This document shows positions 1 to 64,000 of a stretch of 64,000 bases of DNA, piece after piece. The DNA comes from Rhodospirillaceae bacterium. GTDB taxonomy: Bacteria > Pseudomonadota > Alphaproteobacteria > Rhodospirillales > Rhodospirillaceae. The stretch lies in contig JAQWRV010000018.1 of assembly GCA_029243545.1 (NCBI GenBank), positions 1 to 64,000 on the forward strand, written 5' to 3'. The stretch's first letter is position 1. The number at the start of each line of letters is the position of its first letter. The notes beneath the pieces are model-generated. The model made no database searches. It saw only the letters and a list, made by a program, of their open reading frames with translations, and was not told the origin of the DNA. The position numbers were made by a program, and so were the translations under genes.

Positions 1-96
1 TCTGTCACGGAGTGGGGTAATCCAAGTTCGTATGCCGATCAGACCCATATCAAAGCCATCCTAAGCTTCCCTCAACACACCTATTTTACAGTTTGA
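1..96 (+). CDS. 3' end of an unidentified protein, cut by the left edge
   Basis: Frame 1 is open from the first base to a TGA at 94-96 and gives 31 residues beginning SVTEWGNPSSYADQTHIKA and ending YFTV. The composition looks protein-like, but the fragment is too short to place in a family. The following 300 bases are AT-rich and non-coding, so this would be the last gene before the tRNA. It could equally be a chance open frame. Confidence 0.35.
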   Translation, partial: SVTEWGNPSSYADQTHIKAILSFPQHTYFTV

Positions 97-403
97 AAAC
101 CCCTAAAAATATGCCGGGGCTGTCTCTACGTATGTGAAGGGGGGGTGTGGCCGTATGGTGGCCCTGGGAGTGCCTAGGATTTGATGATAGTTCGAGTAAC
201 GCTGTTTTTGCCCCCCCCACCTCCTAAAACCTCCGTCAATCCTCTAACTATATATTTAGTCAGTTTCGTACTCGGTCATTTTGATTGGGACGTAGTATGA
301 ATCTAAGCGGCCACAATGCAGTCACAATACTTCCAAACTTTGTCTTGACGACGATTCATTAAACACCGAAATATATGTTGTAACGTCTTCAGTTAAGGCT
401 TGC
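97..403. other. AT-rich non-coding stretch
   Basis: No convincing reading frame occurs on either strand. The stretch holds a G-run near 140-146 and a C-run near 212-219 that could pair with each other at long range, and several TA-rich blocks near 245-260 and 370-380 that could hold promoter elements for the tRNA. I see no defined RNA or regulatory element. Confidence 0.5.
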
Positions 404-478
404 TTGTGGTTAGCTCAGGGGTAGAGCACACCCTTGGTAAGGGTGGGGCCGGAAGTTCGATTCTTCCCGGCGGCACCA
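404..478 (+). tRNA. tRNA-Thr (anticodon GGT), 5' acceptor strand degenerate
   Basis: The D stem (413-416 with 424-427), anticodon stem (429-433 with 441-445), seven-base loop with GGT at 436-438, five-base variable loop and T stem (451-455 with 463-467) are all canonical. The 3' acceptor strand CGGCGGC (468-474) is followed by discriminator A and an encoded CCA. The seven bases where the 5' acceptor strand should lie (404-410, TTGTGGT) do not pair with it. Shifting two bases upstream gives only about five of seven pairs, including wobbles. Intact 3' and internal parts with a lost 5' end suggest a tRNA remnant, as integration into a tRNA can leave, or a decayed gene. A T-run follows at 481-486. 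Confidence 0.7.
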
Positions 479-560
479 TCTTTTTTAATAATTATTTGTC
501 GCTAATAGATCATTTATTATCTTTTAGAGATACTGATCCTGGGCCTTGAGACCAAGAACA

Positions 561-1958
561 CTAGCCATCAGCAGAGCCTTCCGCCCAATTTTTAGCCTCT
601 TCATAGGAGGCAGCATAGTGGCGCAGGTTGTAAACCAGGAACCCGGCGGCAAAGAGCCCAGCCATTACGGAGACGGATGCGACCGAGTAGCGCAGCATGG
701 CATCATCACGGAACACATAATCCGTGAACAGGGCTATGCCCGTAGGCCCGACGGTGAGGCCGAGAATATTGACGACGAAAAAGTACACCGCCGATGTTTG
801 CGCCCGCATTTGATTGGGCGTCACCATCATCAAGGCAGCCAGACCGGCTGCCGTGGCCGCACTGGTGCCAACGGAAACCGGCAAGAGCATGATGAGGGAC
901 AAATAAGGATGCGGCATCAACGGTGTGGCAACCGCAAAGACAATGCCGATGAGACTGCCCCAAAGGGCCGTGCGCATGTGGGCATCCTGGTAGCCGCGGC
1001 GGGAAAACGCCTCAGACGTTTTGGCGGCGGCAATGACGGCGAGCGGTCCTGAAATGAGCGTTAAAACCCCATACGCCAGACCGATCTCTTGAATGGTCCA
1101 GCCCCAGGTGCGGATGAACATAGTGGGGATCCAGGCATAAAAGCCGTAGGACAAAATCCCGACAATCGACATGCCGAGAAAATGACTCACATACATGCGC
1201 CGGCGCTGCCACAGAAACGCCACCACTTGTGAAAACAGCACGTGCCGTGATTCAGTGCCGTCGTCATGGGCCTGTTTGATCTGCTCTCGGCGGACCGGTT
1301 CTTTCACCGTCGCCATAAGGACAGCGATCAACAATCCCGGCAATCCAACCACGAGAAAAACGGTCTGCCATGCAAACAAAGTACCTACTACCGGTAAGGT
1401 TACCGGCGGCGCGTTGAACACATAGGCAATGACCTGACTGCCAATGATCATCGCCAAACCGACACCGATGGCGATGCCCATGGTGTAAAAAGCCACGGCA
1501 CGGCCGCGGGTCTCCTTAGGAAAATAGTCACTGATCATCGACAAGGCGCTAGGGCTTAGCGCCGCCTCGCCAAAGCCGACGCCAATGCGCGCAGCAAAAA
1601 GCTGCACGTAGTTACGTGCCAGTCCACAGGCTGCTGTCATGAAGCACCAAATGGTGATGCCGGCGATGATGATTTTCTTTCGGCTGCGCAAATCAGCCAT
1701 ACGGCCGATGGGGATGCCAAGGAACGTATAAAAGATGGCGAAGGCGAGACCGAGAAGAAGACTGATTTGGGTGTCAGAAATATCAAGGTCTTTGCGGATG
1801 GGCTCGACCATCAGAGCCATGATTTGCCGGTCGATAAACGACACCACATAGGCCAGCGTCAGAATGACAACCACGTACCAAGCATAGGTTGGCGACGGAT
1901 AGTCTGACTGCCCCGTGTTGGTTTGTCCTGTATCCGTTTTTTCGTCGCGTGCTGCCAT
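561..1958 (-). CDS. MFS transporter, spinster-like family
   Basis: A 465-residue, twelve-helix major facilitator permease of the inner membrane. The first helix carries FIDRQIMALMVEPIRKDL, and the cytoplasmic loop between helices 2 and 3 has GRMADLRSRKK, the MFS motif A position. The GFGEAALSPSALSMISDYFP stretch in helices 4-5 is typical of the spinster-like branch found near aromatic and steroid catabolic genes. The chosen ATG at 1958 has a GGGGG ribosome site just upstream; a GTG two codons earlier is possible. It is the most downstream gene of the leftward run that includes the cytochrome b gene, but its own 5' gap allows a separate promoter. The substrate cannot be read from the sequence; an organic anion fits the context. 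Confidence 0.9.
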   Translation of the reverse strand: MAARDEKTDTGQTNTGQSDYPSPTYAWYVVVILTLAYVVSFIDRQIMALMVEPIRKDLDISDTQISLLLGLAFAIFYTFLGIPIGRMADLRSRKKIIIAGITIWCFMTAACGLARNYVQLFAARIGVGFGEAALSPSALSMISDYFPKETRGRAVAFYTMGIAIGVGLAMIIGSQVIAYVFNAPPVTLPVVGTLFAWQTVFLVVGLPGLLIAVLMATVKEPVRREQIKQAHDDGTESRHVLFSQVVAFLWQRRRMYVSHFLGMSIVGILSYGFYAWIPTMFIRTWGWTIQEIGLAYGVLTLISGPLAVIAAAKTSEAFSRRGYQDAHMRTALWGSLIGIVFAVATPLMPHPYLSLIMLLPVSVGTSAATAAGLAALMMVTPNQMRAQTSAVYFFVVNILGLTVGPTGIALFTDYVFRDDAMLRYSVASVSVMAGLFAAGFLVYNLRHYAASYEEAKNWAEGSADG

Positions 1959-2020
1959 AGTCACCCCCAGGGGCGTGAGCCTATACGATTAAGCGGCCCG
2001 GCATAACGCCGGATAGAGGC

Positions 2021-2431
2021 TCAACTCACCCGCAGCGCTTCATCAATCAGGAAGATGGAGGTGAGTAGCGCGCGCAGGTGGATCGAGGCGTTGAGATTAT
2101 CAATGATCTGAGAGCCAATGGACGGCACCGACAACGCCACATCAACCGCGGCTTTGGCCCGACCCGCATCGGCTGCCAAAATAGCGGCATAAGCGGTGAG
2201 TTGATCGCTATTGGCGCCGCTATGTTCCGTAATTTCAGCCTGCACCGCTCCATCAAGCTCAGCGAGCCCAGCGCTAAGGTTCTCGAGATAACCCCTGATG
2301 GACCCCACTTCACCACCGCCGCCCTCTTTGTCGCGCCCTTGGGCGGCATAAGCCAGCATGAATTCGTAGCCGTTCTCAATGGCATCGACACAGGCGCGAA
2401 AATTCATGCTTTTGTTCGGGGCGTCACTCAT
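2021..2431 (-). CDS. conserved-looking protein of unknown function
   Basis: A soluble, mostly helical, acidic and alanine-rich protein of 136 residues with no signal peptide, no cysteines suitable for cofactors and no motif I recognise. Its start ATG overlaps the stop of the upstream cytochrome b gene (ATGA), which implies translational coupling and a shared job. That cytochrome gene is itself divergent from a periplasmic molybdenum hydroxylase. A role as accessory or assembly factor for the membrane electron acceptor is possible but is inference from position only. The glycine run near residues 37-40 may be a flexible loop between helices. Confidence 0.75.
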   Translation of the reverse strand: MSDAPNKSMNFRACVDAIENGYEFMLAYAAQGRDKEGGGGEVGSIRGYLENLSAGLAELDGAVQAEITEHSGANSDQLTAYAAILAADAGRAKAAVDVALSVPSIGSQIIDNLNASIHLRALLTSIFLIDEALRVS

Positions 2432-3066
2432 GCATCAGACTCCTGCTTTTTAGTCTCGGTGTGCTTCCACATCCCTGCATCGTGGTTAGCGTTAAACTCA
2501 CCACGGGTAATCCATCCCAGGATCATGGAGCGGGTGTAAAACAGTTTCTCGGGGCGCAGCGCAAAATAAACATGCATCATAATCAGGCCGAAGAAGATCA
2601 CTGCGGATAGACCGTGTATCACATAGATGAAACCCCAAGTGCTTTGTGCAAGCAGATACGGGTCCCGCTCCCAAAACGGCGTATCAATGCGCACAAGCAT
2701 CAACAGACCTGTCACCAGAGCAGCGAGACCGAAGGCGGAAACCGCTTTGTGCATCAGGCGCTGTGCAATGGAATACTTACCCGTTTTAGGAAGGTCCCCT
2801 CTCTTAAGAGCCCCCACCGCCTTAACGAGTTCAACTGGCCCGACCCACATGGACATGAGGTCCTGCTGAAAAATAGCGCGCACCGTGTGCCACACAATAA
2901 GGACTGCCAAGATAACGCCAGCAATCCAGTGAATCGGCACCCAGTCAAACTCTAGGCCAAGAATGGGGCACAAAGCCGTGCCCATGAGGGCGATCATGGT
3001 TGCCGCCATGCCCCAGTGAAACAGGCGATCGATCAGTTTGTGGCGAGTGATGCGGTCCGAAGTCAT
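2428..3066 (-). CDS. membrane cytochrome b, b561/FdnI-like
   Basis: A four-helix di-haem cytochrome b of about 212 residues, of the kind that hands electrons between periplasmic dehydrogenases and quinone. Likely haem ligands are the histidine in KLIDRLFHWGMA at the N-terminus, one in the second helix (VLIVWHTVR), and histidines in HGLSAVIFFGLIMMHVYFAL in the last helix. The open frame extends upstream to 3195, but that extension is proline- and glycine-rich, so the start is set at the ATG at 3066, immediately before the family-like sequence; an ATG eight codons earlier is also possible. It overlaps the downstream 136-residue gene. Its divergent position beside the Tat-exported molybdenum hydroxylase suggests that it is the electron acceptor for that enzyme (inference). 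Confidence 0.85.
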   Translation of the reverse strand: MTSDRITRHKLIDRLFHWGMAATMIALMGTALCPILGLEFDWVPIHWIAGVILAVLIVWHTVRAIFQQDLMSMWVGPVELVKAVGALKRGDLPKTGKYSIAQRLMHKAVSAFGLAALVTGLLMLVRIDTPFWERDPYLLAQSTWGFIYVIHGLSAVIFFGLIMMHVYFALRPEKLFYTRSMILGWITRGEFNANHDAGMWKHTETKKQESDA

Positions 3067-3273
3067 TGGCCCAAAAAGTCCCTTTACCATTAATCTCGGA
3101 GCGCAACCTAATGGCTTCCGCCCGGGCACACCAGAGGCCGCGCCTGGGGACAGAGCCTGGCCGGTTGCAATGACACCAAAGGCATTTGCTCGCATGGTGG
3201 TGGTCTAGGGTCTAAACTGCATCAAATCGGCAGGGTTTGGCTAAAGTCTGCCCCAATTCAATTGATATTTTCC

Positions 3274-3305
3274 GCTCTACGGGCAATATCTCCATCTCGT
3301 AGAGC
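3274..3305. promoter_or_regulatory. inverted repeat between divergent genes, possible operator
   Basis: GCTCTACG at 3274-3281 is repeated as its exact reverse complement CGTAGAGC at 3298-3305, with 16 bases between. It lies 32 bases upstream of the FeS-subunit start and within the gap shared with the divergent cytochrome b gene, a natural place for an operator or a leader hairpin. No adjacent regulator gene was found, so its function is a guess. Confidence 0.35.
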
Positions 3306-3337
3306 AATCGCCGCGATCAAGGACAGGAACAGGATTT

Positions 3338-3997
3338 ATGGCGCCCGAACCGACTATTGAACAAACCACCGAGGGCATACCCCTCGACTCCCCAGACAGC
3401 AACGACCGCGTGGCTCGACGGACCTTTATTAAGAGTGTCATCGCTTCGGGGGCTGTGGCCTCCAGTGGCGGGCTGATGCTGGTTGGCCTGAGTGGCTGCT
3501 CTGAAGACGCAGCGCCAGCCGCCGGATCTGTCGAGCGCTTGGTCACTCTTAGAGTGAATGGCCGTGACCGGCCGGTTGATGTTCTGCCCAACGAAACCCT
3601 GGCCATGACCTTGCGCTATAAGCTGGGGCTGACCGGTACCAAATTGTCCTGCGACCGGGGTGAATGCGGCGCTTGCACCGTCACCATTGACGATGTCGCC
3701 CACAATTCCTGTTCGACCCTGACCCATAGTGTGCGGGGCCGCGCCGTCACCACCATCGAAGGCCTTGAGCAACCGGACGGCACGCTCCATCCGGTGCAAC
3801 AGGCGATGATCGATGAGCTGGGTCCGCAATGCGGGTTCTGCACACCCGGACAAATCATGTCGGGGGTTGCGCTTCTGAAAACCAATCCCAGTCCTACGCG
3901 GGAAGAAGCCCGCCAGGCCATGGCCGGCAACCTCTGCCGCTGTGGGGCATACGATCACTATTTGAATTCAATCATGCGCGCAGCACGGACAACCTGA
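3338..3997 (+). CDS. Tat-exported 2Fe-2S subunit of a xanthine dehydrogenase-family enzyme
   Basis: A 219-residue electron-transfer subunit. A twin-arginine motif (ARRTFIK, residues about 28-34) and a hydrophobic stretch ending in LSGC precede the mature protein, so the complex should be exported folded and may even be lipid-anchored. The plant-ferredoxin domain binds the first cluster through CDRGECGACTV plus a later cysteine. The second, helical domain binds the second cluster through CGFCTPGQ and CRCG. The next gene starts one base after the stop. Among characterised relatives, PaoA of the periplasmic aldehyde oxidoreductase PaoABC of E. coli has the same Tat-plus-2Fe-2S design; here the gene order is FeS, Mo, FAD. 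The substrate is not known. Confidence 0.95.
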   Translation: MAPEPTIEQTTEGIPLDSPDSNDRVARRTFIKSVIASGAVASSGGLMLVGLSGCSEDAAPAAGSVERLVTLRVNGRDRPVDVLPNETLAMTLRYKLGLTGTKLSCDRGECGACTVTIDDVAHNSCSTLTHSVRGRAVTTIEGLEQPDGTLHPVQQAMIDELGPQCGFCTPGQIMSGVALLKTNPSPTREEARQAMAGNLCRCGAYDHYLNSIMRAARTT

Positions 3998-3998
3998 C

Positions 3999-6401
3999 AT
4001 GGCATACAAACATATTGGAAAAAACTTCACCCCTCCCGACGTCCGCGCCAAAGTCACGGGCAAAGCAAAGTATTCGGAGGACTTTCGTGCTGAAGGCATG
4101 CTGTTCATCAAATTGCTGACCAGCCCCATGCCGAACGCTCGCGTGCGGAACATCGACTCATCGGCTGCGCTGAAGATGGAAGGCGTTGTCGATATTCTGA
4201 CGGCAGAAGATGTACCCGCCATGCCTGTGCCGCAAACACAAATTCTGACCAACAATCCAAAGTTCGTCGGCGATCCCATTCTAGCAATCGCAGCCGTGGA
4301 CGAAACCACAGCATCCAATGCGCTGGAAGCCATCATCATCGAATACGAACCACTGCCGTTTGTCATCGATCCGTTGCAGAGCTTGTATCCGGGCGGTGTA
4401 GACGCACACGATGACGGCAACGTCACTCAGCGCATGCAGCCCACGCAACGCATCAAATGGACGGCCCGCGATTTCGCTGCCGTCGGTGAAGACGAATTGC
4501 CGCGCGGCGAGCCCCGCGATCAATGGGAATACGGCGATGTGGATGCCGGCTTCGAAAGTGCTGCCGTGGTGCTGGATGAAACGTTCGTCGTCGCCGGACA
4601 TTCGCACCACAGCATGGAGCCCCGCAGTTCTTTCGCCTATTGGGAAAACGGCAAGTGCTACTTGCATGCCTCATCGCAGAGCCACACCTTCAATGTTCCC
4701 GGCTTCGCCGCCTATGTGGGAATCGAGCCTGAAAATATGATTCTTATCGCTGAGTATTGCGGCGGCGGCTTCGGCTCCAAAGGAACCGCCTATCCGATTG
4801 CCAGCCTTTCTGCCCATATGTCGAAGAAAACGGGCCGACCCTGCATGTTGCGTATTACGCGCGCCGAGGAATATTACCTCGGCTCACGGCGCAACGGCTT
4901 CCAGGGCAACGTCAAACTGGCCTTCCGCGACGACGGCAAACTCATCGCCGCCGATATGTATGTTGTTCAACAAAGCGGCGCTAACGACGGCTTCCCCGAT
5001 TACATGAATGCCGGTGGCGCGTTGTCTTTGGTTTACACGCCAGAAGCCATGCGCTGGAAAGGCATTCCAGTGGCCACCAACACGCCGATCACCGGCGCGC
5101 AGCGTGGTCCGGGCCAAAATCAGTTGGCCTGCGTCATGGAACCGTTGATGGATAAAGCAGCGAAAGAACTCGGTGTCGACCGTTTGGTCATTCGCGAAAT
5201 CAACGCCACCAATAATGACTCCAAGTACGCTGACAAACGCATACCTGTATCCAGTGCGTACCTACGCGAAGCTATCCGCAACGGCGCAGAGCGCTTCAAC
5301 TGGGAAGAAAAGAAAAAACAGAGCGGCCAGCGCAACGGCACGAAGGTGACCGGTATCGGTGTCGGCCAGGCGTTCCATCCTGCCGGCGCCACCGGTTTTG
5401 ACGGTTTGGTCAGTATTACGCCGGACGGCAAAGTGCACGTTCACACAGGCGTCGGAAACCTGGGCACTTACTCCTATGCCAGTACATCGAGAATCTCAGC
5501 AGAGGTCCTAGGTTGTTCATGGGAAAACGTTGTAATTGAACGCGGCGACAGCCGTCGGAATCTGCCTTGGAATTTGGGCCAGTTCGGCAGCAACACGTCC
5601 TTCACCATGACACGGACAAATTACGTGGGCGCGATGGACGCTAAGATGAAACTATTGGAAATAGCCGCAATGGATCTCGGCGGCATCGCCGAAGATTACG
5701 ATGTGGGCGGCGACAAAGTATTCTCCAAGGCTGATCCGACCCAAAACTTGACCCTGGCTCAAGCGGCGCAGCGCGCCATCGAACTGGGTGGCAAATACGA
5801 TGGCCACGAAATGAATGAAGATATGCACGCAATAACCAAAGCGTCGGTGACAGCATTGGCCGGGACAGCTCTTGTCGGCGCCGCCAAGGACACGTTGCCG
5901 TCAGAAGGCATGGCCATCGCACTGGCTTCCGCCTTCATGAAAATCGAGCTCGATACGGAAACTGGCAAATACGAGATTCTAGAATACGTCGGCACGGCAG
6001 ATTGTGGAACGGTCGTTCACCCGCAAGGACTTGAACATCAGATTCGCGGTGGCGGTGTCATGGGCATCGGCATGGCGGGACTTGAACGCATCGTGTACGA
6101 CCCGCAAAACGGCCTACCAGCTAACGTTGGTTTCCACCAATCCAAACCACCGTCTTATTTAGACGTCCCTGCTGAAATGGACGTCGGCTACGTAGATAAG
6201 CCGGACCCAAGCAACCCGGTCGGTGCGCGCGGCATCGGTGAGCCATTGCTGGGCTGCGCGGCCTCCGCACTACTCAGTGCCATTTCCGATGCCCTGGGTG
6301 GTGTGTACTTCAATCGCACACCGGTGGTCCCTGACATGATCATCAATGCGCTTGCGGATCGTCCGCAATCGTACAAAACGCTCCAAATGAGCAACCAGTA
6401 A
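3999..6401 (+). CDS. molybdopterin-binding catalytic subunit, xanthine dehydrogenase family
   Basis: An 800-residue catalytic subunit that hydroxylates a heterocycle or oxidises an aldehyde with water as oxygen source. Visible signatures are the glycine-rich loop GGGFGSKGTAYP near residue 255, the cofactor loop GAQRGPGQNQ near 370, and GARGIGEPLLG near 748, whose glutamate is the catalytic base of the family. It has no signal of its own and would be carried across the membrane by the Tat signal on the FeS subunit. An insertion between about residues 140 and 170 (ending GEDELPRGEP) is longer than I expect for the family. It lies between the FeS and FAD genes with tight spacing. The exact substrate is undetermined; aromatic aldehyde or N-heterocycle oxidation fits the neighbourhood. 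Confidence 0.95.
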   Translation: MAYKHIGKNFTPPDVRAKVTGKAKYSEDFRAEGMLFIKLLTSPMPNARVRNIDSSAALKMEGVVDILTAEDVPAMPVPQTQILTNNPKFVGDPILAIAAVDETTASNALEAIIIEYEPLPFVIDPLQSLYPGGVDAHDDGNVTQRMQPTQRIKWTARDFAAVGEDELPRGEPRDQWEYGDVDAGFESAAVVLDETFVVAGHSHHSMEPRSSFAYWENGKCYLHASSQSHTFNVPGFAAYVGIEPENMILIAEYCGGGFGSKGTAYPIASLSAHMSKKTGRPCMLRITRAEEYYLGSRRNGFQGNVKLAFRDDGKLIAADMYVVQQSGANDGFPDYMNAGGALSLVYTPEAMRWKGIPVATNTPITGAQRGPGQNQLACVMEPLMDKAAKELGVDRLVIREINATNNDSKYADKRIPVSSAYLREAIRNGAERFNWEEKKKQSGQRNGTKVTGIGVGQAFHPAGATGFDGLVSITPDGKVHVHTGVGNLGTYSYASTSRISAEVLGCSWENVVIERGDSRRNLPWNLGQFGSNTSFTMTRTNYVGAMDAKMKLLEIAAMDLGGIAEDYDVGGDKVFSKADPTQNLTLAQAAQRAIELGGKYDGHEMNEDMHAITKASVTALAGTALVGAAKDTLPSEGMAIALASAFMKIELDTETGKYEILEYVGTADCGTVVHPQGLEHQIRGGGVMGIGMAGLERIVYDPQNGLPANVGFHQSKPPSYLDVPAEMDVGYVDKPDPSNPVGARGIGEPLLGCAASALLSAISDALGGVYFNRTPVVPDMIINALADRPQSYKTLQMSNQ

Positions 6402-6414
6402 GGAGGACGCAGCA

Positions 6415-7437
6415 ATGTCTAATAAAGATATGATGCCGCAATTCGCGTTGTTTCAGCCTTCCGATATTGAGAATGCACTGGAGTTACTCGAAAAATACGG
6501 AGAGAACGGCTGGCTCGTCGCCGGTGGGCAAGACAGCTTTGACTGGTTTAAGGATCGCGCCAAGCGGCCCGAAGCCGTTATCGACTTGGGTGGCATTGCC
6601 GAACTGACGGGCGTTCGCGAAACCCCTGACGGTATCGAGATCGGTGCCATGACCACGCTCACCGAAATTAGCAACAACACAACTATCAAAAGCCAGTACG
6701 GTCTGCTCTCCGAAGCCGCAGGACGGGTCGCCAGCCCACAAATCCGTAATGCTGGAACCATTGGCGGCAACGTCAGCCAAGATGCGCGCTGCTGGTATTA
6801 CCGCTCGGGGCTCGACTGCTACCGTGCTGGCGGCAACACGTGTTATGCCGATACGCCGGAAGGCATGAACCGCGAACACTGCTTGTTTGGCGCGTCACGC
6901 TGCGTCGCCGTGTCGCCGTCTGATACCGCGGCAGCGATGGTCGCCCTGGATGCCAGCATGGTCATCCGCAGTTCTGCTGCAGAACGTGTCGTCCCTGCTG
7001 AAGAATTCTTCATCGGCCCGGACGTCAACATCACCCGCATGACGGTGGTGGAGGCCGGCGATATTCTCACCGCCATCCGCATTCCCGCCAAGTGGGCCAA
7101 AGCCGAGTTCTATTTTGAAAAAGTAGCCGACCGGAACACCTGGGATTTCCCACTGGTCAATGTGGCCTGCTCGAAGATCGTCAACGGTGGCGTGATTGAA
7201 GATATCCGCATCGCCTGCGCCGGGGTGGAATGCGTACCTAAGCGCATGACCGTGGTGGAAGATATCGTCCGTGGCAGCAACCAGGACGAAGAAACCGCCG
7301 AACTCGGTGGCGGCTCGGCCTCACGGGGTGCGTCACCGCTTAACTACAATCATTTCAAGATCCCGCTCATGGAGAATCTCGTAAAGCGGGCTATAAGAGG
7401 AAACTCAAGCAATGGAACTGTTCCGGTACAGCAGTGA
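6415..7437 (+). CDS. FAD-binding subunit with an extra cysteine cluster, PaoB-like
   Basis: A 340-residue CoxM/PaoB-type flavoprotein subunit that relays electrons from the FeS subunit. The FAD-binding segments are VAGGQDSFDW near residue 36 and the RNAGTIGGNV stretch near 112. Directly after the latter comes an insertion with cysteines in RCWYYRSGLDC, a further C in GGNTCYAD, and C residues in REHCLF and SRC. The same insertion holds a 4Fe-4S cluster in PaoB and in 4-hydroxybenzoyl-CoA reductase beta subunits, so a fourth iron-sulfur centre is likely here. A strong AAGGAGG ribosome site precedes the ATG. Its last 26 bases overlap the start of a small membrane protein gene in another frame. 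Confidence 0.93.
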   Translation: MSNKDMMPQFALFQPSDIENALELLEKYGENGWLVAGGQDSFDWFKDRAKRPEAVIDLGGIAELTGVRETPDGIEIGAMTTLTEISNNTTIKSQYGLLSEAAGRVASPQIRNAGTIGGNVSQDARCWYYRSGLDCYRAGGNTCYADTPEGMNREHCLFGASRCVAVSPSDTAAAMVALDASMVIRSSAAERVVPAEEFFIGPDVNITRMTVVEAGDILTAIRIPAKWAKAEFYFEKVADRNTWDFPLVNVACSKIVNGGVIEDIRIACAGVECVPKRMTVVEDIVRGSNQDEETAELGGGSASRGASPLNYNHFKIPLMENLVKRAIRGNSSNGTVPVQQ

Positions 7438-7567
7438 CGTTTACGGCCAACAAATCCTTGAGGGAATTTCCTGGGACCTGTTTTACATCGTCGTCGGGTT
7501 GGCTGCGGTCGCTATTTTAGGCCACCTTATTTTTAAGCTCGTGTCGGGTAAGAAGAAAGCGGCTTAA
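7412..7567 (+). CDS. 51-residue single-helix membrane protein coupled to the molybdenum hydroxylase
   Basis: The ATG at 7412 lies inside the end of the FAD-subunit gene in a different frame, behind an AGAGG at 7396-7400. The product begins MELFRYSSDVYGQQILEG, has one hydrophobic helix (about LFYIVVGLAAVAILGHLIF) and ends in a lysine-rich tail, GKKKAA. The acidic/polar N-terminus and positive C-terminus predict an N-out, C-in orientation. The overlapping start implies coupled translation with the hydroxylase subunits. A likely job is membrane anchor or electron-transfer partner for the exported enzyme, but this is inference; I recognise no family. Confidence 0.75.
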   Translation: MELFRYSSDVYGQQILEGISWDLFYIVVGLAAVAILGHLIFKLVSGKKKAA

Positions 7568-7597
7568 CACCGTATTGGCCGAAATCAAATTGGCCTC

Positions 7598-8074
7598 TCA
7601 AATGGGCACGTGCAATCCGATGCCCAGATCGCGGGTGTCGAGCATAACGTCGCGGGCCGTCAAAACGATTTTCTCGTCTATCATATTGACGATATCGATG
7701 TAACGTCCGACGGCGAGTGTGTGTGTTTGCCCTTCAAGATTTGTGTGGTGGACGACAAACGGGCTGGTCACCACCAGAAACCCATCCACATTTGAAGGCT
7801 CCACGGTGGCCACCGTCACCTGACGGTGTAACCGGCCTTGCCGTTGCAAATGCTCCGGCAGACTTTTGAATAGTTCAATCAATCCTTCCCGGTCATGCTC
7901 GAGCCAGGTCATGTCTTTTTTGAGGTCCGGGCTCCAAACCCGGATGCGGTAGTTGAACGGGTCGTCGCAATACCCAAGAAAGCGAGCAAAGTCTCCATCG
8001 TCCAAAGCCAAACCCGCCCCACCGATGAGGGGCCGGACCGCCTCCCGTTCAAGAAGGCGCTTGAGGTCGTTCAT
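7598..8074 (-). CDS. aromatic-ring-hydroxylating dioxygenase beta subunit
   Basis: A 158-residue cone-fold protein (NTF2/SnoaL-like superfamily) of the small-subunit family of Rieske non-haem iron oxygenases. Typical elements are the early acidic segment with RFLGYCDDPFNYRIRVW, the DMTWLEHDREGLIELF helix and a C-terminal beta sheet ending in RDLGIGLHVPI, close in sense to the I(V)LTARDVMLDTRD strand of the family. Its ATG overlaps the alpha-subunit stop (ATGA), as expected for an alpha3beta3 enzyme. Beta subunits are structural rather than catalytic. No ferredoxin or reductase gene accompanies the pair, so electron supply must come from elsewhere. Confidence 0.85.
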   Translation of the reverse strand: MNDLKRLLEREAVRPLIGGAGLALDDGDFARFLGYCDDPFNYRIRVWSPDLKKDMTWLEHDREGLIELFKSLPEHLQRQGRLHRQVTVATVEPSNVDGFLVVTSPFVVHHTNLEGQTHTLAVGRYIDIVNMIDEKIVLTARDVMLDTRDLGIGLHVPI

Positions 8075-9273
8075 GCCGTAGCCGGATCAATTGGGTTTCC
8101 AGGGTCGCGCCCGGTGCGATCACCCCATTCCTTATAAAAGGCGCGAAGAATGGCATCGTCCTGACCGGTGAGGTTTTCGTCCCGCGCGATGATCTGATAA
8201 CGCCCCGCCTGATTGCGAAAACTGTCGGCACAGGCTTCGGCAGCGATCATGTCCTCGGGTACGTTGCGCCCGAACGGGCCCCAATATTGATTGTGATGGC
8301 GTTGACGCGCCTGGCGATGCTCTTGAGATTCCCCTTTAACGCCAAGGCCGCGCATTTCCAACAGCGTTTTATCGGGCCCAAGAGGCGTTGCCGTGTCGAT
8401 GCGAACAACCGTGCCCCGCGCAATGATCGCCGTAGACGGAAACAAATCAACAAAGCGGAAATCTGTTGGATCGGTGCCGGGCAGAGGCGGCACATCGCCC
8501 CCGCGCCCTGCAAAACTTTTGTATCCATCGTAGGCTGCTTTGAGATCGCCGCCGCTGCCGCCGTGGCCGTTCTCAAAGGTAATTAGGCGGCGGTCTTCCA
8601 TGGGCATGGCGCCGACCTGGGTCTGGCGCAAAACCGCATGCATGAACTCGTGATAGAGGTCCATGTTGGTCTCGTGCCAGGCTTTCCAATTACAGTCAAG
8701 TACGGCGCGGTTGTAGTGAAACACCTCAAGCAGAGTTGTGCCGAGCATTTCGGAAAATTGATCCAGCGCCAGTCCAATGAATGTGTCTAGGTCAGGCGCG
8801 CCCTCATCCAGCGCAATAAAAACGAGTCCGTGCTTAACAGCGGTGCGCAGGCCACGCAGCCCCATGCTGTCCTTGGCGACCTCTTTGCTATATCCGGACG
8901 GGCGGGGAATGCCCGTGCAAGCGCCCAGGCTGTCGTAAGTCCAGCGATGATAGAAGCAGGTGATCAAACGAGCGTTACCGGACGGTTCAGTCAGCAGCTT
9001 GCCGCCGCGATGAGAGCACACATTGAGGAAAGTGCGTACCTCGTCGTCTTCGCCGCGAATACAGATGAGCGACTGTCCAGCGTGATCAACCAGCCTGTAG
9101 TCGAACGGCTCCGGTAATTCGCTTTCATGGCAGGCAAACCGCCACGCCTTAGAGAAAATGTTGTCGATTTCGTCTTGGTAAACATCCGGGTCGGTGTAGA
9201 CCAAGCCGGAGACAAAATGCCCGGCCGGTAGGCGCGGCACTTTTTCCCATGATGATTCTGAACGGGCGGACAT
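8071..9273 (-). CDS. Rieske non-haem iron oxygenase alpha subunit
   Basis: A 400-residue catalytic subunit. The Rieske 2Fe-2S centre is bound by CSHRGG and CFYHRW (residues about 87-111). The mononuclear iron site is in the segment NMDLYHEFMHAVL near residue 205, with two histidines and a nearby acidic bridge residue; the third ligand is expected further downstream. It would insert oxygen into an aromatic or heteroaromatic ring, or demethylate or deaminate such a compound. It is coupled to the beta subunit and lies eight bases downstream of the DUF1838 gene, so the two functions probably belong to one pathway. Substrate class cannot be fixed from sequence alone. Confidence 0.92.
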   Translation of the reverse strand: MSARSESSWEKVPRLPAGHFVSGLVYTDPDVYQDEIDNIFSKAWRFACHESELPEPFDYRLVDHAGQSLICIRGEDDEVRTFLNVCSHRGGKLLTEPSGNARLITCFYHRWTYDSLGACTGIPRPSGYSKEVAKDSMGLRGLRTAVKHGLVFIALDEGAPDLDTFIGLALDQFSEMLGTTLLEVFHYNRAVLDCNWKAWHETNMDLYHEFMHAVLRQTQVGAMPMEDRRLITFENGHGGSGGDLKAAYDGYKSFAGRGGDVPPLPGTDPTDFRFVDLFPSTAIIARGTVVRIDTATPLGPDKTLLEMRGLGVKGESQEHRQARQRHHNQYWGPFGRNVPEDMIAAEACADSFRNQAGRYQIIARDENLTGQDDAILRAFYKEWGDRTGRDPGNPIDPATA

Positions 9274-9280
9274 TAACGAC

Positions 9281-10201
9281 CTACTTCTTCACGTAGCCCA
9301 ATCGCGCCAGATTTCGCGCGAGCTTTGACGGCACAGCGTCATTTTCTGGGTTTACATCAAAATCTTCACCGTGTTCCGCCAGCGCTTTGGTCAGATAATC
9401 CTCCGGTAGATCATCCCACGAATTCACCTTGTAAAACTCCACATGCCAAATGACTTGGCCGATCTCCGGGTCGGACATACCAATGGCAGGCATGGACGGC
9501 ATAAGTATTTGTCCAGCGCCGTGGGCGGAGGCGGACGTCACTGCATCATCTTGCAACTCTGATATCTTGGCAAAAAACGATTGATCCTGATTGTAAGGAT
9601 TGCGCACCAGGGGTTCAGGCCATTTCATCTTGGCGTGAAACGATACCGTGTCACCAATCAGCGTCATCTCAATGTCGTTGATAGAATCGTTGGCATAAAA
9701 ATCGGGGAAAGCGTCATCGATAATATTGATGGTGACCCCTTTCTTGGAAATAGTCTGCCCCTCAGGTACCCGACTCCAGTTGGGTCTGAACGTCACATCC
9801 TCGCCGGTAATCGGATTGGTAAACCCGTCGATGATCTTGTCGGTTTCCATATGGCTGTAATAGGTCAGCAAAGACGTATATTTCACATATTCCGACGGAC
9901 CGGTGGGTTTAATCCACTGCTGCTCACAGCCCTTAAAGCGCACCAAGGGAACAGGAGAATTCGGAGCTTTAAAGCCATAAATCACACCCCGCGTCCGCCA
10001 AATCACTTTGCCTTCATCGGTGCGAGCTTGCTGCTTTACCAAGGCATGCAACCGGTCTTCTTCAGTCCAGTCTTCAATGCGGTCTGGCAGCCTGCGATGA
10101 CTGGCTGCCCGCGCTGGTTTTGTCAGATAAGTTGCTGCCCCTAAACCACCAGCACCTGCGGTGAGCAAAGCATTGCGTCGGGAGAATGTGGAATTCGGCA
10201 T
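9281..10201 (-). CDS. Tat-exported DUF1838 protein
   Basis: About 306 residues with an N-terminal twin-arginine signal (FSRRNALLTAG) followed by a hydrophobic stretch and cleavage near PARAA. The mature part has the DUF1838 look: an early RVIWRTRGVIYGF-like strand, many aromatic residues in beta strands, and a final helical segment. No enzymatic motif is obvious and the family has no firm biochemical role known to me. The ATG at 10201 is preferred over an ATG 13 codons upstream because TAGGAG lies seven bases before it and the Tat motif follows directly. The gene sits between an alpha/beta hydrolase and the Rieske oxygenase in a tight leftward run, so a role in the same periplasmic substrate processing is likely. 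Confidence 0.8.
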   Translation of the reverse strand: MPNSTFSRRNALLTAGAGGLGAATYLTKPARAASHRRLPDRIEDWTEEDRLHALVKQQARTDEGKVIWRTRGVIYGFKAPNSPVPLVRFKGCEQQWIKPTGPSEYVKYTSLLTYYSHMETDKIIDGFTNPITGEDVTFRPNWSRVPEGQTISKKGVTINIIDDAFPDFYANDSINDIEMTLIGDTVSFHAKMKWPEPLVRNPYNQDQSFFAKISELQDDAVTSASAHGAGQILMPSMPAIGMSDPEIGQVIWHVEFYKVNSWDDLPEDYLTKALAEHGEDFDVNPENDAVPSKLARNLARLGYVKK

Positions 10202-10211
10202 AAATCCGCTC

Positions 10212-11144
10212 CTACTTGGTCTTGTAAATTTGTTCAGCAAACGCTCGGAGGTCAGTATTAAAACGCTCGGGCGATTCGATAAATGGGGAATGGCCGACCC
10301 CAGGATATATCAGAACGTCTGCCTCTGGCATGGCCGCACGATAGGCGTCTGCTAATTCCAGAGAATCCCGCAACGGATCGCTGCCACCCAGAACAACACG
10401 AAATGGCAACTTGATCTCATTGACAAGATTGGCATAGCTGCGTTCCACCTCACCCGTGGGGCCAATAGTCGGCGCACGCATGGCCCGGCGGGCATAGGGT
10501 GGCGCCAAAAGGTTCATGGCTGTCGAAAGCGTTTCCCATTCAGCGCTTTGTTGTTCTATGGTCATTAGACTCGCGAAGGTTTGCGCTCCAAGAATATTCT
10601 GTTCGATGTCGTTTGTTTCCAACTGCACCTGGCTTACCCGCGCTGGGTTATCTTCTCCTGGCAATGACACCGTGACGAGGCGGCCACGGGAGCCAACCAT
10701 AACGATACCCGACAGATCATCGGTTCCCCGGCAGCGCACATAGTGCATGGCGATGAGGCCGCCGCGTGACCAAGCCACAACAATCGGGTTCTTCAGTCCC
10801 GTGGCCTCCAATACCGCCTCAATATCTTCTGCCCAGATACAAGCGTGACTGTAGTCTTCACCTCGCCAGGGTTTGCCTGAGTTACCGTGGCCACGCAGGT
10901 CGTAAGCGACCAAATGAAAGTCGTCAGCCAGTCCTGAATTCAGTTGTTTGGTCCAGCTGATATAACTCTGGCCATTGCCGTGAATGAACAAAATTCCGGG
11001 ACGGCCGGGCTCTCCCACCTCGGCAACATTGATGGGTACACCGCCATGCCCTTCAACCATCTGAAGCGAAATCTGAAGCTCAGCGGAAACCGCGGATGCC
11101 GCGGCAAATAGAAACCCAGCCAAGAACGCCAAACGCTTCATCAT
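10212..11144 (-). CDS. exported alpha/beta hydrolase
   Basis: A 310-residue hydrolase with a Sec signal peptide (hydrophobic core in AFLAGFLFAAASAVSA). The alpha/beta fold is shown by the oxyanion strand ILFIHGNGQS, the LVAYDLRGHGNSGKP turn, a nucleophile elbow AWSRGG near residue 134 in which the usual first glycine is alanine, and the C-terminal catalytic histidine in GVGHSPFIESP. The acid is likely the aspartate in LGGSDPLRDS. It probably cleaves an ester, lactone or amide in the periplasm. Its start overlaps the end of the upstream solute-receptor gene (ATGA), linking hydrolysis to uptake. Confidence 0.85.
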   Translation of the reverse strand: MMKRLAFLAGFLFAAASAVSAELQISLQMVEGHGGVPINVAEVGEPGRPGILFIHGNGQSYISWTKQLNSGLADDFHLVAYDLRGHGNSGKPWRGEDYSHACIWAEDIEAVLEATGLKNPIVVAWSRGGLIAMHYVRCRGTDDLSGIVMVGSRGRLVTVSLPGEDNPARVSQVQLETNDIEQNILGAQTFASLMTIEQQSAEWETLSTAMNLLAPPYARRAMRAPTIGPTGEVERSYANLVNEIKLPFRVVLGGSDPLRDSLELADAYRAAMPEADVLIYPGVGHSPFIESPERFNTDLRAFAEQIYKTK

Positions 11145-12676
11145 GGACGCACCGTGATCTGTTCCATATTGATTCGCCCACCTGTCGTTGGCAATTCGTT
11201 AAGATGCGGCGCATAAGCCAGGGTATCGAAGTAGGGAAATAGATATATGGCCGGAGGATCATAGTGGAGTGCGGCGACAAGATTTTGCAGCATCACTTCG
11301 CGCTTATCTGTATCAAACTCCTTGTTGCTCTCTTCAATGAGCGTAAGCATGTCTTCCCGGCAGAAAAAAGCCCCCGCTTTAAGGCATGACGCGGTTTCTA
11401 TACTACGGATCACATCACCATGAATGGTGTTATTGAAACTGGTCTCGAGAATTTGTGAACTGCCCCAATCTCCAGAAAAGTAGTGCCCCAACCAACGCTG
11501 GCCCGGAACTTGATTGAGCCGGACTTCAACGCCAATCTTGGCGAGGTCTTGCGCAACTACCTGGCCAATCAGTATCTGCTCTGGCACTGAAGGATCGCTG
11601 CGTACAAGGGCTTCCAACTGCAACCCATCACCGTATCCCGCTTCAGTGAGCAGCGCGCGGGCCGCTTCTGGATCATAGGGAAACAAAGGCAGGTCGGGGT
11701 TGTAGCCATAGACCTCAGCAGTGGCGACCTGAGAGACGGGTGAAGTGACAGCGCTCAGAATTGTCTTTGCAATGGACTCCCGGTCAATGGCCAAGTTCAA
11801 CGCACGCCGCACCCGCGTATCAGACAACGGCGACTCTGGGTCGATTTGGCGAAAAGCCCAAGCGCCGATGGAATAGGTTTGCCGTGCGACCGTGTTGAAA
11901 CCTTGTGCTTTGAGGTCTTTGAGTAAATCCAAGCTGAGTTTGAACGATAGATCGATCTGACCGCTGGTCATGGATTGCGCCCGGCTGACAACATCCCCAA
12001 CACCAAAAAAGTGCACTTCGTCAAAATGAGCCGATGGCCGCCATGATGCCGGATTGCGTTCAAACACATAGAAACCAGTGGTCTGACCCCAATCCTTCAG
12101 TTTAAACGGCCCTGACCCTGCGGGTTCAAGACCGAAGTGGTCGACCCCAACTTCGTTCCAATATCGCATCGGAACCATGTAGACAAAGCTCATGCGCTTG
12201 GGCAGCAAGGCATCGGGGCGGTTTGTTCTGATCAACACCGTAAATTCATCAACCAATTCTGCAGAGTCGATCATCGCCGTTTCATTGGCGACGGGGTAAC
12301 CAGCGGCAGCCTCACTTCTCAGATAGGTCACCACATCGACAACGGTCTGCGCGTTGAAGACTTCGCCGTTTGAGAAGGTAATGTCAGGCCGCAGTTGAAA
12401 CACCCACGCATCATCGCCTTGGTGCTCCCAACTTACTGCTAATGCGGGGAGAATAGCCCCCTCTTCACCAACCATGGTCAATGCGTCATACAGGAGATGC
12501 ATTGGATTGATCGCGCCAATGGGTAACGTGGAATAGGGATTGCCAAGACCTGGAGGGCGGCCCGCTACGGCAACGCGCAACGCTTTAGCCGCGTCGTCAG
12601 CCTTCACTGGTATCTGCAGCGTAAACAGCAGCACAACCAGCGCACACAGCTGAACGATTCTCAGGAACGCGGTCAT
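11141..12676 (-). CDS. ABC transporter solute-binding protein, family 5 (peptide/opine/nickel type)
   Basis: A 511-residue periplasmic receptor. The signal peptide spans the first 26 residues (LVVLLFTLQIPVKA). Family 5 signatures include NPMHLLYDALTMVGEEGAI, a segment with FQLRPDITFSNGEVFNAQTV, and the hinge VRRALNLAIDRESIAKTIL near residue 290. No permease or ATPase gene is nearby, so it must work with a transporter encoded elsewhere or deliver ligand to the adjacent periplasmic enzymes. A paralogue lies at 36333-37874. The gene is followed with overlap by the alpha/beta hydrolase. Confidence 0.9.
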   Translation of the reverse strand: MTAFLRIVQLCALVVLLFTLQIPVKADDAAKALRVAVAGRPPGLGNPYSTLPIGAINPMHLLYDALTMVGEEGAILPALAVSWEHQGDDAWVFQLRPDITFSNGEVFNAQTVVDVVTYLRSEAAAGYPVANETAMIDSAELVDEFTVLIRTNRPDALLPKRMSFVYMVPMRYWNEVGVDHFGLEPAGSGPFKLKDWGQTTGFYVFERNPASWRPSAHFDEVHFFGVGDVVSRAQSMTSGQIDLSFKLSLDLLKDLKAQGFNTVARQTYSIGAWAFRQIDPESPLSDTRVRRALNLAIDRESIAKTILSAVTSPVSQVATAEVYGYNPDLPLFPYDPEAARALLTEAGYGDGLQLEALVRSDPSVPEQILIGQVVAQDLAKIGVEVRLNQVPGQRWLGHYFSGDWGSSQILETSFNNTIHGDVIRSIETASCLKAGAFFCREDMLTLIEESNKEFDTDKREVMLQNLVAALHYDPPAIYLFPYFDTLAYAPHLNELPTTGGRINMEQITVRP

Positions 12677-12715
12677 AAGAAACTTACCCGAACACTCTGT
12701 GCGATCTGCTTACAC

Positions 12716-14815
12716 TCAAACCTGGATATATTCACCGTCCATTTTTTCTTCATCCGCCAAAGTTTTGGGCTTTGGTGGCGCAGCATCACCCGGCTTGTCG
12801 AAATCAGGCTGCGCTTTGCCCGGCACTGACAGCGAACGGGACGAAGCGACAGTCGGCGGCACGAAAATGCCGCGCTCGAAATAACTGGCCAGCTTTTTCT
12901 TCAGCGGCTTCATGCCCCGATACGGATTCTCCATAGGATCTGTCGCCAGATTATTTTCCAGCCCCACATCGGCAGCATAGTCGTTCACATAAACGTTGGG
13001 ATCATCCCACATGGGTAAATTGATATGCGGATTGGCACGGGCGCGGCGCAAGGCCAGCAAATCGACCGTACCCGCCAGAACTGCGGCTCCCGGCGTATCC
13101 AGCACACCCTGGATAGAGCCATCGAAATTCACCATTTTAGAATAGCCGCGCATCTGATTGGTGTGTTCATAGTGTGAGTCCGGGTCAAACTGCTCCCCAC
13201 CCGGCAACGGAGACAAGATGTAGGCCACGTTTTCAAAGGCGCGGGTCTGGCGGGCGAAATCCCAGCCACGGCGGCCCGAACCATGCCCTTCGGACGATGG
13301 GTGAATAATCACCTCGGCGCCTTTCTTCACCATCATGCGCACGATCTCAGGATGGGCCTGATCAAAGCAAACGATGGTGGCCAACTTGCCTATGGGTGTG
13401 TCGACGACGGGAAATAAGAAATCATAACCATAGGTATCGAGATAGCGGTCATAGATGCTGCTCGGCGTTGTATCGGGCAATGAGCCCCACACGTCTGCAC
13501 ATTGAATTTTGCGGTAGCGGTGAATGAGATCACCGGAGTCATTCAAGATGAAGGCAGAGTTAAAAACGTAGCCCGGTAGTTTATCGTCAATCTCAAAGGT
13601 CGAGCCGGAGAGATAGACTTTGTGCTTAAGGGCAAATTCAGAGAGCAGTTCCATCTCTGGGCCAGGGTAGCGGATCGCCAAGCGCTGCAACGTTATCGGC
13701 GAGCGGTAACCGTGCCCCCCCTGCCCGGTCATAAAGAATTCAGACAGCGCCACCAATCTCACATTGGGGTTAGACGCGGTCCGGCCGGGAAGAATAAGCG
13801 CGCGTTTAATATTCTCGGTGCGCAACGCATGTACGTCCGACGTCTTTTGAATCATCTTCTTAACGGATTGCACTAAAAGGACGTCGTATTCGGTTTCGTG
13901 ACCAGTGCCTTCCATCGCTTTCGAAGACTCCAACCGGGTGCGCGCCTCGGTAACATAAGCTTCGCGGTTTTTTGGAATATCGGGAGCCTTATCCTGTGCT
14001 GCGATCATTTTCTTGTAGCCGTCAGCATAGAGGTTAGCCCGCAGGTGCAGGGCCTGGATGGAAAAAATCGCTGCCCGCTTGCGGCGTAGCTTGTCGATAT
14101 ACACGTCTGCCTTGATGACATCTTCATCAGACTTGGCAAGGAGTTGCTTGCCGTTCCAGTCTGATAATCCACTGGCCCGGGGGAAAGCAGACGCCATGCC
14201 ATTGAGCCCCCGGGACACAGCGGACGACGTGGCGATGAAAGCTGCGTTCTCAAAGGCGCGCGCCATGCGCGCATTTTGCCGCGCGTCAAAAAGATCGTCG
14301 GCCACTTCTTCAGATGGATTGAGAATGACTTCCGCGCCTTTCCACACCAGGCTGCGCGCATAGTGCGGGAAGAGAATATCTTCGCCGGGCAAAATGCCTA
14401 CCTGCCCAATGGGCGTATCCGCCACTTTAAAATCCATCGCCTGGCCGAGCGCCGATGATTGCTCAGATGCGATGCCATTGATCAGTTCCGGCGAGATCTT
14501 CTCTACTTCGATGAGCACCTCGCCAACCGAACTGATGAGAAACCCGAGCGTGCAGGGCACGTCAGCCTTATTGCTTTTCACGAGCACCGACCCGGCGAGG
14601 AACACGTTTTTCTCCGCCGCGAGATCACTCAAAGATTTAAGGAGACCCTTGCGGTCATGGGTCGTCTCTCCATCTGACGAATGGGGCAGCAAAATAACCG
14701 CCTCGATCGGGTCCACCACTTCAAAGCGCCCATTGGAGGCGTTGATGGATTCGATGTGTTCTGAGAGGGCATCAATCCCATCGGGGGACCAGCATTTTTG
14801 TGAAATGTAGAGCAT
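12716..14815 (-). CDS. double-domain nitrilase-superfamily protein 1
   Basis: A 699-residue cytoplasmic protein made of two carbon-nitrogen hydrolase domains in tandem. The C-terminal domain keeps the Glu-Lys-Cys triad: glutamate in ALSEFFMTG, lysine in HRYRKIQCAD and cysteine in TIVCFDQAHPE. The N-terminal domain has lost it: the glutamate position reads LLPHSSDG and the cysteine position reads GILPGEDILFP, with proline instead of cysteine. The start at 14815 (MLYISQKCW) is chosen because it aligns with the starts of the two paralogues at 18571 and 21408 and has AAGGA nine bases upstream. It is the second gene of the leftward amine-oxidase-to-Rieske run. It probably hydrolyses an amide or nitrile; substrate unknown. 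Confidence 0.87.
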   Translation of the reverse strand: MLYISQKCWSPDGIDALSEHIESINASNGRFEVVDPIEAVILLPHSSDGETTHDRKGLLKSLSDLAAEKNVFLAGSVLVKSNKADVPCTLGFLISSVGEVLIEVEKISPELINGIASEQSSALGQAMDFKVADTPIGQVGILPGEDILFPHYARSLVWKGAEVILNPSEEVADDLFDARQNARMARAFENAAFIATSSAVSRGLNGMASAFPRASGLSDWNGKQLLAKSDEDVIKADVYIDKLRRKRAAIFSIQALHLRANLYADGYKKMIAAQDKAPDIPKNREAYVTEARTRLESSKAMEGTGHETEYDVLLVQSVKKMIQKTSDVHALRTENIKRALILPGRTASNPNVRLVALSEFFMTGQGGHGYRSPITLQRLAIRYPGPEMELLSEFALKHKVYLSGSTFEIDDKLPGYVFNSAFILNDSGDLIHRYRKIQCADVWGSLPDTTPSSIYDRYLDTYGYDFLFPVVDTPIGKLATIVCFDQAHPEIVRMMVKKGAEVIIHPSSEGHGSGRRGWDFARQTRAFENVAYILSPLPGGEQFDPDSHYEHTNQMRGYSKMVNFDGSIQGVLDTPGAAVLAGTVDLLALRRARANPHINLPMWDDPNVYVNDYAADVGLENNLATDPMENPYRGMKPLKKKLASYFERGIFVPPTVASSRSLSVPGKAQPDFDKPGDAAPPKPKTLADEEKMDGEYIQV

Positions 14816-14887
14816 GTGTGCGAGTCCTTCTTGGACGTTGTTGGTTTGTTCATCAGTTTCTATGGACAGACTATAACAATGTGAACG

Positions 14888-14913
14888 CAAAATGGGCATG
14901 GGAGCACGCCCAT
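14888..14913 (-). terminator. possible weak terminator hairpin
   Basis: ATGGGC at 14892-14897 and GCCCAT at 14908-14913 form a perfect six-pair stem with a ten-base loop. On the minus strand the stem is followed by TTTTGC. It lies in the 159-base gap between the amine oxidase and double-nitrilase genes, so it could attenuate read-through. The stem is short and the T-run has only four bases. Confidence 0.3.
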
Positions 14914-14974
14914 CATACGCTACTTGCTCGCGCAATGAGCAGTCAATTTCAGGTAAAAACCCTCTCCCCCGCCC

Positions 14975-16447
14975 CTATCCCAGGCGGTCCAGGACCTCGA
15001 TCGCGGCACGCTCTCCCGACTCCATGGCGGATTCCATGCCGATTTCCAGCCGCCGCGTATGTTCCCCCGCAAAATGAAGGCGATGGTGCGGTCGTATCAT
15101 GTCATGGGCGAATTTATTCACCTGCCCTGGCCAGAATGAATGCCGGAACCCGCCCACCAGGGGATGCTCCGACCAGGAATGTAGAGCGGTAACCCTGAGT
15201 TTACCTTTGGTCGATGGCCGCATGCGTTCGATTTCTTTAACCACAAAAGCACCGCGTTCCTGTGGAGGGAGCAGATCCAGCCGTTCAGATTTCTTACCGA
15301 CACAGACCGCTTGCAGATAATCCCGATTACCATCACCGCCAATTTTCTGCCGGATCAGCGATAATGGTCCATCACTCCAGATCGATGGATCAAACCCATC
15401 CTCTTCCCAATACGCGCCGTCGGTAACACGCATATGGACTTGTGAGTTTGCGCGGTAGGGCAAAAGGCGAATAGCCTCGGCTTGATTGCCTTGCGGCGGT
15501 GGATCAATCGCCACCCGTGACAGGGTAGTAAACGGCAGCGCCGAAATCACAAAGTCTGCCCGGTATCGCGTACCGTCCATGCATCGCACATTGGCTACTT
15601 CGCCAGCGCTTTCAATACTGGTGACGATCTTGTTGAGACGAACAGAGTCACCCAAAGTCGCCGCCATCGCTTCGGGCAAACGTGACGTTCCTCCCTCGAT
15701 GCGATGGCTGGTGGGGCCCCGTTTCTGAAACCGATCCAGTCCTCGCGGTGTGTTTTCGCCGGAGAACCAAAGACGGCCCCGGGCATCGTTGTGGAGCAGA
15801 TGCAACGCAGAGACGTTCCATATGTCGGCATCGATCGGTCCCGCATTGATCAACCGCAACGCCTCGTCTGATGCGCCGTGCTGCCTCAACCATTGCCCAA
15901 GAGGGATGTCGTAAGCGGCTGCATGGGGCTCAAGCCAATCGTCGAAGCCCTTCAAAGGATTATGGTTCTCAAAATAATGATCGAGAAGAACGGACGGCGG
16001 AACTGAACGTTCATCGCCAACCGTTTCATTGAGTGCATGATTGTTCCATGAGTCGCGCGACAACAGAGTTTCGTTAATGGAAAAAGCATACGGCGCAGTG
16101 AGATTGGCACCGGGTAGAAGCTTCACACCCAACCGGTCCGCCATATCACGCACACGTGCATAGTAGGGCCCCACTTGCGAGGCTCCCAATTCTGGCCGCC
16201 CTTCAACATGATCCCCGGTAAAAGCGCGCCCGCCGACACGGCCCGCCCCCTCCAGAACAATGACCTTATACCCTTCATCACGGAGCAGAATCGCCGCATT
16301 GAGACCGGCAAAACCGGCGCCAAGCAAAAGGACATCGACTTGGTCATCAGCCGCCAAACCGTTGGATGGCAGCCCGGCACCTAAAGAGATCGCGCTTCCT
16401 TGAAGCAGCTGCCGCCGTGTTAAGGCTCTTGTGATTGCTCTTGCCAA
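14975..16447 (-). CDS. Tat-exported flavin amine oxidase 1
   Basis: A 490-residue FAD-dependent amine oxidase. The N-terminus has a twin-arginine motif (LTRRQLLQG). The dinucleotide fold follows with DVLLLGAGFAGLNAAILLRD, the glutamate of VIVLEGAGRVGGRA that binds the ribose, and the ELGASQVGP region. The C-terminal FAD contact is HFAGEHTRRLEIGMESAMES. Such enzymes oxidise primary or secondary amines to imines and make hydrogen peroxide; with this signal the reaction would be periplasmic. The start appears to be TTG at 16447 with a GGAG upstream; no in-frame ATG precedes the Tat motif. A paralogue is at 41081-42529. It heads the leftward catabolic run. Confidence 0.88.
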   Translation of the reverse strand: MARAITRALTRRQLLQGSAISLGAGLPSNGLAADDQVDVLLLGAGFAGLNAAILLRDEGYKVIVLEGAGRVGGRAFTGDHVEGRPELGASQVGPYYARVRDMADRLGVKLLPGANLTAPYAFSINETLLSRDSWNNHALNETVGDERSVPPSVLLDHYFENHNPLKGFDDWLEPHAAAYDIPLGQWLRQHGASDEALRLINAGPIDADIWNVSALHLLHNDARGRLWFSGENTPRGLDRFQKRGPTSHRIEGGTSRLPEAMAATLGDSVRLNKIVTSIESAGEVANVRCMDGTRYRADFVISALPFTTLSRVAIDPPPQGNQAEAIRLLPYRANSQVHMRVTDGAYWEEDGFDPSIWSDGPLSLIRQKIGGDGNRDYLQAVCVGKKSERLDLLPPQERGAFVVKEIERMRPSTKGKLRVTALHSWSEHPLVGGFRHSFWPGQVNKFAHDMIRPHHRLHFAGEHTRRLEIGMESAMESGERAAIEVLDRLG

Positions 16448-16518
16448 GGGACCCTACTCCACCCAAGTTCGCCATACATACGTCTAGTACCCGGGTATAG
16501 GAACTCAGGACTCCTTAG

Positions 16519-16849
16519 ATGTCCAATATTGACGCCCAAAGCCCCATTGACCTCATCATCAGCCCGCGCAAGAAGGACCTCGGCGGTTTCGAAGTCCGCC
16601 GGGTTTTGCCCTATGCCAAACGCCGCACGGTTGGACCGTTCATATTCTTTGATCACATGGGCCCCGCTAAATAGGCGCCCGGCGAAGGGATTGATGTGCG
16701 CGCCCATGGACGGAGACCGTTTAATGTGGTGAAACTTCGTCGCCAGCCGGAAAGGTCTCATCGACCGGGCCAAACAAGAGTGGTCGGATGGGGTCTTTGA
16801 TAAAGTGACCGGCGATGAAGACGAATTTATTCGACTGCCGGAAGGCTAA
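16519..16849 (+). pseudogene. pirin pseudogene with internal deletion and two stops
   Basis: The 5' part encodes a clear pirin N-terminus ([19 protein letters not shown], then [14 protein letters not shown]) and then meets a TAG at 16672-16674, after which pirin-like sequence continues (APGEGIDVRA). In another frame the 3' part encodes a pirin C-terminus: DGDRLMW, a TGA at 16730-16732 where pirins have a second tryptophan, then NFVASRKGLIDRAKQEW and GDEDEFIRLPEG to a TAA at 16847. Roughly 150 or more central codons are missing. Intact pirins are cupin proteins of about 280-300 residues. The remnant lies just upstream of a TRAP receptor gene and has a start that no longer yields product. Confidence 0.87.
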
Positions 16850-16855
16850 ATATTC

Positions 16856-17866
16856 ATGACTTCAATCATCCGGCAACTCATCACATCTGCTGTCCTTCTC
16901 ATGCTTACGGCCACTACTGGTCATGCCCAAATTTCCATTATCGGCGGCACAACGGGCGTGGCTGACACGACAGCGGGATACCAAAAATGGATGATGTACC
17001 GCGGCCAGTTAGCTGAACTTTCCAAGGGAGACATATCGATCACGCCAATGGTCGGGGGCGAGTTGGGCTCTGAAGAAAACATTTTCAATGGCGTGAGGCG
17101 CGGCCGTATTCAGATCGCTAATCTGTCCGGGCTTGTGATCGGTACGGTGGTGCCGGAAGCAGCCCTTTTGGCAGCCCCCTTCCTATTCGACTCAGAAGCC
17201 CAGGCCGATCATATCTACGATACAGTGCTATTCGATATTTACAGCGACCTGCTCGCCGAACACGGCATCACATTCTTGTCCTGGGATGACGTTGGCTTTC
17301 GCCAGGTCTATGGCAAGACGCCCATTCTCGTTCCTGAAGACTTGCAAGGGACGCGGTATCGCATTCCCTCAGGTCTGGCGACACGGTTATTTGCCGAAGC
17401 AGTAGGCAGTGATGTTATCCCGTTATCCTTCAATGAAAACACCATCGGCTTACAAACCGGCCTCGTGGATGCAGGCGGGAATGCCGTCATTCTCTATGCG
17501 GGCACAGGCATTGCGGAAGAAGCACCTCATCTGACCCTGACGAGCCACATACAGATGACCAACTTTGTCATTTGCAGCACGCGTTGGCTGGAGAGCTTGT
17601 CTCCCACTCAGCGAGAAGTCATTCGGGCTGGCTGGATTCCCATGGATTTGGCCAGATCTATGTCGCGCGATGAAGAGAAGGACTTTCTCGCCCGTGCAGA
17701 CGATATCGGTTTCACCATCCATGAACTCACTGACGCTCAACGACAGGCGTGGCGCGAAGCCGCAGCACCGGTCACACCGCAGATTATAGAATCAATCGGG
17801 GGGCGGTCGGTAGAAATTTACCAGGCCATCCAAGATGCGAAGGCGGCCTACAAAGACCAGCCTTAA
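16856..17866 (+). CDS. TRAP transporter solute receptor, DctP family, without permease partner
   Basis: A 336-residue periplasmic receptor with a signal peptide cleaved after GHAQ. The DctP fold is indicated by the GRIQIANLSG strand, AALLAAPFLFDSEAQADHIY helix, the region around GTRYRIPSGLATRLFAEAVG that usually holds the carboxylate-binding arginine, and the LQTGLVDAGGNAV dimer/hinge segment. No DctQ or DctM genes adjoin it, unlike the complete system at 49339-52209, which may share its permease. It begins six bases after the dead pirin gene and ends by overlapping the convergent NAD(P)-fold gene by four bases. Confidence 0.87.
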   Translation: MTSIIRQLITSAVLLMLTATTGHAQISIIGGTTGVADTTAGYQKWMMYRGQLAELSKGDISITPMVGGELGSEENIFNGVRRGRIQIANLSGLVIGTVVPEAALLAAPFLFDSEAQADHIYDTVLFDIYSDLLAEHGITFLSWDDVGFRQVYGKTPILVPEDLQGTRYRIPSGLATRLFAEAVGSDVIPLSFNENTIGLQTGLVDAGGNAVILYAGTGIAEEAPHLTLTSHIQMTNFVICSTRWLESLSPTQREVIRAGWIPMDLARSMSRDEEKDFLARADDIGFTIHELTDAQRQAWREAAAPVTPQIIESIGGRSVEIYQAIQDAKAAYKDQP

Positions 17867-18567
17867 TCAAACGACGAAAACGAGCCGACCATTTTACTGT
17901 CGATGGTGTGAAATACCTTGCCGATGGTTGCGTCATCATCCAAAGCTTTGACCACCAACACACCCAGCTCGCCCATGGTGATACGGCCCATCAAAGTCTG
18001 ATCTCCATAGAGAACACCGGTTCCAGTCGCCGGACCTTCCGGGAGCTGGCCGGGCCGCAAAATCGTCCAATCTAGGTCTCGGCTTTTAAGGTCAGTTTCC
18101 GCGATCGTCTTGGCATCTAAGACCGCCTTGAGAAATTGGCGCGCTCGATCTTCCAACACGCCATCTGTACCGCCCGCCCCGATGGCCGTAACCAGCACCA
18201 AGCGCTTTACGCCCGCACGTTCGGTCGCCTCGAATACATTGATGTTGCCCTGACTGTCCACGGCGGTATTGCGCACGCTACCGCCTATGGTCGAAATGAC
18301 CGAATCAAATGGACCCGCTGCAAATGCTGAGTCGACGGTGTCTGATTGCAGAGCATCACCAACAACCAAAGCCACACCTAAGTCTTTAAGGGCCGATGTG
18401 TCCGACGTCTCACGCACGAAGGCCGTTACAGCATCACCTCGCGCTACAAGAATTTTAGCCGTCTCTAACCCTGTATTGCGGGTCGCTCCAAAGATAAGAA
18501 TATCGTCGGCCAGCGTAGCTGTCGGCATCGTGACCAGGCTCAACCAACACAGAACAACACGTAGCAT
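17863..18567 (-). CDS. exported NAD(P)-binding atypical SDR protein 1
   Basis: A 234-residue NmrA/atypical-SDR protein. It starts with a Sec-type signal (VVLCWLSLVTMPTATLA) directly before the Rossmann strand ILIFGATRNTGLETAKIL, whose GxxxxTG pattern binds NAD(P). Further family marks are VGDALQSDTVDSAF, SVISTIGGS, and the late ILRPGQLPEGPATG segment. A secreted dinucleotide-fold protein is unusual because the periplasm lacks free NAD(P). The ATG follows the stop of the double-nitrilase gene by three bases, so the two are an operon pair, repeated upstream as 21408/20599. Function unknown; perhaps it binds another ligand. Confidence 0.82.
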   Translation of the reverse strand: MLRVVLCWLSLVTMPTATLADDILIFGATRNTGLETAKILVARGDAVTAFVRETSDTSALKDLGVALVVGDALQSDTVDSAFAAGPFDSVISTIGGSVRNTAVDSQGNINVFEATERAGVKRLVLVTAIGAGGTDGVLEDRARQFLKAVLDAKTIAETDLKSRDLDWTILRPGQLPEGPATGTGVLYGDQTLMGRITMGELGVLVVKALDDDATIGKVFHTIDSKMVGSFSSFD

Positions 18568-18570
18568 GAG

Positions 18571-20553
18571 TTATTCAGCCGCCTGTGCTGGTTTGTTGGC
18601 TACGCCGCTTGGCGCAACAAAGATGCCATGCTTTATGTAACCGTCGACCACCTTCTTGATTTCTGCCCCGCCAAAGTAAGGATTGCCCAGCGGATCATCG
18701 GGCCAGATGTTATTGGGTAGACCGCGAGGCGTCTTGCCATATTCATCTGCATAAACAACCGCGTCGTCCCATAGCGCCACATTGGCCTGGAGGTCCGCGC
18801 GGGCTTTTCGCAAAGCCACCAAATCAATCTGGCCACCGAGGGGCACTGCACCTGACGTATCCGCTTCCGCCTGGATGGACCCATCGAAATTGACGATCTT
18901 GGAATACCCGCGTCCGCGTGAACTCCGGTATTCTCGACCAGGCAAGAAGAATTCTCCGCCATGCCCACTGGAAATGACATAGGCGACGTTTTCAAACGCA
19001 CGCATGCGGCGGGCTGAGTCCCATCCCATGCGGTGGGCACCATGTGGTTCCGACGTCGGATGGAGAATAACTTCCGCGCCGCGGCGCACCATGGCACGAT
19101 AGGTTTCGGGGAAATTGTTGTCGAAACATATGGTCGTCGCCAATTTACCGATCGGTGTATCGGCTACAGGAAACAAATGTTCGTAGCCGTATATATCAAC
19201 GTATTGGTCGTAGACACTACCGGGCGTGGTGTCGGGCAAGAAACCCATGGCATCGCCACAGTGAATTTTGCGGTAGCGGTGAATTAAATCTCCCGATGGG
19301 CTGTAAATGAACGCCGTATTAAAAAAGCGTTGGGGCCACTCTGGATCGTATTCGAATACACCGCCGACGACGTAGGCATCTACTTCTTGGGCGAAGGCGG
19401 CAACCTGATCCATTTCCGGCCCAGGAAACGTCACCCCAATTTTATCGGCGATATGCCCCAGCTTGTGACCCAAGGGACTGACCGGTCCCGTGAGAAAGAA
19501 TTCCGGGTAAACAATAAGTTTTAAATTTGGGGCACGGGCACCGTAGTTGCGGATAAGGTCAAAGGCGTCATCCAAGTTGGCTTGACGTTTTTCGACCAGT
19601 TCTTCCAGCCTGTGGGATTGATGCACAACATGCTGGCCGATCATTGCACTATAAGAACTGATCTCATTGGGCTTTGGTGTTGCGGCTTGAGCTGCGGCCC
19701 GGCTGTTCCCTTCCGCAATCCAGTCGGTACGGGTTTGCGGTGAAGCCGTCGCTTCTCCGGCCTCTTTCTCATAACCCGGCGCATACAAATTCATCCGCAC
19801 GATGCCGGCAAAGTTGAGCTGCACGCCCATGCGGCGTTGACGCAAACTTTCGATGCTGATTTCAGCCCGTGTGAATGACTCTGAGCCGCGCACGCGTAAC
19901 GCTGCGCCTTGGGGCGGATAAAGCGCTGTCGCTTCGGGAAGAGACGCAGTCCCGCCGTTCAGCGTTGCCGTAGTCGCCGAGGCTGTGGCGAGATAGACCA
20001 AATTCTCATAGGCCCGCGCCGTGCGGGCGACGGTGCGACTTTCAAACAAACGATCAGACCGTTCGCGCGCGGGATTGAGAATAATCTCAGCCCCTTGAAC
20101 CATCATGGTGCGCACCAAATGAGGCGCGAGAATGTCTTCGCCACAGAGAATGCCGATCTGCCCCAGCGGTGTTTTAGCGATTTGAAATTTCGCCGGCTGG
20201 AAGGTGTCTGCGGCGGTATCCGTATATCCTTCAAGAATATCCGGCATAACCTTGGGCGTGTTGACTAGAACATCGCCGTTAGGTCCGACGATAAACCCCA
20301 CTGTGCGGGTCGCAGAGTCCTTATTACCCCTAACGTATGCGGAGGCCCCGATATAAAGATCATGTGCCTTGGCCAGACTCGACAGTGCGTTTGTAACATC
20401 GATCTCCGCACTAGCTTCATGCTCAGAGCCATCTGCATGGGGCAGAATAGCGATCGCGGCCCCTTCCGCAACGGTCGTCTGTCGCGCTTGCGTAAGGGCT
20501 GCTTCAGCAGCGTCTAGGTTAGTTGGCGTCCACGGGGTTTGCAGGAGAAACAT
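18571..20553 (-). CDS. double-domain nitrilase-superfamily protein 2
   Basis: A 660-residue protein with two nitrilase domains. The C-terminal domain holds glutamate in VYPEFFLTG, lysine in HRYRKIHCGD and cysteine in TICFDNNFPE, so it should be an active amidase/nitrilase-type enzyme. The N-terminal domain retains the cysteine (GILCGEDILAP) and a lysine (VNTPKVMPD) but has histidine instead of the catalytic glutamate (ILPHADGS). There is no signal peptide. GGAGGG lies seven to eight bases before the ATG. It is followed at three bases by an exported NAD(P)-fold gene and preceded by the same two-gene module. Confidence 0.88.
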   Translation of the reverse strand: MFLLQTPWTPTNLDAAEAALTQARQTTVAEGAAIAILPHADGSEHEASAEIDVTNALSSLAKAHDLYIGASAYVRGNKDSATRTVGFIVGPNGDVLVNTPKVMPDILEGYTDTAADTFQPAKFQIAKTPLGQIGILCGEDILAPHLVRTMMVQGAEIILNPARERSDRLFESRTVARTARAYENLVYLATASATTATLNGGTASLPEATALYPPQGAALRVRGSESFTRAEISIESLRQRRMGVQLNFAGIVRMNLYAPGYEKEAGEATASPQTRTDWIAEGNSRAAAQAATPKPNEISSYSAMIGQHVVHQSHRLEELVEKRQANLDDAFDLIRNYGARAPNLKLIVYPEFFLTGPVSPLGHKLGHIADKIGVTFPGPEMDQVAAFAQEVDAYVVGGVFEYDPEWPQRFFNTAFIYSPSGDLIHRYRKIHCGDAMGFLPDTTPGSVYDQYVDIYGYEHLFPVADTPIGKLATTICFDNNFPETYRAMVRRGAEVILHPTSEPHGAHRMGWDSARRMRAFENVAYVISSGHGGEFFLPGREYRSSRGRGYSKIVNFDGSIQAEADTSGAVPLGGQIDLVALRKARADLQANVALWDDAVVYADEYGKTPRGLPNNIWPDDPLGNPYFGGAEIKKVVDGYIKHGIFVAPSGVANKPAQAAE

Positions 20554-20598
20554 GGTTTAGCCCTCCGCTTTGGTTAGGGGTTCAATTGGCAAGGTGCG

Positions 20599-21318
20599 CT
20601 ACTCTTCGCCTGCAGGCAGCGCCGGATCCCAGGCATAGAGAATCTGTTTATGGGTGGAATCGTCATCCAAGATGCCAACGACCATGCGCCCCAACTCTTG
20701 GCGATCGATTGAGCCGCGATGCTCGTAGTCTTCAAATACACCCGTTCCCGTCGCTTTGCCGCGACGCAAACCACCAGGACGAATTATGGTGTAGTCCAAT
20801 CCACTGGCAATCAGATTGTCTTCGGCTAGGGTTTTGATGTACAGCACCGCAGCCATGAAGTTTGCCCCTTCAACTGGGGGCTCACGTGCCGTACCGACAC
20901 CCATAGAACTGATTTGAATGATGCGCTTCACTTCATTTGCTTTTGCGGCCGCTGTGATGTTTAAATTACCTACAAGATCAGGACGCCTTTCACCGCGCCG
21001 CCCGCCCAATGAACTAATGACGACCTTAAAGTCGCCAGACTCGAATGCCGCATCAACGTCGTCGGCATTCAAGGCATTGCCAACGACTATCTTTACACCC
21101 AGGCCTTCAAGACCGTCCAGGTTGGACGTTGGGCGCACGAACACGGTGACCGGCACATCCATGGCACGCAGACTTTGAACTGCACCTAAGCCGGTACCGC
21201 TGGTTCCACCAAACACCAACACGGGACCATTGATGGCGTGGGCCGTACTCACTGCGCCAAAAACCACAGCGGCCAAAATGGCAAAAAAGCGTTTAAAACT
21301 CACACACTTAAAACTCAT
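20599..21318 (-). CDS. exported NAD(P)-binding atypical SDR protein 2
   Basis: A 239-residue paralogue of the 17863 protein. A signal peptide (FFAILAAVVFGAVSTAHA) leads into the Rossmann motif VLVFGGTSGTGLGAVQSL. KIVVGNALNADDVDAAF, VISSLGGRRGE and IIRPGGLRRGKATGTG match the equivalent stretches of the paralogue. A CAGGAGA ribosome site precedes the ATG. It lies downstream of double-nitrilase 3 and 45 bases upstream of double-nitrilase 2, so all four genes are probably one transcript. The exported location of an NAD(P)-type fold is as odd here as in its copy. Confidence 0.82.
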   Translation of the reverse strand: MSFKCVSFKRFFAILAAVVFGAVSTAHAINGPVLVFGGTSGTGLGAVQSLRAMDVPVTVFVRPTSNLDGLEGLGVKIVVGNALNADDVDAAFESGDFKVVISSLGGRRGERRPDLVGNLNITAAAKANEVKRIIQISSMGVGTAREPPVEGANFMAAVLYIKTLAEDNLIASGLDYTIIRPGGLRRGKATGTGVFEDYEHRGSIDRQELGRMVVGILDDDSTHKQILYAWDPALPAGEE

Positions 21319-21407
21319 GAAGCGTCTCCTGACGAACTTTTTATTTGTTCGCTCAGTATGACACGTTCAGCCGCTCTGTGGAGACCAGATTCTTGTGCCT
21401 GGTTACG

Positions 21408-23405
21408 CTAGACGACCGCCTGCATAGACTGATCAATGGTAGGCGCAAAGCCAGCATCAGCCGGTGGAATGTAGACTTTATCCCGCTGATAGATGTCGAT
21501 AACCTTTTTGATCTGTGCGGCATCTTCGTAAGGGTTGCCCATGGGGTCATCAGCCCAAAGATTATTCCCCAGCCCGCGCTCTTCGGCATATTTATGGGCA
21601 TAGACTACCGCATCATCCCAAGCAGCGAGATTGGTTTTGATATCTGCCCGCGCCCGGCGCAGGGCTTTCAAGTCCAGAGAGCCAACCAGGGGTACAGCGC
21701 CCGGCCCGTCGACAATGCATTGCAAGGAGCCGTCATAGTTTACCACCTTAGAGTAGCCCCGCTGCATGGAGCCAGGAAAGCCCAAGCCCTCCCCACGAAA
21801 CTCGCCGCCGTGTCCTGCCGTCAATAAGTATGCTGTATTTTCGAAAGCGCGGACGTGGCGGGTAATATCCCAGCCCCGGCGTCTGACGTTGTGGGGTTCC
21901 GATGTGGGATGAATGATCACCTCAGCGCCGCGCTTGACCATGGCGCGATGGGTTTCACCAAAATTCATGTCGAAACAAATGACCGTACACAGTTTCCCCA
22001 GCGGCGTGTCGGCGACCGGGAATAAATGGTCGTAACCATAACGATCAACGTATTCAGTATAGACGCTCCCTGGGGTTGTATCAGGCAAACGCCCGAACGC
22101 ATCAGCGCAATGTATTTTGCGATAGAGATGAATGAGTTCACCGCTGTCGTCAAAAATAAACGCTGAATTGAAGAACCGGTTGGGCCACTTGGGGTCATAC
22201 TCAAATACACCGCCAGCCACATACGTTTTGTTGTCTTGGGCGAACTTGGCGATCTGATCCGCCTCTGGTCCGGGAAACGAAATGCCGATCTTGTCGGCGA
22301 TATGCCCAGACCGGCTGCCAAGCTGGCTCACCGCCCCGGTGAGAAAGAACTCAGGTAACACCACCAGTTTTACACCCGGCGATTTTGAGAATGGCCCGAC
22401 CACATAAAGCGCGTTTTCGAGATTTCTCTGTTTGTATTCCGGAAGATCGTCAGGCTTCAACGCCACCTGGGTAATCACCTGCCCGAGCACCGCGTCGTAG
22501 CGATCAATGCGGTCTTTATCCGCTCGTTCAGATTGCGCCGACGCACTGACCCGTTCGCGCCCTTCGTTAATCCAGCCGTCGCGTGTGTCGGGACTGGGCG
22601 GCGCATTAGACGCCGCTTCGGCATAGCCCTGTGCATAAAGCCGCATGCGTACAATGGCAGGTAAGTTGCCCATGGGCTCCTGGCGCCGGCGACGCAAAGT
22701 TTCAATGTCCACATCGGCATGAATGAAAGACTCATCTGCCGCGGTGCGCACTTGCGTGCCCCAGAACTCACTCAACGATGTGGCCGGTGGCAATTTTGTC
22801 GTCGCGCCGCCGATAGTGACCGACGCAGCCGAGGCGGATGCGACATAGGTCAGATTCTCATAGGACCGGGCTTGGCGCGCTTTCTGCCGGATGTCGAACA
22901 GATTATCCATGCGCTCGCGGCTGGGATTGAGAATCACTTCAGCCCCACTGGTCACCAGCGCTCTGACGATATGTGGTGACAGTATATCTTCGCCGCATAG
23001 AATACCGGCCTGCCCCTCAGCCGTCATCTCCACGGGAAACTCCGCCGGAACAGACGTGTTCGCTGTGCTGTCGGCAAAGCCATTAACGAGTTCTGGAAGA
23101 ATCTTGGGCACCCGCAGTTTGAGAGTGCCATCGGGGTCAGCCAGATAGCCAATGATCTGCACCGCACCTGTTTCACCGCGCACATAACCGGACCCGCATA
23201 GAGAAACCGCATGGGCCTTCGACAAAGCACATAGCGCCGAAGTCAGTTCCCCTTCTGTGACGGCGTCTGCTGTGCCGCCATTCGCTTGCGGCAAAAGCAC
23301 AAGCGCGCCTTCGGGCGCGATCAATGTTGCAATGGATTGTTCAAGAACAGGTGTCAAGACCTGAGCTGCGGTTTTAGCTGTCCATGGCGTTTGCAAAAGA
23401 ATCAT
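21408..23405 (-). CDS. double-domain nitrilase-superfamily protein 3
   Basis: A 665-residue two-domain nitrilase relative, closest in layout to the protein at 18571. The C-terminal triad is glutamate in VLPEFFLTG, lysine in HLYRKIHCAD and cysteine in VICFDMNFGE. The N-terminal domain has GILCGEDILSP with cysteine and VPKILPE with lysine, but LLPQANGG where glutamate should be. The conserved RAFENTAYLL helix after the C-terminal active site is normal for the superfamily. AAGGGA lies upstream of the ATG. It heads the four-gene leftward nitrilase/SDR set; a divergent radical SAM gene starts 150 bases away. Confidence 0.88.
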   Translation of the reverse strand: MILLQTPWTAKTAAQVLTPVLEQSIATLIAPEGALVLLPQANGGTADAVTEGELTSALCALSKAHAVSLCGSGYVRGETGAVQIIGYLADPDGTLKLRVPKILPELVNGFADSTANTSVPAEFPVEMTAEGQAGILCGEDILSPHIVRALVTSGAEVILNPSRERMDNLFDIRQKARQARSYENLTYVASASAASVTIGGATTKLPPATSLSEFWGTQVRTAADESFIHADVDIETLRRRRQEPMGNLPAIVRMRLYAQGYAEAASNAPPSPDTRDGWINEGRERVSASAQSERADKDRIDRYDAVLGQVITQVALKPDDLPEYKQRNLENALYVVGPFSKSPGVKLVVLPEFFLTGAVSQLGSRSGHIADKIGISFPGPEADQIAKFAQDNKTYVAGGVFEYDPKWPNRFFNSAFIFDDSGELIHLYRKIHCADAFGRLPDTTPGSVYTEYVDRYGYDHLFPVADTPLGKLCTVICFDMNFGETHRAMVKRGAEVIIHPTSEPHNVRRRGWDITRHVRAFENTAYLLTAGHGGEFRGEGLGFPGSMQRGYSKVVNYDGSLQCIVDGPGAVPLVGSLDLKALRRARADIKTNLAAWDDAVVYAHKYAEERGLGNNLWADDPMGNPYEDAAQIKKVIDIYQRDKVYIPPADAGFAPTIDQSMQAVV

Positions 23406-23554
23406 AGCGGTGTCCCTTACACTCTTTAATATGGCGTGAATTTATATAGTGTGACTTTCATTGGACCTTGTGGGCAAAGCCATCAAACGCCTAGCCGCGC
23501 CCACCCGTCTGTTCTACAAGCGGACATCACAAGTCACCAGAAGCATTTCTTTTC

Positions 23555-24637
23555 ATGCCCGTTCGAGACGAATCGCACCCGAATCAGAGGCTCACAACTG
23601 TAGACGACTTAATATCGTCGAATCTCTTGGATGACGCAGACCGTGTCAGTCTGAAGCAGGTCGTATCCAAATATGCCATCAGCGTTCCCACGCACCTTGC
23701 ACGATTGATCGACTCCGCTGATCCAGACGATCCCATTGCCCGGCAAATTATACCGCATGTGGAGGAATCCATAACAACGCCGGATGAAAATGCGGACCCT
23801 ATCGGTGATTTTACGCACAGCCCGGTAAAGGGATTAGTGCATCGTTATCCCGACCGGGTACTCCTGAAGGCCCATAGCGCTTGCGCTGTATATTGCCGCT
23901 TCTGCTTTCGCCGGGAGATGGTTGGGCCTGGCGGCGACACCATGAGCGACACAGACCTTGAGGCTGGGTTCACCTACATCGCCGCCCATCCTGAAATTTG
24001 GGAAGTCATTTTGACCGGCGGAGACCCGCTGGTTCTCAGCCCGGACCGACTAGATAAAATCTTTGAGCGTCTGAATGCAATCGAGCATGTCAAAGTCATA
24101 CGCATTCATACACGCGTTCCCGTGGCCGAACCGGGCCGTATCACCGATGAGTTGATAATTGCGCTCGGCAAACGGCGAGCAACGGTGTATGTCGCCGTGC
24201 ACTGCAACCATGCCAATGAACTGAGTGAAGAGGCCCGTCAGGCCTGCGACCGTTTCACGACTTCGGGTATTCCGCTGCTGGGCCAAACGGTTTTGCTTAA
24301 AGGCGTTAACGACGACATTAAAACTCTGGATGTCCTGTTTCGCAAAATGGTGACGGCCCGGATCACACCCTATTACCTGCATCATCCCGACCTAGCGCCG
24401 GGCACCGGTCACTTTCGTGTTTCACTCGAAGACGGTCAGTCGCTGATAAAACAGTTGCGCGGTACTTTGTCTGGGATCGCTCTGCCCACCTACATGCTGG
24501 ATATCCCGGGTGGTCACGGCAAAGTTCCCGTCGGCCCCACTTACGCTGATATTCGAGTGAACGGCACAACGGTTGTTGAAGATGTGAATGGCAAAACTCA
24601 TGTCTACCCGCCGTCTCAGCCCGATTCCGAGGCCTAG
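23555..24637 (+). CDS. lysine 2,3-aminomutase-family radical SAM enzyme
   Basis: A 360-residue PLP-dependent radical SAM protein. The 4Fe-4S cluster motif is CAVYCRFCFRRE near residue 110 and the SAM-binding GGDP follows in ILTGGDPLVLSP. The PLP lysine is in DIPGGHGKVPVG near residue 317. The length fits EpmB-type enzymes and short KamA relatives: either beta-lysylation of elongation factor P or conversion of lysine to beta-lysine. No efp or epmA gene is next to it, and the downstream gene is an amino-acid symporter, so the metabolic role is possible. It begins after a 149-base divergent gap with a weak ribosome site. Confidence 0.88.
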   Translation: MPVRDESHPNQRLTTVDDLISSNLLDDADRVSLKQVVSKYAISVPTHLARLIDSADPDDPIARQIIPHVEESITTPDENADPIGDFTHSPVKGLVHRYPDRVLLKAHSACAVYCRFCFRREMVGPGGDTMSDTDLEAGFTYIAAHPEIWEVILTGGDPLVLSPDRLDKIFERLNAIEHVKVIRIHTRVPVAEPGRITDELIIALGKRRATVYVAVHCNHANELSEEARQACDRFTTSGIPLLGQTVLLKGVNDDIKTLDVLFRKMVTARITPYYLHHPDLAPGTGHFRVSLEDGQSLIKQLRGTLSGIALPTYMLDIPGGHGKVPVGPTYADIRVNGTTVVEDVNGKTHVYPPSQPDSEA

Positions 24638-24740
24638 CCCTTTATTTACAGACCCTTCGACCGTTATGATCCCTCCGCCTGTTATGAGTTTTTGTCAGGC
24701 TTTTGGGAAAACTGCCTGACGATGAGCTAGGGAAAGCCAT

Positions 24741-26120
24741 ATGGAAAATTTCATAACTGTCTTGGATGTGATCAGCGGCTGGATCTGGCTGATCATGATG
24801 TTCCCTTTACTCGGCGTTGGGCTCTTTCTCACCATCGGCCTGAAGGGCATCAGCATCCGGCGGCTGCCAGAAGCACTGGGTGTTCTCTTCAGCAAAGAAG
24901 CCAGCGAAAACGCCGAAGGCGACGGTGAGATTTCCCCCTTTAAAGCTCTCATGACAGCGCTCTCCGCCACTGTCGGTACCGGCAACATTGCCGGTGTAGC
25001 AACTGCTATCGTACTCGGTGGACCCGGCGCAATATTCTGGATGTGGATGACGGCGTTAGTCGGTATGGCCACCAAATACGGCGAAGCCGTTATGGCCGTG
25101 CATTATCGTGAGATTGATGAAGACGGCCGCTATGTCGGCGGCCCTATGTACTACATCAAGAACGGTCTCGGCGAGAATTGGAAATGGCTCGGCACAGCGT
25201 TCGCACTTTTAGCCATTACAGCCGGCCTTGGCGCGGGTAACACCGTGCAAGCCAACTCTATCGCCGATGTGGTGGAATCCAACTTCCAAGTGCCTATGTG
25301 GGTCACTGCGTTTGTCATCCTTACCCTAACCGCCATGGTGTTGATCGGCGGCATTAAACGCATCGCCCAAGTGGCCGGGCGTTTGGTTCCCATCATGGTC
25401 GTGTTTTATGTGGGTGCCAGCGCCGTCATTCTCGCGATTAACTATGCAGAAATTCCGGCCGGCCTTACCTTGATTGTCACCCATGCGTTCTCAGGAACTG
25501 CGGCAACCGGCGGGTTTGCAGGTGCCGGTGTCATGGCCGCGATCCGGTTCGGTGTCGCCCGCGGCATCTTTTCTAATGAAGCCGGTTTGGGCTCTGCTCC
25601 CATCGCTCATGCCGCGGCTAAAACCAACGACCCGGTGCGCCAGGGCGCCATCGGTATGCTCGGCACCTTCATCGACACGATTATCGTCTGCACCATGACA
25701 GCCCTAGTCATCATCATCACAGGCGCGTGGACCAGCGGCGAGAACGGCGCAACACTAACAGCCATGGCGTTCGAACGTGCCCTGCCTTACGGCAACTACA
25801 TCGTTGTTATTTCCCTGATGGTGTTCGCCTTCACCACCATTCTCGGCTGGAGCTATTACGGCGAACGCTGTGCGGAATATTTGTTCGGTCCTAAGGCTAT
25901 CGCACCGTTTCGGGTGATGTGGTGCGCTGCCATTCCGGTGGGCGCGCTCACGGGCTTGGAAGTGATTTGGCTCACGGCCGATATCATGAATGCCCTCATG
26001 GCCGTTCCGAACCTATTAGCCCTCACCCTGCTAAGTCCGGTCATCTTCAAGATCACGTCTGACAGGCTTAGCGGCGGCCGTAAACTGGTTGAACAGCAAT
26101 GCGGGTCACCGGCTGAGTAG
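24741..26120 (+). CDS. alanine/glycine:cation symporter (AGCS family)
   Basis: A 459-residue inner-membrane sodium-coupled amino-acid symporter. AGCS hallmarks are the ALSATVGTGNIAGVATAI segment in the early helices, GPGAIFWMWMTALVGMATKY, and GIFSNEAGLGSAPIAHAAA in the later core. The C-terminal WSYYGERCAEYLFG segment is also typical. It probably brings in alanine, glycine or a related small amino acid. It follows the lysine aminomutase-like gene by about 100 bases and may share its transcript. Confidence 0.92.
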   Translation: MENFITVLDVISGWIWLIMMFPLLGVGLFLTIGLKGISIRRLPEALGVLFSKEASENAEGDGEISPFKALMTALSATVGTGNIAGVATAIVLGGPGAIFWMWMTALVGMATKYGEAVMAVHYREIDEDGRYVGGPMYYIKNGLGENWKWLGTAFALLAITAGLGAGNTVQANSIADVVESNFQVPMWVTAFVILTLTAMVLIGGIKRIAQVAGRLVPIMVVFYVGASAVILAINYAEIPAGLTLIVTHAFSGTAATGGFAGAGVMAAIRFGVARGIFSNEAGLGSAPIAHAAAKTNDPVRQGAIGMLGTFIDTIIVCTMTALVIIITGAWTSGENGATLTAMAFERALPYGNYIVVISLMVFAFTTILGWSYYGERCAEYLFGPKAIAPFRVMWCAAIPVGALTGLEVIWLTADIMNALMAVPNLLALTLLSPVIFKITSDRLSGGRKLVEQQCGSPAE

Positions 26121-26147
26121 CTCTGAAAGAAATTTTACCTCCCCCAC

Positions 26148-26315
26148 CTAGCGACGCGTGAATTCGACCCAGTCTTCCGTCATGTGCAGGTAATAGCTGC
26201 CGTAGAGGTTAAACCAGCCGTCGAGATATACGAACAACGCCTCCGTCAAATGCGTCTGTGAAATAAAACTATAGAAGAATGTACCAGCGAGGCCTTGTCC
26301 GCTTGGCTCAACAGT
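26148..26315 (-). pseudogene. possible 3' remnant of a lost gene
   Basis: On the minus strand a 55-codon frame without a start codon runs from just after an in-frame TAA to a TAG at 26148-26150. It reads like protein (for example LTEALFVYLDGWFNLYGSYY, then a tail ending EDWVEFTRR). Nothing upstream restores a start, so a 5'-truncated gene is the best guess. I do not recognise the family. The rest of the 238-base gap between the symporter and the flavoprotein gene shows nothing. Confidence 0.35.
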
Positions 26316-26358
26316 TTAAAGATAGACGAAATAGAAATGGCCGGACGGAGGGCACGCC

Positions 26359-27597
26359 ATGGTAGGGCATCATCAAATCGTCATCATCGGCGGTGGCACG
26401 GCGGGCATTACGGTTGCCGCCTCCTTGCGCAATCATGACCACGACGACGCCCTGGATATCGCCATCATTGAGCCGTCCAAGGACCACTATTACCAGCCGG
26501 CCTTCACCCTGGTGGGCGGCGGTGCCGAAACCCTAGCTAAGACGCGCAGGGATGAAGCAAGCCTCATCCCAGATGACGTGAAGTGGATACAGGACTCAGC
26601 CGCCAGCATCGACCCCGACACTAACAAGGTCGGCCTATCGAAAGGCGGCGAAGTCACATATGACTTTCTCGTCGTCTGCCCCGGCCTGGTGATGAACTGG
26701 GGCGCTATCGAAGGCTTTAAGGATGCGGTCGGCACCAACGGTGTGTGCTGCAACTATTCACCAGATACAGTGGAATACACTTGGGAAACCTTAAAAGCGT
26801 TCCTACGCGGCGGCACCGCCTTGTTCGCTCAACCCGCCATGCCGATCAAATGCCCCGGCGCGCCACAAAAGATTGCTTATCTCACGGCTGACTACCTCCG
26901 CCGAGGCGGCATCTTGAAGGACTGCCATGTGCATTTCCTCCCGCAAGGCCCTAGTATGTTTTCGGTACCTTACTTTGCCGCTGAGCTTAACAAAGTGGCC
27001 GATAGTTACGGCATTCACAAGCATTTCCAGCACAGCCTTACTAAAGTCGATGCTGCCAATAAGCGCGCAACGTTCGCCGTGGTCGGTGGTGATAACGAAG
27101 GGCAAACGGTAGAGATGGAGTTCGACATGCTCCACGCCGTGCCACCACAACACGCACCGGATGTCGTGCGCAAATCCGCCCTCGCCAACGACGGTGGCTG
27201 GATCGATGTCAATCAACACTCCATGCAATCGACAAAATACCCCAATGTCTTCGGATTGGGTGACGCCTGTTCTACACCAAACTCAAAGACTGCGGCCGCT
27301 GTGCGCAAACAGGCCCCGGTGGTGGTGAAAAACCTAAACGCGCTGATCAATAGTGGCGAAGTGGATAAAGACTATGACGGCTACGGCTCCTGCCCGCTGA
27401 CCACTGCCTACGGCAAAGTGATGATGGCCGAGTTCACATATGGCGGAAAAGTCACACCCACACTGCCTTTGAATCCGAGCAAAGAACGGCGCATCAACTG
27501 GTGGATCAAGAAAACCGGCCTACCCCTCTTCTATTGGAAGTACATGCTCAAAGGCCATGAAGCGTTTCCCCGCCACAACACCAACTTTGAAGGTTAA
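26359..27597 (+). CDS. sulfide:quinone oxidoreductase-like flavoprotein
   Basis: A 412-residue FAD protein. The N-terminal dinucleotide motif is IVIIGGGTAGITVAASL. The family-specific stretch MPIKCPGAPQKIAYLTADYL near residue 155 carries one redox cysteine, and CCNYS near residue 130 and CSTPNSKTAAAVRKQAP near 306 match the rest of the type II SQR pattern. The C-terminal membrane-contact region ends with WKYMLKGHEAFPRHN. It likely oxidises sulfide to sulfane sulfur and reduces quinone at the membrane surface; some relatives use other substrates. Its last bases overlap the convergent esterase gene. Confidence 0.9.
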   Translation: MVGHHQIVIIGGGTAGITVAASLRNHDHDDALDIAIIEPSKDHYYQPAFTLVGGGAETLAKTRRDEASLIPDDVKWIQDSAASIDPDTNKVGLSKGGEVTYDFLVVCPGLVMNWGAIEGFKDAVGTNGVCCNYSPDTVEYTWETLKAFLRGGTALFAQPAMPIKCPGAPQKIAYLTADYLRRGGILKDCHVHFLPQGPSMFSVPYFAAELNKVADSYGIHKHFQHSLTKVDAANKRATFAVVGGDNEGQTVEMEFDMLHAVPPQHAPDVVRKSALANDGGWIDVNQHSMQSTKYPNVFGLGDACSTPNSKTAAAVRKQAPVVVKNLNALINSGEVDKDYDGYGSCPLTTAYGKVMMAEFTYGGKVTPTLPLNPSKERRINWWIKKTGLPLFYWKYMLKGHEAFPRHNTNFEG

Positions 27598-29186
27598 GGG
27601 CGCGCTTCCCTTTTAAAACTGCCCGCCTCTTCGACAGGCCCCGTTCCGTCGTAGATCGCAACGTCGGGATAGGGAAACACCGGGCGGGAGAAGAGCACGG
27701 TTGACGGATCCACCGGAAAACGTGGCCGGCGGACAAAGTTGGGCACGCTTTGATCGAGCTTATGTGAGATCAGTCCTTCGGGTGCGGCGTCGTCATCCGT
27801 CCAGGCTTCAATGGCGGTGAGATAATCGACCGAATCGGCACCAGGGCCGGAGCCGCAATGGCGCATGCCGGGGATCATAAACATACGGAAGAACGGATGG
27901 ACCGCATCATGCCCACCGAGGATTTCTGTTTGATCTGCGTAATAATCAAGAGACGACGCCGGTGTCAGAGTTTCATCGGTCCAGCCATGATAAAGCAGCA
28001 GCTTACCACCGCGCTCCTTAAAGCGGGCAAGGCTATAACCGCCCTCGGGCGCTGGCATGTAATGCACCGCCCCCAAGCGCCAGGGGTCCACATCAAAGTC
28101 ATAGGTGAAATCTTCCAGAGGACGGCCTAGATCGGGATCTTGATCGTACGCAACAAATCGGAAGTAGTTTTGTTTGGTCGACATCCCGCCCGGCGGCTCA
28201 CCATGTTGTCCCACAAACATGCGGAACCACCCCGGTTCATCGCCCATGGAATAACCCATGGAGGTGATAGTGCGGCCATCGGATGTGCGCGCGCCTTGGT
28301 ACATCGCTTGCGCTGCAGTGGCCTGTTCCACTGACAGACAACCGCGAGACTGTCCGGGTTTGCATATAAATTCATGGGGATTAATTTGGCAGCGTTCAGG
28401 ATCAGCAATGATGCCATCGCTCAATCCGTCGTTTTCATCACAGGTTGCCAGTGCCGCACCTTGCAGAAATGGCAAGGAGAACCCATCAAGAATACTTGAC
28501 CCGTCGTCCCGCGTGGCCGCTTCCAGGCTCCAGAAAATATGCGGCATGATCATGCCCGCCGCCGGGGCACCGGCAATGATGCCGTCGTAGTCATCGGGGT
28601 AGCGCATGGCCGCTTCCAACGCCTGCCGGCCACCCGTGGAGCAACCACGAAAGTAAGACGTCGCATCTTCGCGCTCGTAGTGCCGCGCCACGGTTGCCTT
28701 CAGAAATTCCGTCGTCAAATGCGTCGCGCGATGATTAAAATCTATTTCCGCTGGGCGGTTGTTATACGCCCAGTGGGTGCCATCAGTCATTTCACCCTGA
28801 TGGCCCATATCTGTATGAGCCACGGCATAGCCCCGGATCAACGCGTCATCGGTGCGGTGCATCTGCACTTCACCGCAGAGACCGCCGCACCCGGCCGTAA
28901 GCAAACGCCCGTTCCAATCCATCGGTAGGCGAATCTCGAAACCGATATCAGTATCGATCCGCCCGGCGACTCGGCAGTAAGTCGGCAGATCTTCCACCGC
29001 GCCCTGCATCTCAGAAATCTCTATGTCGATGGATGAGCCGATCACCGACTCATAGTCGGCACCGCGGTGGGCCATACACGTCGCCATATCCAGCGCCAGC
29101 CAGGGATTGGCTTCGTCAGACAGCGCGAAGGCAGAGCTGGAGCACAGAGTAACGACTAAGAGCATGAGTATGCGGACGGCAGTCAT
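27594..29186 (-). CDS. exported tannase/feruloyl esterase family protein
   Basis: A 530-residue secreted esterase with a signal peptide (LLVVTLCSSSAFA). The nucleophile motif is RGCSTGGRQAL near residue 180, where the cysteine next to the serine forms the family disulfide with the cysteine in MRHCGSGPGADSVDYL. The catalytic histidine is the one in RHCGSG, and the acid lies in the HGWTDETLTP segment. It would release phenolic acids such as gallate or ferulate from esters outside the inner membrane, feeding aromatic catabolism. It is convergent with the SQR-like gene. Confidence 0.9.
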   Translation of the reverse strand: MTAVRILMLLVVTLCSSSAFALSDEANPWLALDMATCMAHRGADYESVIGSSIDIEISEMQGAVEDLPTYCRVAGRIDTDIGFEIRLPMDWNGRLLTAGCGGLCGEVQMHRTDDALIRGYAVAHTDMGHQGEMTDGTHWAYNNRPAEIDFNHRATHLTTEFLKATVARHYEREDATSYFRGCSTGGRQALEAAMRYPDDYDGIIAGAPAAGMIMPHIFWSLEAATRDDGSSILDGFSLPFLQGAALATCDENDGLSDGIIADPERCQINPHEFICKPGQSRGCLSVEQATAAQAMYQGARTSDGRTITSMGYSMGDEPGWFRMFVGQHGEPPGGMSTKQNYFRFVAYDQDPDLGRPLEDFTYDFDVDPWRLGAVHYMPAPEGGYSLARFKERGGKLLLYHGWTDETLTPASSLDYYADQTEILGGHDAVHPFFRMFMIPGMRHCGSGPGADSVDYLTAIEAWTDDDAAPEGLISHKLDQSVPNFVRRPRFPVDPSTVLFSRPVFPYPDVAIYDGTGPVEEAGSFKREARP

Positions 29187-29304
29187 ATGACTTTCTCCTT
29201 GGGCCCAGCATAACCGTCAGCACATCCAGTGGACAGATGCACGTCGTTCCAATTCCTGATATATTCCGGTCAACCTCTACGGACTGACACGGAGATAGTG
29301 GTCT

Positions 29305-29685
29305 ATGGAACTCAACCACACCATTGTCTGTTGCCGGGACAAAACGCGGTCATAAGCATTTATGACTGAAATTCTGGGTTTGGCGCTAGCCGTTTCTGTT
29401 TATAACTTTGTGGTTGTCACCATAGAAAACGGCGTTTCACTCGATTTCATGGAACAAGAAAACGAGATCGCTGAACAGCACTACGCCTTTCTTGTATCAG
29501 AGAAGGAATTTGACTCTGCGTTTTCACTCATCCAACAACAGGGTGTGGACCATTGGGCCGATCCTGGGCGCACAAAGCCGGGCGAAATCAACACTCATGA
29601 CGGCGGACGTGGCGTCTATTTTGCTGACGCCGATGGTCATCTACTGGAAATCATCACCCAACCTTACGGGTCCGCAACAGAGTAA
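29305..29685 (+). pseudogene. VOC (glyoxalase-fold) gene with an in-frame stop
   Basis: The frame opens at ATG 29305 with MELNHTIVCCRDKTRS, meets TAA at 29353-29355, and continues in the same frame through AFMTEILGLALAVSV, VVVTIENGVSLDFME, NTHDGGRGVYFADADGHLLE and IITQPYG to 29685. The whole, ignoring the stop, has the length and motifs of a single VOC domain of about 126 residues. A shorter product could begin at ATG 29362 but would lack the first beta strand and a metal-ligand position (the histidine of ELNHT). The stop therefore probably kills the gene. Confidence 0.75.
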
Positions 29686-29764
29686 GACCCAGCAAAATAA
29701 CGGCGTCCACCGCCCTAGACAGAGCAAGCCTGCCCTGCTCGACTCCCCTAAAGAGAGGGGGCAC

Positions 29765-30289
29765 ATGCAGTTTAAGAACACCGTAAATTTATGGGGTGGC
29801 ATTGCCCAGGCTTTGCATTGGGCCATGGCCGTTCTGATTTTGCAGCAATTGGCCAACAGTCATTACATGGTCTTCTTGGATCCAGGTGAAGGCCAAGACC
29901 GTTTCTTCTATCTTTTCCACGAACTTCTCGGTGTGCTGATCTTGGTGTTGCTTGTTACCCGGCTTGGCTGGCAGGTGGGCGCATCTCATGCAAGCAACAC
30001 GGGACTCTATGCCGCCACGGCTGTGATGGTCGGCAGCTCGTGGTTGATGGCGTCTTATGCCGGCTTTCCCGTTTTCCCCAATGCACCCTGGACCCTGCCC
30101 AACTTCACGAGGCAGAATCTGGATTACGGACGCTGGGCCTATAACGTCCATGTCTGGATAGGCTGGGCCATTCTTGGGCTGGTGACTGTTCACGCGGTAG
30201 CGGCGATCAAGCATCATGTCATCGACAAAGATGACGTGCTGCGCCGCATGACACCCATATGGGCTTACAAGTGGATTACCCTAAAGTGA
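29765..30289 (+). CDS. cytochrome b561
   Basis: A 174-residue four-helix di-haem membrane protein. Histidines in IAQALHWAMAVL, FYLFHELLGVLI, YNVHVWIGWAIL and VTVHAVAAIKHH sit at the expected ligand positions of the bacterial cytochrome b561 family. Such proteins pass electrons between periplasmic enzymes and the quinone pool. The start is set at ATG 29765 behind a strong GAGAGGGGG ribosome site; the frame is open further upstream but that part overlaps the VOC remnant. The downstream hydrolase gene overlaps its 3' end. Confidence 0.88.
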   Translation: MQFKNTVNLWGGIAQALHWAMAVLILQQLANSHYMVFLDPGEGQDRFFYLFHELLGVLILVLLVTRLGWQVGASHASNTGLYAATAVMVGSSWLMASYAGFPVFPNAPWTLPNFTRQNLDYGRWAYNVHVWIGWAILGLVTVHAVAAIKHHVIDKDDVLRRMTPIWAYKWITLK

Positions 30290-31086
30290 AAGTATCAAAA
30301 CGTTATATGGACGGCCTGTTCGGTCAGCTTCATGTGCGCCTGACAGAACCTGAAAATCCGTCCCGTCCGCCGGTACTCTGTCTGCACGTGAGCCCGCTGT
30401 CGGGATTGGTCTACGAAGACCTGCTGGCCCGCATCGGCACAGATCGCATGGCCATCGCCCCGGATACCCCCGGCTACGGCATGTCGGATGCGCCATCGGA
30501 TATTCCGGATATTCCTGCATATGCCGAAGCATTCTCACATCTCATGGACTCCATGGACTTCAAAGAAGTTGATTTGGTCGGCTATGCGACGGGCTCGGTT
30601 ATCGCTGCTGAACTGGCGCGGCAACGGCCCGATGTAGTGCGCCGCCTGGTACTGTTCTCCGCCCCGGTGATCGACGACGAAGACCGCCGCACCCTGGGAG
30701 ATCGCTTCGGACATGTAATTAAACCCAAATCCGACGGCTCCCACCTCATTCCCTTGTGGCAGCAAGTCTTTGCCGGGCACGGACCGGGCCAGACCGCCGC
30801 ATTGTGCCATCACGTATTTACGGAGCACATTCGCGCCGATAGCGATAAGAAGCCTTGGGCACCACGCGCTGCCTTCGAATTCCGCTTGGAAGAGGCGTTG
30901 GCGGCGCTGTCTCAGCCCCTTGTGATCTATAACATCGCCACAGAAGTCCACGGCTCAACGCTGCGGGCAGCACCCCATGTGAAGCCGGGCAGTATCGTCG
31001 AGTTACCAGACTGGGGGCATGGGTTTCTGCAAACCCGGCCCGAAGACGCCGCCAATCGCGTACGCAACTTTTTAGATAGCGTGTGA
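30259..31086 (+). CDS. alpha/beta hydrolase-fold protein A, nucleophile serine replaced by alanine
   Basis: A 275-residue protein with a full alpha/beta hydrolase frame: VLCLHVSPLSGLVYE at the oxyanion strand, APDTPGYGMSDAP, the elbow VDLVGYATGSV, and PDWGHGFLQ with the C-terminal histidine. At the elbow the usual G-x-S-x-G reads GYATG, so the serine is alanine. The next gene is a tandem copy with GYHTG. ATG 30259 overlaps the cytochrome gene by 31 bases; a GTG at 30286 overlapping its stop as GTGA is an alternative start. Either the chemistry is not serine hydrolysis, or the protein is a binding or partner subunit. Confidence 0.83.
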   Translation: MGLQVDYPKVKVSKRYMDGLFGQLHVRLTEPENPSRPPVLCLHVSPLSGLVYEDLLARIGTDRMAIAPDTPGYGMSDAPSDIPDIPAYAEAFSHLMDSMDFKEVDLVGYATGSVIAAELARQRPDVVRRLVLFSAPVIDDEDRRTLGDRFGHVIKPKSDGSHLIPLWQQVFAGHGPGQTAALCHHVFTEHIRADSDKKPWAPRAAFEFRLEEALAALSQPLVIYNIATEVHGSTLRAAPHVKPGSIVELPDWGHGFLQTRPEDAANRVRNFLDSV

Positions 31087-31099
31087 AGGAGAGAGAATC

Positions 31100-31933
31100 A
31101 TGAGTAACGACAGAGTGCCTTTTCGCCGCGAATATGTGGGCGGACCTTTCGGCCAAATGCATCTGCGTATTGCCGGTTCAAAAGACTCCAGCAAACGGCC
31201 GCTGTTTTGTTTTCACCTCAGTCCGGTATCTGGGATCGTGTATGAAACCTGGCTCGGTGAGATGGGCAAAGACCGGCTGGTCGTCGCTCCGGATACCCCA
31301 GGCTATGGCATGTCAGATGCCCCTGACGAACAGCCCAGCATCAGTGATTTTGCTAGATCCATGCACAGTGTAATGGATACGCTTGGCGTCAATGAGGCCG
31401 ACGTGATGGGTTATCACACCGGCTCCAAGACATGTGTGGAAACGGCGCTACAACAACCGGAACGGATCAAGCATCTGGTGCTGATCTCCGCCCCCATTTA
31501 CACCGCAGAAGATCTTGCCAAACAGAATGCTCAAATGGGCCACGCCGACGAACCACAAGACGACGGCACTCATCTACTGGGACAGTGGGAGGGTCTGTGG
31601 CGATGGAAAGGGCCGGAACAGACGCCGGCCGACATTATGCGTGCCTTTCCCGATCACATTCTTGGCGGCAAGAAAAAGCACTGGGGTCATGTGGCTGCAT
31701 TTGCCTACACCTACCCGGAAAACATTCCCAAAGTGCAGGCCCCCATTCTGGTCATCAACACCAATGATGATTTGGTGGTCTACACCCGGCGCATCCACGA
31801 ACACCTAACCAATGGAAAAGTCATCGAGCTCCCCGATTGGGGTCATGGTTTCCTGGATTATCACCCGGAAGAAACCGCTGCTTTCGTCCGTCCGTTCCTC
31901 GATGACGATGAGTGGCCCGAAAGTGCCGCATAA
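31100..31933 (+). CDS. alpha/beta hydrolase-fold protein B, nucleophile serine replaced by histidine
   Basis: A 277-residue tandem paralogue of the preceding protein. Shared blocks include YVGGPFGQMHLRI, FHLSPVSGIVYETW, VAPDTPGYGMSDAPDE, and LPDWGHGFLDYHPEE with the catalytic-type histidine. The elbow is VMGYHTGSKT, with histidine where the serine nucleophile normally stands. An acidic residue is available in NTNDDLVVY. A good AAGGAGAGAG ribosome site precedes the ATG, 14 bases after gene A. The pair, with the cytochrome b561 gene before and a 243-residue gene after, looks like one operon. Confidence 0.85.
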   Translation: MSNDRVPFRREYVGGPFGQMHLRIAGSKDSSKRPLFCFHLSPVSGIVYETWLGEMGKDRLVVAPDTPGYGMSDAPDEQPSISDFARSMHSVMDTLGVNEADVMGYHTGSKTCVETALQQPERIKHLVLISAPIYTAEDLAKQNAQMGHADEPQDDGTHLLGQWEGLWRWKGPEQTPADIMRAFPDHILGGKKKHWGHVAAFAYTYPENIPKVQAPILVINTNDDLVVYTRRIHEHLTNGKVIELPDWGHGFLDYHPEETAAFVRPFLDDDEWPESAA

Positions 31934-31938
31934 AATTC

Positions 31939-32670
31939 ATGGCTGAAGCCCTTCCCCCTGAACGTCCAAGGCGCCGTGGCGTGTTCGACTACAAAAGCGA
32001 TCAGCAGGGTAACGAAGATTACATGCGTGGCGGCGAGCGGTTTTCCATCACCCTGTTTCCCGACGGACGCTTGGTCCAGCGTGCAAACTGCCACATCGCT
32101 GTAGATCCAGATGTGGAGCGGGACTCCGTGCTCACCGTTGATAAGACGTTACGCCCGATCGAGGCCTATGTACGCATTGAAACCGGCGGGCAATTCACCG
32201 GTTCGGCCTGGTATCATTTCAACGACTCACACGGCACCTGCGAAGCTTTTACCGCGCAGGATGGGCGCGTCTCTTACACAGAAAACGTTCCGCCGGGACC
32301 ATTTTGCTTTTGCTCCCACGCCATCGTTGGTGATGCCTGGATGATCGCTGCAATGGCGGGAACAGCCGACAACACGCGCACGGAGACCCCGCTCTATACT
32401 GTCACCCTCAACAAACAAGGCGCCACCGGCCCGGCATTGGCAACCAAACCATTCGGTGTCGAGCGGGTCGGGCCTGAAACCATCAAGGTTCCGGTGGGCA
32501 CGTTTGAGACCGTGCGCTACCGCTGCGGTGCGGTGCCGGACGGAACGGCCCTAGAAGACGCCGATTTTCAATACAACATCTGGATCACCGACGACGTTTT
32601 TAAGATGGCCGTGCTGTCCATGTACCCAGGCAAAACACGATTTGAACTGGTGGACCTCGAGACCGATTAG
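31939..32670 (+). CDS. protein of unknown function, beta-rich
   Basis: A 243-residue cytosolic-looking protein without signal peptide, transmembrane helix or known catalytic motif. It is predicted to be mostly beta strand: SITLFPDGRLVQRANCHI, YVRIETGGQFTGSAWYHF, and a final IKVPVGTFETVRYRCG to the end, a layout reminiscent of DUF3108-like barrel proteins, though I am not certain. ATG 31939 is used because it lies just after the stop of the hydrolase gene; an upstream frame extension overlaps that gene. Tight spacing makes it part of the cytochrome b561/hydrolase operon. Confidence 0.75.
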   Translation: MAEALPPERPRRRGVFDYKSDQQGNEDYMRGGERFSITLFPDGRLVQRANCHIAVDPDVERDSVLTVDKTLRPIEAYVRIETGGQFTGSAWYHFNDSHGTCEAFTAQDGRVSYTENVPPGPFCFCSHAIVGDAWMIAAMAGTADNTRTETPLYTVTLNKQGATGPALATKPFGVERVGPETIKVPVGTFETVRYRCGAVPDGTALEDADFQYNIWITDDVFKMAVLSMYPGKTRFELVDLETD

Positions 32671-32705
32671 CCGGTGAAAAAGGAAACGTTCAATAATTCC
32701 TTCAT

Positions 32706-32730
32706 GGGCTTATTCCTCGAAAAGGAGCCC
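32706..32730 (+). terminator. possible terminator hairpin after the b561/hydrolase operon
   Basis: GGGC at 32706-32709 pairs with GCCC at 32727-32730, and inside it TCCT pairs with AGGA around a CGAAA loop. Modest T-richness follows (TTCACTACTTT). Its position just after the last gene of a rightward operon, facing a leftward one, suits a terminator, but the stem has a bulge and the T-run is interrupted. Confidence 0.3.
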
Positions 32731-32786
32731 TTCACTACTTTAGATCGTTAAAAAACCAGCAGAATCTGGAAATGGGGCGCAGGCAG

Positions 32787-33509
32787 CTAGACCAGCCGTT
32801 TGCCGCCGTCGCAGGGCAGCGCCAAACCGGTGAGAAAGCCGTTCGTGATACAGCTGGTTACTGCAGCTGCGACGTCTTCAGGCTGACCAATGCGTCCAGC
32901 TGGTGTCGAGGCAGAAGAGTCGGCAAACATCCCTTCGCGGATCTTGTCAGGTATGCGGCTCCACGCTTCTGTATCCGTAAGCCCCGGCGCGACCGCATTG
33001 ACCCGTGTCGGTGCCATTTCCACAGCCAGTGTCTTAATCATGCCCTCAAGCGCACCGTTGACCGCGGCCAGAGCCGATGCACCGGGAGTCGCCGCAATGG
33101 CCGAAGCCCCGGTCACCAGAGTCAATGAGCCTTGGTCCGATAACTTTTTGGCGCCGTGGTGCATAACAATAAGATAGGGCCAAAACCGGCCGTCAAACGT
33201 CTCACGGAGGCCGTCCACCGGAACCTCGGAAAACGGACCGAGGGAAGCGCTCGCTGCGATGGTAATGACCAGATGATCCAGCGAGTTCAAGCCTTCGAAA
33301 AATGCCGCCGCCGCAGCTTCATCTGTGCAGTCCACAGACGCCACCGCAACATCGCCGATATCCGCCTGCGCTGCATCGAGCCGTTCTTGCGACCGTCCGA
33401 CGATGGTGACCGATGCACCCAAATTATTGAGTTGCGCCGCTGTGGCCTTGCCGATGCCACTGGACCCACCGACGACAACAGCGGTTTGGCCTGAGAGGGT
33501 GTTTGACAT
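32787..33509 (-). CDS. SDR-family oxidoreductase lacking the YxxxK pair
   Basis: A 240-residue classical-length short-chain dehydrogenase. The cofactor motif VVGGSSGIGKATA is intact, as is the LVITIAASA strand in place of the usual NNAG. At the catalytic site, where Tyr-x-x-x-Lys is expected, the sequence reads SALAAVNGALEGM, with no tyrosine or lysine. The C-terminal IGQPEDVAAAV and CDGGKRLV are normal. Start ATG 33509 is preferred over a GTG three codons earlier because AGGTGAG lies just before it. Members with this change occur in proteobacteria; whether they catalyse anything is unclear. It follows the amidohydrolase pair. Confidence 0.88.
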   Translation of the reverse strand: MSNTLSGQTAVVVGGSSGIGKATAAQLNNLGASVTIVGRSQERLDAAQADIGDVAVASVDCTDEAAAAAFFEGLNSLDHLVITIAASASLGPFSEVPVDGLRETFDGRFWPYLIVMHHGAKKLSDQGSLTLVTGASAIAATPGASALAAVNGALEGMIKTLAVEMAPTRVNAVAPGLTDTEAWSRIPDKIREGMFADSSASTPAGRIGQPEDVAAAVTSCITNGFLTGLALPCDGGKRLV

Positions 33510-33514
33510 TATGC

Positions 33515-34801
33515 TCACCTAAATTGCATGGGTTCTGGGTCGCTAAGATCACGATAGCGGTCGCGCAAACGAATCTGGCGGCTATCCAAGGGCATTACCT
33601 TACCTTTGATGATGACGTCGGTGGGCAGAACCGTAACTTCCAGCGGATCGCCTTCCCAGACAACCACATCTGCATCTTTACCCACTTCAAGCGTGCCGTA
33701 TTCGTCGTCAACGCCGAACAGCTCCGCCGGGTTGCGGGTGATGGCCGCTAGCGCTGCGTCAAATGGCAACCCATTGGCCACACCGACCCCAGCGATTTGC
33801 GTGACGTTACGTGGATTGTTGTAGTCGTTGAACGACGTTGTCGCTATCGCGATTTTGACGCCTGCGTCGTATAGCCGTTTGGCGTTATCCAGCGTGGCAT
33901 ACACATTGTCAAAACTGGTTGGCAGATTGTTGGACGGATCAATTATGACGCCGATTTCGGCTGCCGCCAAGTCGTCGGCTACCTTCCAAGCTTCGCGGGC
34001 ACTGCTGAACACCATGCGGATGTTGTACTCTTCTGCGAGACCGACCAGCACACGCATGTCAGACGCTCGGTTGACCGTCACCACCAAAGGAATGTCACCC
34101 TCAAGCACGGGTACCAACGCGTCTAGATCGAGCTGATGCAAGACGTAGTCCCGTGTGCGGTTCTGGTCAAAATTACGCCGGTTGGCATCATAGTGCAGCG
34201 CATCGTCAAAGGCCTGACGCATAAACACGGCAAGCCCGCCGCGAGTTCCCCCCATGGCATCAGCAGCACGTCCGCCGAAACCGGCATACTGCGCAGCGCG
34301 GGCCTTCACTACCATGTCGTCGCCAAGGCCTGTTCCGGTGCCGAGGTGTACGATCGCGCCAAGGCCCCAGAACACCGAACCGAAGGCGGACGGCACAGTG
34401 ACGGCACGCGTCACACCATCCACCCGCGTCACTGGAATGAGAACAGAGTCCGGGTTCAGTCCGGCGGACACATCAAAACCTGCCGAGAATGGCGCGCCAA
34501 CAGACGTATAGTCATCGGCACCGGACACCTGCCCGACTTCGAGCAGACCCATCTTGGTTACAACGTTCATCAGGCCGGGTGTGACCGGACGGCCCCCGGC
34601 ATCAATAACTATGGCGCCGATTGGCACATAAACATCCACGCCGACAGCCACTATTTTATCGTCTTCAATAACGACGGTGGCGTTGTTCAGCACACTCCCG
34701 TCGGCCACCGTGTGCACCGTGCCATTGATGATCGCGATTGAGTCGGCATTTGCAGCGAATGACCAAACCAGCGCAGCGGTCAGAACAAGGAGCGTTCTCA
34801 T
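33515..34801 (-). CDS. amidohydrolase-fold protein without metal ligands
   Basis: A 428-residue exported protein (signal VLTAALVWSFAANA) with the beta-sandwich and barrel of the amidohydrolase superfamily: VVIEDDKIVAVG, then VTPGLMNVVTKMG, and a C-terminal YGTLEVGKDADVVVWEGDP. The HxH metal motif is replaced by VTK, the barrel histidines seen in the partner gene (FHHAVEAY) read FSSAREAW, and VHSDSN reads ATTSFN. All metal positions are thus lost. Its start overlaps the stop of the active-looking partner (ATGA), suggesting a heteromer in which this chain is structural or substrate-binding. Confidence 0.87.
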   Translation of the reverse strand: MRTLLVLTAALVWSFAANADSIAIINGTVHTVADGSVLNNATVVIEDDKIVAVGVDVYVPIGAIVIDAGGRPVTPGLMNVVTKMGLLEVGQVSGADDYTSVGAPFSAGFDVSAGLNPDSVLIPVTRVDGVTRAVTVPSAFGSVFWGLGAIVHLGTGTGLGDDMVVKARAAQYAGFGGRAADAMGGTRGGLAVFMRQAFDDALHYDANRRNFDQNRTRDYVLHQLDLDALVPVLEGDIPLVVTVNRASDMRVLVGLAEEYNIRMVFSSAREAWKVADDLAAAEIGVIIDPSNNLPTSFDNVYATLDNAKRLYDAGVKIAIATTSFNDYNNPRNVTQIAGVGVANGLPFDAALAAITRNPAELFGVDDEYGTLEVGKDADVVVWEGDPLEVTVLPTDVIIKGKVMPLDSRQIRLRDRYRDLSDPEPMQFR

Positions 34802-36222
34802 CGCAGATCTCCGTGCTCGACGTAGCCAACCTCAAAGTCAGATAGAAACTGCCTGTTGGGGTCATTGCGGTCGTAGGTCAGGGCGCCATCGATATAGACT
34901 CGCTCGGCCCGGGTATATACCGAGAACGGATCGCCATCCCAGATCACAACATCGGCCATCTTGCCCGCTTCCAACGAGCCGGTCTGTTCATCGATTTGCA
35001 GAGCCCTAGCCGGGTTGAGCGACAGCCACTGCCAAGCTTCGCCCTTGGTGATGCCGAGACCCATGCGATTACCAGCCGCCATGGATTTCGCCGCCTCTTG
35101 ATTCAAGATTTGAATGCCGACGTTGGAATCTGAATGGACGATGGCGCAGCCGTTCTCAGCCGCGTCAACAAGAGCGATATTCTCGCGGATACCGTCGAAG
35201 CTTTCCAGTTTGAAGCCCCACCAGTCGGACCACATAGCGCCGCACGTGCCTGCCTCGGCCAACAAATCGGCGATTTTGTAAGCCTCAACAGCGTGGTGAA
35301 AGGTGGCGACGTGATAACCAAACTCTTTGGCCATATCTAGCACCAGCGCCATCTCGTCAGCCCGGTAGCAATGCATCTGCACGAGAATGTCGCCGGACAA
35401 AGCTAGCGCCAGGGTTTCCTTTTTAAGATCGCGTTTGGGCGGCTTGGCCGCAGGATCGCCCTGCTGCACCTTGGCATCATAAAGATCCCAGTCGTATTGA
35501 TACTGCAACGCATCGTACCAGGCTTCCCGGTAACCAGCGAAGCTGGCCATGCGTGTGCTTGGCCCGCTCTTGTCGCCATAGACCCGCTTCGGGTTTTCGC
35601 CACAGGCCATTTTGACGCCCTGCTTTGCGCCCGGGAATTTCATACCCTGCGTGGTGCGGGCGGGCACGTTTTTCACAACTACAGTGCGGCCACCGAACAG
35701 ATTGGCTGAACCGACGGATATGTGTTGGGTAGTAACCCCGCCAGCAATGGCCCGACCAAAGGCAGGGTCTTGCGGCCACACAGCATGTTCCGCCCACACT
35801 TGCGCCGTGTTGGGCGACGTGGTTTCGTTAACATCTCCCGACGCTCCTGTATTTGGCACCGGTCCAATACCAATATGAGAATGGATATCGATGATGCCTG
35901 ACGTCACCCATTTTCCGTTGGCGTTCACCATAGTCGCGCCGGCCGGAATATCGACATCGGTACCGACCGACATGATTTTGCCGTCCGACATGATGATGGT
36001 TCCGTTCTCGATCATGCCACCGGCGCCATCGAGCACCGTCGCACCGATCAGAGCCGTTAGCTGTGCCGGACGGGGTACATAGGTGCTCGGATACGGATCG
36101 CGATTGACGGTGGCCAACCTTTGACCCGCGTCAGACGTGGTAGTCTGAGCCTGGAGTTGACCCGCGGACACTAAAGATAATGCAGCAACCACTGTGGATG
36201 CCGTAAGATATGCGGCACGCAT
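34798..36222 (-). CDS. exported metal-dependent amidohydrolase
   Basis: A 474-residue imidazolonepropionase-like hydrolase with a signal peptide (STVVAALSLVSAGQLQAQ). Metal ligands are visible as IDIHSHIGIG, barrel histidines in HVATFHHAVEAYKIADLL, and the aspartate region CAIVHSDSNVG. The C-terminal LEAGKMADVVIWDGDPFSV closes the beta-sandwich domain. It likely cleaves a cyclic amide, peptide-like or lactam bond in the periplasm. Start ATG 36222 is chosen because AGGGAGGGA lies just upstream and the signal peptide follows; the frame extends 16 codons further. The paralogue downstream overlaps it. Confidence 0.9.
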   Translation of the reverse strand: MRAAYLTASTVVAALSLVSAGQLQAQTTTSDAGQRLATVNRDPYPSTYVPRPAQLTALIGATVLDGAGGMIENGTIIMSDGKIMSVGTDVDIPAGATMVNANGKWVTSGIIDIHSHIGIGPVPNTGASGDVNETTSPNTAQVWAEHAVWPQDPAFGRAIAGGVTTQHISVGSANLFGGRTVVVKNVPARTTQGMKFPGAKQGVKMACGENPKRVYGDKSGPSTRMASFAGYREAWYDALQYQYDWDLYDAKVQQGDPAAKPPKRDLKKETLALALSGDILVQMHCYRADEMALVLDMAKEFGYHVATFHHAVEAYKIADLLAEAGTCGAMWSDWWGFKLESFDGIRENIALVDAAENGCAIVHSDSNVGIQILNQEAAKSMAAGNRMGLGITKGEAWQWLSLNPARALQIDEQTGSLEAGKMADVVIWDGDPFSVYTRAERVYIDGALTYDRNDPNRQFLSDFEVGYVEHGDLR

Positions 36223-36332
36223 GCGTCCCTCCCTGGTGACAAATTTCTTATTTCTCCTAGGGTAACCCATAACGCGGGGGGCAAAACAAGCGCGATTGCG
36301 CTGCCCGGCCTAAAGACGCAAAATCTTTTCCC

Positions 36333-37874
36333 ATGATCTTAGGAATGAGAATGTATTTGCCCCTATTAAGCGTGATTCGGCTAACCACTCAGGTATTGAT
36401 GCTTGGGCTGGTGTTTGCAGGACCATCCAGCGCCCAAGCTGAAAAGGTGCTCCGCCTTGGCGTCGTCAGTCTGCCTGGAGACCTGGGCAACCCATACGGG
36501 TCCTACACCATACCGACAGTGGCTGCGGGTTTGGCGGTGTTCGATTCCCTGACAGTTCTCGATATCGATGGTGTGGTGCAGCCGTGGATAGCTGAGCGCT
36601 GGGAAGTTGTAGATGAGCTCACCTGGCACTTTACCCTCAAGCCAAATGTAAAGTTTTCTAGTGGTGAGCCCTTTGACGCCAGCGCAGCCGCAGCCGCCCT
36701 CATGTATTTCGCCTCTGGTGACGGGCTTGTTGAAGTAGTGGCGCAGTCGGTGATCGACGTTGAGAGCGCCCGCGCAGTTGACCCTTTGACGCTAGAGATT
36801 AAAACCAAGCAGCCGAATATCCTGTTACCACGGCGCCTGTCCGGGCTTCGCATTCCAGCGCCAGGGCCATGGGCCGAGCTGGGGCGCAAAGGGTTTGGCA
36901 TGGCACCCGTTGGCTCAGGCGCTTTCATTGCGACCCGATGGGACACCACCCGAATCGAATTGGTTGCTAACCCCAACGCGTGGCGGCCACCGCAATTAGA
37001 CCGCATCGAAATGATCGGCGTTCCGGAAGTCACCACTCGCGTACAGGGATTGATCACCGGTGCCGTCGACATTGCCTTCGATATTGGCCCCGACAACGGG
37101 CCGCTGCTGGAGAGATCCGGCGCGCGTTTGAAGTTTAGACCGTCAGGGCGCATTCAGGTCATCACCTTTATGTCCGTTGGTGACTCGCCCGTGGCCGACC
37201 TGCGCGTACGCCAAGCCCTCAATTTCGCTATCGACAAGCAAAGTATTGTTGACCTGTTGCTGGGCGGCGCAGCGGAAATAACGGGCCAGGCTGCGGTCAG
37301 AGGCGCTTTCGGATATAACCCGGCCGTCAAGCCTTATCCCTATGATCCAGACAAAGCCCGGGCATTACTGGCCGAGGCGGGATACCCCGACGGCTTCGAT
37401 TTGTCCGCCGATATGACCCTTGGTGCTATGGCCGGTGACGGGTCATGGTACCTGCAAATTGCTCAGGATCTGGCGAAGATCGGCGTCAACGTGACTTATC
37501 GGCCGTCTCCTTATCCGATCCATATCCGTAAGATCCGCGAGGGCGGCTGGGAGGGCAATGCCTTTAGTATGGATTTCAACAGCCTGCCATCCATGGACGT
37601 TTTGTGGCCGCTGCGTATTCATTCTTGCATGTGGCGCGCGCCATGGCATTGCCGCCCGGAATGGGTGCCTTTAATCGAAGACGCAGAACAGGAATTCGAT
37701 TTAGAGGAACGGCGCCGCAAGACACAAGCGCTAGTAAAACTGTACCACGACGAACCGACCAGTATTTATTTATGGGAAATGCCTGGCGTTGACGGAGTGT
37801 CTAACCGCGTGACCAACTTCCGGCCGGGCCAATCCTTCATCGACATGGCGGTCATTGATCTAGCAGATGACTGA
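36333..37874 (+). CDS. ABC transporter solute-binding protein, family 5, second copy
   Basis: A 513-residue periplasmic receptor related to that at 11141. After a signal peptide ending near SSAQA come the family 5 marks: RLGVVSLPGDLGNPYGSY, FDSLTVLDIDGVVQPWIAE, WHFTLKPNVKFSSGEPFDA and VRQALNFAIDKQSIVDLLL. Both copies share the LGNPYG/S-type opening loop, so they may bind related ligands. There is no permease gene beside it. It is divergent from the amidohydrolase pair and overlaps the following sulfotransferase-like gene by eight bases. Two further ATGs within seven codons are alternative starts. Confidence 0.9.
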   Translation: MILGMRMYLPLLSVIRLTTQVLMLGLVFAGPSSAQAEKVLRLGVVSLPGDLGNPYGSYTIPTVAAGLAVFDSLTVLDIDGVVQPWIAERWEVVDELTWHFTLKPNVKFSSGEPFDASAAAAALMYFASGDGLVEVVAQSVIDVESARAVDPLTLEIKTKQPNILLPRRLSGLRIPAPGPWAELGRKGFGMAPVGSGAFIATRWDTTRIELVANPNAWRPPQLDRIEMIGVPEVTTRVQGLITGAVDIAFDIGPDNGPLLERSGARLKFRPSGRIQVITFMSVGDSPVADLRVRQALNFAIDKQSIVDLLLGGAAEITGQAAVRGAFGYNPAVKPYPYDPDKARALLAEAGYPDGFDLSADMTLGAMAGDGSWYLQIAQDLAKIGVNVTYRPSPYPIHIRKIREGGWEGNAFSMDFNSLPSMDVLWPLRIHSCMWRAPWHCRPEWVPLIEDAEQEFDLEERRRKTQALVKLYHDEPTSIYLWEMPGVDGVSNRVTNFRPGQSFIDMAVIDLADD

Positions 37875-38778
37875 GCAAGAAGACCAACACCAAAAACACT
37901 CAATCGAACACACATTGGTGCGGGCGATTGCAGGACACTCGTCCGATAACCTCTCTAACCGTATGCTGGTGTTTATTCACCCCCCTAAATGTGCCGGGCG
38001 CACGTTTTCATCCATACTCGATGCCCGCTTCGTCGCCACCCGCTCGGATGAAGAACAAGGCTGCTGGGTGCGCGGCACAATATACGGGCAGTATCTTGGC
38101 GCAGAGAAAGACGAGACATTGCGCAATCTGGAAACGGTCGACCGCGACTCAGTCTATCTCAGAGGACATTTACCAGTGGGTGTGTTTGACGATTTCAAAC
38201 ATACGCCTGCCTATATCACCATGCTGAGGGAGCCCGCCGCACAAGCGCAATCTTTGTACCGGTTTGGTGTGGAACGCGGTGGTTGGAAGAACGGCACGGC
38301 GGTGGCTGATCTCGTCGACCGCGGGCTGATGATCGACAATCCGCAAACCCGGCAGTTGGCTGGATTGCAGACCGCTTCAGAGTTGTGTACCGAAGAGACT
38401 CTCAACACGGCTTTGAATAACCTCAAAGATTTTTTGTTTGTCGGCAAAGCGGAACAGTTTGAAATTGGCTTGCAAGTATTACTTAGCCGGTTGGGCGGCC
38501 CCGGCGCTCTTTATCATAGCCGTGGATCTGGAAAGGCGATTGATATAGCGCTAGATATCAAGTGCGACTTAGACGATTTGACGATACTAGATAAGAAACT
38601 CTTCGGAAATGTGCCTGACGTTGAACCGGTGAAGGGTGCGTATCTGCCATATATCATTGTAGACTCAATTGTCATGAAATCGAAAGAATCCTCGACTCTG
38701 ACGATTACGGAACTTGAAATAGCTGACGCACGAAAGGTGTTAGAGAGTCAAGGTCATACGATGCGCGAAAGGCCGTAA
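37867..38778 (+). CDS. sulfotransferase-like protein
   Basis: A 303-residue cytoplasmic protein. The PAPS 5'-phosphosulfate-binding loop is LVFIHPPKCAGRTFSS near residue 35, and the 3'-phosphate-binding segment is ITMLREPAAQAQSLYRFG near 118, both in the family of bacterial sulfotransferases resembling heparan-sulfate enzymes. The acceptor cannot be inferred. The start lies inside the end of the solute-receptor gene. The C-terminal quarter is more variable and contains isoleucine-rich strands. A lower-GC feel than its neighbours may hint at transfer, but I did not compute it. Confidence 0.8.
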   Translation: MTEQEDQHQKHSIEHTLVRAIAGHSSDNLSNRMLVFIHPPKCAGRTFSSILDARFVATRSDEEQGCWVRGTIYGQYLGAEKDETLRNLETVDRDSVYLRGHLPVGVFDDFKHTPAYITMLREPAAQAQSLYRFGVERGGWKNGTAVADLVDRGLMIDNPQTRQLAGLQTASELCTEETLNTALNNLKDFLFVGKAEQFEIGLQVLLSRLGGPGALYHSRGSGKAIDIALDIKCDLDDLTILDKKLFGNVPDVEPVKGAYLPYIIVDSIVMKSKESSTLTITELEIADARKVLESQGHTMRERP

Positions 38779-38808
38779 CAGTCGTCTTAACGAAACGGAA
38801 TCGTCGCC

Positions 38809-39468
38809 ATGTTGATAGAAATTCTGCTCGTCGCCCATATCGTCGTTCTTGGCTATTGGCTGGGATCGGAGTTCGTCATCAACAGCGGCTACCGTTATGT
38901 GTGCCGGGCGGCGTCCATGCCTTTTGATGAACGCAACAAACTGATGGACCATGTGCTCGATGTGGATCAGCACGTTCGATACGCGCTGGTCCTCCAAATT
39001 GGTTTGGGAACAGCCTTAGCTGCTCTTTATGGATATATTCCCGGTGGAGCAACTTCAGCCATGATGGCCAGTGTTGTTGCGACAGTTTGGTTAATCTTCG
39101 TTGAGTTCATCCACCACAAACGGCAAAACCCCGCCGGCGTACGGCTGGGATTTATCGACCGCGCCATCCGTTACATCCTGATGATAGGCTTGGCCGTAAT
39201 CGGAATCGGCGCGCTGATGACCCAAGGCGCGATGCCATCCTGGCTGGCATGGAAACTTATACTCTTTGCGGGAGTCATTCTAAGTGGTGTGGGCATCCGC
39301 TATTCCATCATCGATTTCTACCGGACTTGGGCTAAAATCAGAGAAAACGGATCCACGCCGGATGACGAAGCGCGCATCTGGTTCATTTACAAGTACGGCA
39401 CGGGCATTCTGCTTGGGCTTTGGATTTTTATTACCGGTATTGCCGTGCTGAGTGTGTGGAAACCATGA
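38809..39468 (+). CDS. multi-helix membrane protein of unknown function
   Basis: A 219-residue inner-membrane protein with about six hydrophobic helices: IEILLVAHIVVLGYWLG, the pair around LVLQIGLGTALAALYGYI and MMASVVATVWLIFVEFI, YILMIGLAVIGIGALM, LILFAGVILSGVGI, and GILLGLWIFITGIAVLSV. Histidines and charged residues sit in loops (FIHHKRQN), not in clear haem positions. I do not recognise the family. It ends by overlapping the start of the NTF2-like gene (ATGA), so the two are co-translated. Confidence 0.8.
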   Translation: MLIEILLVAHIVVLGYWLGSEFVINSGYRYVCRAASMPFDERNKLMDHVLDVDQHVRYALVLQIGLGTALAALYGYIPGGATSAMMASVVATVWLIFVEFIHHKRQNPAGVRLGFIDRAIRYILMIGLAVIGIGALMTQGAMPSWLAWKLILFAGVILSGVGIRYSIIDFYRTWAKIRENGSTPDDEARIWFIYKYGTGILLGLWIFITGIAVLSVWKP

Positions 39469-40067
39469 CATCTAACCTCCCCCGCCGCGACGTTGTAGGG
39501 GCTGCCGCCGCCGCACTCCTTCCGCAAACTGCTTTTGCACAAAACATGAATAGGACTTTCACCATGACCGACATGACAAGCACCGTCGAACAGATTTTGA
39601 CTGCCTATGTGGACCGGTGGAACGACTATGACGCGGATGGGATGATCCCGTTCTGGGATACCGAAGACGAGGGGCTCATTTACGTCGCCGAGGAAATCGA
39701 TGCCCTGCGTGGGTGGAAAGCGCTGGAAAAGTACTTCCGCGGCAACGACCCTGCCACGACAGATCATTACATCGCTTTTTGGGATGTAACCGCGCGAACA
39801 ATCGCGCCGGGCGTTATTCAAGCCTTTTGGAACATGAGCTGGAACGTCTATTTCTCGACCGAGAAACTGTATGCCAAACCCATCGGCGGCGAGGTACGGG
39901 TGACGGCCTTACTGCGTGAAAAAGAGGATGGCCAGGGCAGGAAATGGAAATTCTTCCATTGGATTGAAGGGCCCCTGGCCTCGCTCATCCAACTCCAACG
40001 CGCCCATGAAGCCAACGTCCACCCGAAGCTGATTGAGAAGCTCAAGGCCAAAGGGATTGATTTCTAA
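39465..40067 (+). CDS. Tat-exported NTF2/SnoaL-like protein
   Basis: About 200 residues. The N-terminus MTSNLPRRDVVGAAAAALL carries a twin-arginine signal. The mature part is a cone-shaped NTF2-like domain: a first helix VEQILTAYVDRWNDYD, the strand ALEKYFRGND, then IAFWDVTARTI and a long final sheet with WKFFHWIEGP. Such folds serve as small enzymes (isomerases, dehydratases) or binding proteins. The start overlaps the stop of the membrane protein, which rules out the longer frame that begins inside that gene. It converges on the CpcT-like gene with a nine-base gap. Confidence 0.83.
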   Translation: MTSNLPRRDVVGAAAAALLPQTAFAQNMNRTFTMTDMTSTVEQILTAYVDRWNDYDADGMIPFWDTEDEGLIYVAEEIDALRGWKALEKYFRGNDPATTDHYIAFWDVTARTIAPGVIQAFWNMSWNVYFSTEKLYAKPIGGEVRVTALLREKEDGQGRKWKFFHWIEGPLASLIQLQRAHEANVHPKLIEKLKAKGIDF

Positions 40068-40076
40068 CAAACGCTC

Positions 40077-41078
40077 TTAATCCAGCACCTCTAACACCTC
40101 ACGGAAATCATACCCCTCACGGTGGCAATGACCCAAGGCCCAACCCAGGTTAAAGCCGACCCGGCGGGCGTCGACATCTGTCAAAGCATAACCGGCCATG
40201 CGGGCTTGACCTTGTTTCTGCATAGAGAACAGTAAGAAATCAGGCCTTTCACTATAGAAGGGATACTCTTTGTCGCGCATGCGGATACCGTAAACGTCAC
40301 CGTTCTCGTCAGGCTCAAACCACACCAATCCGCCCTGACTATGCAGGCGTATGTCTTTGATCGTTCGCGCTGCGCTACTGTCGTCATTGCGGAAGGTCAC
40401 TTCGCATTCGAAAATCTTAGACCGGCGCATACGGAACGGTTGATCCTCGGGCAGCCCCACGTGAAGGCTGTCATCCGACATAAGGAACGAGGAATCCACG
40501 AGCCAGAGTTTGGTCGCGGAGAGTGTCCATTTGTGAACCGAATAGCGACGAAGGTCGCCCTCGCCAAAGACACAGGCTTTGGGTCCCATATTGGCGACGT
40601 ATTGATCGGCTTCCCGGCGCCATGAGACGTCACAGCCTTCGATAAAGAAGATGTCGTCTTCCATCAGGCCGGCCAGTTTCTTGGGATTGAGATGGGCATC
40701 ACGGGACCCATCATTATCCTTATAGAAGCCCTGCTTCATGCGGATGGCATTGTTTTCTGGCTCGGAAATGAATACGCCGATGCGCTGTCGCATTATGTTC
40801 TCAGGGTCGTCATCCAAATAGTGCTGAATATGAAAAACGTGCTCGCCAATTTGCGGTAGGTCGAGACGTTTGTGGATGGCATGCACGCGCCTGTGCACGG
40901 GCTCACCTTCACCGCCATTGCGCGTATGGAACCATCGTTGTTCTTCGTTATCAAATTCACCCTCGAACCATCCTGTGAGTATGAGCAAGTCGCGGGCGTT
41001 GGGGTCCGTCGGACGCGCTTCTTGAGCAGCGGTGAGACCCGGCGCAAGAAATAGCAGCAATACAACAACGAACTTCAT
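40077..41078 (-). CDS. exported CpcT/CpeT-like protein
   Basis: A 333-residue protein with a signal peptide (VVVLLLFLAPGLTAA). The mature sequence fits the CpcT/CpeT (DUF1001) barrel: LLILTGWFEGEFDNEEQ, RQRIGVFISEPENNAIRM, FFIEGCDVSWRREADQYVAN and a later GPKACVFGEGDLRR. In cyanobacteria this family attaches bilins to phycobiliproteins, but non-phototrophic members are common and of unknown role. It follows the amine oxidase gene at two bases, so the two work together or are at least co-expressed. The long C-terminal extension after residue about 220 repeats barrel-like strands. Confidence 0.8.
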   Translation of the reverse strand: MKFVVVLLLFLAPGLTAAQEARPTDPNARDLLILTGWFEGEFDNEEQRWFHTRNGGEGEPVHRRVHAIHKRLDLPQIGEHVFHIQHYLDDDPENIMRQRIGVFISEPENNAIRMKQGFYKDNDGSRDAHLNPKKLAGLMEDDIFFIEGCDVSWRREADQYVANMGPKACVFGEGDLRRYSVHKWTLSATKLWLVDSSFLMSDDSLHVGLPEDQPFRMRRSKIFECEVTFRNDDSSAARTIKDIRLHSQGGLVWFEPDENGDVYGIRMRDKEYPFYSERPDFLLFSMQKQGQARMAGYALTDVDARRVGFNLGWALGHCHREGYDFREVLEVLD

Positions 41079-41080
41079 TT

Positions 41081-42529
41081 TTACCCCACCAAATCCAGCA
41101 CGTCGAAGGCAGCCCGTTCGCCGGACTCAAAGGCCCCTTCCATGCCACGCTCCAAGAGCGCGGTATGTTCCCCACAGAAGTGAATGTTGCCATGCCGAGC
41201 GCGCATATTGTCGGCGTACTTGGTCACCTGACCGGGCCGCCAGAACACCCAGTCCCCCGATCCGTGCACATCGCGGTGGCATGATTGAACCATAATGGGC
41301 TCCAACGCGCCCTTGGTGGACGGACGGATACGGGCCAATTCCTGTAGCGTGTAGGCCGCTACCTGTTCATCCGTCATGTAATCGTATTTGAAAGCCTCAA
41401 CGCCGTTGATGAAGGATATGGCTGATGTTTCTTCACCATTTTCACCGCGCGCCAATACTGCAAAGCGTTCCATAGGCCCATCAGTCCAAATGCTCGACGG
41501 CAGGCCATCTTTTTCCCAGAACTTTTCTTTGATGAGAAAGTGGACCTGTATAGAAATGCCGTAGTCGATTTCATCGATAGCGCTTTCCATAATCATCGGC
41601 AGGCGGGGTGTGAACTTCATGTGGCGCAGCACGGGGTAGGGTACAGAGCAAACCACCTGACCGGCCTGGTATTCCCTGCCATCGTTGCAAGTAACCGAGA
41701 CCGAGCTGCCATTGTCGTCGATGGTGTGCACCGTTTTATTCAACAGCACTCCGTTCTCGAGACTTTCGCTCATGGCAAAGGGTAATAGAGAGTTGCCGCC
41801 TTTGACCTGTAGCGAGGCGGGGCGTTCACTATTGGCCAGCGCAGCACTTTGGTTGAACTCGCCGACCGCATAGCGCCGGATTTCGTGCAGGGCGGATGTG
41901 TTGTCCACATGATCCGTGTGAACGACCACGTTCATAAGATTGATGATCTCTTCGTTGTAACCCAGCGTTTCGCGCAGATACTTTGAAAACGGAATGTCGT
42001 ATTTTTGAAACTCGGGCAAAATCCAATCATCCAGCGCCCGGCCCGATAACGGATTGTTGCGATGCGCTAGAATAAACAAAAGTCGGTCCGGCATAAGCTG
42101 GCGGTCATCACCTTCCAGCGGATTGAGCGCATGGCTCGGCCATTCTTCCGGCAGGATGTTCTGCTCTTTGATGCGATAGAGCCAACCGCGGGCCGCGCCC
42201 AACTCTACAGGCGGAATAAGGTCGAGGCCGAGGCGCTCCGCTGTATCGATCATTCGGGCGTAATTGCCACCGATGAGTTCCCCTGCCGCTTCCGGCCGGC
42301 CCGGCACGTTCATTAGCGTATAGACCCGCCCACCGACACGATTGCGGCCTTCAAGCACCTGAACCTTCATGCCCTGTTCTTCCAGCAGCATGGCGGCGTT
42401 AAGACCGGACAATCCGGAGCCGATAACAATGGCATCAAATTTCTTGGTTGCTGCACGCAAGGGTTTCGGCGCGCGCGCGGCAACCACTCCGGCGGCCGCA
42501 GCACTAAGTATGGAACGGCGATTAAGCAT
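41081..42529 (-). CDS. Tat-exported flavin amine oxidase 2
   Basis: A 482-residue flavin amine oxidase, paralogous to the protein at 14975. The signal region MLNRRSILSAAAAGVVAA holds twin arginines. The FAD fold is DAIVIGSGLSGLNAAMLLEE with VQVLEGRNRVGGRVY, and the C-terminal FAD contact is HFCGEHTALLERGMEGAFES. It should oxidise an amine in the periplasm with release of peroxide. The ATG at 42529 has AAGGAG seven bases before it; the longer frame adds only a poor basic extension. Its genome partner here is a CpcT-like protein instead of the nitrilase that follows copy 1. Confidence 0.9.
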   Translation of the reverse strand: MLNRRSILSAAAAGVVAARAPKPLRAATKKFDAIVIGSGLSGLNAAMLLEEQGMKVQVLEGRNRVGGRVYTLMNVPGRPEAAGELIGGNYARMIDTAERLGLDLIPPVELGAARGWLYRIKEQNILPEEWPSHALNPLEGDDRQLMPDRLLFILAHRNNPLSGRALDDWILPEFQKYDIPFSKYLRETLGYNEEIINLMNVVVHTDHVDNTSALHEIRRYAVGEFNQSAALANSERPASLQVKGGNSLLPFAMSESLENGVLLNKTVHTIDDNGSSVSVTCNDGREYQAGQVVCSVPYPVLRHMKFTPRLPMIMESAIDEIDYGISIQVHFLIKEKFWEKDGLPSSIWTDGPMERFAVLARGENGEETSAISFINGVEAFKYDYMTDEQVAAYTLQELARIRPSTKGALEPIMVQSCHRDVHGSGDWVFWRPGQVTKYADNMRARHGNIHFCGEHTALLERGMEGAFESGERAAFDVLDLVG

Positions 42530-42618
42530 AAGACGTCTCCTTGACTGGCCGGCAAGCTTGACCTGACGATGAGCGTGGCGCAAGGCGTTAGACAGCCTCC
42601 TCTATTTGGAATAATTTT

Positions 42619-43425
42619 CTAATGCTTTGTCGCGCCGAGCGAGAATGACAGCGGCAATGGCGGCAGAGTATCGGGCAATCGATACATGCGTGGTTCGTCG
42701 CCATCGGGGACCATCAAGTTCACGTAGGGCCAGGCAACGGTGTCATGCTCATGCAAGAAATCAAGCCGTAGCCCGGCATCAAGTAGACCACCAATGATGG
42801 ACGACAACGGGTGCGCCCAATCATAACTATCGCTGGCCTCTTGCGGCATGGGCTCGCCGGTGTAGGTAATCTCTTCATCGAAATGCATGGGTGACTTGGG
42901 CATAGTCTTCCATGGATATTTATGCACGAGATGGCCATCTTCTTCTTCCATCACCAGCATGGTTGGATGGCCGTCAGCTATATAGAAACGTCCGCCTCGT
43001 TTCAGCATCGCCGCGACAACGCTCGCCCATTTCGTAATATCCGGCAACCAAGTGATCGTTCCCCAGGTGGTGTAAACGAGATCGAACCTCTTCTTGATGA
43101 GTTTCGGTGTGGCGTAGACATCACCCTGCACGAAGGTTGCAAGCAAGCCGGTTTCATCGGACAGCGCTTGAGCGGCCTCAACGGCTGACGGTGAAAAATC
43201 CAGCCCGGTCACCTTGGCTCCCCGCCGCACCAGGCCCAATGAGTCCATGCCGATGTGGCATTGCAAGTGCAGAACGTTAAGGCCGTCAATGTCACCGACC
43301 TCCGCGGCTTCGATGGGAAACAAGGGATCCCATCCGCTTTTGAATTTTTCCAGAGGATACGACTTAAGGTGCAACGGCACCCGGCATTCCCAGTTCTTGA
43401 GATTGGTCTGAGTATAGGTATTCAT
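42619..43425 (-). CDS. class I SAM-dependent methyltransferase
   Basis: A 268-residue cytoplasmic methyltransferase. Motif I is the variant VLHLQCHIGMDSLGLVRRG near residue 50, followed by the acidic loop of VTGLDFSPSAVEAA and motif II/III in YTTWGTITWLPD and LKRGGRFYIADGHP. The tail has a final beta strand rich in proline (DTLPPLPLSFSLGA). The acceptor is unknown. Its ATG overlaps the stop of the small PspF-like remnant upstream (ATGA). Confidence 0.88.
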   Translation of the reverse strand: MNTYTQTNLKNWECRVPLHLKSYPLEKFKSGWDPLFPIEAAEVGDIDGLNVLHLQCHIGMDSLGLVRRGAKVTGLDFSPSAVEAAQALSDETGLLATFVQGDVYATPKLIKKRFDLVYTTWGTITWLPDITKWASVVAAMLKRGGRFYIADGHPTMLVMEEEDGHLVHKYPWKTMPKSPMHFDEEITYTGEPMPQEASDSYDWAHPLSSIIGGLLDAGLRLDFLHEHDTVAWPYVNLMVPDGDEPRMYRLPDTLPPLPLSFSLGATKH

Positions 43426-43619
43426 GGGTCTTCCTGTTCAGTGCGTCCATCTGAATGTGCGGGAAGTAGGTTGTGTTTTTTGTGCGCATTGCGCAGTTGG
43501 TGATACGACAAGCCGAGATGCGGTGCCGATGCGCGTTGACTATGCCGGCAGGCGGTTAAAGCGTTGCAGAGTATCTGTTTCTCGAAAGCGGCGATTACTT
43601 CTTTGCAGCTACAGGGCAC
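43422..43619 (-). pseudogene. C-terminal DNA-binding remnant of a PspF-type sigma-54 activator
   Basis: The frame encodes about 60 residues: VIAAFEKQILCNALTACRHS, then ASAPHLGLSYHQLRNAHKKH and NLLP. This is the Fis-type helix-turn-helix that ends PspF-like enhancer-binding proteins, whose usual pattern is FEK-LL--AL---N-NQR-AA--LGL-Y-QLR--L-KY. The AAA+ ATPase part is missing: upstream DNA is the end of the TPR gene. The best available start is a GTG at 43617-43619. It is most simply a 5'-deleted regulator gene, although a free-standing Fis-like peptide cannot be excluded. Its stop overlaps the methyltransferase start. Confidence 0.65.
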
Positions 43620-45105
43620 GCTCCAAACCCTTCACCGACTTAGTGCGGTTGGGTGAGCGTTCCAAAGCCTTTCTGAATTGAACCGCCGCTTCGTCGTAAC
43701 GCCCTTCATCCAGCAGATATTCACCGTACATTTCGAAAGAGGGCTTCATAGGCAGTGGCGGACCTGACGGCGCATTCAGCGCAGCTTCAAGCACGGTTGC
43801 GTCGACGAGAAATTGCTCCGCGATATTATTGTCGCCCTTAGCCAAGGCAATGGCTGCTTCCAGTTCTTTTTCTTCGACCGCGCCGATTCTGGCAATATAG
43901 GCCGTTGTTGCATTCCCACCAAAATGTTCGCGCGCGGCCTTAATGTTGGCTAACGCGGTTTCTGCAGCTTTTATATTGCCGGTGTGAACGCCGCTAAAGC
44001 CTGCGGCCAGCTGTAAGCCGGAGTGATTTCGATCAGCGTCAGTAAGAATATTCTGATCAAACAAGGCCCAGCGTTCGGTTTCCAGGGTGTTCCGGGCAAG
44101 CATCCTCATGGTGCCATTGCGCACCAGCGCTGTTGGGATCGAATCTAGCGTGCGGAGCGCTTCGTCGAGTGCCCATTGCGCTTTTGCGTCATTGCCGAGT
44201 TGAAGTTGACCGTAGTGATACCACTGCAAGGCATGATACTCAGATCGACCGCGTTCCAACCCTTTACGTTCAGCATGATCGATTGCGGCTTTGTAAGACA
44301 CCTCGTTGGACGCAACCACATTGTCCCACATACCAAGCTGTAAGAAAATGTGGGAGGGCATGTGCAGCGCATGCGGCGCATCGGGAGCAATGCTCGCATA
44401 TACTTTGGCTGCTGGCAGAGCAAGAATGGCATGCTCCGGATCGTCGAATGAGTGAATAACGAAGTGCGCGGCACCGGGATGATTTGGATTACGCTCGAAC
44501 ACCTGCAACGCTAAAGCGCCGGCCTGCACCTGACGCCGGAATCCTTTATCACCGGGCCTTACTGTTCCTAGCATGGAGATAGCATAAAACGTGGCGATTT
44601 CATCATCGTTAGGATAGGTCTCGTGCAGCGCCTTCATCGCGTCGGAATAAGCGATGTCGCGCGAGAGCTTGTTACCACTGCCATACAAAATATCTAACGC
44701 TTCTATTAAGCCCCGCTCCCGGCCCGAGGGTGTTTTTGCAAACCGAGCTTCGGGTGTCGCAGCGAACCGGCCCAGCACTTTAAGCGCCGCGTCACGGTCT
44801 TGCTGAGCCCAAAGAGGATGATTGTAGCTCATGGCCTCGCCCCAATAGGCCATTGCAAAGTCAGGATCGGCTTCACGGGCTGTCCGGAATGCCTCTGCGG
44901 CTTCCTCAAACTCAAAACTGTGGAGCGCTTTAACGCCGCCAAGGAATAAAACTTGCGCCTTCACAGCACCAGAATTAGGGAAATTTATGGTGCCCAAGTC
45001 AGACATCAAGTCCGCTGATTGCGCAGATGAAATATAGAGTGGGCTTGCAAAAAGAAGCCCCGTAACCAACGCAACAGATAGACTGTTAGCTCCCCGACGC
45101 CGCAT
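43609..45105 (-). CDS. exported tetratricopeptide-repeat protein
   Basis: A 498-residue protein with a signal peptide (VALVTGLLFASPLYISSAQS) and TPR-type helical pairs. An N-terminal repeat reads ALHSFEFEEAAEAFRTAREA followed by DPDFAMAYWGEAMSYNHPLW, and the last is YLLDEGRYDEAAVQFRKALE. The central region carries histidines in NHPGAAHFVIHSFDDPEHA and PHALHMPSHIFLQLG, a pattern shared by a family of large periplasmic TPR proteins of unknown role. ATG 45105 is chosen for the AGGAGAG site just upstream and the signal that follows. Confidence 0.85.
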   Translation of the reverse strand: MRRRGANSLSVALVTGLLFASPLYISSAQSADLMSDLGTINFPNSGAVKAQVLFLGGVKALHSFEFEEAAEAFRTAREADPDFAMAYWGEAMSYNHPLWAQQDRDAALKVLGRFAATPEARFAKTPSGRERGLIEALDILYGSGNKLSRDIAYSDAMKALHETYPNDDEIATFYAISMLGTVRPGDKGFRRQVQAGALALQVFERNPNHPGAAHFVIHSFDDPEHAILALPAAKVYASIAPDAPHALHMPSHIFLQLGMWDNVVASNEVSYKAAIDHAERKGLERGRSEYHALQWYHYGQLQLGNDAKAQWALDEALRTLDSIPTALVRNGTMRMLARNTLETERWALFDQNILTDADRNHSGLQLAAGFSGVHTGNIKAAETALANIKAAREHFGGNATTAYIARIGAVEEKELEAAIALAKGDNNIAEQFLVDATVLEAALNAPSGPPLPMKPSFEMYGEYLLDEGRYDEAAVQFRKALERSPNRTKSVKGLERAL

Positions 45106-45367
45106 AACGCTCTCCTCGTATGTATTACCTATCAACTTCGGTCCACTTTAGCATGCTGAAGAATTTCGAAGCACGCATGGTGCTCGCTGGTCTTTTTTTG
45201 TAAAGAATTGAAGTGTTTACGTGTAGTCTTAGCCACATCCGCACGTCTTTCGCGCAATTCTCGTGCCGCGAACTTACGACTCAAAAACCACACCTGAACG
45301 TCTTAACCCCCTGGAAAGTTTCAGCTTAGCAAAAATCTTCTGGGGGAATGAGATAAACCATTTCGAG

Positions 45368-45694
45368 ATGCGGTACCCAGTCTTTATGTTTGCCTTTGTG
45401 GCACTGCTCAGAGCACCTGTAAGCAGTCAGCCACGCAGTTATGCTTATGATCCGAAAACGGGCACGAAGTTCCGCTGGCACGTCGATACCACGGGCAACA
45501 AACACATCGCTACCTTCAATCGAACCCAACGGTCGCTGTGGAATTTAACAATCGATTCATTGGGCAACCGCAGCGGTACAGATGAGAATGGCGATTTTTA
45601 GACCTTGAACCCCGGCAGCGGTGTGTACCGGAACGAAGCACAGGAACTGTTCTGCGTTCTCAATGACGCTAACGCAGTCTGTCTAGAGCCGTAA
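45368..45694 (+). pseudogene. small secreted protein gene with an in-frame TAG
   Basis: From ATG 45368 the frame encodes a signal-like start (MRYPVFMFAFVALLRAPVSS) and then YAYDPKTGTKFRWHVDTTG and GNRSGTDENGDF before a TAG at 45599-45601. Past that stop the same frame continues sensibly (TLNPGSGVYRNEAQELFCVL, then AVCLEP) to a TAA at 45692-45694. A single TGG to TAG change would explain it (GDFWTLNPG). The intact protein would be about 108 residues with two cysteines near the end. Family not recognised. The frame is also open upstream to 45263. Confidence 0.5.
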
Positions 45695-45707
45695 CATGTT
45701 CACCGCA

Positions 45708-47522
45708 CTACGGCTGCTCAAGCCCCTCGCGTAGAATTTCCAGTTCAAGCCATTCATGTTCAGCGGTTGCCAGGCGCTGTTCAGCCGCCTTTAGTTCAGC
45801 CGTTGCGGTCTCATATCCTTTTGCATCCCGGCTATAGAAGTCTGGGTCCGCAAGCGCGTCATTGAGCCGGACCATCTCGGCTTGGAGAGATCCCATTTCT
45901 TGTGGAAGTTTTTCTAAAGCGTGTTTTTCTTTGAAAGATAGTTTTCGTTTCTCGACCGATGCCGCGGACCTAGGTCTTAGCGGTTTCTTCGTTGACGTTA
46001 GTCTTTGAGATTTCTGGAATTCCTCACTGCCTATAGTCTTTTGCGTTATCATGTCCGAGTAACCGCCAGCGTATTCAACCCATGTACCGTCGCCTTCAGC
46101 GACAACAACAGACGTCACAATGCGATCGAGAAAATCCCTATCATGGCTAACGATAATAAGCGTGCCAGTGTAGTCACTTAGTGTTTCTTGCAACAGGTCG
46201 AGAGTTTCCAAGTCCAGATCGTTGGTGGGTTCATCGAGCACCAAAACGTTGGATTGCTTCGCTAAGGCGCGCGCGAGCATGAGGCGGCCACGCTCGCCGC
46301 CTGACAAAACCGTGATCGGGGTATCAACCATGTCGGGCGAAAACAAGAAATCCTTCATGTAACCGATGACATGGCGAGGCGTGCCCTGGACATCCACATG
46401 TTCACCTGCGTCGCCGGTGAGCGCTTGGCGCACTGTCCAAGTAGATTGGAGCGACTCGCGGGTCTGGTCCATGGTTGCAATATCAAGATAAGTGCCCATC
46501 CTCACGCGCCCGCTATCTGGTTTGAGCCCACCAGTCAGCATGTTCAAGAGGGTTGTTTTTCCAGCTCCGTTAGGCCCAATAAAGCCGATCCTATCGCCGC
46601 GCTGGATGCGTATAGAAAAATCTTTCGCAATGGTGACGTCATCAAAGGACTTATTGATAGATTTGGCCTCAATCACCATCTTGCTCGAAACGCTAGCATC
46701 ACCTGTTTGCAGTTTTACATTTCCGGCGCGTTTACGATGATCGCGGCGGTCCTGGCGAAGATTGTGCAGGTTCTCCAGCCGTCGCACGTTGCGCTTGCGC
46801 CTTGCGGTCACGCCGTAGCGCAACCAATGCTCCTCGCGTACGATTTTACGGCCAAGTTTCTGCTGGGTGCGGTCTTCATTATCGATAATGCCATCGCGCC
46901 ACGATTCGAATGCACTAAATCCTTCGCTGAGGCGTCTTGTAATGCCACGGTCCAGCCACACAGTCGCCTGAGACAATCGTTCAAGAAAGCGCCGGTCGTG
47001 GCTAATTATCACAAGCGCCCGGCGCAGGCTTTTGAGTTCCTTTTCGAGCCATTCAATGGTCGGGAGATCGAGGTGGTTGGTCGGCTCATCGAGCAACAGC
47101 ACATCCGGCTTCGGCGCCAGGATGCGGGCCAGAGCAGCCCGCCGAGCTTCACCGCCAGAAAGGTGAGTAGGATTTTCAGAACCCGTTAAACCAAGCTGTT
47201 CCAATAGATAGATAGGGCGATATGGATCATCGCCAGATTCCAGACCTTCTTGAACATAAGATAATGTGTCGGTGTAGCCGCTCAGATCAGGCTCCTGGGG
47301 TAAATAGCGGATGGTTGTGCCCGGACGCACGAAACGCTCCCCCTCCTCACAATCGATAAGGTCGGCAGCAATTCTCAAAAGAGTCGATTTTCCAGAGCCG
47401 TTGCGCCCGATCAAGCAGACAGTCTCTTCCGGCAGCACCATAAGCTCGGCGCCTTGCAATACGGGGTCCCCGCCAAAGGACAGATGAATATCTTTCAATG
47501 TAAGGAGGGGGGGAGCGGCCAT
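45708..47522 (-). CDS. uup: ABC-F family ATPase, Uup-like
   Basis: A 604-residue soluble protein with two ABC ATPase domains and no membrane part. Walker A motifs are GRNGSGKSTLL and GPNGAGKTTLL, signatures are LSGGEARRAALARIL and LSGGERGRLMLARAL, and Walker B motifs are VLLLDEPTNHLDL and VLVLDEPTNDLDL. The linker is basic (residues about 230-280) and the C-terminus is a charged coiled coil (EMGSLQAEMVRLNDALADPD onwards), which is typical of Uup. ABC-F proteins act on ribosomes or on DNA branch migration. It stands alone transcriptionally. Confidence 0.9.
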   Translation of the reverse strand: MAAPPLLTLKDIHLSFGGDPVLQGAELMVLPEETVCLIGRNGSGKSTLLRIAADLIDCEEGERFVRPGTTIRYLPQEPDLSGYTDTLSYVQEGLESGDDPYRPIYLLEQLGLTGSENPTHLSGGEARRAALARILAPKPDVLLLDEPTNHLDLPTIEWLEKELKSLRRALVIISHDRRFLERLSQATVWLDRGITRRLSEGFSAFESWRDGIIDNEDRTQQKLGRKIVREEHWLRYGVTARRKRNVRRLENLHNLRQDRRDHRKRAGNVKLQTGDASVSSKMVIEAKSINKSFDDVTIAKDFSIRIQRGDRIGFIGPNGAGKTTLLNMLTGGLKPDSGRVRMGTYLDIATMDQTRESLQSTWTVRQALTGDAGEHVDVQGTPRHVIGYMKDFLFSPDMVDTPITVLSGGERGRLMLARALAKQSNVLVLDEPTNDLDLETLDLLQETLSDYTGTLIIVSHDRDFLDRIVTSVVVAEGDGTWVEYAGGYSDMITQKTIGSEEFQKSQRLTSTKKPLRPRSAASVEKRKLSFKEKHALEKLPQEMGSLQAEMVRLNDALADPDFYSRDAKGYETATAELKAAEQRLATAEHEWLELEILREGLEQP

Positions 47523-47823
47523 GGCCCGAGCGTGTATCGCTTACAGAATTAGAACGCAAGTGCGTATCAAATCCGCCCAAGAAGCTCAGGGGGTCGCAAG
47601 CTCTTCCGCTCAATGAAGATGAAGAGGCTAAAGCTGCGGCTCGATAGAATATCCGCTTGAGTAAACTGGTTTAGCGCGCGAATGCAGCCAACTTAATAGG
47701 CTGCCGCTTTCGCCCCCAATGTCCGTGAGAATAGCGACTTCGACCCTCATCACTTACTGATGCTATAGTCTAGACCAGCAGCTCGTATTTAACTGCTCAA
47801 CACCTACTTTGGACTGTGCCATC
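47523..47823. other. intergenic region with a short open segment
   Basis: Between the ABC-F and Memo-like genes, which diverge here. On the plus strand a frame from about 47504 to a TAG at 47645-47647 reads plausibly near its end (PPKKLRGSQALPLNEDEEAK), but it has no ATG and overlaps the ABC-F start, so it may be a decayed gene tail or chance. From 47648 on I see only promoter-length AT-rich DNA. Confidence 0.4.
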
Positions 47824-48636
47824 ATGCCTACATCCGGCCAACTCATTCGTCCACCGGCTGTTGCAGGGTTATTTTATCCAGATGACCCGGACATGCTACG
47901 CGACATTATTGGTACTTATATAGGCGCGGTTCCGACGCATGCCAAACCCGATAGGGTCCCTACCCCTAAAGCCGTCATCGTGCCGCATGCAGGGTATGTC
48001 TATTCAGGCCAAGCGGCTGCACAGGCCTTGTCTCGCTTTGCGCCAGACAGCGCGTTGATTACTCGGATTGTCCTCATGGGTCCGTGTCATGGGGTTGCCG
48101 TACAAGGTCTCGCTGCCCCGAAAGCAGATGCCTTTGCTACGCCGCTCGGCACCATCCCGATTGATCGTTCAGCAATTAATACAGTTGCATCAATGTCCTT
48201 CGTGACCATTGATGACGCCCCCCATGAAAAAGAATACAGCTTGGAAGTGCAACTACCATTGCTCCAAACTGTATTTGGAGGTTTCACACTGGTGCCGTTC
48301 GCCGTCGGCTCAGCAACTAACGATCAAGTCGCGGCAGTGCTAGAGACGTTATGGGGTGGCCCTGAAACCCGCATCGTTATCAGCTCCGACTTGTCACATT
48401 TTCTAACGCAGCAACAGGCAGCCAGCCTTGATGAACAGACAGCTCAATCCATTGAGCTCTTAGACTGGCAATCTCTATCCTATGATCACGCCTGCGGCCG
48501 CATACCAATATCGGGCCTTCTAACGGCTGCCGGCCGGCATAACCTTTCGGCGGAACGTATTGCTCTGCTGACCTCTGCGGATACCGCAGGGCCCCCGGAC
48601 CGTGTCGTTGGTTATGGGGCATGGGCGTTCGCATAG
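47824..48636 (+). CDS. Memo-family protein (AmmeMemoRadiSam system protein B)
   Basis: A 270-residue protein of the MEMO1 family, related in fold to extradiol dioxygenases. Marks are the opening IRPPAVAGLFYPDDPDML, VPHAGYVYSGQAAAQAL with a conserved histidine, MGPCHGVAV with a second, and SSDLSHFLTQQQA with the third; these histidines bind a metal or a redox centre in the family. In many bacteria it is encoded with AMMECR1 and a radical SAM protein. AMMECR1 follows here, but no radical SAM partner lies in the window. Start ATG 47824 gives the family-normal N-terminus. Confidence 0.92.
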   Translation: MPTSGQLIRPPAVAGLFYPDDPDMLRDIIGTYIGAVPTHAKPDRVPTPKAVIVPHAGYVYSGQAAAQALSRFAPDSALITRIVLMGPCHGVAVQGLAAPKADAFATPLGTIPIDRSAINTVASMSFVTIDDAPHEKEYSLEVQLPLLQTVFGGFTLVPFAVGSATNDQVAAVLETLWGGPETRIVISSDLSHFLTQQQAASLDEQTAQSIELLDWQSLSYDHACGRIPISGLLTAAGRHNLSAERIALLTSADTAGPPDRVVGYGAWAFA

Positions 48637-48643
48637 TAATGGC

Positions 48644-49237
48644 ATGACAACGACCGACCCCTTTGAACTGAATATCCATAGCGCTGCGCTTTTGTCGCTC
48701 GTTGCGGAGTCTGTGCGCTATGCTGTGAAACGAGGCGAACCTCTACGAGTCGTGCCTACTGAATTTCCCCATCCGCTTCAGCGTACCGGTGCGTCATTTG
48801 TCACCTTAAAGAAGTCGGCTGACTTGAGGGGCTGTATTGGAAGCCTAGAAGCGACGGAGCCTCTTGTGGTCAATGTTGCCAGCAACGCGCATGGCGCAGT
48901 GGCTCGGGATTCAAGATTCCCAGCGGTTCAGATGGCGGAGCTGTATGGCATGAAAGCCTCTATCAGCGTCTTAAGCCCGCTGTCGGCTTTACCATTCGCT
49001 GACGAAGATGACCTTATGAGAAAACTTAGACCGGGTGTTGATGGGCTGGTCATTTCAAACGGTAAGCAGCGCAGCACTTTTCTACCTCAGGTTTGGGAAG
49101 ATCTGCCGGATCCTGTAGATTTTCTTAGTGCTCTGAGGCGCAAGGGCGGATTTGATACCGCCCATCTGGCTTCCTCCTCTAAGGCCTGGCGCTATGAGGT
49201 CTCGGATATTGGTCCGATTAGTCTAGATATAGCCTAG
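48644..49237 (+). CDS. AMMECR1-domain protein (AmmeMemoRadiSam system protein A)
   Basis: A 197-residue AMMECR1 domain protein. The hallmark LRGCIGSLEATEPLVVNVA stretch lies near residue 60, followed by AHGAVARDSRFPAVQ and the ISVLSPLSALPF strand; VDGLVISNGKQRSTFLPQVW is the second conserved block. The fold is soluble and its chemistry unknown, although it is linked to Memo and a radical SAM enzyme. The ATG at 48644 lies just after the Memo stop; an earlier GTG at 48602 would overlap Memo. Confidence 0.92.
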   Translation: MTTTDPFELNIHSAALLSLVAESVRYAVKRGEPLRVVPTEFPHPLQRTGASFVTLKKSADLRGCIGSLEATEPLVVNVASNAHGAVARDSRFPAVQMAELYGMKASISVLSPLSALPFADEDDLMRKLRPGVDGLVISNGKQRSTFLPQVWEDLPDPVDFLSALRRKGGFDTAHLASSSKAWRYEVSDIGPISLDIA

Positions 49238-49338
49238 ATATGACTTATCGAGTGGCCAGCTCTCTTGCCTATAGTCGAGGGATAACCGATCATGACGCCG
49301 CCCGCCGGGCGAATTAAAAGGTGTACATTTAGAGTGTC

Positions 49339-50361
49339 ATGATACGTATATTCATCGCTTCGGCGCTCTCCTTGATGGTGCTATTCCCATCTAACCCATC
49401 CTTCAGTGAAGACGTCTATACACTCAGAGCGTCGGCTTACCTGTCACCCCTAAGTCACACCGTAACGCGGATTTTCGCCCCCTGGATCGAGGACGTGGAG
49501 CGGGAGTCCGGCGGACGCATTCGTTTCGAGACCTATTGGGGCGGTGGACTTGGCCGCAACCCCTATAAACAGTTCGATTTGGTCAAAGCCGGCATCAGCG
49601 ATGTGACCTTGGTTCAGCCCAGCTATACACCGGGACAGTTTCCGCAAACCCAGGTGCTTGAATTGCCATTTCTCACGCGCACCGCTTCGGAAGCCAGTAT
49701 TTTGGGGTGGCGGCTTTATGAGCGTGGACTTCTCACGGGCTACGATGACGTCAAACTCATCGGCATGTGGACTGCGGAACCGGGCAACCTCTACACCCGT
49801 ACACCGATCACCAGCTATGATGATATTAAAGGGATGAAAATTCGCGCCGCGGGGCGGCTCGAGGGTGATTTCGTCAAACGCCTCAATGCTGTGCCTGAAT
49901 CCATGCATCCCGCGGACGCCGTCGAAGCACTGCGTCGCGGCACCATCGACGGCACCATTCAGGGATGGGTCTCAGTCAACACATTTCAAACCTACCGGCA
50001 TACCAGCCACGTCATTACGTCGCCGCTCAGTGCTGTGAGTTTCGCAATCATCATGAACAAAGAGGCTTGGGACCGTTTACCGCCTGACCTGCAGGGTGTG
50101 CTTAATAAAACGGGAGGACTGAATATTGCTGTGCGCGGCGGTCAGTCCTACGACACGCGCGTGATCGAAATAGCTAAGCAGCTGCCAGAAGAGGGGCATC
50201 TTGACCCCGTCGCCCCCGACCCGGAAGAATTTGCCCGCATGCGTGAATTTGTACAGCCGGTCGCTGAAGGCTGGATGACACGAACAGAAGGGGGTAGAGA
50301 AACATTCACTGCCGCCCAAGAAATTCTGGCAGACCTCCGGCGCCGCGAAAGGCAGATGTAA
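49339..50361 (+). CDS. TRAP transporter solute receptor DctP
   Basis: A 340-residue periplasmic receptor. After a signal peptide (ASALSLMVLFPSNPSFS) the DctP fold shows in WIEDVERESGGRIRFETYWG, LPFLTRTASEASILGWRLYE, and IKGMKIRAAGRLEGDFVKRL, whose arginine normally binds a ligand carboxylate. ADAVEALRRGTIDGTIQGW is the conserved hinge. It starts a three-gene rightward operon with both membrane subunits, spaced by three bases each. The ligand is an organic acid by family; the exact one is unknown. Confidence 0.93.
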   Translation: MIRIFIASALSLMVLFPSNPSFSEDVYTLRASAYLSPLSHTVTRIFAPWIEDVERESGGRIRFETYWGGGLGRNPYKQFDLVKAGISDVTLVQPSYTPGQFPQTQVLELPFLTRTASEASILGWRLYERGLLTGYDDVKLIGMWTAEPGNLYTRTPITSYDDIKGMKIRAAGRLEGDFVKRLNAVPESMHPADAVEALRRGTIDGTIQGWVSVNTFQTYRHTSHVITSPLSAVSFAIIMNKEAWDRLPPDLQGVLNKTGGLNIAVRGGQSYDTRVIEIAKQLPEEGHLDPVAPDPEEFARMREFVQPVAEGWMTRTEGGRETFTAAQEILADLRRRERQM

Positions 50362-50364
50362 AAT

Positions 50365-50898
50365 ATGGCCGACGGTCATAATCAGAGTGCGCCTAATGTT
50401 CTCGACCGGGCGGTCGAGACCATGGCCGTGATCGGTTTCACCGGCTTGGTAATCATCGCGTTCATGACCTTGATCGACGTTAGCATGCGTTATCTTGGTT
50501 TCCCGCGCATACCAGGCCTGCATGATATAGAAGAAATTGCCTATGCCGTCGTCATCGCCAGTTGTTTTCCAGCGGGACTAAAAAAGGGCAATGCCGTCAC
50601 GGTACGGATTCTAGGGAAGCTCTTGGGCCCGCGCGCGCATAGCTGGCTGGACGTTATCGGCTCCCTTTTTATGCTGACATTTTTCACTTTGGTTGCGTGG
50701 CAATTCGTCGTCCTCGCCATCGACTATTCTTCAAACGGCAGAACAACATCCACTCTGGAATGGCCGGTCGGGCCAATATGGGTGATGGTTAGTCTCGTCG
50801 TCATGACCTGCGTTGGCGTCCAGGCCTGGGTACTGTGTGACACTTGGAAAACCGCCTGGAAAGGGAAACCCTTGGACCATCAAGCGGAGTCCCTTTAG
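50365..50898 (+). CDS. TRAP transporter small permease DctQ
   Basis: A 177-residue membrane subunit with four helices, in the order VIGFTGLVIIAFMTLIDVSM, a re-entrant region around DIEEIAYAVVIASCFPAGLK with the conserved acidic pair and lysine-glycine turn, then VIGSLFMLTFFTLVAWQFVV and VMVSLVVMTCVGVQAWVL. The small subunit couples receptor and large permease. It starts three bases after the receptor stop and ends three bases before the large permease. Confidence 0.9.
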   Translation: MADGHNQSAPNVLDRAVETMAVIGFTGLVIIAFMTLIDVSMRYLGFPRIPGLHDIEEIAYAVVIASCFPAGLKKGNAVTVRILGKLLGPRAHSWLDVIGSLFMLTFFTLVAWQFVVLAIDYSSNGRTTSTLEWPVGPIWVMVSLVVMTCVGVQAWVLCDTWKTAWKGKPLDHQAESL

Positions 50899-50901
50899 AT
50901 C

Positions 50902-52209
50902 ATGGAACCTCCTGTCATTGGTGGCCTCGTCGTCGCAGGCATGTTCGTCATGATTGCCCTGCACGTCCCGATTGGCGTGGCCATGGCCATCGCGGGTTTT
51001 GTCGGCACCGGTATTATGATTGGCTTTGATCCGGCGGTCGCACTGATGGGCATTGAACCATCCGCCGCCATCGCCAGCGAGGAACTGGCCATCATCGCGC
51101 TCTTTCTCCTGATGGGAAACTTTGCCGCCGCTGCCGGGCTGTCGGGTGATCTTTATCGCTTGGCACAGGCGTTCCTGGGCCACCGCAAAGGCGGTTTGGC
51201 AATGGCCACCGTGGCGACCTGTGCGGGGTTTGGAGCCGTCTGCGGTTCATCTTTAGCGACCACGGCGACCATGACCCGCATCGCCTTGCCGGAGATGGAA
51301 AGCCGTGGCTATTCACGCCGGCTTTCGACCGGCTCCATTGCCGCCGGCTCCACCCTCGGCGTCATCGTTCCGCCGTCTGTGTTGCTGGTGCTATACGCCA
51401 TTCTTACGGAGCAGTTCGTGACGGCCTTGTTTGTCGCCGCACTTGGGCCGGCGCTTATTGCCGTGATCTTGTATCTCCTATCTGTCGTTGCTTATGTGAC
51501 TGTATCGCCCAACTCAGGACCAGCCGCCGAACGTGTGGCCTGGCCGGAACGCCGCTCAGTATTGAAACAAAGTTGGGGTGTTGTCTTTCTGGCCTTCGTC
51601 GTATCGGGCGGCATTTACTCGGGTATCTTCACCATTAACGAAGCGGCCGCTGTCGGCGCATCCGTCGCCATTGCCTTTACGGCTTTTCGTGGCCGTCTGA
51701 GCCGCCGCCTGTTCTTTGATAATTTGAGAGAAACCGCTGCCAGCACAGCGTTGATTTACTTGATTATCATCGGGGCATCGATCTTCTCCTATGCGATTTC
51801 CTTATCGCAACTGCCCGACATCATTGTCGGCTCCATTGAGGGACTGGGCCTACAGCCTCTCGTCGTCATTCTGCTATTGGAAGCCATGTACATCGTTCTC
51901 GGTTCAATCTTCGATACAGTCGCGGCCATGGTAATTACGCTGCCGTTTGTTTTTCCACTGATCACCGGCATGGGCTACGATCCGATTTGGTGGGGAGTGA
52001 TTAATGTAGTGGTGATGGAAATGGGCATGATCACACCGCCCATCGGGCTCAATGTGTTTGTTCTGCAAGGCATGGCCAAGGACGTTCCCTTCAGCACCAT
52101 CTACGCTGGCATAGGTCCGTTCCTGGTGTCAGATGTGATTCGCTTGTTAATCTTGACGCTCTTCCCCGTGCTAACCCTGTGGCTACCGAAAGCCATGGGT
52201 TTGATGTAG
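50902..52209 (+). CDS. TRAP transporter large permease DctM
   Basis: A 435-residue sodium-coupled transport subunit with about twelve helices. DctM marks include AGFGAVCGSSLATTATMTRI and GSIAAGSTLGVIVPPSVLLV, both with the small-residue-rich substrate-site loops, and the late MVITLPFVFPLITGMGYDPI and EMGMITPPIGLNVFVLQGMA. It completes the transporter begun by the upstream receptor and small permease, and could also serve the orphan receptor at 16856. Confidence 0.93.
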   Translation: MEPPVIGGLVVAGMFVMIALHVPIGVAMAIAGFVGTGIMIGFDPAVALMGIEPSAAIASEELAIIALFLLMGNFAAAAGLSGDLYRLAQAFLGHRKGGLAMATVATCAGFGAVCGSSLATTATMTRIALPEMESRGYSRRLSTGSIAAGSTLGVIVPPSVLLVLYAILTEQFVTALFVAALGPALIAVILYLLSVVAYVTVSPNSGPAAERVAWPERRSVLKQSWGVVFLAFVVSGGIYSGIFTINEAAAVGASVAIAFTAFRGRLSRRLFFDNLRETAASTALIYLIIIGASIFSYAISLSQLPDIIVGSIEGLGLQPLVVILLLEAMYIVLGSIFDTVAAMVITLPFVFPLITGMGYDPIWWGVINVVVMEMGMITPPIGLNVFVLQGMAKDVPFSTIYAGIGPFLVSDVIRLLILTLFPVLTLWLPKAMGLM

Positions 52210-52218
52210 AACCCACGC

Positions 52219-52467
52219 ATGGAAAACGAAACCATCGATCCTGCTGAACCAGTAGATGGCGGCGGCATCTTTAGCTGGCTCAGAGAACAGGTCGGTAGCT
52301 TTATCGCGTGATTGCCCAAGAAGTATAACGGCAAGTTTAACTACAGCCGTGACAGTGAAAGTCCATCGCCAAAGAATATTCATCACTTGCGGGATGAAGC
52401 GAAGATTTTTTACAAAGCCATCCGAGAAATAGAAGTTGACTTCGAAGAGACAAAAAAAGCAGCTTAG
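52219..52467 (+). pseudogene. small gene interrupted by an in-frame TGA
   Basis: From ATG 52219 the frame encodes 30 residues (opening MENETIDPAEPVDGGG, then IFSWLREQVGSFIA) and stops at TGA 52309-52311. The same frame then continues for 51 codons (LPKKYNGKFNYSRDSESP, then HHLRDEAKIFYKAIREIEV) to TAG 52465-52467. A single TGG to TGA change would give FIAWLPKKYNG and a soluble, charged protein of about 82 residues. It is followed at three bases by the cytochrome c gene. Family not recognised. Confidence 0.5.
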
Positions 52468-52470
52468 TTC

Positions 52471-52758
52471 ATGCTTCGAGCTACACTCTTAGTCTCTTTC
52501 TTTCTATGCTCTGCAGCGCTCGCTGACGATGACCTGGCAGCCATGGCCGATGGTGAGGGCAAAGACTTTGTCTATCTGCTCTGCGCCGACTGTCATTCCA
52601 TGCAGCACGTGCTGGAGAAGCGCTATACCCGCGGCGGCTGGCGCGGCGCTTTAGAACGCATGACCGTCGACTTTGGTATGGCTGAACTCGAGGCGGACGA
52701 GCACAGAGAAGTGCTCGATTACCTGGCTAACAATTACGGCCCGAATTCGACCCGCTGA
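52471..52758 (+). CDS. small periplasmic cytochrome c
   Basis: A 95-residue single-haem protein. The signal peptide is LLVSFFLCSAALA. The haem is attached through CADCH near residue 38, and methionines in ALERMTVDFGM downstream are candidates for the distal ligand. The short WRGALERM segment resembles c-type domains that serve quinohaemoproteins and amine-oxidising enzymes. No such large partner adjoins it; it could accept electrons from the exported oxidoreductases elsewhere in the window. Confidence 0.87.
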   Translation: MLRATLLVSFFLCSAALADDDLAAMADGEGKDFVYLLCADCHSMQHVLEKRYTRGGWRGALERMTVDFGMAELEADEHREVLDYLANNYGPNSTR

Positions 52759-52972
52759 GTCAGGGCCGATTGATGGCAAGGTCTAGCTGTGGTGGACTGC
52801 ACATTGTGGGCTGCGCCCTTGGATCAGGCCACAAATTCTCTGGGTTCTTGCCCCTACGCTCGCAGGGTGATAGGCCGAAGTTGTTGCTATCAAAGTTAAT
52901 CTCATTCTGTGCCACACTCGTCATTCAGGCGCAGTAGAATTTGGTACTCACTCAGTCAGGGAGGCAAAGCTC

Positions 52973-53734
52973 ATGAGTTTTAGACCCGACGTCCGATCCC
53001 ATTATTCATCGCGGCGAAAAGCGTTGAGAGGCGCTGCAGGATTGAGTATAGCGGCGCTGAGCACGCGCCTATTCACGGTCAAAGGTGCGTTTGCCGAGGC
53101 GCTGACTCCAACCGGACAATCCGGTGAAGGGCCTCTTTATCCTGACAAAATGCCGCGGGACACGGATAACGATCTGATCTTGGTGAATGATGCTATCACA
53201 CCCGGTATCGGCGAGATCACACATTTATCCGGCCGCATTCTCGATCGTACCGGCACGCCGATGCGCAACACTTTTGTCGAGATCTGGCAATGTGACTCGC
53301 AAGGTGTTTATAGACATACCAGTCACGAGGAGCGCTATGGCGAAAACTACGATCATAACTTCCAAGGCTATGGCCGCTTCCTAACAGACTCCTCCGGAGG
53401 GTATTATTTTCGCACGATCAAGCCTGTTATTTATGGTACCAATGGGGTGCTACGCACACCTCACATTCATTTTGCCGTGAGCAAAAACGGTGAGCGGATT
53501 TTCACCACCGAGATGAACATCAAAGATCATCCCGAAAATGAAACTGACATCGTCTTCAAACGGCGCACGGAAGTAGAAAAGAAAAGCGTATCGATGGACT
53601 TTGTGCCTTTGCCGGACTCAACCACTGGCGAACTTAGTTGTGACTTCGATATTGTTCTCGGCGTGACAGCAAATGACACAGATGGTGGGACGCTCAAAGG
53701 TGGTATCGGCGCGTCAACGTGGAATAGAGGTTAG
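52973..53734 (+). CDS. Tat-exported intradiol ring-cleavage dioxygenase
   Basis: A 253-residue relative of protocatechuate 3,4-dioxygenase. The signal YSSRRKALRGAAGL has twin arginines. The intradiol fold is marked by LSGRILDRTGTPMRNTFVEI, WQCDSQGVYRH with the first iron tyrosine nearby, YYFRTIKPVIYG with the second, and TPHIHFAVSKNG with the two histidine ligands. All four iron ligands thus appear present. It should cleave a catechol-type ring outside the cytoplasm, an uncommon site. It has a GGGAGGCA ribosome site and stands alone. Confidence 0.92.
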   Translation: MSFRPDVRSHYSSRRKALRGAAGLSIAALSTRLFTVKGAFAEALTPTGQSGEGPLYPDKMPRDTDNDLILVNDAITPGIGEITHLSGRILDRTGTPMRNTFVEIWQCDSQGVYRHTSHEERYGENYDHNFQGYGRFLTDSSGGYYFRTIKPVIYGTNGVLRTPHIHFAVSKNGERIFTTEMNIKDHPENETDIVFKRRTEVEKKSVSMDFVPLPDSTTGELSCDFDIVLGVTANDTDGGTLKGGIGASTWNRG

Positions 53735-53928
53735 AAAAAAGAGCTTGCAGCTTAACGTGAGCAGCTGCCGACTAATTCATCATCTACTCACCAGTTATTA
53801 CTATGTACTGAAGCCATAGCAGTGAATAGTTTCACTGGAACGCCTGATTTAGTGGATCATGGATAGCTTTATAATATTTTATCTTTAACTTCCTTACTTT
53901 CGGAACATGCCTTATCGCGAGTGACGTA

Positions 53929-54263
53929 TTGGTATACGAAAGATCAACTAGTTTGAAAGTTGAATCAGAGTTTAAGTTATTCAGAGCCCTAAGTATTCTC
54001 TTGCCACTGCCACTCTCAATTGGGCTATTCTTAGAATCTGACCTTGGACAGAAAATTATTCCTTGCAATATGTCGGCAATAATATGCGATGAACCCGCAC
54101 CTTTGTGGCAGATCGCAAAATTCTTTCAGAGATTCCTTTCTATCAGTCTTTTATTTGGCTCTTTTTTACCATTACGTTTCTGATTCTTTGTAATTGGATT
54201 TGGGCTGCTTATGCAGTTCGTTATTTAAAGCAAAGACCCAAGACGGATGAAAAGTCTCATTAG
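53929..54263 (+). pseudogene. frameshifted AT-rich membrane protein gene (tentative)
   Basis: The 560-base gap here is AT-rich. One frame starting at 53929 (TTG or GTA region) encodes KLFRALSILLPLPLSIGLFL and runs to about 54110. A second frame from a TGA at 54090 to TAG 54261-54263 encodes FVADRKILSEIPFYQSFIWL, then FFTITFLILCNWIWAAYAV and a charged tail KQRPKTDEKSH, which looks like a true membrane-protein end. Together they could be one small gene split by a frameshift. No family is recognised. The flanks 53735-53928 and 54264-54301 show nothing. Confidence 0.35.
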
Positions 54264-54301
54264 GTTTTTTAGATCAGTCTCAGCCGCAGTCGTCAAATTT
54301 A

Positions 54302-55675
54302 CTAAATCATCACCGTTCTTCTGCCGGTATCGTTGATCGGCTCGGCGCCGTCTTCGGTGATCAGCATGAGGTCTTCCAGGTGCGACGAGCCACCCATGCC
54401 AGTCGCGCCCATGGGGCAATCCACACTCAACACCATACGCGGCTCAAGCACCATATCTTCACGTGGCGGCGAGCCCATGTTGCCGACGTGATCGGCGTGA
54501 TAGAGGCCGACCGAGTGCGGCGTGAACGAAATAGAGAAATCCGCGCCCATCTTGCGCAGGGCGTCTTGGCCCATTTTTTTGACTTCAGAGAATTTTAAAC
54601 CTGGTTTGAGATTCTCGCGCACATGATCCCAGGATTTTCCGGTAAGCTCTGACACGCGCTGCATTTGCTTAGAGGTCTCGCCGATGTGCACCGCGCGGGC
54701 ATAGTCGCCGTGGTAGCCCATGTATTCACTGACGCAATCGATGGAGAAACACTGACCATCGCTCAGCGTTGCTTCATAGGTGGGTGAACTGACCCGGTCG
54801 ATAACCATAAACACTCCGCGCATACCCCGCGCTGCAACGGCAGCGAAATACGACGCGCGAAGTTCCCGCACATCAGCCCCCGCGCGGACTGCGGCAGCGG
54901 CCTGCAGCGCACCATCGGCGTTGGCCTGAGCGGCATAGCGCATGAGGGTGATTTCCGCATCAGACTTGACCGGACGGATACGACGCAACGCATCATCAGC
55001 AGAGACAACCGTGGCCCGTTCTGCGGCATCCATAACCGAGCGCATGACCGGCTCCACATCCGCAGCAATGCGACCCTTATCGACGCCGGTATCCTTCAGC
55101 GCATTGGCCAGGGCGTATTTGAGATTAGGCCGCGCCGCTTCGGCCCGTACCGCACGCTCAATAATGCTAAGGCGAGTGGTTTCAATGAAATCCAACGGGG
55201 CCTGTTCGAGATTGGGATAAAGCGGCAGCTGGTCGAGACTCATTTCAGCGTCGTCCAAGTCCGCTCCCGGCCCAGCGAAAAGATAAGCTGGATAGTCCAG
55301 ATGCCGGTGGTCCATAGCGATTGTGTAGTAGTATAGAAACGACGGCGCGATCAGTGACAGGCGCTGCTTCGGATTACGGGTGATGACTGCATAGACGCCG
55401 GGTGTGTGGCCCATCTTGGTTGCCGTCAAGTCAAGCCCCGTGGCGTGATAGAGATTGGTGCCGGAGCCGACGACGATGGCGTCAAGACCGAGCTCGGCCA
55501 TGATTTTGTCGGCCTGTTCGAAGTTCATACGCGGACCCAGCACGGGTGGCGGCACGCTGGCGGCAAGTGAGAGCGCCGGTGCGACGGCCTGGGCAGGCGT
55601 GATAAGGCCAGTTGCACTTGTCGCTGCAAGCCCTCCGAGAACCTGACGGCGATCAATCCCCGTTAAGTTTGGCAT
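54302..55675 (-). CDS. Tat-exported M24 peptidase-like protein 1
   Basis: A 457-residue pita-bread-fold protein with an N-terminal creatinase-like domain. The signal is IDRRQVLGGLAATSA. Metal-site positions read IDCVSEYMGYHGDYARAV (two aspartates), FTPHSVGLYHADHVG (histidine), SVDCPM where aminopeptidase P has glutamate, and SSHLEDLML with the final glutamate. Aspartate replacing the fourth ligand is shared with the two paralogues beside it. It is likely an exported prolidase/Xaa-Pro or C-N hydrolase of unknown substrate. It follows the paralogue at 55707 by 31 bases in a leftward pair. Confidence 0.88.
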   Translation of the reverse strand: MPNLTGIDRRQVLGGLAATSATGLITPAQAVAPALSLAASVPPPVLGPRMNFEQADKIMAELGLDAIVVGSGTNLYHATGLDLTATKMGHTPGVYAVITRNPKQRLSLIAPSFLYYYTIAMDHRHLDYPAYLFAGPGADLDDAEMSLDQLPLYPNLEQAPLDFIETTRLSIIERAVRAEAARPNLKYALANALKDTGVDKGRIAADVEPVMRSVMDAAERATVVSADDALRRIRPVKSDAEITLMRYAAQANADGALQAAAAVRAGADVRELRASYFAAVAARGMRGVFMVIDRVSSPTYEATLSDGQCFSIDCVSEYMGYHGDYARAVHIGETSKQMQRVSELTGKSWDHVRENLKPGLKFSEVKKMGQDALRKMGADFSISFTPHSVGLYHADHVGNMGSPPREDMVLEPRMVLSVDCPMGATGMGGSSHLEDLMLITEDGAEPINDTGRRTVMI

Positions 55676-55706
55676 AACGTGCTCCTTATTCTTTAGCCCT
55701 TGCCCA

Positions 55707-57110
55707 TCAAAGAATAATGAAGGGGTCGCGTTCGGTGTTGAACGGTTCGTAACCGGTTTTCTTCACCCGGAAGAGATCTTCGTTGTGGCCACAGCCGTAA
55801 CCCACTTCGAGGTACGGCAGATCGACTGTGAGCACCATGTTTTCTTGCAGCACATGATCGAAGGACGGCACGCCGAAATCCACCAGGCTGCGGGGATTAT
55901 CATCATGCTGTAGGCCGACCGAATGCGGCGTGACGAACACCGCGTAGTCTGGCATGCCGGCTTTGATCATGGTCTGCAAACCGATCTTTCGCAGCTCGGA
56001 GTACCTCACCCCAGGCTTGATGGCATCGAACACGGCCTCGCGGGCGAGCTGATTGGCGCGGCGGCGCGTCTCCACTTCTTTGTTTGGTTCGCCAATGATG
56101 AAGGTGCGGGCAATATCGCCCATGTATCCTTTGTAGCTGCTAACGGCATCCACAAGGAACGGTTTGCCTGCAACCATCTCGCCGTCGGGGAAGCCGCCGC
56201 CTGGGAAACCAGCAATGAAACTATTCACGTGGTTGCCGCGAATAGCGCATTCGGCGAGGAAGATCTGTTCGATATCACTATGACGCATACCGGCTTCGAT
56301 GGCGTTGATTGTAGCCAGGCAAGCTTCGCCGTTGTTCCAGCTGCCAAGGCGCTGATAGGCCAACTCCTGTTCGGTTTTGACCATGCGGATCAGCTGAAAG
56401 ATGCCGTAGCCATCAACCAATTCGATATCAACCAGATCGGTCTGAGCGAGGACGTCAGCGATGCGCATATCATCGACAGCGACGCGGCCCTTGGTGATGC
56501 CTTGGGCCTTAAGCGCACGGGCCAAAGCCCAGGCCTGGCTGGCAGCGAGATTGTCAGCATGCTCGGCCTGGGACGCAGCCCAACGTTTTTCCCGCGACGT
56601 CAACTCAATATCGTCGCGGACATGATACGTGCGGCTGCGGCCGCTGGGTGGCTCGACGGGAATACCATTGGCGTCCCGTTCAATCCCTCCGTCACCGCCG
56701 AAACCGTAGGCCATTAGCTCTGCGGTTTCACGGTCGCCGTTGGCGATATCCCAGGCGACATTAGACCCACTGATGAGATAAACGGGCATGTCGGGATCGC
56801 GCGCAAAACTGGCGAGGCCGGTGTTTTGACTCTGGAACTTCACTCCGATGGTGGTGATGTTGGTCAGATAAAAAACGTTGATGGGATCAAGCGCGATCAT
56901 GCCGGCCAGCCCGTATTCCTCAAGCACATCATGGGCGCGCTCTTTGTTGACCAGGGCCTTGCCGTCGATGGCGGGTTTCGGTGCTGTATGGCCCACAGGC
57001 TTATCCGCCGAACTTACATCTTGCTCCGAGTCCGCGCGTGCTGCAGCTGGTATGGCAAGCGCCGACGTGGCGGCGAAACTTCCCAAAGCTGCACGTCTGT
57101 TCATGGACAT
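55707..57110 (-). CDS. Tat-exported M24 peptidase-like protein 2
   Basis: A 467-residue paralogue. MSMNRRAALGSFAATSALA is the Tat signal. Metal-site segments are VDAVSSYKGYMGDIARTF, TPHSVGLQHDDNP, LTVDLPYLEVGYG and GHNEDLFRV. The N-terminal domain has LEEYGLAGMIALDPINVFYL, as in creatinase and prolidase relatives. The ATG at 57110 is preferred because AGGGAG lies five bases upstream; the longer frame adds eight residues before it. It is divergent from the third copy at 57282, sharing a 171-base promoter gap. Confidence 0.88.
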   Translation of the reverse strand: MSMNRRAALGSFAATSALAIPAAARADSEQDVSSADKPVGHTAPKPAIDGKALVNKERAHDVLEEYGLAGMIALDPINVFYLTNITTIGVKFQSQNTGLASFARDPDMPVYLISGSNVAWDIANGDRETAELMAYGFGGDGGIERDANGIPVEPPSGRSRTYHVRDDIELTSREKRWAASQAEHADNLAASQAWALARALKAQGITKGRVAVDDMRIADVLAQTDLVDIELVDGYGIFQLIRMVKTEQELAYQRLGSWNNGEACLATINAIEAGMRHSDIEQIFLAECAIRGNHVNSFIAGFPGGGFPDGEMVAGKPFLVDAVSSYKGYMGDIARTFIIGEPNKEVETRRRANQLAREAVFDAIKPGVRYSELRKIGLQTMIKAGMPDYAVFVTPHSVGLQHDDNPRSLVDFGVPSFDHVLQENMVLTVDLPYLEVGYGCGHNEDLFRVKKTGYEPFNTERDPFIIL

Positions 57111-57281
57111 GTTCTCTCCCTGATGCGTTTTCATTAATGGCGATGATACGCCTATTGGCTTTTATTGGCACACAGTAGTTCTGCCCGGCCACAACCCGAG
57201 CAAAAGGGACGCAGCCCTTGCCGTGCCTGGCTGTGCGGGTGAGGATGAGCGCTGAATTCAAGGTTTAGGCGGAGACCGGAC

Positions 57282-58682
57282 ATGCAAAGAAGAACCATTC
57301 TCAAAAGCGGCGCAGCTGCGGCAGGCGCAGCCGCGCTTGTATCTGGTGCAACAAGTGCAAATCCCGCTGCAGCGGCTAAGATCGGCATGCATATAACACC
57401 GGTCGGCAATGAGCTGGACTCCCTGATGCAGCCGCTGGTCAACACCGCGCAGGCCCAGGCGGTGATGGAGGAGTATGACCTGGCCGGCATGCTCGCGCTT
57501 AATCCAGTCAATGTGTACTACCTGACCAACACCACAGCCATCGGCACAAAGATGCGGTGGCAGTATCCCTCCTTCGCCACATTACCGCGCGATCCCAACC
57601 AGCCGACGTTCCTGGTTGTCACCTCGGGCATGCTGTGGGACATCGTCAACGGTGACCGTTGGGTGCCCGACGTGATTCCCTATACCGGCCCAATCAACGC
57701 CGGTGAGTACATGGGTGACGATGCGTTGCCACTCAGTGTCAAACCCAAGGCGGCGAACCGGCAACGGGTGGTGGATGAGCCCTCCCCCCTCACCGCGCGC
57801 GAACAACGTTGGATTGACAGCGGCAAAAACTATCAGCCCTCACCCACACCCGAATGGGGCCTGGTCCGGGCGATGAAAGAATCAGGCATCACCAAGGGCC
57901 GTGTCGCGGTTGATGACATGCGCATTGCACACCTGCTCAACCGCATCGGCATGGCCGATGATATTGAATTCATCGACGGCGATAATCTGTTCCGGCGTAT
58001 TCGCTACATCAAATCCGCGCCCGAGATTGAACTCATGCGTCTCGCCGGTGCAAAGAACGCGGACGCCGCGCTGGCGACGGCGCGCTCCATCGAAAAAGGC
58101 ATGAGCTACTTCGACATCGAACGCCGCTTCGGTGCCGAGTGCGCGCTACGCGGCAGCACTATCACTTTTATCCTTGCCGGCGTAACACTTGGACTTTTAC
58201 CCGATGCAGAAGTGGTGCCGGGTAAACCGTTTCTCATCGATGCGGTGTCGAACTTCCGCGAATACCACGGCGACTTTGCCCGGACCATCGTACTTGGCGA
58301 ACCGAGCAAGACTGTGCAGCTGCGGGCCAATGCACAGCAGGCGGCACGGGAAGCGACGTTCAATACACTCAAGCCCGGCACGCGCTATTCGGACATTATG
58401 AAAGCCGGGTTCGAGGCCTACAAGAAAGCCGGCGGCAACCCGGACACCCTGATCGTCAATCCACATTCCCTTGGGCTGCAACACACCGACCAGCCTTATT
58501 CTGACAAGAACCCTTGGCGCGGCGGCGAGGATCTAGTGCTGAAAAAGGACATGGTCATCACCGTCGATCTGCCATTTATCGAAGTGGGCTTCGGCGCCGG
58601 GCATAACGAGGATCTTCTGCTCATCACCGAGACCGGATACGAGGTCATGCATTCGGAAGAGCAGCCGCTGGTGATTGTGTAA
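57282..58682 (+). CDS. Tat-exported M24 peptidase-like protein 3
   Basis: A 466-residue paralogue, closest to copy 2. MQRRTILKSGAAAAGAA is the Tat signal. The N-terminal domain has MEEYDLAGMLALNPVNVYYL, nearly the same as copy 2. Metal-site segments are IDAVSNFREYHGDFARTI, NPHSLGLQHTDQP, ITVDLPFIEVGFGAG and GHNEDLLLI. All three copies thus carry the same D-D-H-D-E set. The long strongly similar pair on opposite strands around a shared gap suggests duplication with inversion. Confidence 0.88.
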   Translation: MQRRTILKSGAAAAGAAALVSGATSANPAAAAKIGMHITPVGNELDSLMQPLVNTAQAQAVMEEYDLAGMLALNPVNVYYLTNTTAIGTKMRWQYPSFATLPRDPNQPTFLVVTSGMLWDIVNGDRWVPDVIPYTGPINAGEYMGDDALPLSVKPKAANRQRVVDEPSPLTAREQRWIDSGKNYQPSPTPEWGLVRAMKESGITKGRVAVDDMRIAHLLNRIGMADDIEFIDGDNLFRRIRYIKSAPEIELMRLAGAKNADAALATARSIEKGMSYFDIERRFGAECALRGSTITFILAGVTLGLLPDAEVVPGKPFLIDAVSNFREYHGDFARTIVLGEPSKTVQLRANAQQAAREATFNTLKPGTRYSDIMKAGFEAYKKAGGNPDTLIVNPHSLGLQHTDQPYSDKNPWRGGEDLVLKKDMVITVDLPFIEVGFGAGHNEDLLLITETGYEVMHSEEQPLVIV

Positions 58683-59049
58683 TTCTTCATCGTGTAGGCC
58701 TGATTGAGCGCCCTGAGGGCTTTACCCTACGCGGTGCCGTCGGCGAATTGTTTGAAGTGGTGCAGGCGTAAACAGAATGAGCCTTCGCCAGCGATTTCGA
58801 GCATCGTTGTGGTGTCCTATGTCCGCTTTCGGGGGTAGACAGGTCGACCCAAACTAAAAGTTTGCTGGGGTTCTGACAGAAATTTCCCTAAATACGGTAA
58901 TCAGGGGGATTTCAAACAATATCAGGGATACCAGCTAGAACTCTCGGACGCGTCGTAAAACCGGATGTGATAAATGGAAGGGGCATGATTATGACATTAA
59001 TCCGTATGGGATTCTGCATCGGTCTAGTAACAAAGATAACGGTAAACAG
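58683..59049. other. intergenic region with a possible gene-tail remnant
   Basis: On the plus strand, frame from about 58684 to TAA at 58769-58771 reads like a protein end (HRVGLIERPEGFTLRGAVGE, then LFEVVQA) but has no start and abuts the M24 stop, so it may be a leftover 3' end. The remaining 280 bases to the convergent FGE-like gene hold no coding frame that I can support. Confidence 0.35.
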
Positions 59050-60006
59050 TTAGTTCAAGTCTCGTGCCAATCGAAAACCGAACATGAAGTAAGCCAACCC
59101 GGCAGGATCTCGTCCTCGTAGCGTTGGTCGATGTCGTGACACACGGGTCCGCCAACTGCCACTGCGCACCGCCCTCTTCTCACAAACGCCCGGCGCCTGC
59201 CAGGCTGATCCGTCAACCGGCTCGTCAGAATAAGGCAACACGGAACAATCTTCATTCCACTCCCACACGTTGCCGATCGTGTCATAGAGGCCAAATGCGT
59301 TCGGTGTGAATTGGCCGACAGGTGCAACCGTATGAAACCCGTCGTCACACGCTACAGCAGTGGCAGCTGCGTTCGTGCCGATTTTTGAACGTGGGTCTGT
59401 CAAGCCTGACTGATCAAAGACATTGCCGTACTGACATATTTGAGCCTCGTCATCACCCCATGGCCAGACTGCTGTCGATCCGGCTTTAGCGGAATACTCC
59501 CATTCCGCTTCCGTCAACATGCGATAGGGCAACCCCGTGTGCCCCGCCAGCCAAAGCGTGTACGCCTTGGCATCATTCCAATCAACACAGACGACCGGCT
59601 CATCATCAGCCACTTCGGTTCCGATACCAGGGTTGCGCCAGGTGACCCCATCCACCGGATCGCGCCCGCCTGAGGCAACGCACCCGTTGGTCGCGCTGTA
59701 TCCCGTCGCCTCAACAAAGACAGCGTACTGCGCGTTGGTAACTTCAAAGCGGCCCGCAGCAAATGACTTTGATATTGTGACAGATCGAATTGGCCCTTCA
59801 GGGCGCAAACCCTCCCGCATTTGCTCCTTGCGATCAGACCCCATCTGAAAAGTGCCGTCAGGAATGACAACCATTTCGGGGCAGTCTGCGCAGTCTCGGA
59901 AGCTTGCGCCCGGCGACAACGACAGGGGTTGAGCACTTAATGCCTGGCCCAAGAATGTCGCTAGAACAGCTGATAGAGCCAATACTGGTAGATGCACCAT
60001 ATTCAT
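59050..60006 (-). CDS. exported formylglycine-generating-enzyme-like protein 1
   Basis: A 318-residue SUMF1/FGE-sulfatase-domain protein with a signal peptide (LALSAVLATFLGQALSAQ). Family marks are MVVIPDGTFQMGSD near the start, RFEVTNAQYAVFVEATGY, VCVDWNDAKAYTLWLAGHTG, LTEAEWEYSAKAGSTAVWPW, GLYDTIGNVWEWNEDC and the C-terminal VRSGSW. No sulfatase gene is in the window, and many members act in other oxidations or only bind. Start ATG 60006 is supported by a GGAGGGGG site upstream. It is the downstream member of a tandem pair. Confidence 0.88.
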   Translation of the reverse strand: MNMVHLPVLALSAVLATFLGQALSAQPLSLSPGASFRDCADCPEMVVIPDGTFQMGSDRKEQMREGLRPEGPIRSVTISKSFAAGRFEVTNAQYAVFVEATGYSATNGCVASGGRDPVDGVTWRNPGIGTEVADDEPVVCVDWNDAKAYTLWLAGHTGLPYRMLTEAEWEYSAKAGSTAVWPWGDDEAQICQYGNVFDQSGLTDPRSKIGTNAAATAVACDDGFHTVAPVGQFTPNAFGLYDTIGNVWEWNEDCSVLPYSDEPVDGSAWQAPGVCEKRAVRSGSWRTRVSRHRPTLRGRDPAGLAYFMFGFRLARDLN

Positions 60007-60147
60007 AATCCAACCCCCTCCTTCGCCTGTATCCTTGAGAGTACGAATCAAACGGTCGGTATTGCAAACGGTTTGGAGGGTGGAGCAAGGTCTACTCTAG
60101 GTGCAACAGCAGACACCGCACCTCTTCGTTTATTGCTTCACCACACC

Positions 60148-61152
60148 TTATGGGGCTGATGATTTCTCCACTTCGGCGGCCATACGGAAACCGATCCAGC
60201 TTTGCCGCATGGTGCGCGATTTGGGTCCGCCACGTGTGGATGACCGCGTGAACAGCGGGCCGGTTCCATAAGCCCCGCCGCGCAACGGGCTTTCGTCGCA
60301 GAACCCGGTGCTCGCCGCCGCGCCATCAGCGGGCAGCGCATCGTGATTGATCGTCCAGCAATCGGCCACCCATTCCCAGGCATTGCCAATCATGTCGTAA
60401 AGACCCCAGGCGTTGGGCTGCCGCATACCCGCGGGTGACGTATACAGATATGTGTCGTCGCAGGCGTGATTAGCGCGCGCCGGATGCACAGCGGCCAAGG
60501 TAGCGTCGGCGATGTTGGCATAGGTGCAGGCGTCGGCACCGCTATTGCCCCAGGGATAAGCGGTCGTGCTGCCAGCGCGGGAAGCATATTCCCATTGGGC
60601 TTCGGTGGGCAGGGCATAGGTGCGCCCAGTGATTTGCGTCAGCCAGGCCGCATAGGTTTCGGCATCGTCTTTTGACACACAGACGGCCGGATGATCATTG
60701 CCTTGCGGAATACCGTCATCGGCCCAGGGATTTCCGTTGTCGAGGGTATCCAAATCTCCCGCCCAGACCATGCAATGGAGTTCGGTTGTGTGGCCCGTTG
60801 CCTTGACGAATTCCGCAAACTGATCACGGGTGACTTCAAACACACCTATAGCGAAGGGTTGGGCGATGGTGACTTTCTTTTGCGGTGGCTCCCACAAGAT
60901 GCGCGCGCTTTTGATGGGACGGTTCCACGGCAGGGTGTTCACTTGAGCTGCTGGCGTGCCCATGGTGAACGTTCCGGCCGGAACAATTTTCATCTCAGGG
61001 CAGACGGCGCAATCGCGGAGAAAGCCCGCAGGCAAGTCGTTATTCAAATCGCGCGCCACCTGAAGCGGGTCGCTTGACTGTTGCGCACATCCACTTAGGA
61101 CGGCAACGAAACCGGTCAAAAAAAGAAGCATGATGCGTGGAACTGTGATCAT
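60148..61152 (-). CDS. formylglycine-generating-enzyme-like lipoprotein 2
   Basis: A 334-residue SUMF1-domain paralogue of the preceding protein. The N-terminus ends in the lipobox LSGC, so it should be lipid-anchored in a membrane. Domain marks are KIVPAGTFTMGTPA, VFEVTRDQFAEFVKATGH, VCVSKDDAETYAAWLTQITG, ALPTEAQWEYASRAGSTTAY, GLYDMIGNAWEWVADC and LRGGAYG. The true start is ATG 61152 with AGAGG eight bases upstream; a GTG three codons earlier is less likely. It lies 15 bases after the exported NAD(P)-fold gene and 141 bases before its copy. Confidence 0.88.
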   Translation of the reverse strand: MITVPRIMLLFLTGFVAVLSGCAQQSSDPLQVARDLNNDLPAGFLRDCAVCPEMKIVPAGTFTMGTPAAQVNTLPWNRPIKSARILWEPPQKKVTIAQPFAIGVFEVTRDQFAEFVKATGHTTELHCMVWAGDLDTLDNGNPWADDGIPQGNDHPAVCVSKDDAETYAAWLTQITGRTYALPTEAQWEYASRAGSTTAYPWGNSGADACTYANIADATLAAVHPARANHACDDTYLYTSPAGMRQPNAWGLYDMIGNAWEWVADCWTINHDALPADGAAASTGFCDESPLRGGAYGTGPLFTRSSTRGGPKSRTMRQSWIGFRMAAEVEKSSAP

Positions 61153-61167
61153 GACATGCACCTCTAT

Positions 61168-61986
61168 CTACTTGTCCGGCATGTCAGCGTATTGATCGCG
61201 CCATGCGCCCAAAGGAACACCGGGTTCGTTTCTCATGGCGAAGGCCTTGCCGCGAGCTGCGGGATTGGTCAGCGCATCCAGCGTAACGAGGGCGATATCA
61301 CCAGCGGTGATCTGCGAGACGTAATAGTCTTTTCGAGCCAGCAGAATGAAACCGGTTTTGCCGCCGGGTTCTTCGGGCACGCGCCCCGGTGCGATGATGG
61401 TGTGACTCAGGCCGCCTTCCCTGACGACGGCTTCACCCTTGGTTTTGAAATGACGCACATAGTTCTTGGCGGGGTTCTTGGTCTGGTCAACCTGGGGGCC
61501 GGACGTAGCTGTTGAAATCAGCACAAAGTGTTTCACCTGCGCCGCTTTTGCGGCTTCTACCAAATTGCGCATGCCGTGGTAGTCCACCATCTCGGGACTA
61601 TAGGCGCCGACCCATTCGGATGAGCGGATCGACGACACCACGTAGTCGACATCCGACATGGGCCCCACCAATGTGCGCGGATCACGCACGTCGGCTTGGA
61701 CCCATTCATAGTCTCCCGAAAATCTGCTTTTAGCCCTTGCCACATTACGGGTCACGCCGCGCACTTGATAACCGGCTTCGTAAATAGTTTCTGCGATGAA
61801 GCGTCCGATCCGCCCGGTAGCCCCGAGAATCAGAACGCGGCCCTTGCTGTTAGCGGGGCTACTTTCGGTGCCGCTTTCAGTCCCGGCTGCGAAGGCCTGA
61901 GGTAAAGGCAACAGCAGAACCGCGGCAACACCCTGCACCATCGTCCGTCGTTTTATGACGTGCCCCCGTGTGGTTTTTTCTGACAC
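61168..61986 (-). CDS. exported NAD(P)-binding atypical SDR protein 3
   Basis: A 272-residue NmrA-like protein with a Tat-type signal (IKRRTMVQGVAAVLLLPLPQ). The Rossmann motif is VLILGATGRIGRFIAETIY, followed by VRGVTRNVARAKSRF and the acidic VQADVRDPRTLVG. The later VSSIRSSEW, FVLISTATSGPQ and IIAPGRVPEEPGGKTG fit the same subfamily as the proteins at 17863 and 20599. Tat export would allow a bound cofactor to travel with it. The start appears to be GTG at 61986 with a weak ribosome site. It may be co-transcribed with the two FGE-like genes. Confidence 0.82.
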   Translation of the reverse strand: MSEKTTRGHVIKRRTMVQGVAAVLLLPLPQAFAAGTESGTESSPANSKGRVLILGATGRIGRFIAETIYEAGYQVRGVTRNVARAKSRFSGDYEWVQADVRDPRTLVGPMSDVDYVVSSIRSSEWVGAYSPEMVDYHGMRNLVEAAKAAQVKHFVLISTATSGPQVDQTKNPAKNYVRHFKTKGEAVVREGGLSHTIIAPGRVPEEPGGKTGFILLARKDYYVSQITAGDIALVTLDALTNPAARGKAFAMRNEPGVPLGAWRDQYADMPDK

Positions 61987-62100
61987 CGGATGAAAACGGC
62001 TTCCAAATAAAGTCTATCTGTCAGAGGTATCGCGGGCAATGATAAGGATCATAAAAACGGGGGCGCGATCATTCCGTCTGATCGCTTTCCAATGAACGTT

Positions 62101-64000
62101 TTAGAAGTCTGCCGCGACGGAAAATTCAACACGGCGCGCCTCGAAGGGACGGATCTGGCTGGAGACATTGGGCGTAATGCTGTTGCTGTTGGTGAGATTG
62201 CGGCCTTGCAGGCGAAACCGCACCGGGACATCGGATAGGGTCGTCGTGTAGCGCACGCCGGCATCAAAGGTAGTCACACCCGAGATGCGGCGCGTATTAG
62301 CCACGTTGAGAAAACGCGATGAGACGCTTTCCACCTTGGCATCCAAAGCCAATCCTTGAACGGCCTCCGGCTGGTACTGCAGGTTCACCCGCAAGAGGCG
62401 TGGAATAGGACCGATCGCTGTCAACGTCGTCGCCCCCGCTGCCGCCGTGCTGTCAGTGGTGCGCGGTTGAAGCAATACCGTGCCCGCGACCACGGTGAAA
62501 CGGTCCGTGACCGCCCCTGCGAGCGACAACTCCACACCACGGTGACGAATGTCGCCTAATTGCCGGAACAGATTGAACTGATCCAATGCGTAGTAGGGCT
62601 TGTCGATTTGAAAGACACCTGCAACGAATTGCAGATTGGATCGAATTTGATAGCGGATCCCGGCATCGACCTGACGGGTCAACGCCGCCGGTACGGCCTC
62701 GTCGCGGTTGACCGCGTTGCCTGGCGCCGTGCCCAACTCTTCAAAGCCGCGTGAATAACTGGCATAGGCGGCGAGCTTTGACGACAGGTAGACGGCGGCG
62801 CCCGCGTTGTAAAGCCATGGAGATGTACTGCCTTCAACCGGCACAGCCCCACTGCGGGTCCGCATGCGTTTGTAGTCGGACTTCTGCAGGGCCATGCTCA
62901 ATTGCCCGGCGCCTTGCCAGACCCCTTCATAGGCAATGCCGCCGGTGACTTGCTTGGTCTCGGTCAGCGTTGGGTCAGTGGTTTGAAACTGCGGTTCGAC
63001 CAGGTCGGGAAACGCGCCCAGCGTCACCCTGCCGAACTGACGCAGATCACCGCCGCCAAAGGTACTGCTGCGATCGCGCGCCCGGGCATTGAAGTAAACC
63101 GTGTGGCGGCGCGCGTTTTGAACAAAGGATTTAGACAGGCGTACTTCTCCCGAAGTGGAAAAGGTGCCCCGGGGCGGCGTCTGCGCGATGGCGTAGTCGC
63201 CCTCACCCAAGGCATCGGTATTCAGCACGAAGGCGGTGAACGACCTTGGGGTGTTATTCTCGGAGCGAAAGAGTCCGGCTTTGAGAGTCCATTGGTCTGG
63301 CAGGTCCACTTCACTGACCAAACCATAGTTGTAGTGACGTAACCCGAAAAAGAGCCAGTCAGGACTGGTTATATCTTCAGCGCGAAATGTTGGCGGTTCG
63401 TTGTCGCCAAGAAAAATGCGCGGCCGGTCACCGTCGACGGCGCTAGTTTTTGAATAGCTGACGAACGGAATGACGGACACAGAGTCATTCGGTGTCCAAT
63501 GAGCGATGAAGCCGGCGTCGTAGCCCTCGTCTCCCACCGCAAATTGATGCGCCGTGTTGCGCTTGTAGCCAAGGCCGGCCCCGATGCTGAGAACGTTTTC
63601 AACAACAGGGATCTGCGTATCAATTTCAGCGGTGTGCCTGGCATAGGAAAACAGCGCGCCTTCCGTTGCCACCACACTGGTGACATAGCGGTCTCCCGGA
63701 ACACGCAATTTAAAATCCACCACCCCTGTGGGTGCTGGAAGAGGATACCCCTGGGCACTGATACCGACGTGAATGGTGGAGCCGCGCCGAATGCGCACAT
63801 TGGGTGCGGCTGCTTGATCAAAGAACAGCCCGTTAATGCGCAGGTTGCCGGCCTGGCTCGGACTGAAGCCGCGGGCGCTGGACGAACTATAGAGCCCGAT
63901 CTCTTCGCTGCCGACGACTGTGCCAAAAGCATCACCGGCTTCGGCAACGGCGTTTTCTCCGGCCCGTTGGGCCTGCGCCGTTCCAATCCCGGGCCCGATC
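62101..64000 (-). CDS. TonB-dependent outer-membrane receptor, 5' end beyond the window
   Basis: The frame is open from the right edge to the stop at 62101, giving over 630 residues. Near the edge GTAQAQRAGENAVAEAGDAF looks like the end of a signal peptide and mature start, followed by plug-domain sequence (YSSSSARGFSPSQAGNLRIN, then GLFFDQAAAPNVRIRRGS). The rest is a beta barrel of alternating strands, ending with aromatic FSVAADF as outer-membrane proteins do. The apparent start at 63798 is an internal GTG. It imports siderophores or other ligands with TonB; the ligand is unknown. Confidence 0.9.
   Translation of the reverse strand, partial: IGPGIGTAQAQRAGENAVAEAGDAFGTVVGSEEIGLYSSSSARGFSPSQAGNLRINGLFFDQAAAPNVRIRRGSTIHVGISAQGYPLPAPTGVVDFKLRVPGDRYVTSVVATEGALFSYARHTAEIDTQIPVVENVLSIGAGLGYKRNTAHQFAVGDEGYDAGFIAHWTPNDSVSVIPFVSYSKTSAVDGDRPRIFLGDNEPPTFRAEDITSPDWLFFGLRHYNYGLVSEVDLPDQWTLKAGLFRSENNTPRSFTAFVLNTDALGEGDYAIAQTPPRGTFSTSGEVRLSKSFVQNARRHTVYFNARARDRSSTFGGGDLRQFGRVTLGAFPDLVEPQFQTTDPTLTETKQVTGGIAYEGVWQGAGQLSMALQKSDYKRMRTRSGAVPVEGSTSPWLYNAGAAVYLSSKLAAYASYSRGFEELGTAPGNAVNRDEAVPAALTRQVDAGIRYQIRSNLQFVAGVFQIDKPYYALDQFNLFRQLGDIRHRGVELSLAGAVTDRFTVVAGTVLLQPRTTDSTAAAGATTLTAIGPIPRLLRVNLQYQPEAVQGLALDAKVESVSSRFLNVANTRRISGVTTFDAGVRYTTTLSDVPVRFRLQGRNLTNSNSITPNVSSQIRPFEARRVEFSVAADF

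Follow-up and report, generated by a model that had tools for sequence, protein, structure and literature searches.

The window analysed here is a stretch of 64,000 nucleotides from a Rhodospirillaceae bacterium, and its relevant features are collected in Table 1. An earlier note had described seven leftward genes, from 16447 to 7598, as a candidate operon. All seven are present there on the minus strand, and each of the gene families named was confirmed by a Pfam match above the curated cut-off (Ring_hydroxyl_B, Rieske with Ring_hydroxyl_A, DUF1838, Abhydrolase, SBP_bac_5, CN_hydrolase in two stretches, and Amino_oxidase). The Rieske beta and alpha genes overlap by 4 bases, as do the hydrolase and receptor genes, and gaps of 7 and 39 bases separate Rieske alpha from DUF1838 and the receptor from the first nitrilase (NIT1). 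The reported gap of 159 bases proved exact, with the conserved NIT1 start codon at 14815 and the amine-oxidase stop at 14975. The earlier gene set had overlooked further members of the same conserved block: two more double nitrilases (NIT2 and NIT3), a TRAP receptor, two NmrA-like proteins and a Tat-exported molybdenum hydroxylase, the last of which faces the unit on the opposite strand.

Table 1. Features of the locus, with positions in the window and the evidence for each assignment
Feature	Position	Strand	Evidence
Cytochrome b561-type membrane protein, adjoins hydroxylase	2428..3195	-	PF01292 61.8 bits; syntenic in g2, G001, G022
2Fe-2S subunit of molybdenum hydroxylase, Tat signal	3338..3997	+	Fer2_2 and Fer2; syntenic 81-89%
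Molybdenum-binding subunit	3999..6401	+	Xanthine dehydrogenase/4-hydroxybenzoyl-CoA reductase family; syntenic 74-82%
FAD subunit of molybdenum hydroxylase	6415..7437	+	By eye and synteny only, 79-82%
Rieske oxygenase beta subunit	7598..8074	-	Ring_hydroxyl_B (PF00866) 32.5 bits
Rieske oxygenase alpha subunit	8071..9273	-	Rieske (PF00355) and Ring_hydroxyl_A (PF00848) over cut-off
DUF1838 protein (PF08894), twin-arginine signal SRRNALLTAGA, ATG at 10201	9281..10201	-	Pfam
Secreted alpha/beta hydrolase, N-terminal signal sequence	10212..11144	-	Abhydrolase_6 92.6 bits
Family-5 solute receptor, Sec signal	11141..12676	-	SBP_bac_5 193.6 bits
NIT1 fused nitrilase, first gene of conserved unit	12716..14815	-	Pfam CN_hydrolase in two stretches
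Palindrome TGCTC-N7-GAGCA before NIT1, candidate operator	14925..14941	.	Conservation among relatives
Amine oxidase, Tat signal, outside conserved unit	14975..16447	-	Amino_oxidase 155.7 bits
TRAP receptor DctP1, in conserved block	16856..17866	+	DctP 158.7 bits; syntenic 61-66%
NmrA/NAD(P)-binding protein, signal sequence	17863..18567	-	NAD_binding_10; syntenic in most sister-genus genomes
NIT2, second fused nitrilase	18571..20553	-	Alignment A1; syntenic at 71-80%
NmrA/NAD(P)-binding protein, signal sequence	20599..21318	-	Syntenic 67-82%
NIT3, third fused nitrilase	21408..23405	-	Alignment A1; syntenic at 74-77%

The proposal of an operon is supported in part, for six of the seven genes. 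A synteny check, as suggested in the earlier note, showed the unit from NIT1 to Rieske beta to be collinear in six genomes of a sister genus (55-80% identity), and the molybdenum hydroxylase is syntenic along with it in six genomes. The unit as redrawn runs from 14815 to 7598 and comprises NIT1, a family-5 receptor (SBP5), a secreted hydrolase, a secreted DUF1838 protein, Rieske alpha and Rieske beta. Moreover, three genera share the order NIT1-SBP5-hydrolase-DUF1838, in which the genes overlap by 4 bases or are closely spaced. The amine oxidase does not belong at its head: no relative has it in the block (it is absent at that place in nine), and it is one of 13 paralogs in the genome, the nearest of which is 59% identical. 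The 'weak hairpin' noticed before in the gap probably corresponds to the palindrome TGCTCGCGCAATGAGCA at 14925-14941; the window has no other exact TGCTCN7GAGCA. The palindrome is kept at the homologous place in two relatives (G043, G023) and with one change in two others (G037, G052). Since this palindrome is conserved before NIT1 elsewhere, the conserved unit probably starts at NIT1.

The 'double nitrilase' is a seemingly dead amidase domain fused to a domain with an intact catalytic triad. A census of catalytic residues found the E-K-C triad of the C-terminal domain intact in 14 of 14 sequences; in the N-terminal domain the E is replaced by H, Q, L or A and the C by G in all 14, and the K is retained in 13. 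The active domain of NIT1 resembles amidases and carbamoyl hydrolases, to judge from its best matches: its fold matches are formamidase and beta-ureidopropionase, the nearest, and aliphatic amidase, and amidases and carbamoylases head the sequence and fold matches of the fused nitrilases, with nitrile- and cyanide-cleaving enzymes ranking below. Assignment to the nitrile-cleaving branch of true nitrilases therefore seems not to apply. Fused nitrilases number 2-7 per genome and are restricted to six genera of the family. No full-length copy was found on the plasmids searched, and the literature searched held no description of such a dead/active fusion.

The DUF1838 protein of the unit scored 26.5 bits against a Pfam gathering cut-off of 25, so the assignment is marginal, and with only 17-22% identity to strong paralogs (alignment A6) it is a divergent member of its family; its own orthologs are 67-78% identical. 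DUF1838 is restricted to the same six genera as the fused nitrilases, elsewhere occurring in just 1 of 141 other alphaproteobacterial genomes, and its carriers nearly always have fused amidases in the same genome. Copy numbers are high, 20-38 per genome, in a handful of aquatic genera of the Alphaproteobacteria. Literature and structure searches returned no structure, function or related solved structure for the family, and AlphaFold modelling of seven sequences gave a pLDDT of 30. A viral scan yielded no further DUF1838 sequences, and the plasmids searched held no match to the DUF1838 of the unit. Tentatively, DUF1838 might be a secreted protein of a new class, whether enzyme or binding protein, that deals with nitrogenous dissolved organic matter and is paired functionally with the dead/active fused amidases in a modular, undescribed system for resistant organic nitrogen.

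The receptor and the secreted hydrolase have orthologs at 68-70% (in the sister genus) and 56-62% identity, respectively. The permease and ATPase of a peptide-type ABC importer do not stand beside the receptor: the block lacks a permease gene, and the contig of the window gave no BPD_transp_1 match. In fact, only 6 of the 44 SBP5 genes in the genome have a permease within 6 kb, and 38 have none, which weakens the earlier claim of uptake.

The Rieske oxygenase has these marks of an alpha/beta enzyme: the CxH...CxxH motif, a 2-His-1-carboxylate site and a beta subunit encoded with the alpha subunit. C86/H88/C106/H109 and H208/H212/D372 are invariant (alignment A2), and the beta subunit is the sole one in the genome (a single Ring_hydroxyl_B match). 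The best PDB profile matches were 7yls, 9o71, 7vju and 7q04. The block contains no reductase or ferredoxin gene for the enzyme, and the reductase of a relative gave no match in four genomes in a search run without a positive control. The pair is an optional end-piece of the unit. The blocks of G001, G022 and G036 lack it but keep the rest of the core; more specifically, it is missing in one sister-genus genome and at the same place in another genus, which retains NIT1-receptor-hydrolase-DUF1838 and the Tat-exported molybdenum hydroxylase. The earlier observation that the set combines ring hydroxylation with C-N hydrolysis and a solute receptor is borne out, but the optional Rieske pair weakens ring hydroxylation as its defining step.

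The gene cluster is real, conserved and undescribed, and its hosts are marine or aquatic Alphaproteobacteria; as had been claimed, no described pathway with such a combination was found in the literature searched. Gene anatomy, synteny and catalytic residues are established by the data, while what the cluster acts on, and what DUF1838 and the dead nitrilase domain do in it, is inferred. It could well be, with a probability of roughly 0.5, a conserved module for the catabolism of organic nitrogen compounds, amides or ureides with an aromatic or heteroaromatic part being the likeliest. The molybdenum hydroxylase, the secreted hydrolase and DUF1838 would condition or bind the substrate in the periplasm, and from the SBP5 protein it would pass to a Dpp-type ABC transporter, one of the few encoded elsewhere. 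An amide or N-carbamoyl linkage would be hydrolysed in the cytoplasm by NIT1 through its C-terminal domain; the dead N-terminal domain would be a fused partner that contributes structure or specificity. The Rieske enzyme, where present, would dihydroxylate the ring; both it and the amine oxidase are accessory end-pieces. In the best reading the cluster is one of several modules by which amide- or ureide-type nitrogenous organic matter is taken up, hydrolysed and oxidised, and it probably enables some aquatic bacteria to import and degrade nitrogen-containing organic compounds.

Related arrangements recur and speak for such a module. In G005 DUF1838 comes immediately after NIT1, and SBP5, hydrolase and amine-oxidase genes are close by; G024 has an SBP5-NIT pair, a second locus of g2 a NIT-DUF1838 pair, and at two further loci NIT adjoins other molybdenum enzymes. 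The present genome carries two separate operons, nitrilase-SBP5-Rieske-permease-permease (C27) and SBP5-Rieske-Rieske-DUF1838-DUF1838 (C23). The block might also be a conserved neighbourhood of members of expanded paralog families with several unrelated substrates, held together by shared regulation or drift and forming no single pathway. The large families in this genome (44 SBP5, about 34 DUF1838, about 22 nitrilase and 13 amine-oxidase genes) and the variable presence of the Rieske and amine-oxidase genes agree with this, and most pairwise co-location tests were not significant genome-wide, those among Rieske, DUF1838 and SBP5 genes being weak or not significant. The triple test alone was clear: 4 of 12 Rieske genes lie within 5 kb of both an SBP5 and a DUF1838 or nitrilase gene, against 0.17 expected (p 0.0003). 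With the window left out, 3 of 11 do (p 0.002), two of these three sharing one cluster. Together with the gene order kept in three genera, this makes the absence of a single pathway unlikely, if a serious contender.

A pathway for oxidised purines, hydantoins or similar ureides, in which the molybdenum hydroxylase would oxidise the heterocycle, the Rieske enzyme expose it to further attack and the nitrilases cleave carbamoyl groups, is decidedly improbable. The three subunits (2Fe-2S, Mo and FAD, the last recognised by eye and synteny only) do place the hydroxylase in the xanthine dehydrogenase/aldehyde oxidase family, the folds nearest to NIT point the same way, L057 and L059 have a ureidoglycolate lyase close to their Rieske pair, and Rieske enzymes take part in purine oxidation in Klebsiella (PMC7373994). 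However, the molybdenum-binding subunit falls far below every equivalog cut-off, a search of the window for a purine riboswitch gave no RNA match, and allantoin and ureidoglycolate genes were not found within the block.

Even less probable is a synthetic or modifying system, with the fused nitrilase as an amidotransferase-like enzyme acting on a compound made by the cell. To our knowledge a dead/active amidase fusion with secreted partners is unusual in a degradation operon, but the receptor, the Rieske pair and the molybdenum hydroxylase are of kinds that typically serve uptake and oxidation, and relatives of the pair stand beside importers, 4-hydroxy-2-oxovalerate aldolase and acetaldehyde dehydrogenase. 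Least probable of all is a seven-gene operon led by the amine oxidase (deamination, then nitrile hydrolysis and ring hydroxylation), for which the shared strand, a gap of only 159 bases and an amine-oxidase paralog near NIT1 in G005 speak, against the absence of the amine oxidase from that place in nine relatives, an intervening palindrome conserved where NIT1 comes first and an active domain that looks amidase-like rather than nitrile-cleaving.

With about 34 genes in this 3.5 Mb genome, DUF1838 is an unstudied secreted family that we estimate at ~1% of genes in a small aquatic group. If cells take up and break down dissolved organic nitrogen with the help of DUF1838 and the fused amidases, these proteins offer a handle on poorly understood nitrogen and carbon cycling, and NIT1 and DUF1838 are single proteins open to expression and assay now.

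The Rieske enzyme shares CxH/CxxH, 2-His-1-Asp and an adjacent beta subunit with the naphthalene, terephthalate and phenylpropionate dioxygenase families, but it is far below all equivalog cut-offs, it has no adjoining reductase or ferredoxin gene, and it is coupled to the amidase fusion and DUF1838. Among outside relatives of the pair, the nearest (L057, L054) have SBP5 and ABC permeases after it, and in L057 an isochorismatase-type hydrolase precedes it. The alpha subunit is 48% identical to that of Hydrogenophaga sp. PBL-H3 and 41% to those of Paraburkholderia graminis PHS1 and plasmid pAKD33. Those loci have, as here, a beta-type partner and solute receptors or transporters nearby, but they carry TRAP or MFS transporters, aldolase, acetaldehyde dehydrogenase and sulfite/sulfate exporters and neither nitrilase nor DUF1838; in the Hydrogenophaga-type group TRAP and meta-cleavage genes accompany the pair, but an amidase does not. 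The exporters near the plasmid relatives hint at an arylsulfonate pathway, which was dropped because these relatives are only 39-48% identical and lack nitrilase and DUF1838. With formamidase, aliphatic amidase, beta-ureidopropionase and N-carbamoylputrescine amidase the fused nitrilases have the C-terminal fold and the E-K-C triad in common, whereas here a second nitrilase domain, without E and C in all 14 sequences, is fused on. Paralog expansions have also been described in SAR202 (PMC6946804), in another phylum and in other enzyme families, whereas here they concern DUF1838, fused nitrilases, SBP5 and amine oxidases.

The seven minus-strand genes that the earlier note had joined into one catabolic operon led by an amine oxidase (16447 to 7598) were all recovered, and the families named for them passed every Pfam cut-off, DUF1838 only barely (26.5 vs 25 bits). 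The close packing likewise held, with 4-base overlaps (Rieske beta/alpha, hydrolase/receptor), gaps of 7-39 bases elsewhere, and a 159-base gap between the amine-oxidase stop (14975) and the ATG of the fused nitrilase NIT1 (14815). A small reading frame overlapping the 3' end of the FAD subunit gene of the facing molybdenum (Mo) hydroxylase has a similar frame at the equivalent place in the related genomes G001 and G047. The genes are kept together elsewhere: six sister-genus genomes show a collinear region, at identities of about 55-82%. The order there is NIT3, an NmrA-like gene, NIT2 and (NmrA-like), then a TRAP receptor and in most also a pirin on the other strand, and finally NIT1, the family-5 solute receptor (SBP5), hydrolase, DUF1838 and Rieske alpha and beta, faced by the Mo hydroxylase. 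The cluster is real, conserved and, within the literature searched, an undescribed combination; it represents a variation on catabolic operons already known, not a new type of system. In locus L033 (G056) frame breaks occur in the Rieske alpha and Mo-subunit genes alike, probably through sequencing error. The nearest named relatives are metagenome-assembled 'Rhodospirillaceae' or Alphaproteobacteria (e.g. ANT-94, SI073, SFB); this kinship places the organism in the Alphaproteobacteria, and the relatives' isolate names were read as pointing to a marine or estuarine origin.

The amine oxidase does not appear to belong to the unit, as it lacks a counterpart at the sister-genus block, where NIT1 heads its strand run. 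Since it is also one of 13 paralogs in its genome, it was treated as an insertion peculiar to its own lineage. Its closest kin (55-60% identical) are a copy on contig C26 and one counterpart in each related genome searched, except the incomplete G036. The C26 copies form a tandem pair, of which the first is the closest; tandems also occur in the sister genus and G022. A palindrome in the 159-base gap, the sole exact TGCTCN7GAGCA within 64 kb, recurs upstream of NIT1 exactly in G043 and G023 and with one change in G037 and G052. As a candidate operator, it points to NIT1 as the place where transcription of the unit begins. A general terminator and promoter scan gave signal no better than shuffles.

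Features in and around the locus
Feature	Position	Strand	Remark
Palindrome TGCTCGCGCAATGAGCA	14925-14941		NIT1/amine-oxidase gap
ORF, 51-aa single-helix membrane peptide	7412-7567	+
NmrA-like NAD(P)-binding proteins	17863-18567, 20599-21318, 61168-61986	-	Sec or Tat export signals
M24-type peptidase-like (three) and formylglycine-generating-enzyme-like (two) genes	54302-58682, 59050-61161		the two latter in tandem
Amine-oxidase tandem pair	C26:165442-168381
Ureidoglycolate lyase genes	L057:14770-15258, L059:14151-14729		near Rieske-pair relatives

The Rieske pair is an optional part of the block. In G001, of the same sister genus, DUF1838 directly adjoins the Mo hydroxylase, and the small genomes G022 and G036 of another genus carry NIT3-NIT1-SBP5-hydrolase-DUF1838 and the Mo hydroxylase, both without the pair there. 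A NIT1+SBP5+DUF1838 tree puts G001 basal in the sister genus (support 98), within the clade holding the window's genome, so the pair was most likely lost in G001. G022 has a 60% relative on a different contig, which the alpha-subunit tree joins to the operon copies. The next outside relatives, L057 and L054, carry SBP5 and ABC permeases after the pair, and the association of the oxygenase with SBP5-type uptake is therefore probably old. An isochorismatase-type hydrolase lies upstream of the pair in L057.

The 'double nitrilase' of the earlier note is a two-domain fusion. The best structural matches of the NIT1 model (pTM 0.74, mean pLDDT 68) are formamidase, beta-ureidopropionase and aliphatic amidase, sequence profiles concur, and 'nitrilase' should be taken to mean a predicted amidase/carbamoylase. 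The C-terminal domain carries E-K-C in all 14 aligned fused nitrilases. Their N-terminal domain shows H/Q/L/A in place of E and G in place of C in 14/14, K being retained in 13/14, which points to an inactive domain. Other fused nitrilases adjoin molybdenum enzymes of two different families (C21, L041; C7, L040; G037, L141 and L142; G001, L143), an arrangement conserved between genera. Two of the three NmrA-like genes lie between fused nitrilases; their export signals are odd for a nucleotide-dependent fold.

Signal sequences, assigned by eye, would leave NIT1 and the Rieske enzyme in the cytoplasm and take the Mo hydroxylase, the hydrolase, DUF1838 and SBP5 across the inner membrane. The proposed order follows from this: the substrate would be conditioned in the periplasm, taken up, hydrolysed at an amide or carbamoyl bond and, only where the Rieske pair is present, dihydroxylated at the ring. 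Anatomy, conservation and catalytic residues are directly observed; substrate, step order and the part played by DUF1838 are putative. As 38 of the 44 SBP5 genes in the genome lack a permease neighbour within 6 kb, uptake would need transporters encoded elsewhere; only 15 BPD permease genes occur genome-wide, vs 44 family-5 receptors.

Related combinations recur. On contig C27 nitrilase, SBP5 and Rieske genes form another such operon together with two permeases, and C23 has a run SBP5-Rieske-Rieske-DUF1838-DUF1838, the Rieske proteins of both being VanA type, another class than the window's. SBP5 together with DUF1838 or nitrilase lies within 5 kb of 4/12 Rieske genes (0.17 expected, p 0.0003; ends of some contigs approximated as last match + 2 kb), and of 3/11 without the window (p 0.002; two of the three are neighbours). 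Pairwise tests in this genome were mostly not significant. In other genera NIT1 is partnered by DUF1838 (G005) or SBP5 (G024), and a further g2 locus has a fused nitrilase immediately before DUF1838.

The unexpected element is the expansion of DUF1838 and fused amidases. Besides the 44 SBP5, DUF1838 accounts for 41 matches (about 34 genes) in the genome, alongside 22 nitrilase genes, six of them fused, and 14 Rieske matches with just one beta subunit. DUF1838 occurs in 19/73 genomes of the family, confined to six genera, and the fused nitrilase in 17/73, every one among these 19; outside the family DUF1838 was found in 1/141 other alphaproteobacterial genomes, as a single copy (E<=1e-20). The peptidase-like and the tandem formylglycine-generating-enzyme-like genes, assigned by eye outside the Pfam run, are more signs of local paralog expansion; two of the three peptidase-like genes have clear export signals. 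The literature searched on DUF1838 yielded almost nothing, one passing mention. In style, the DUF1838/fused-amidase expansion is similar to that of SAR202 (PMC6946804).
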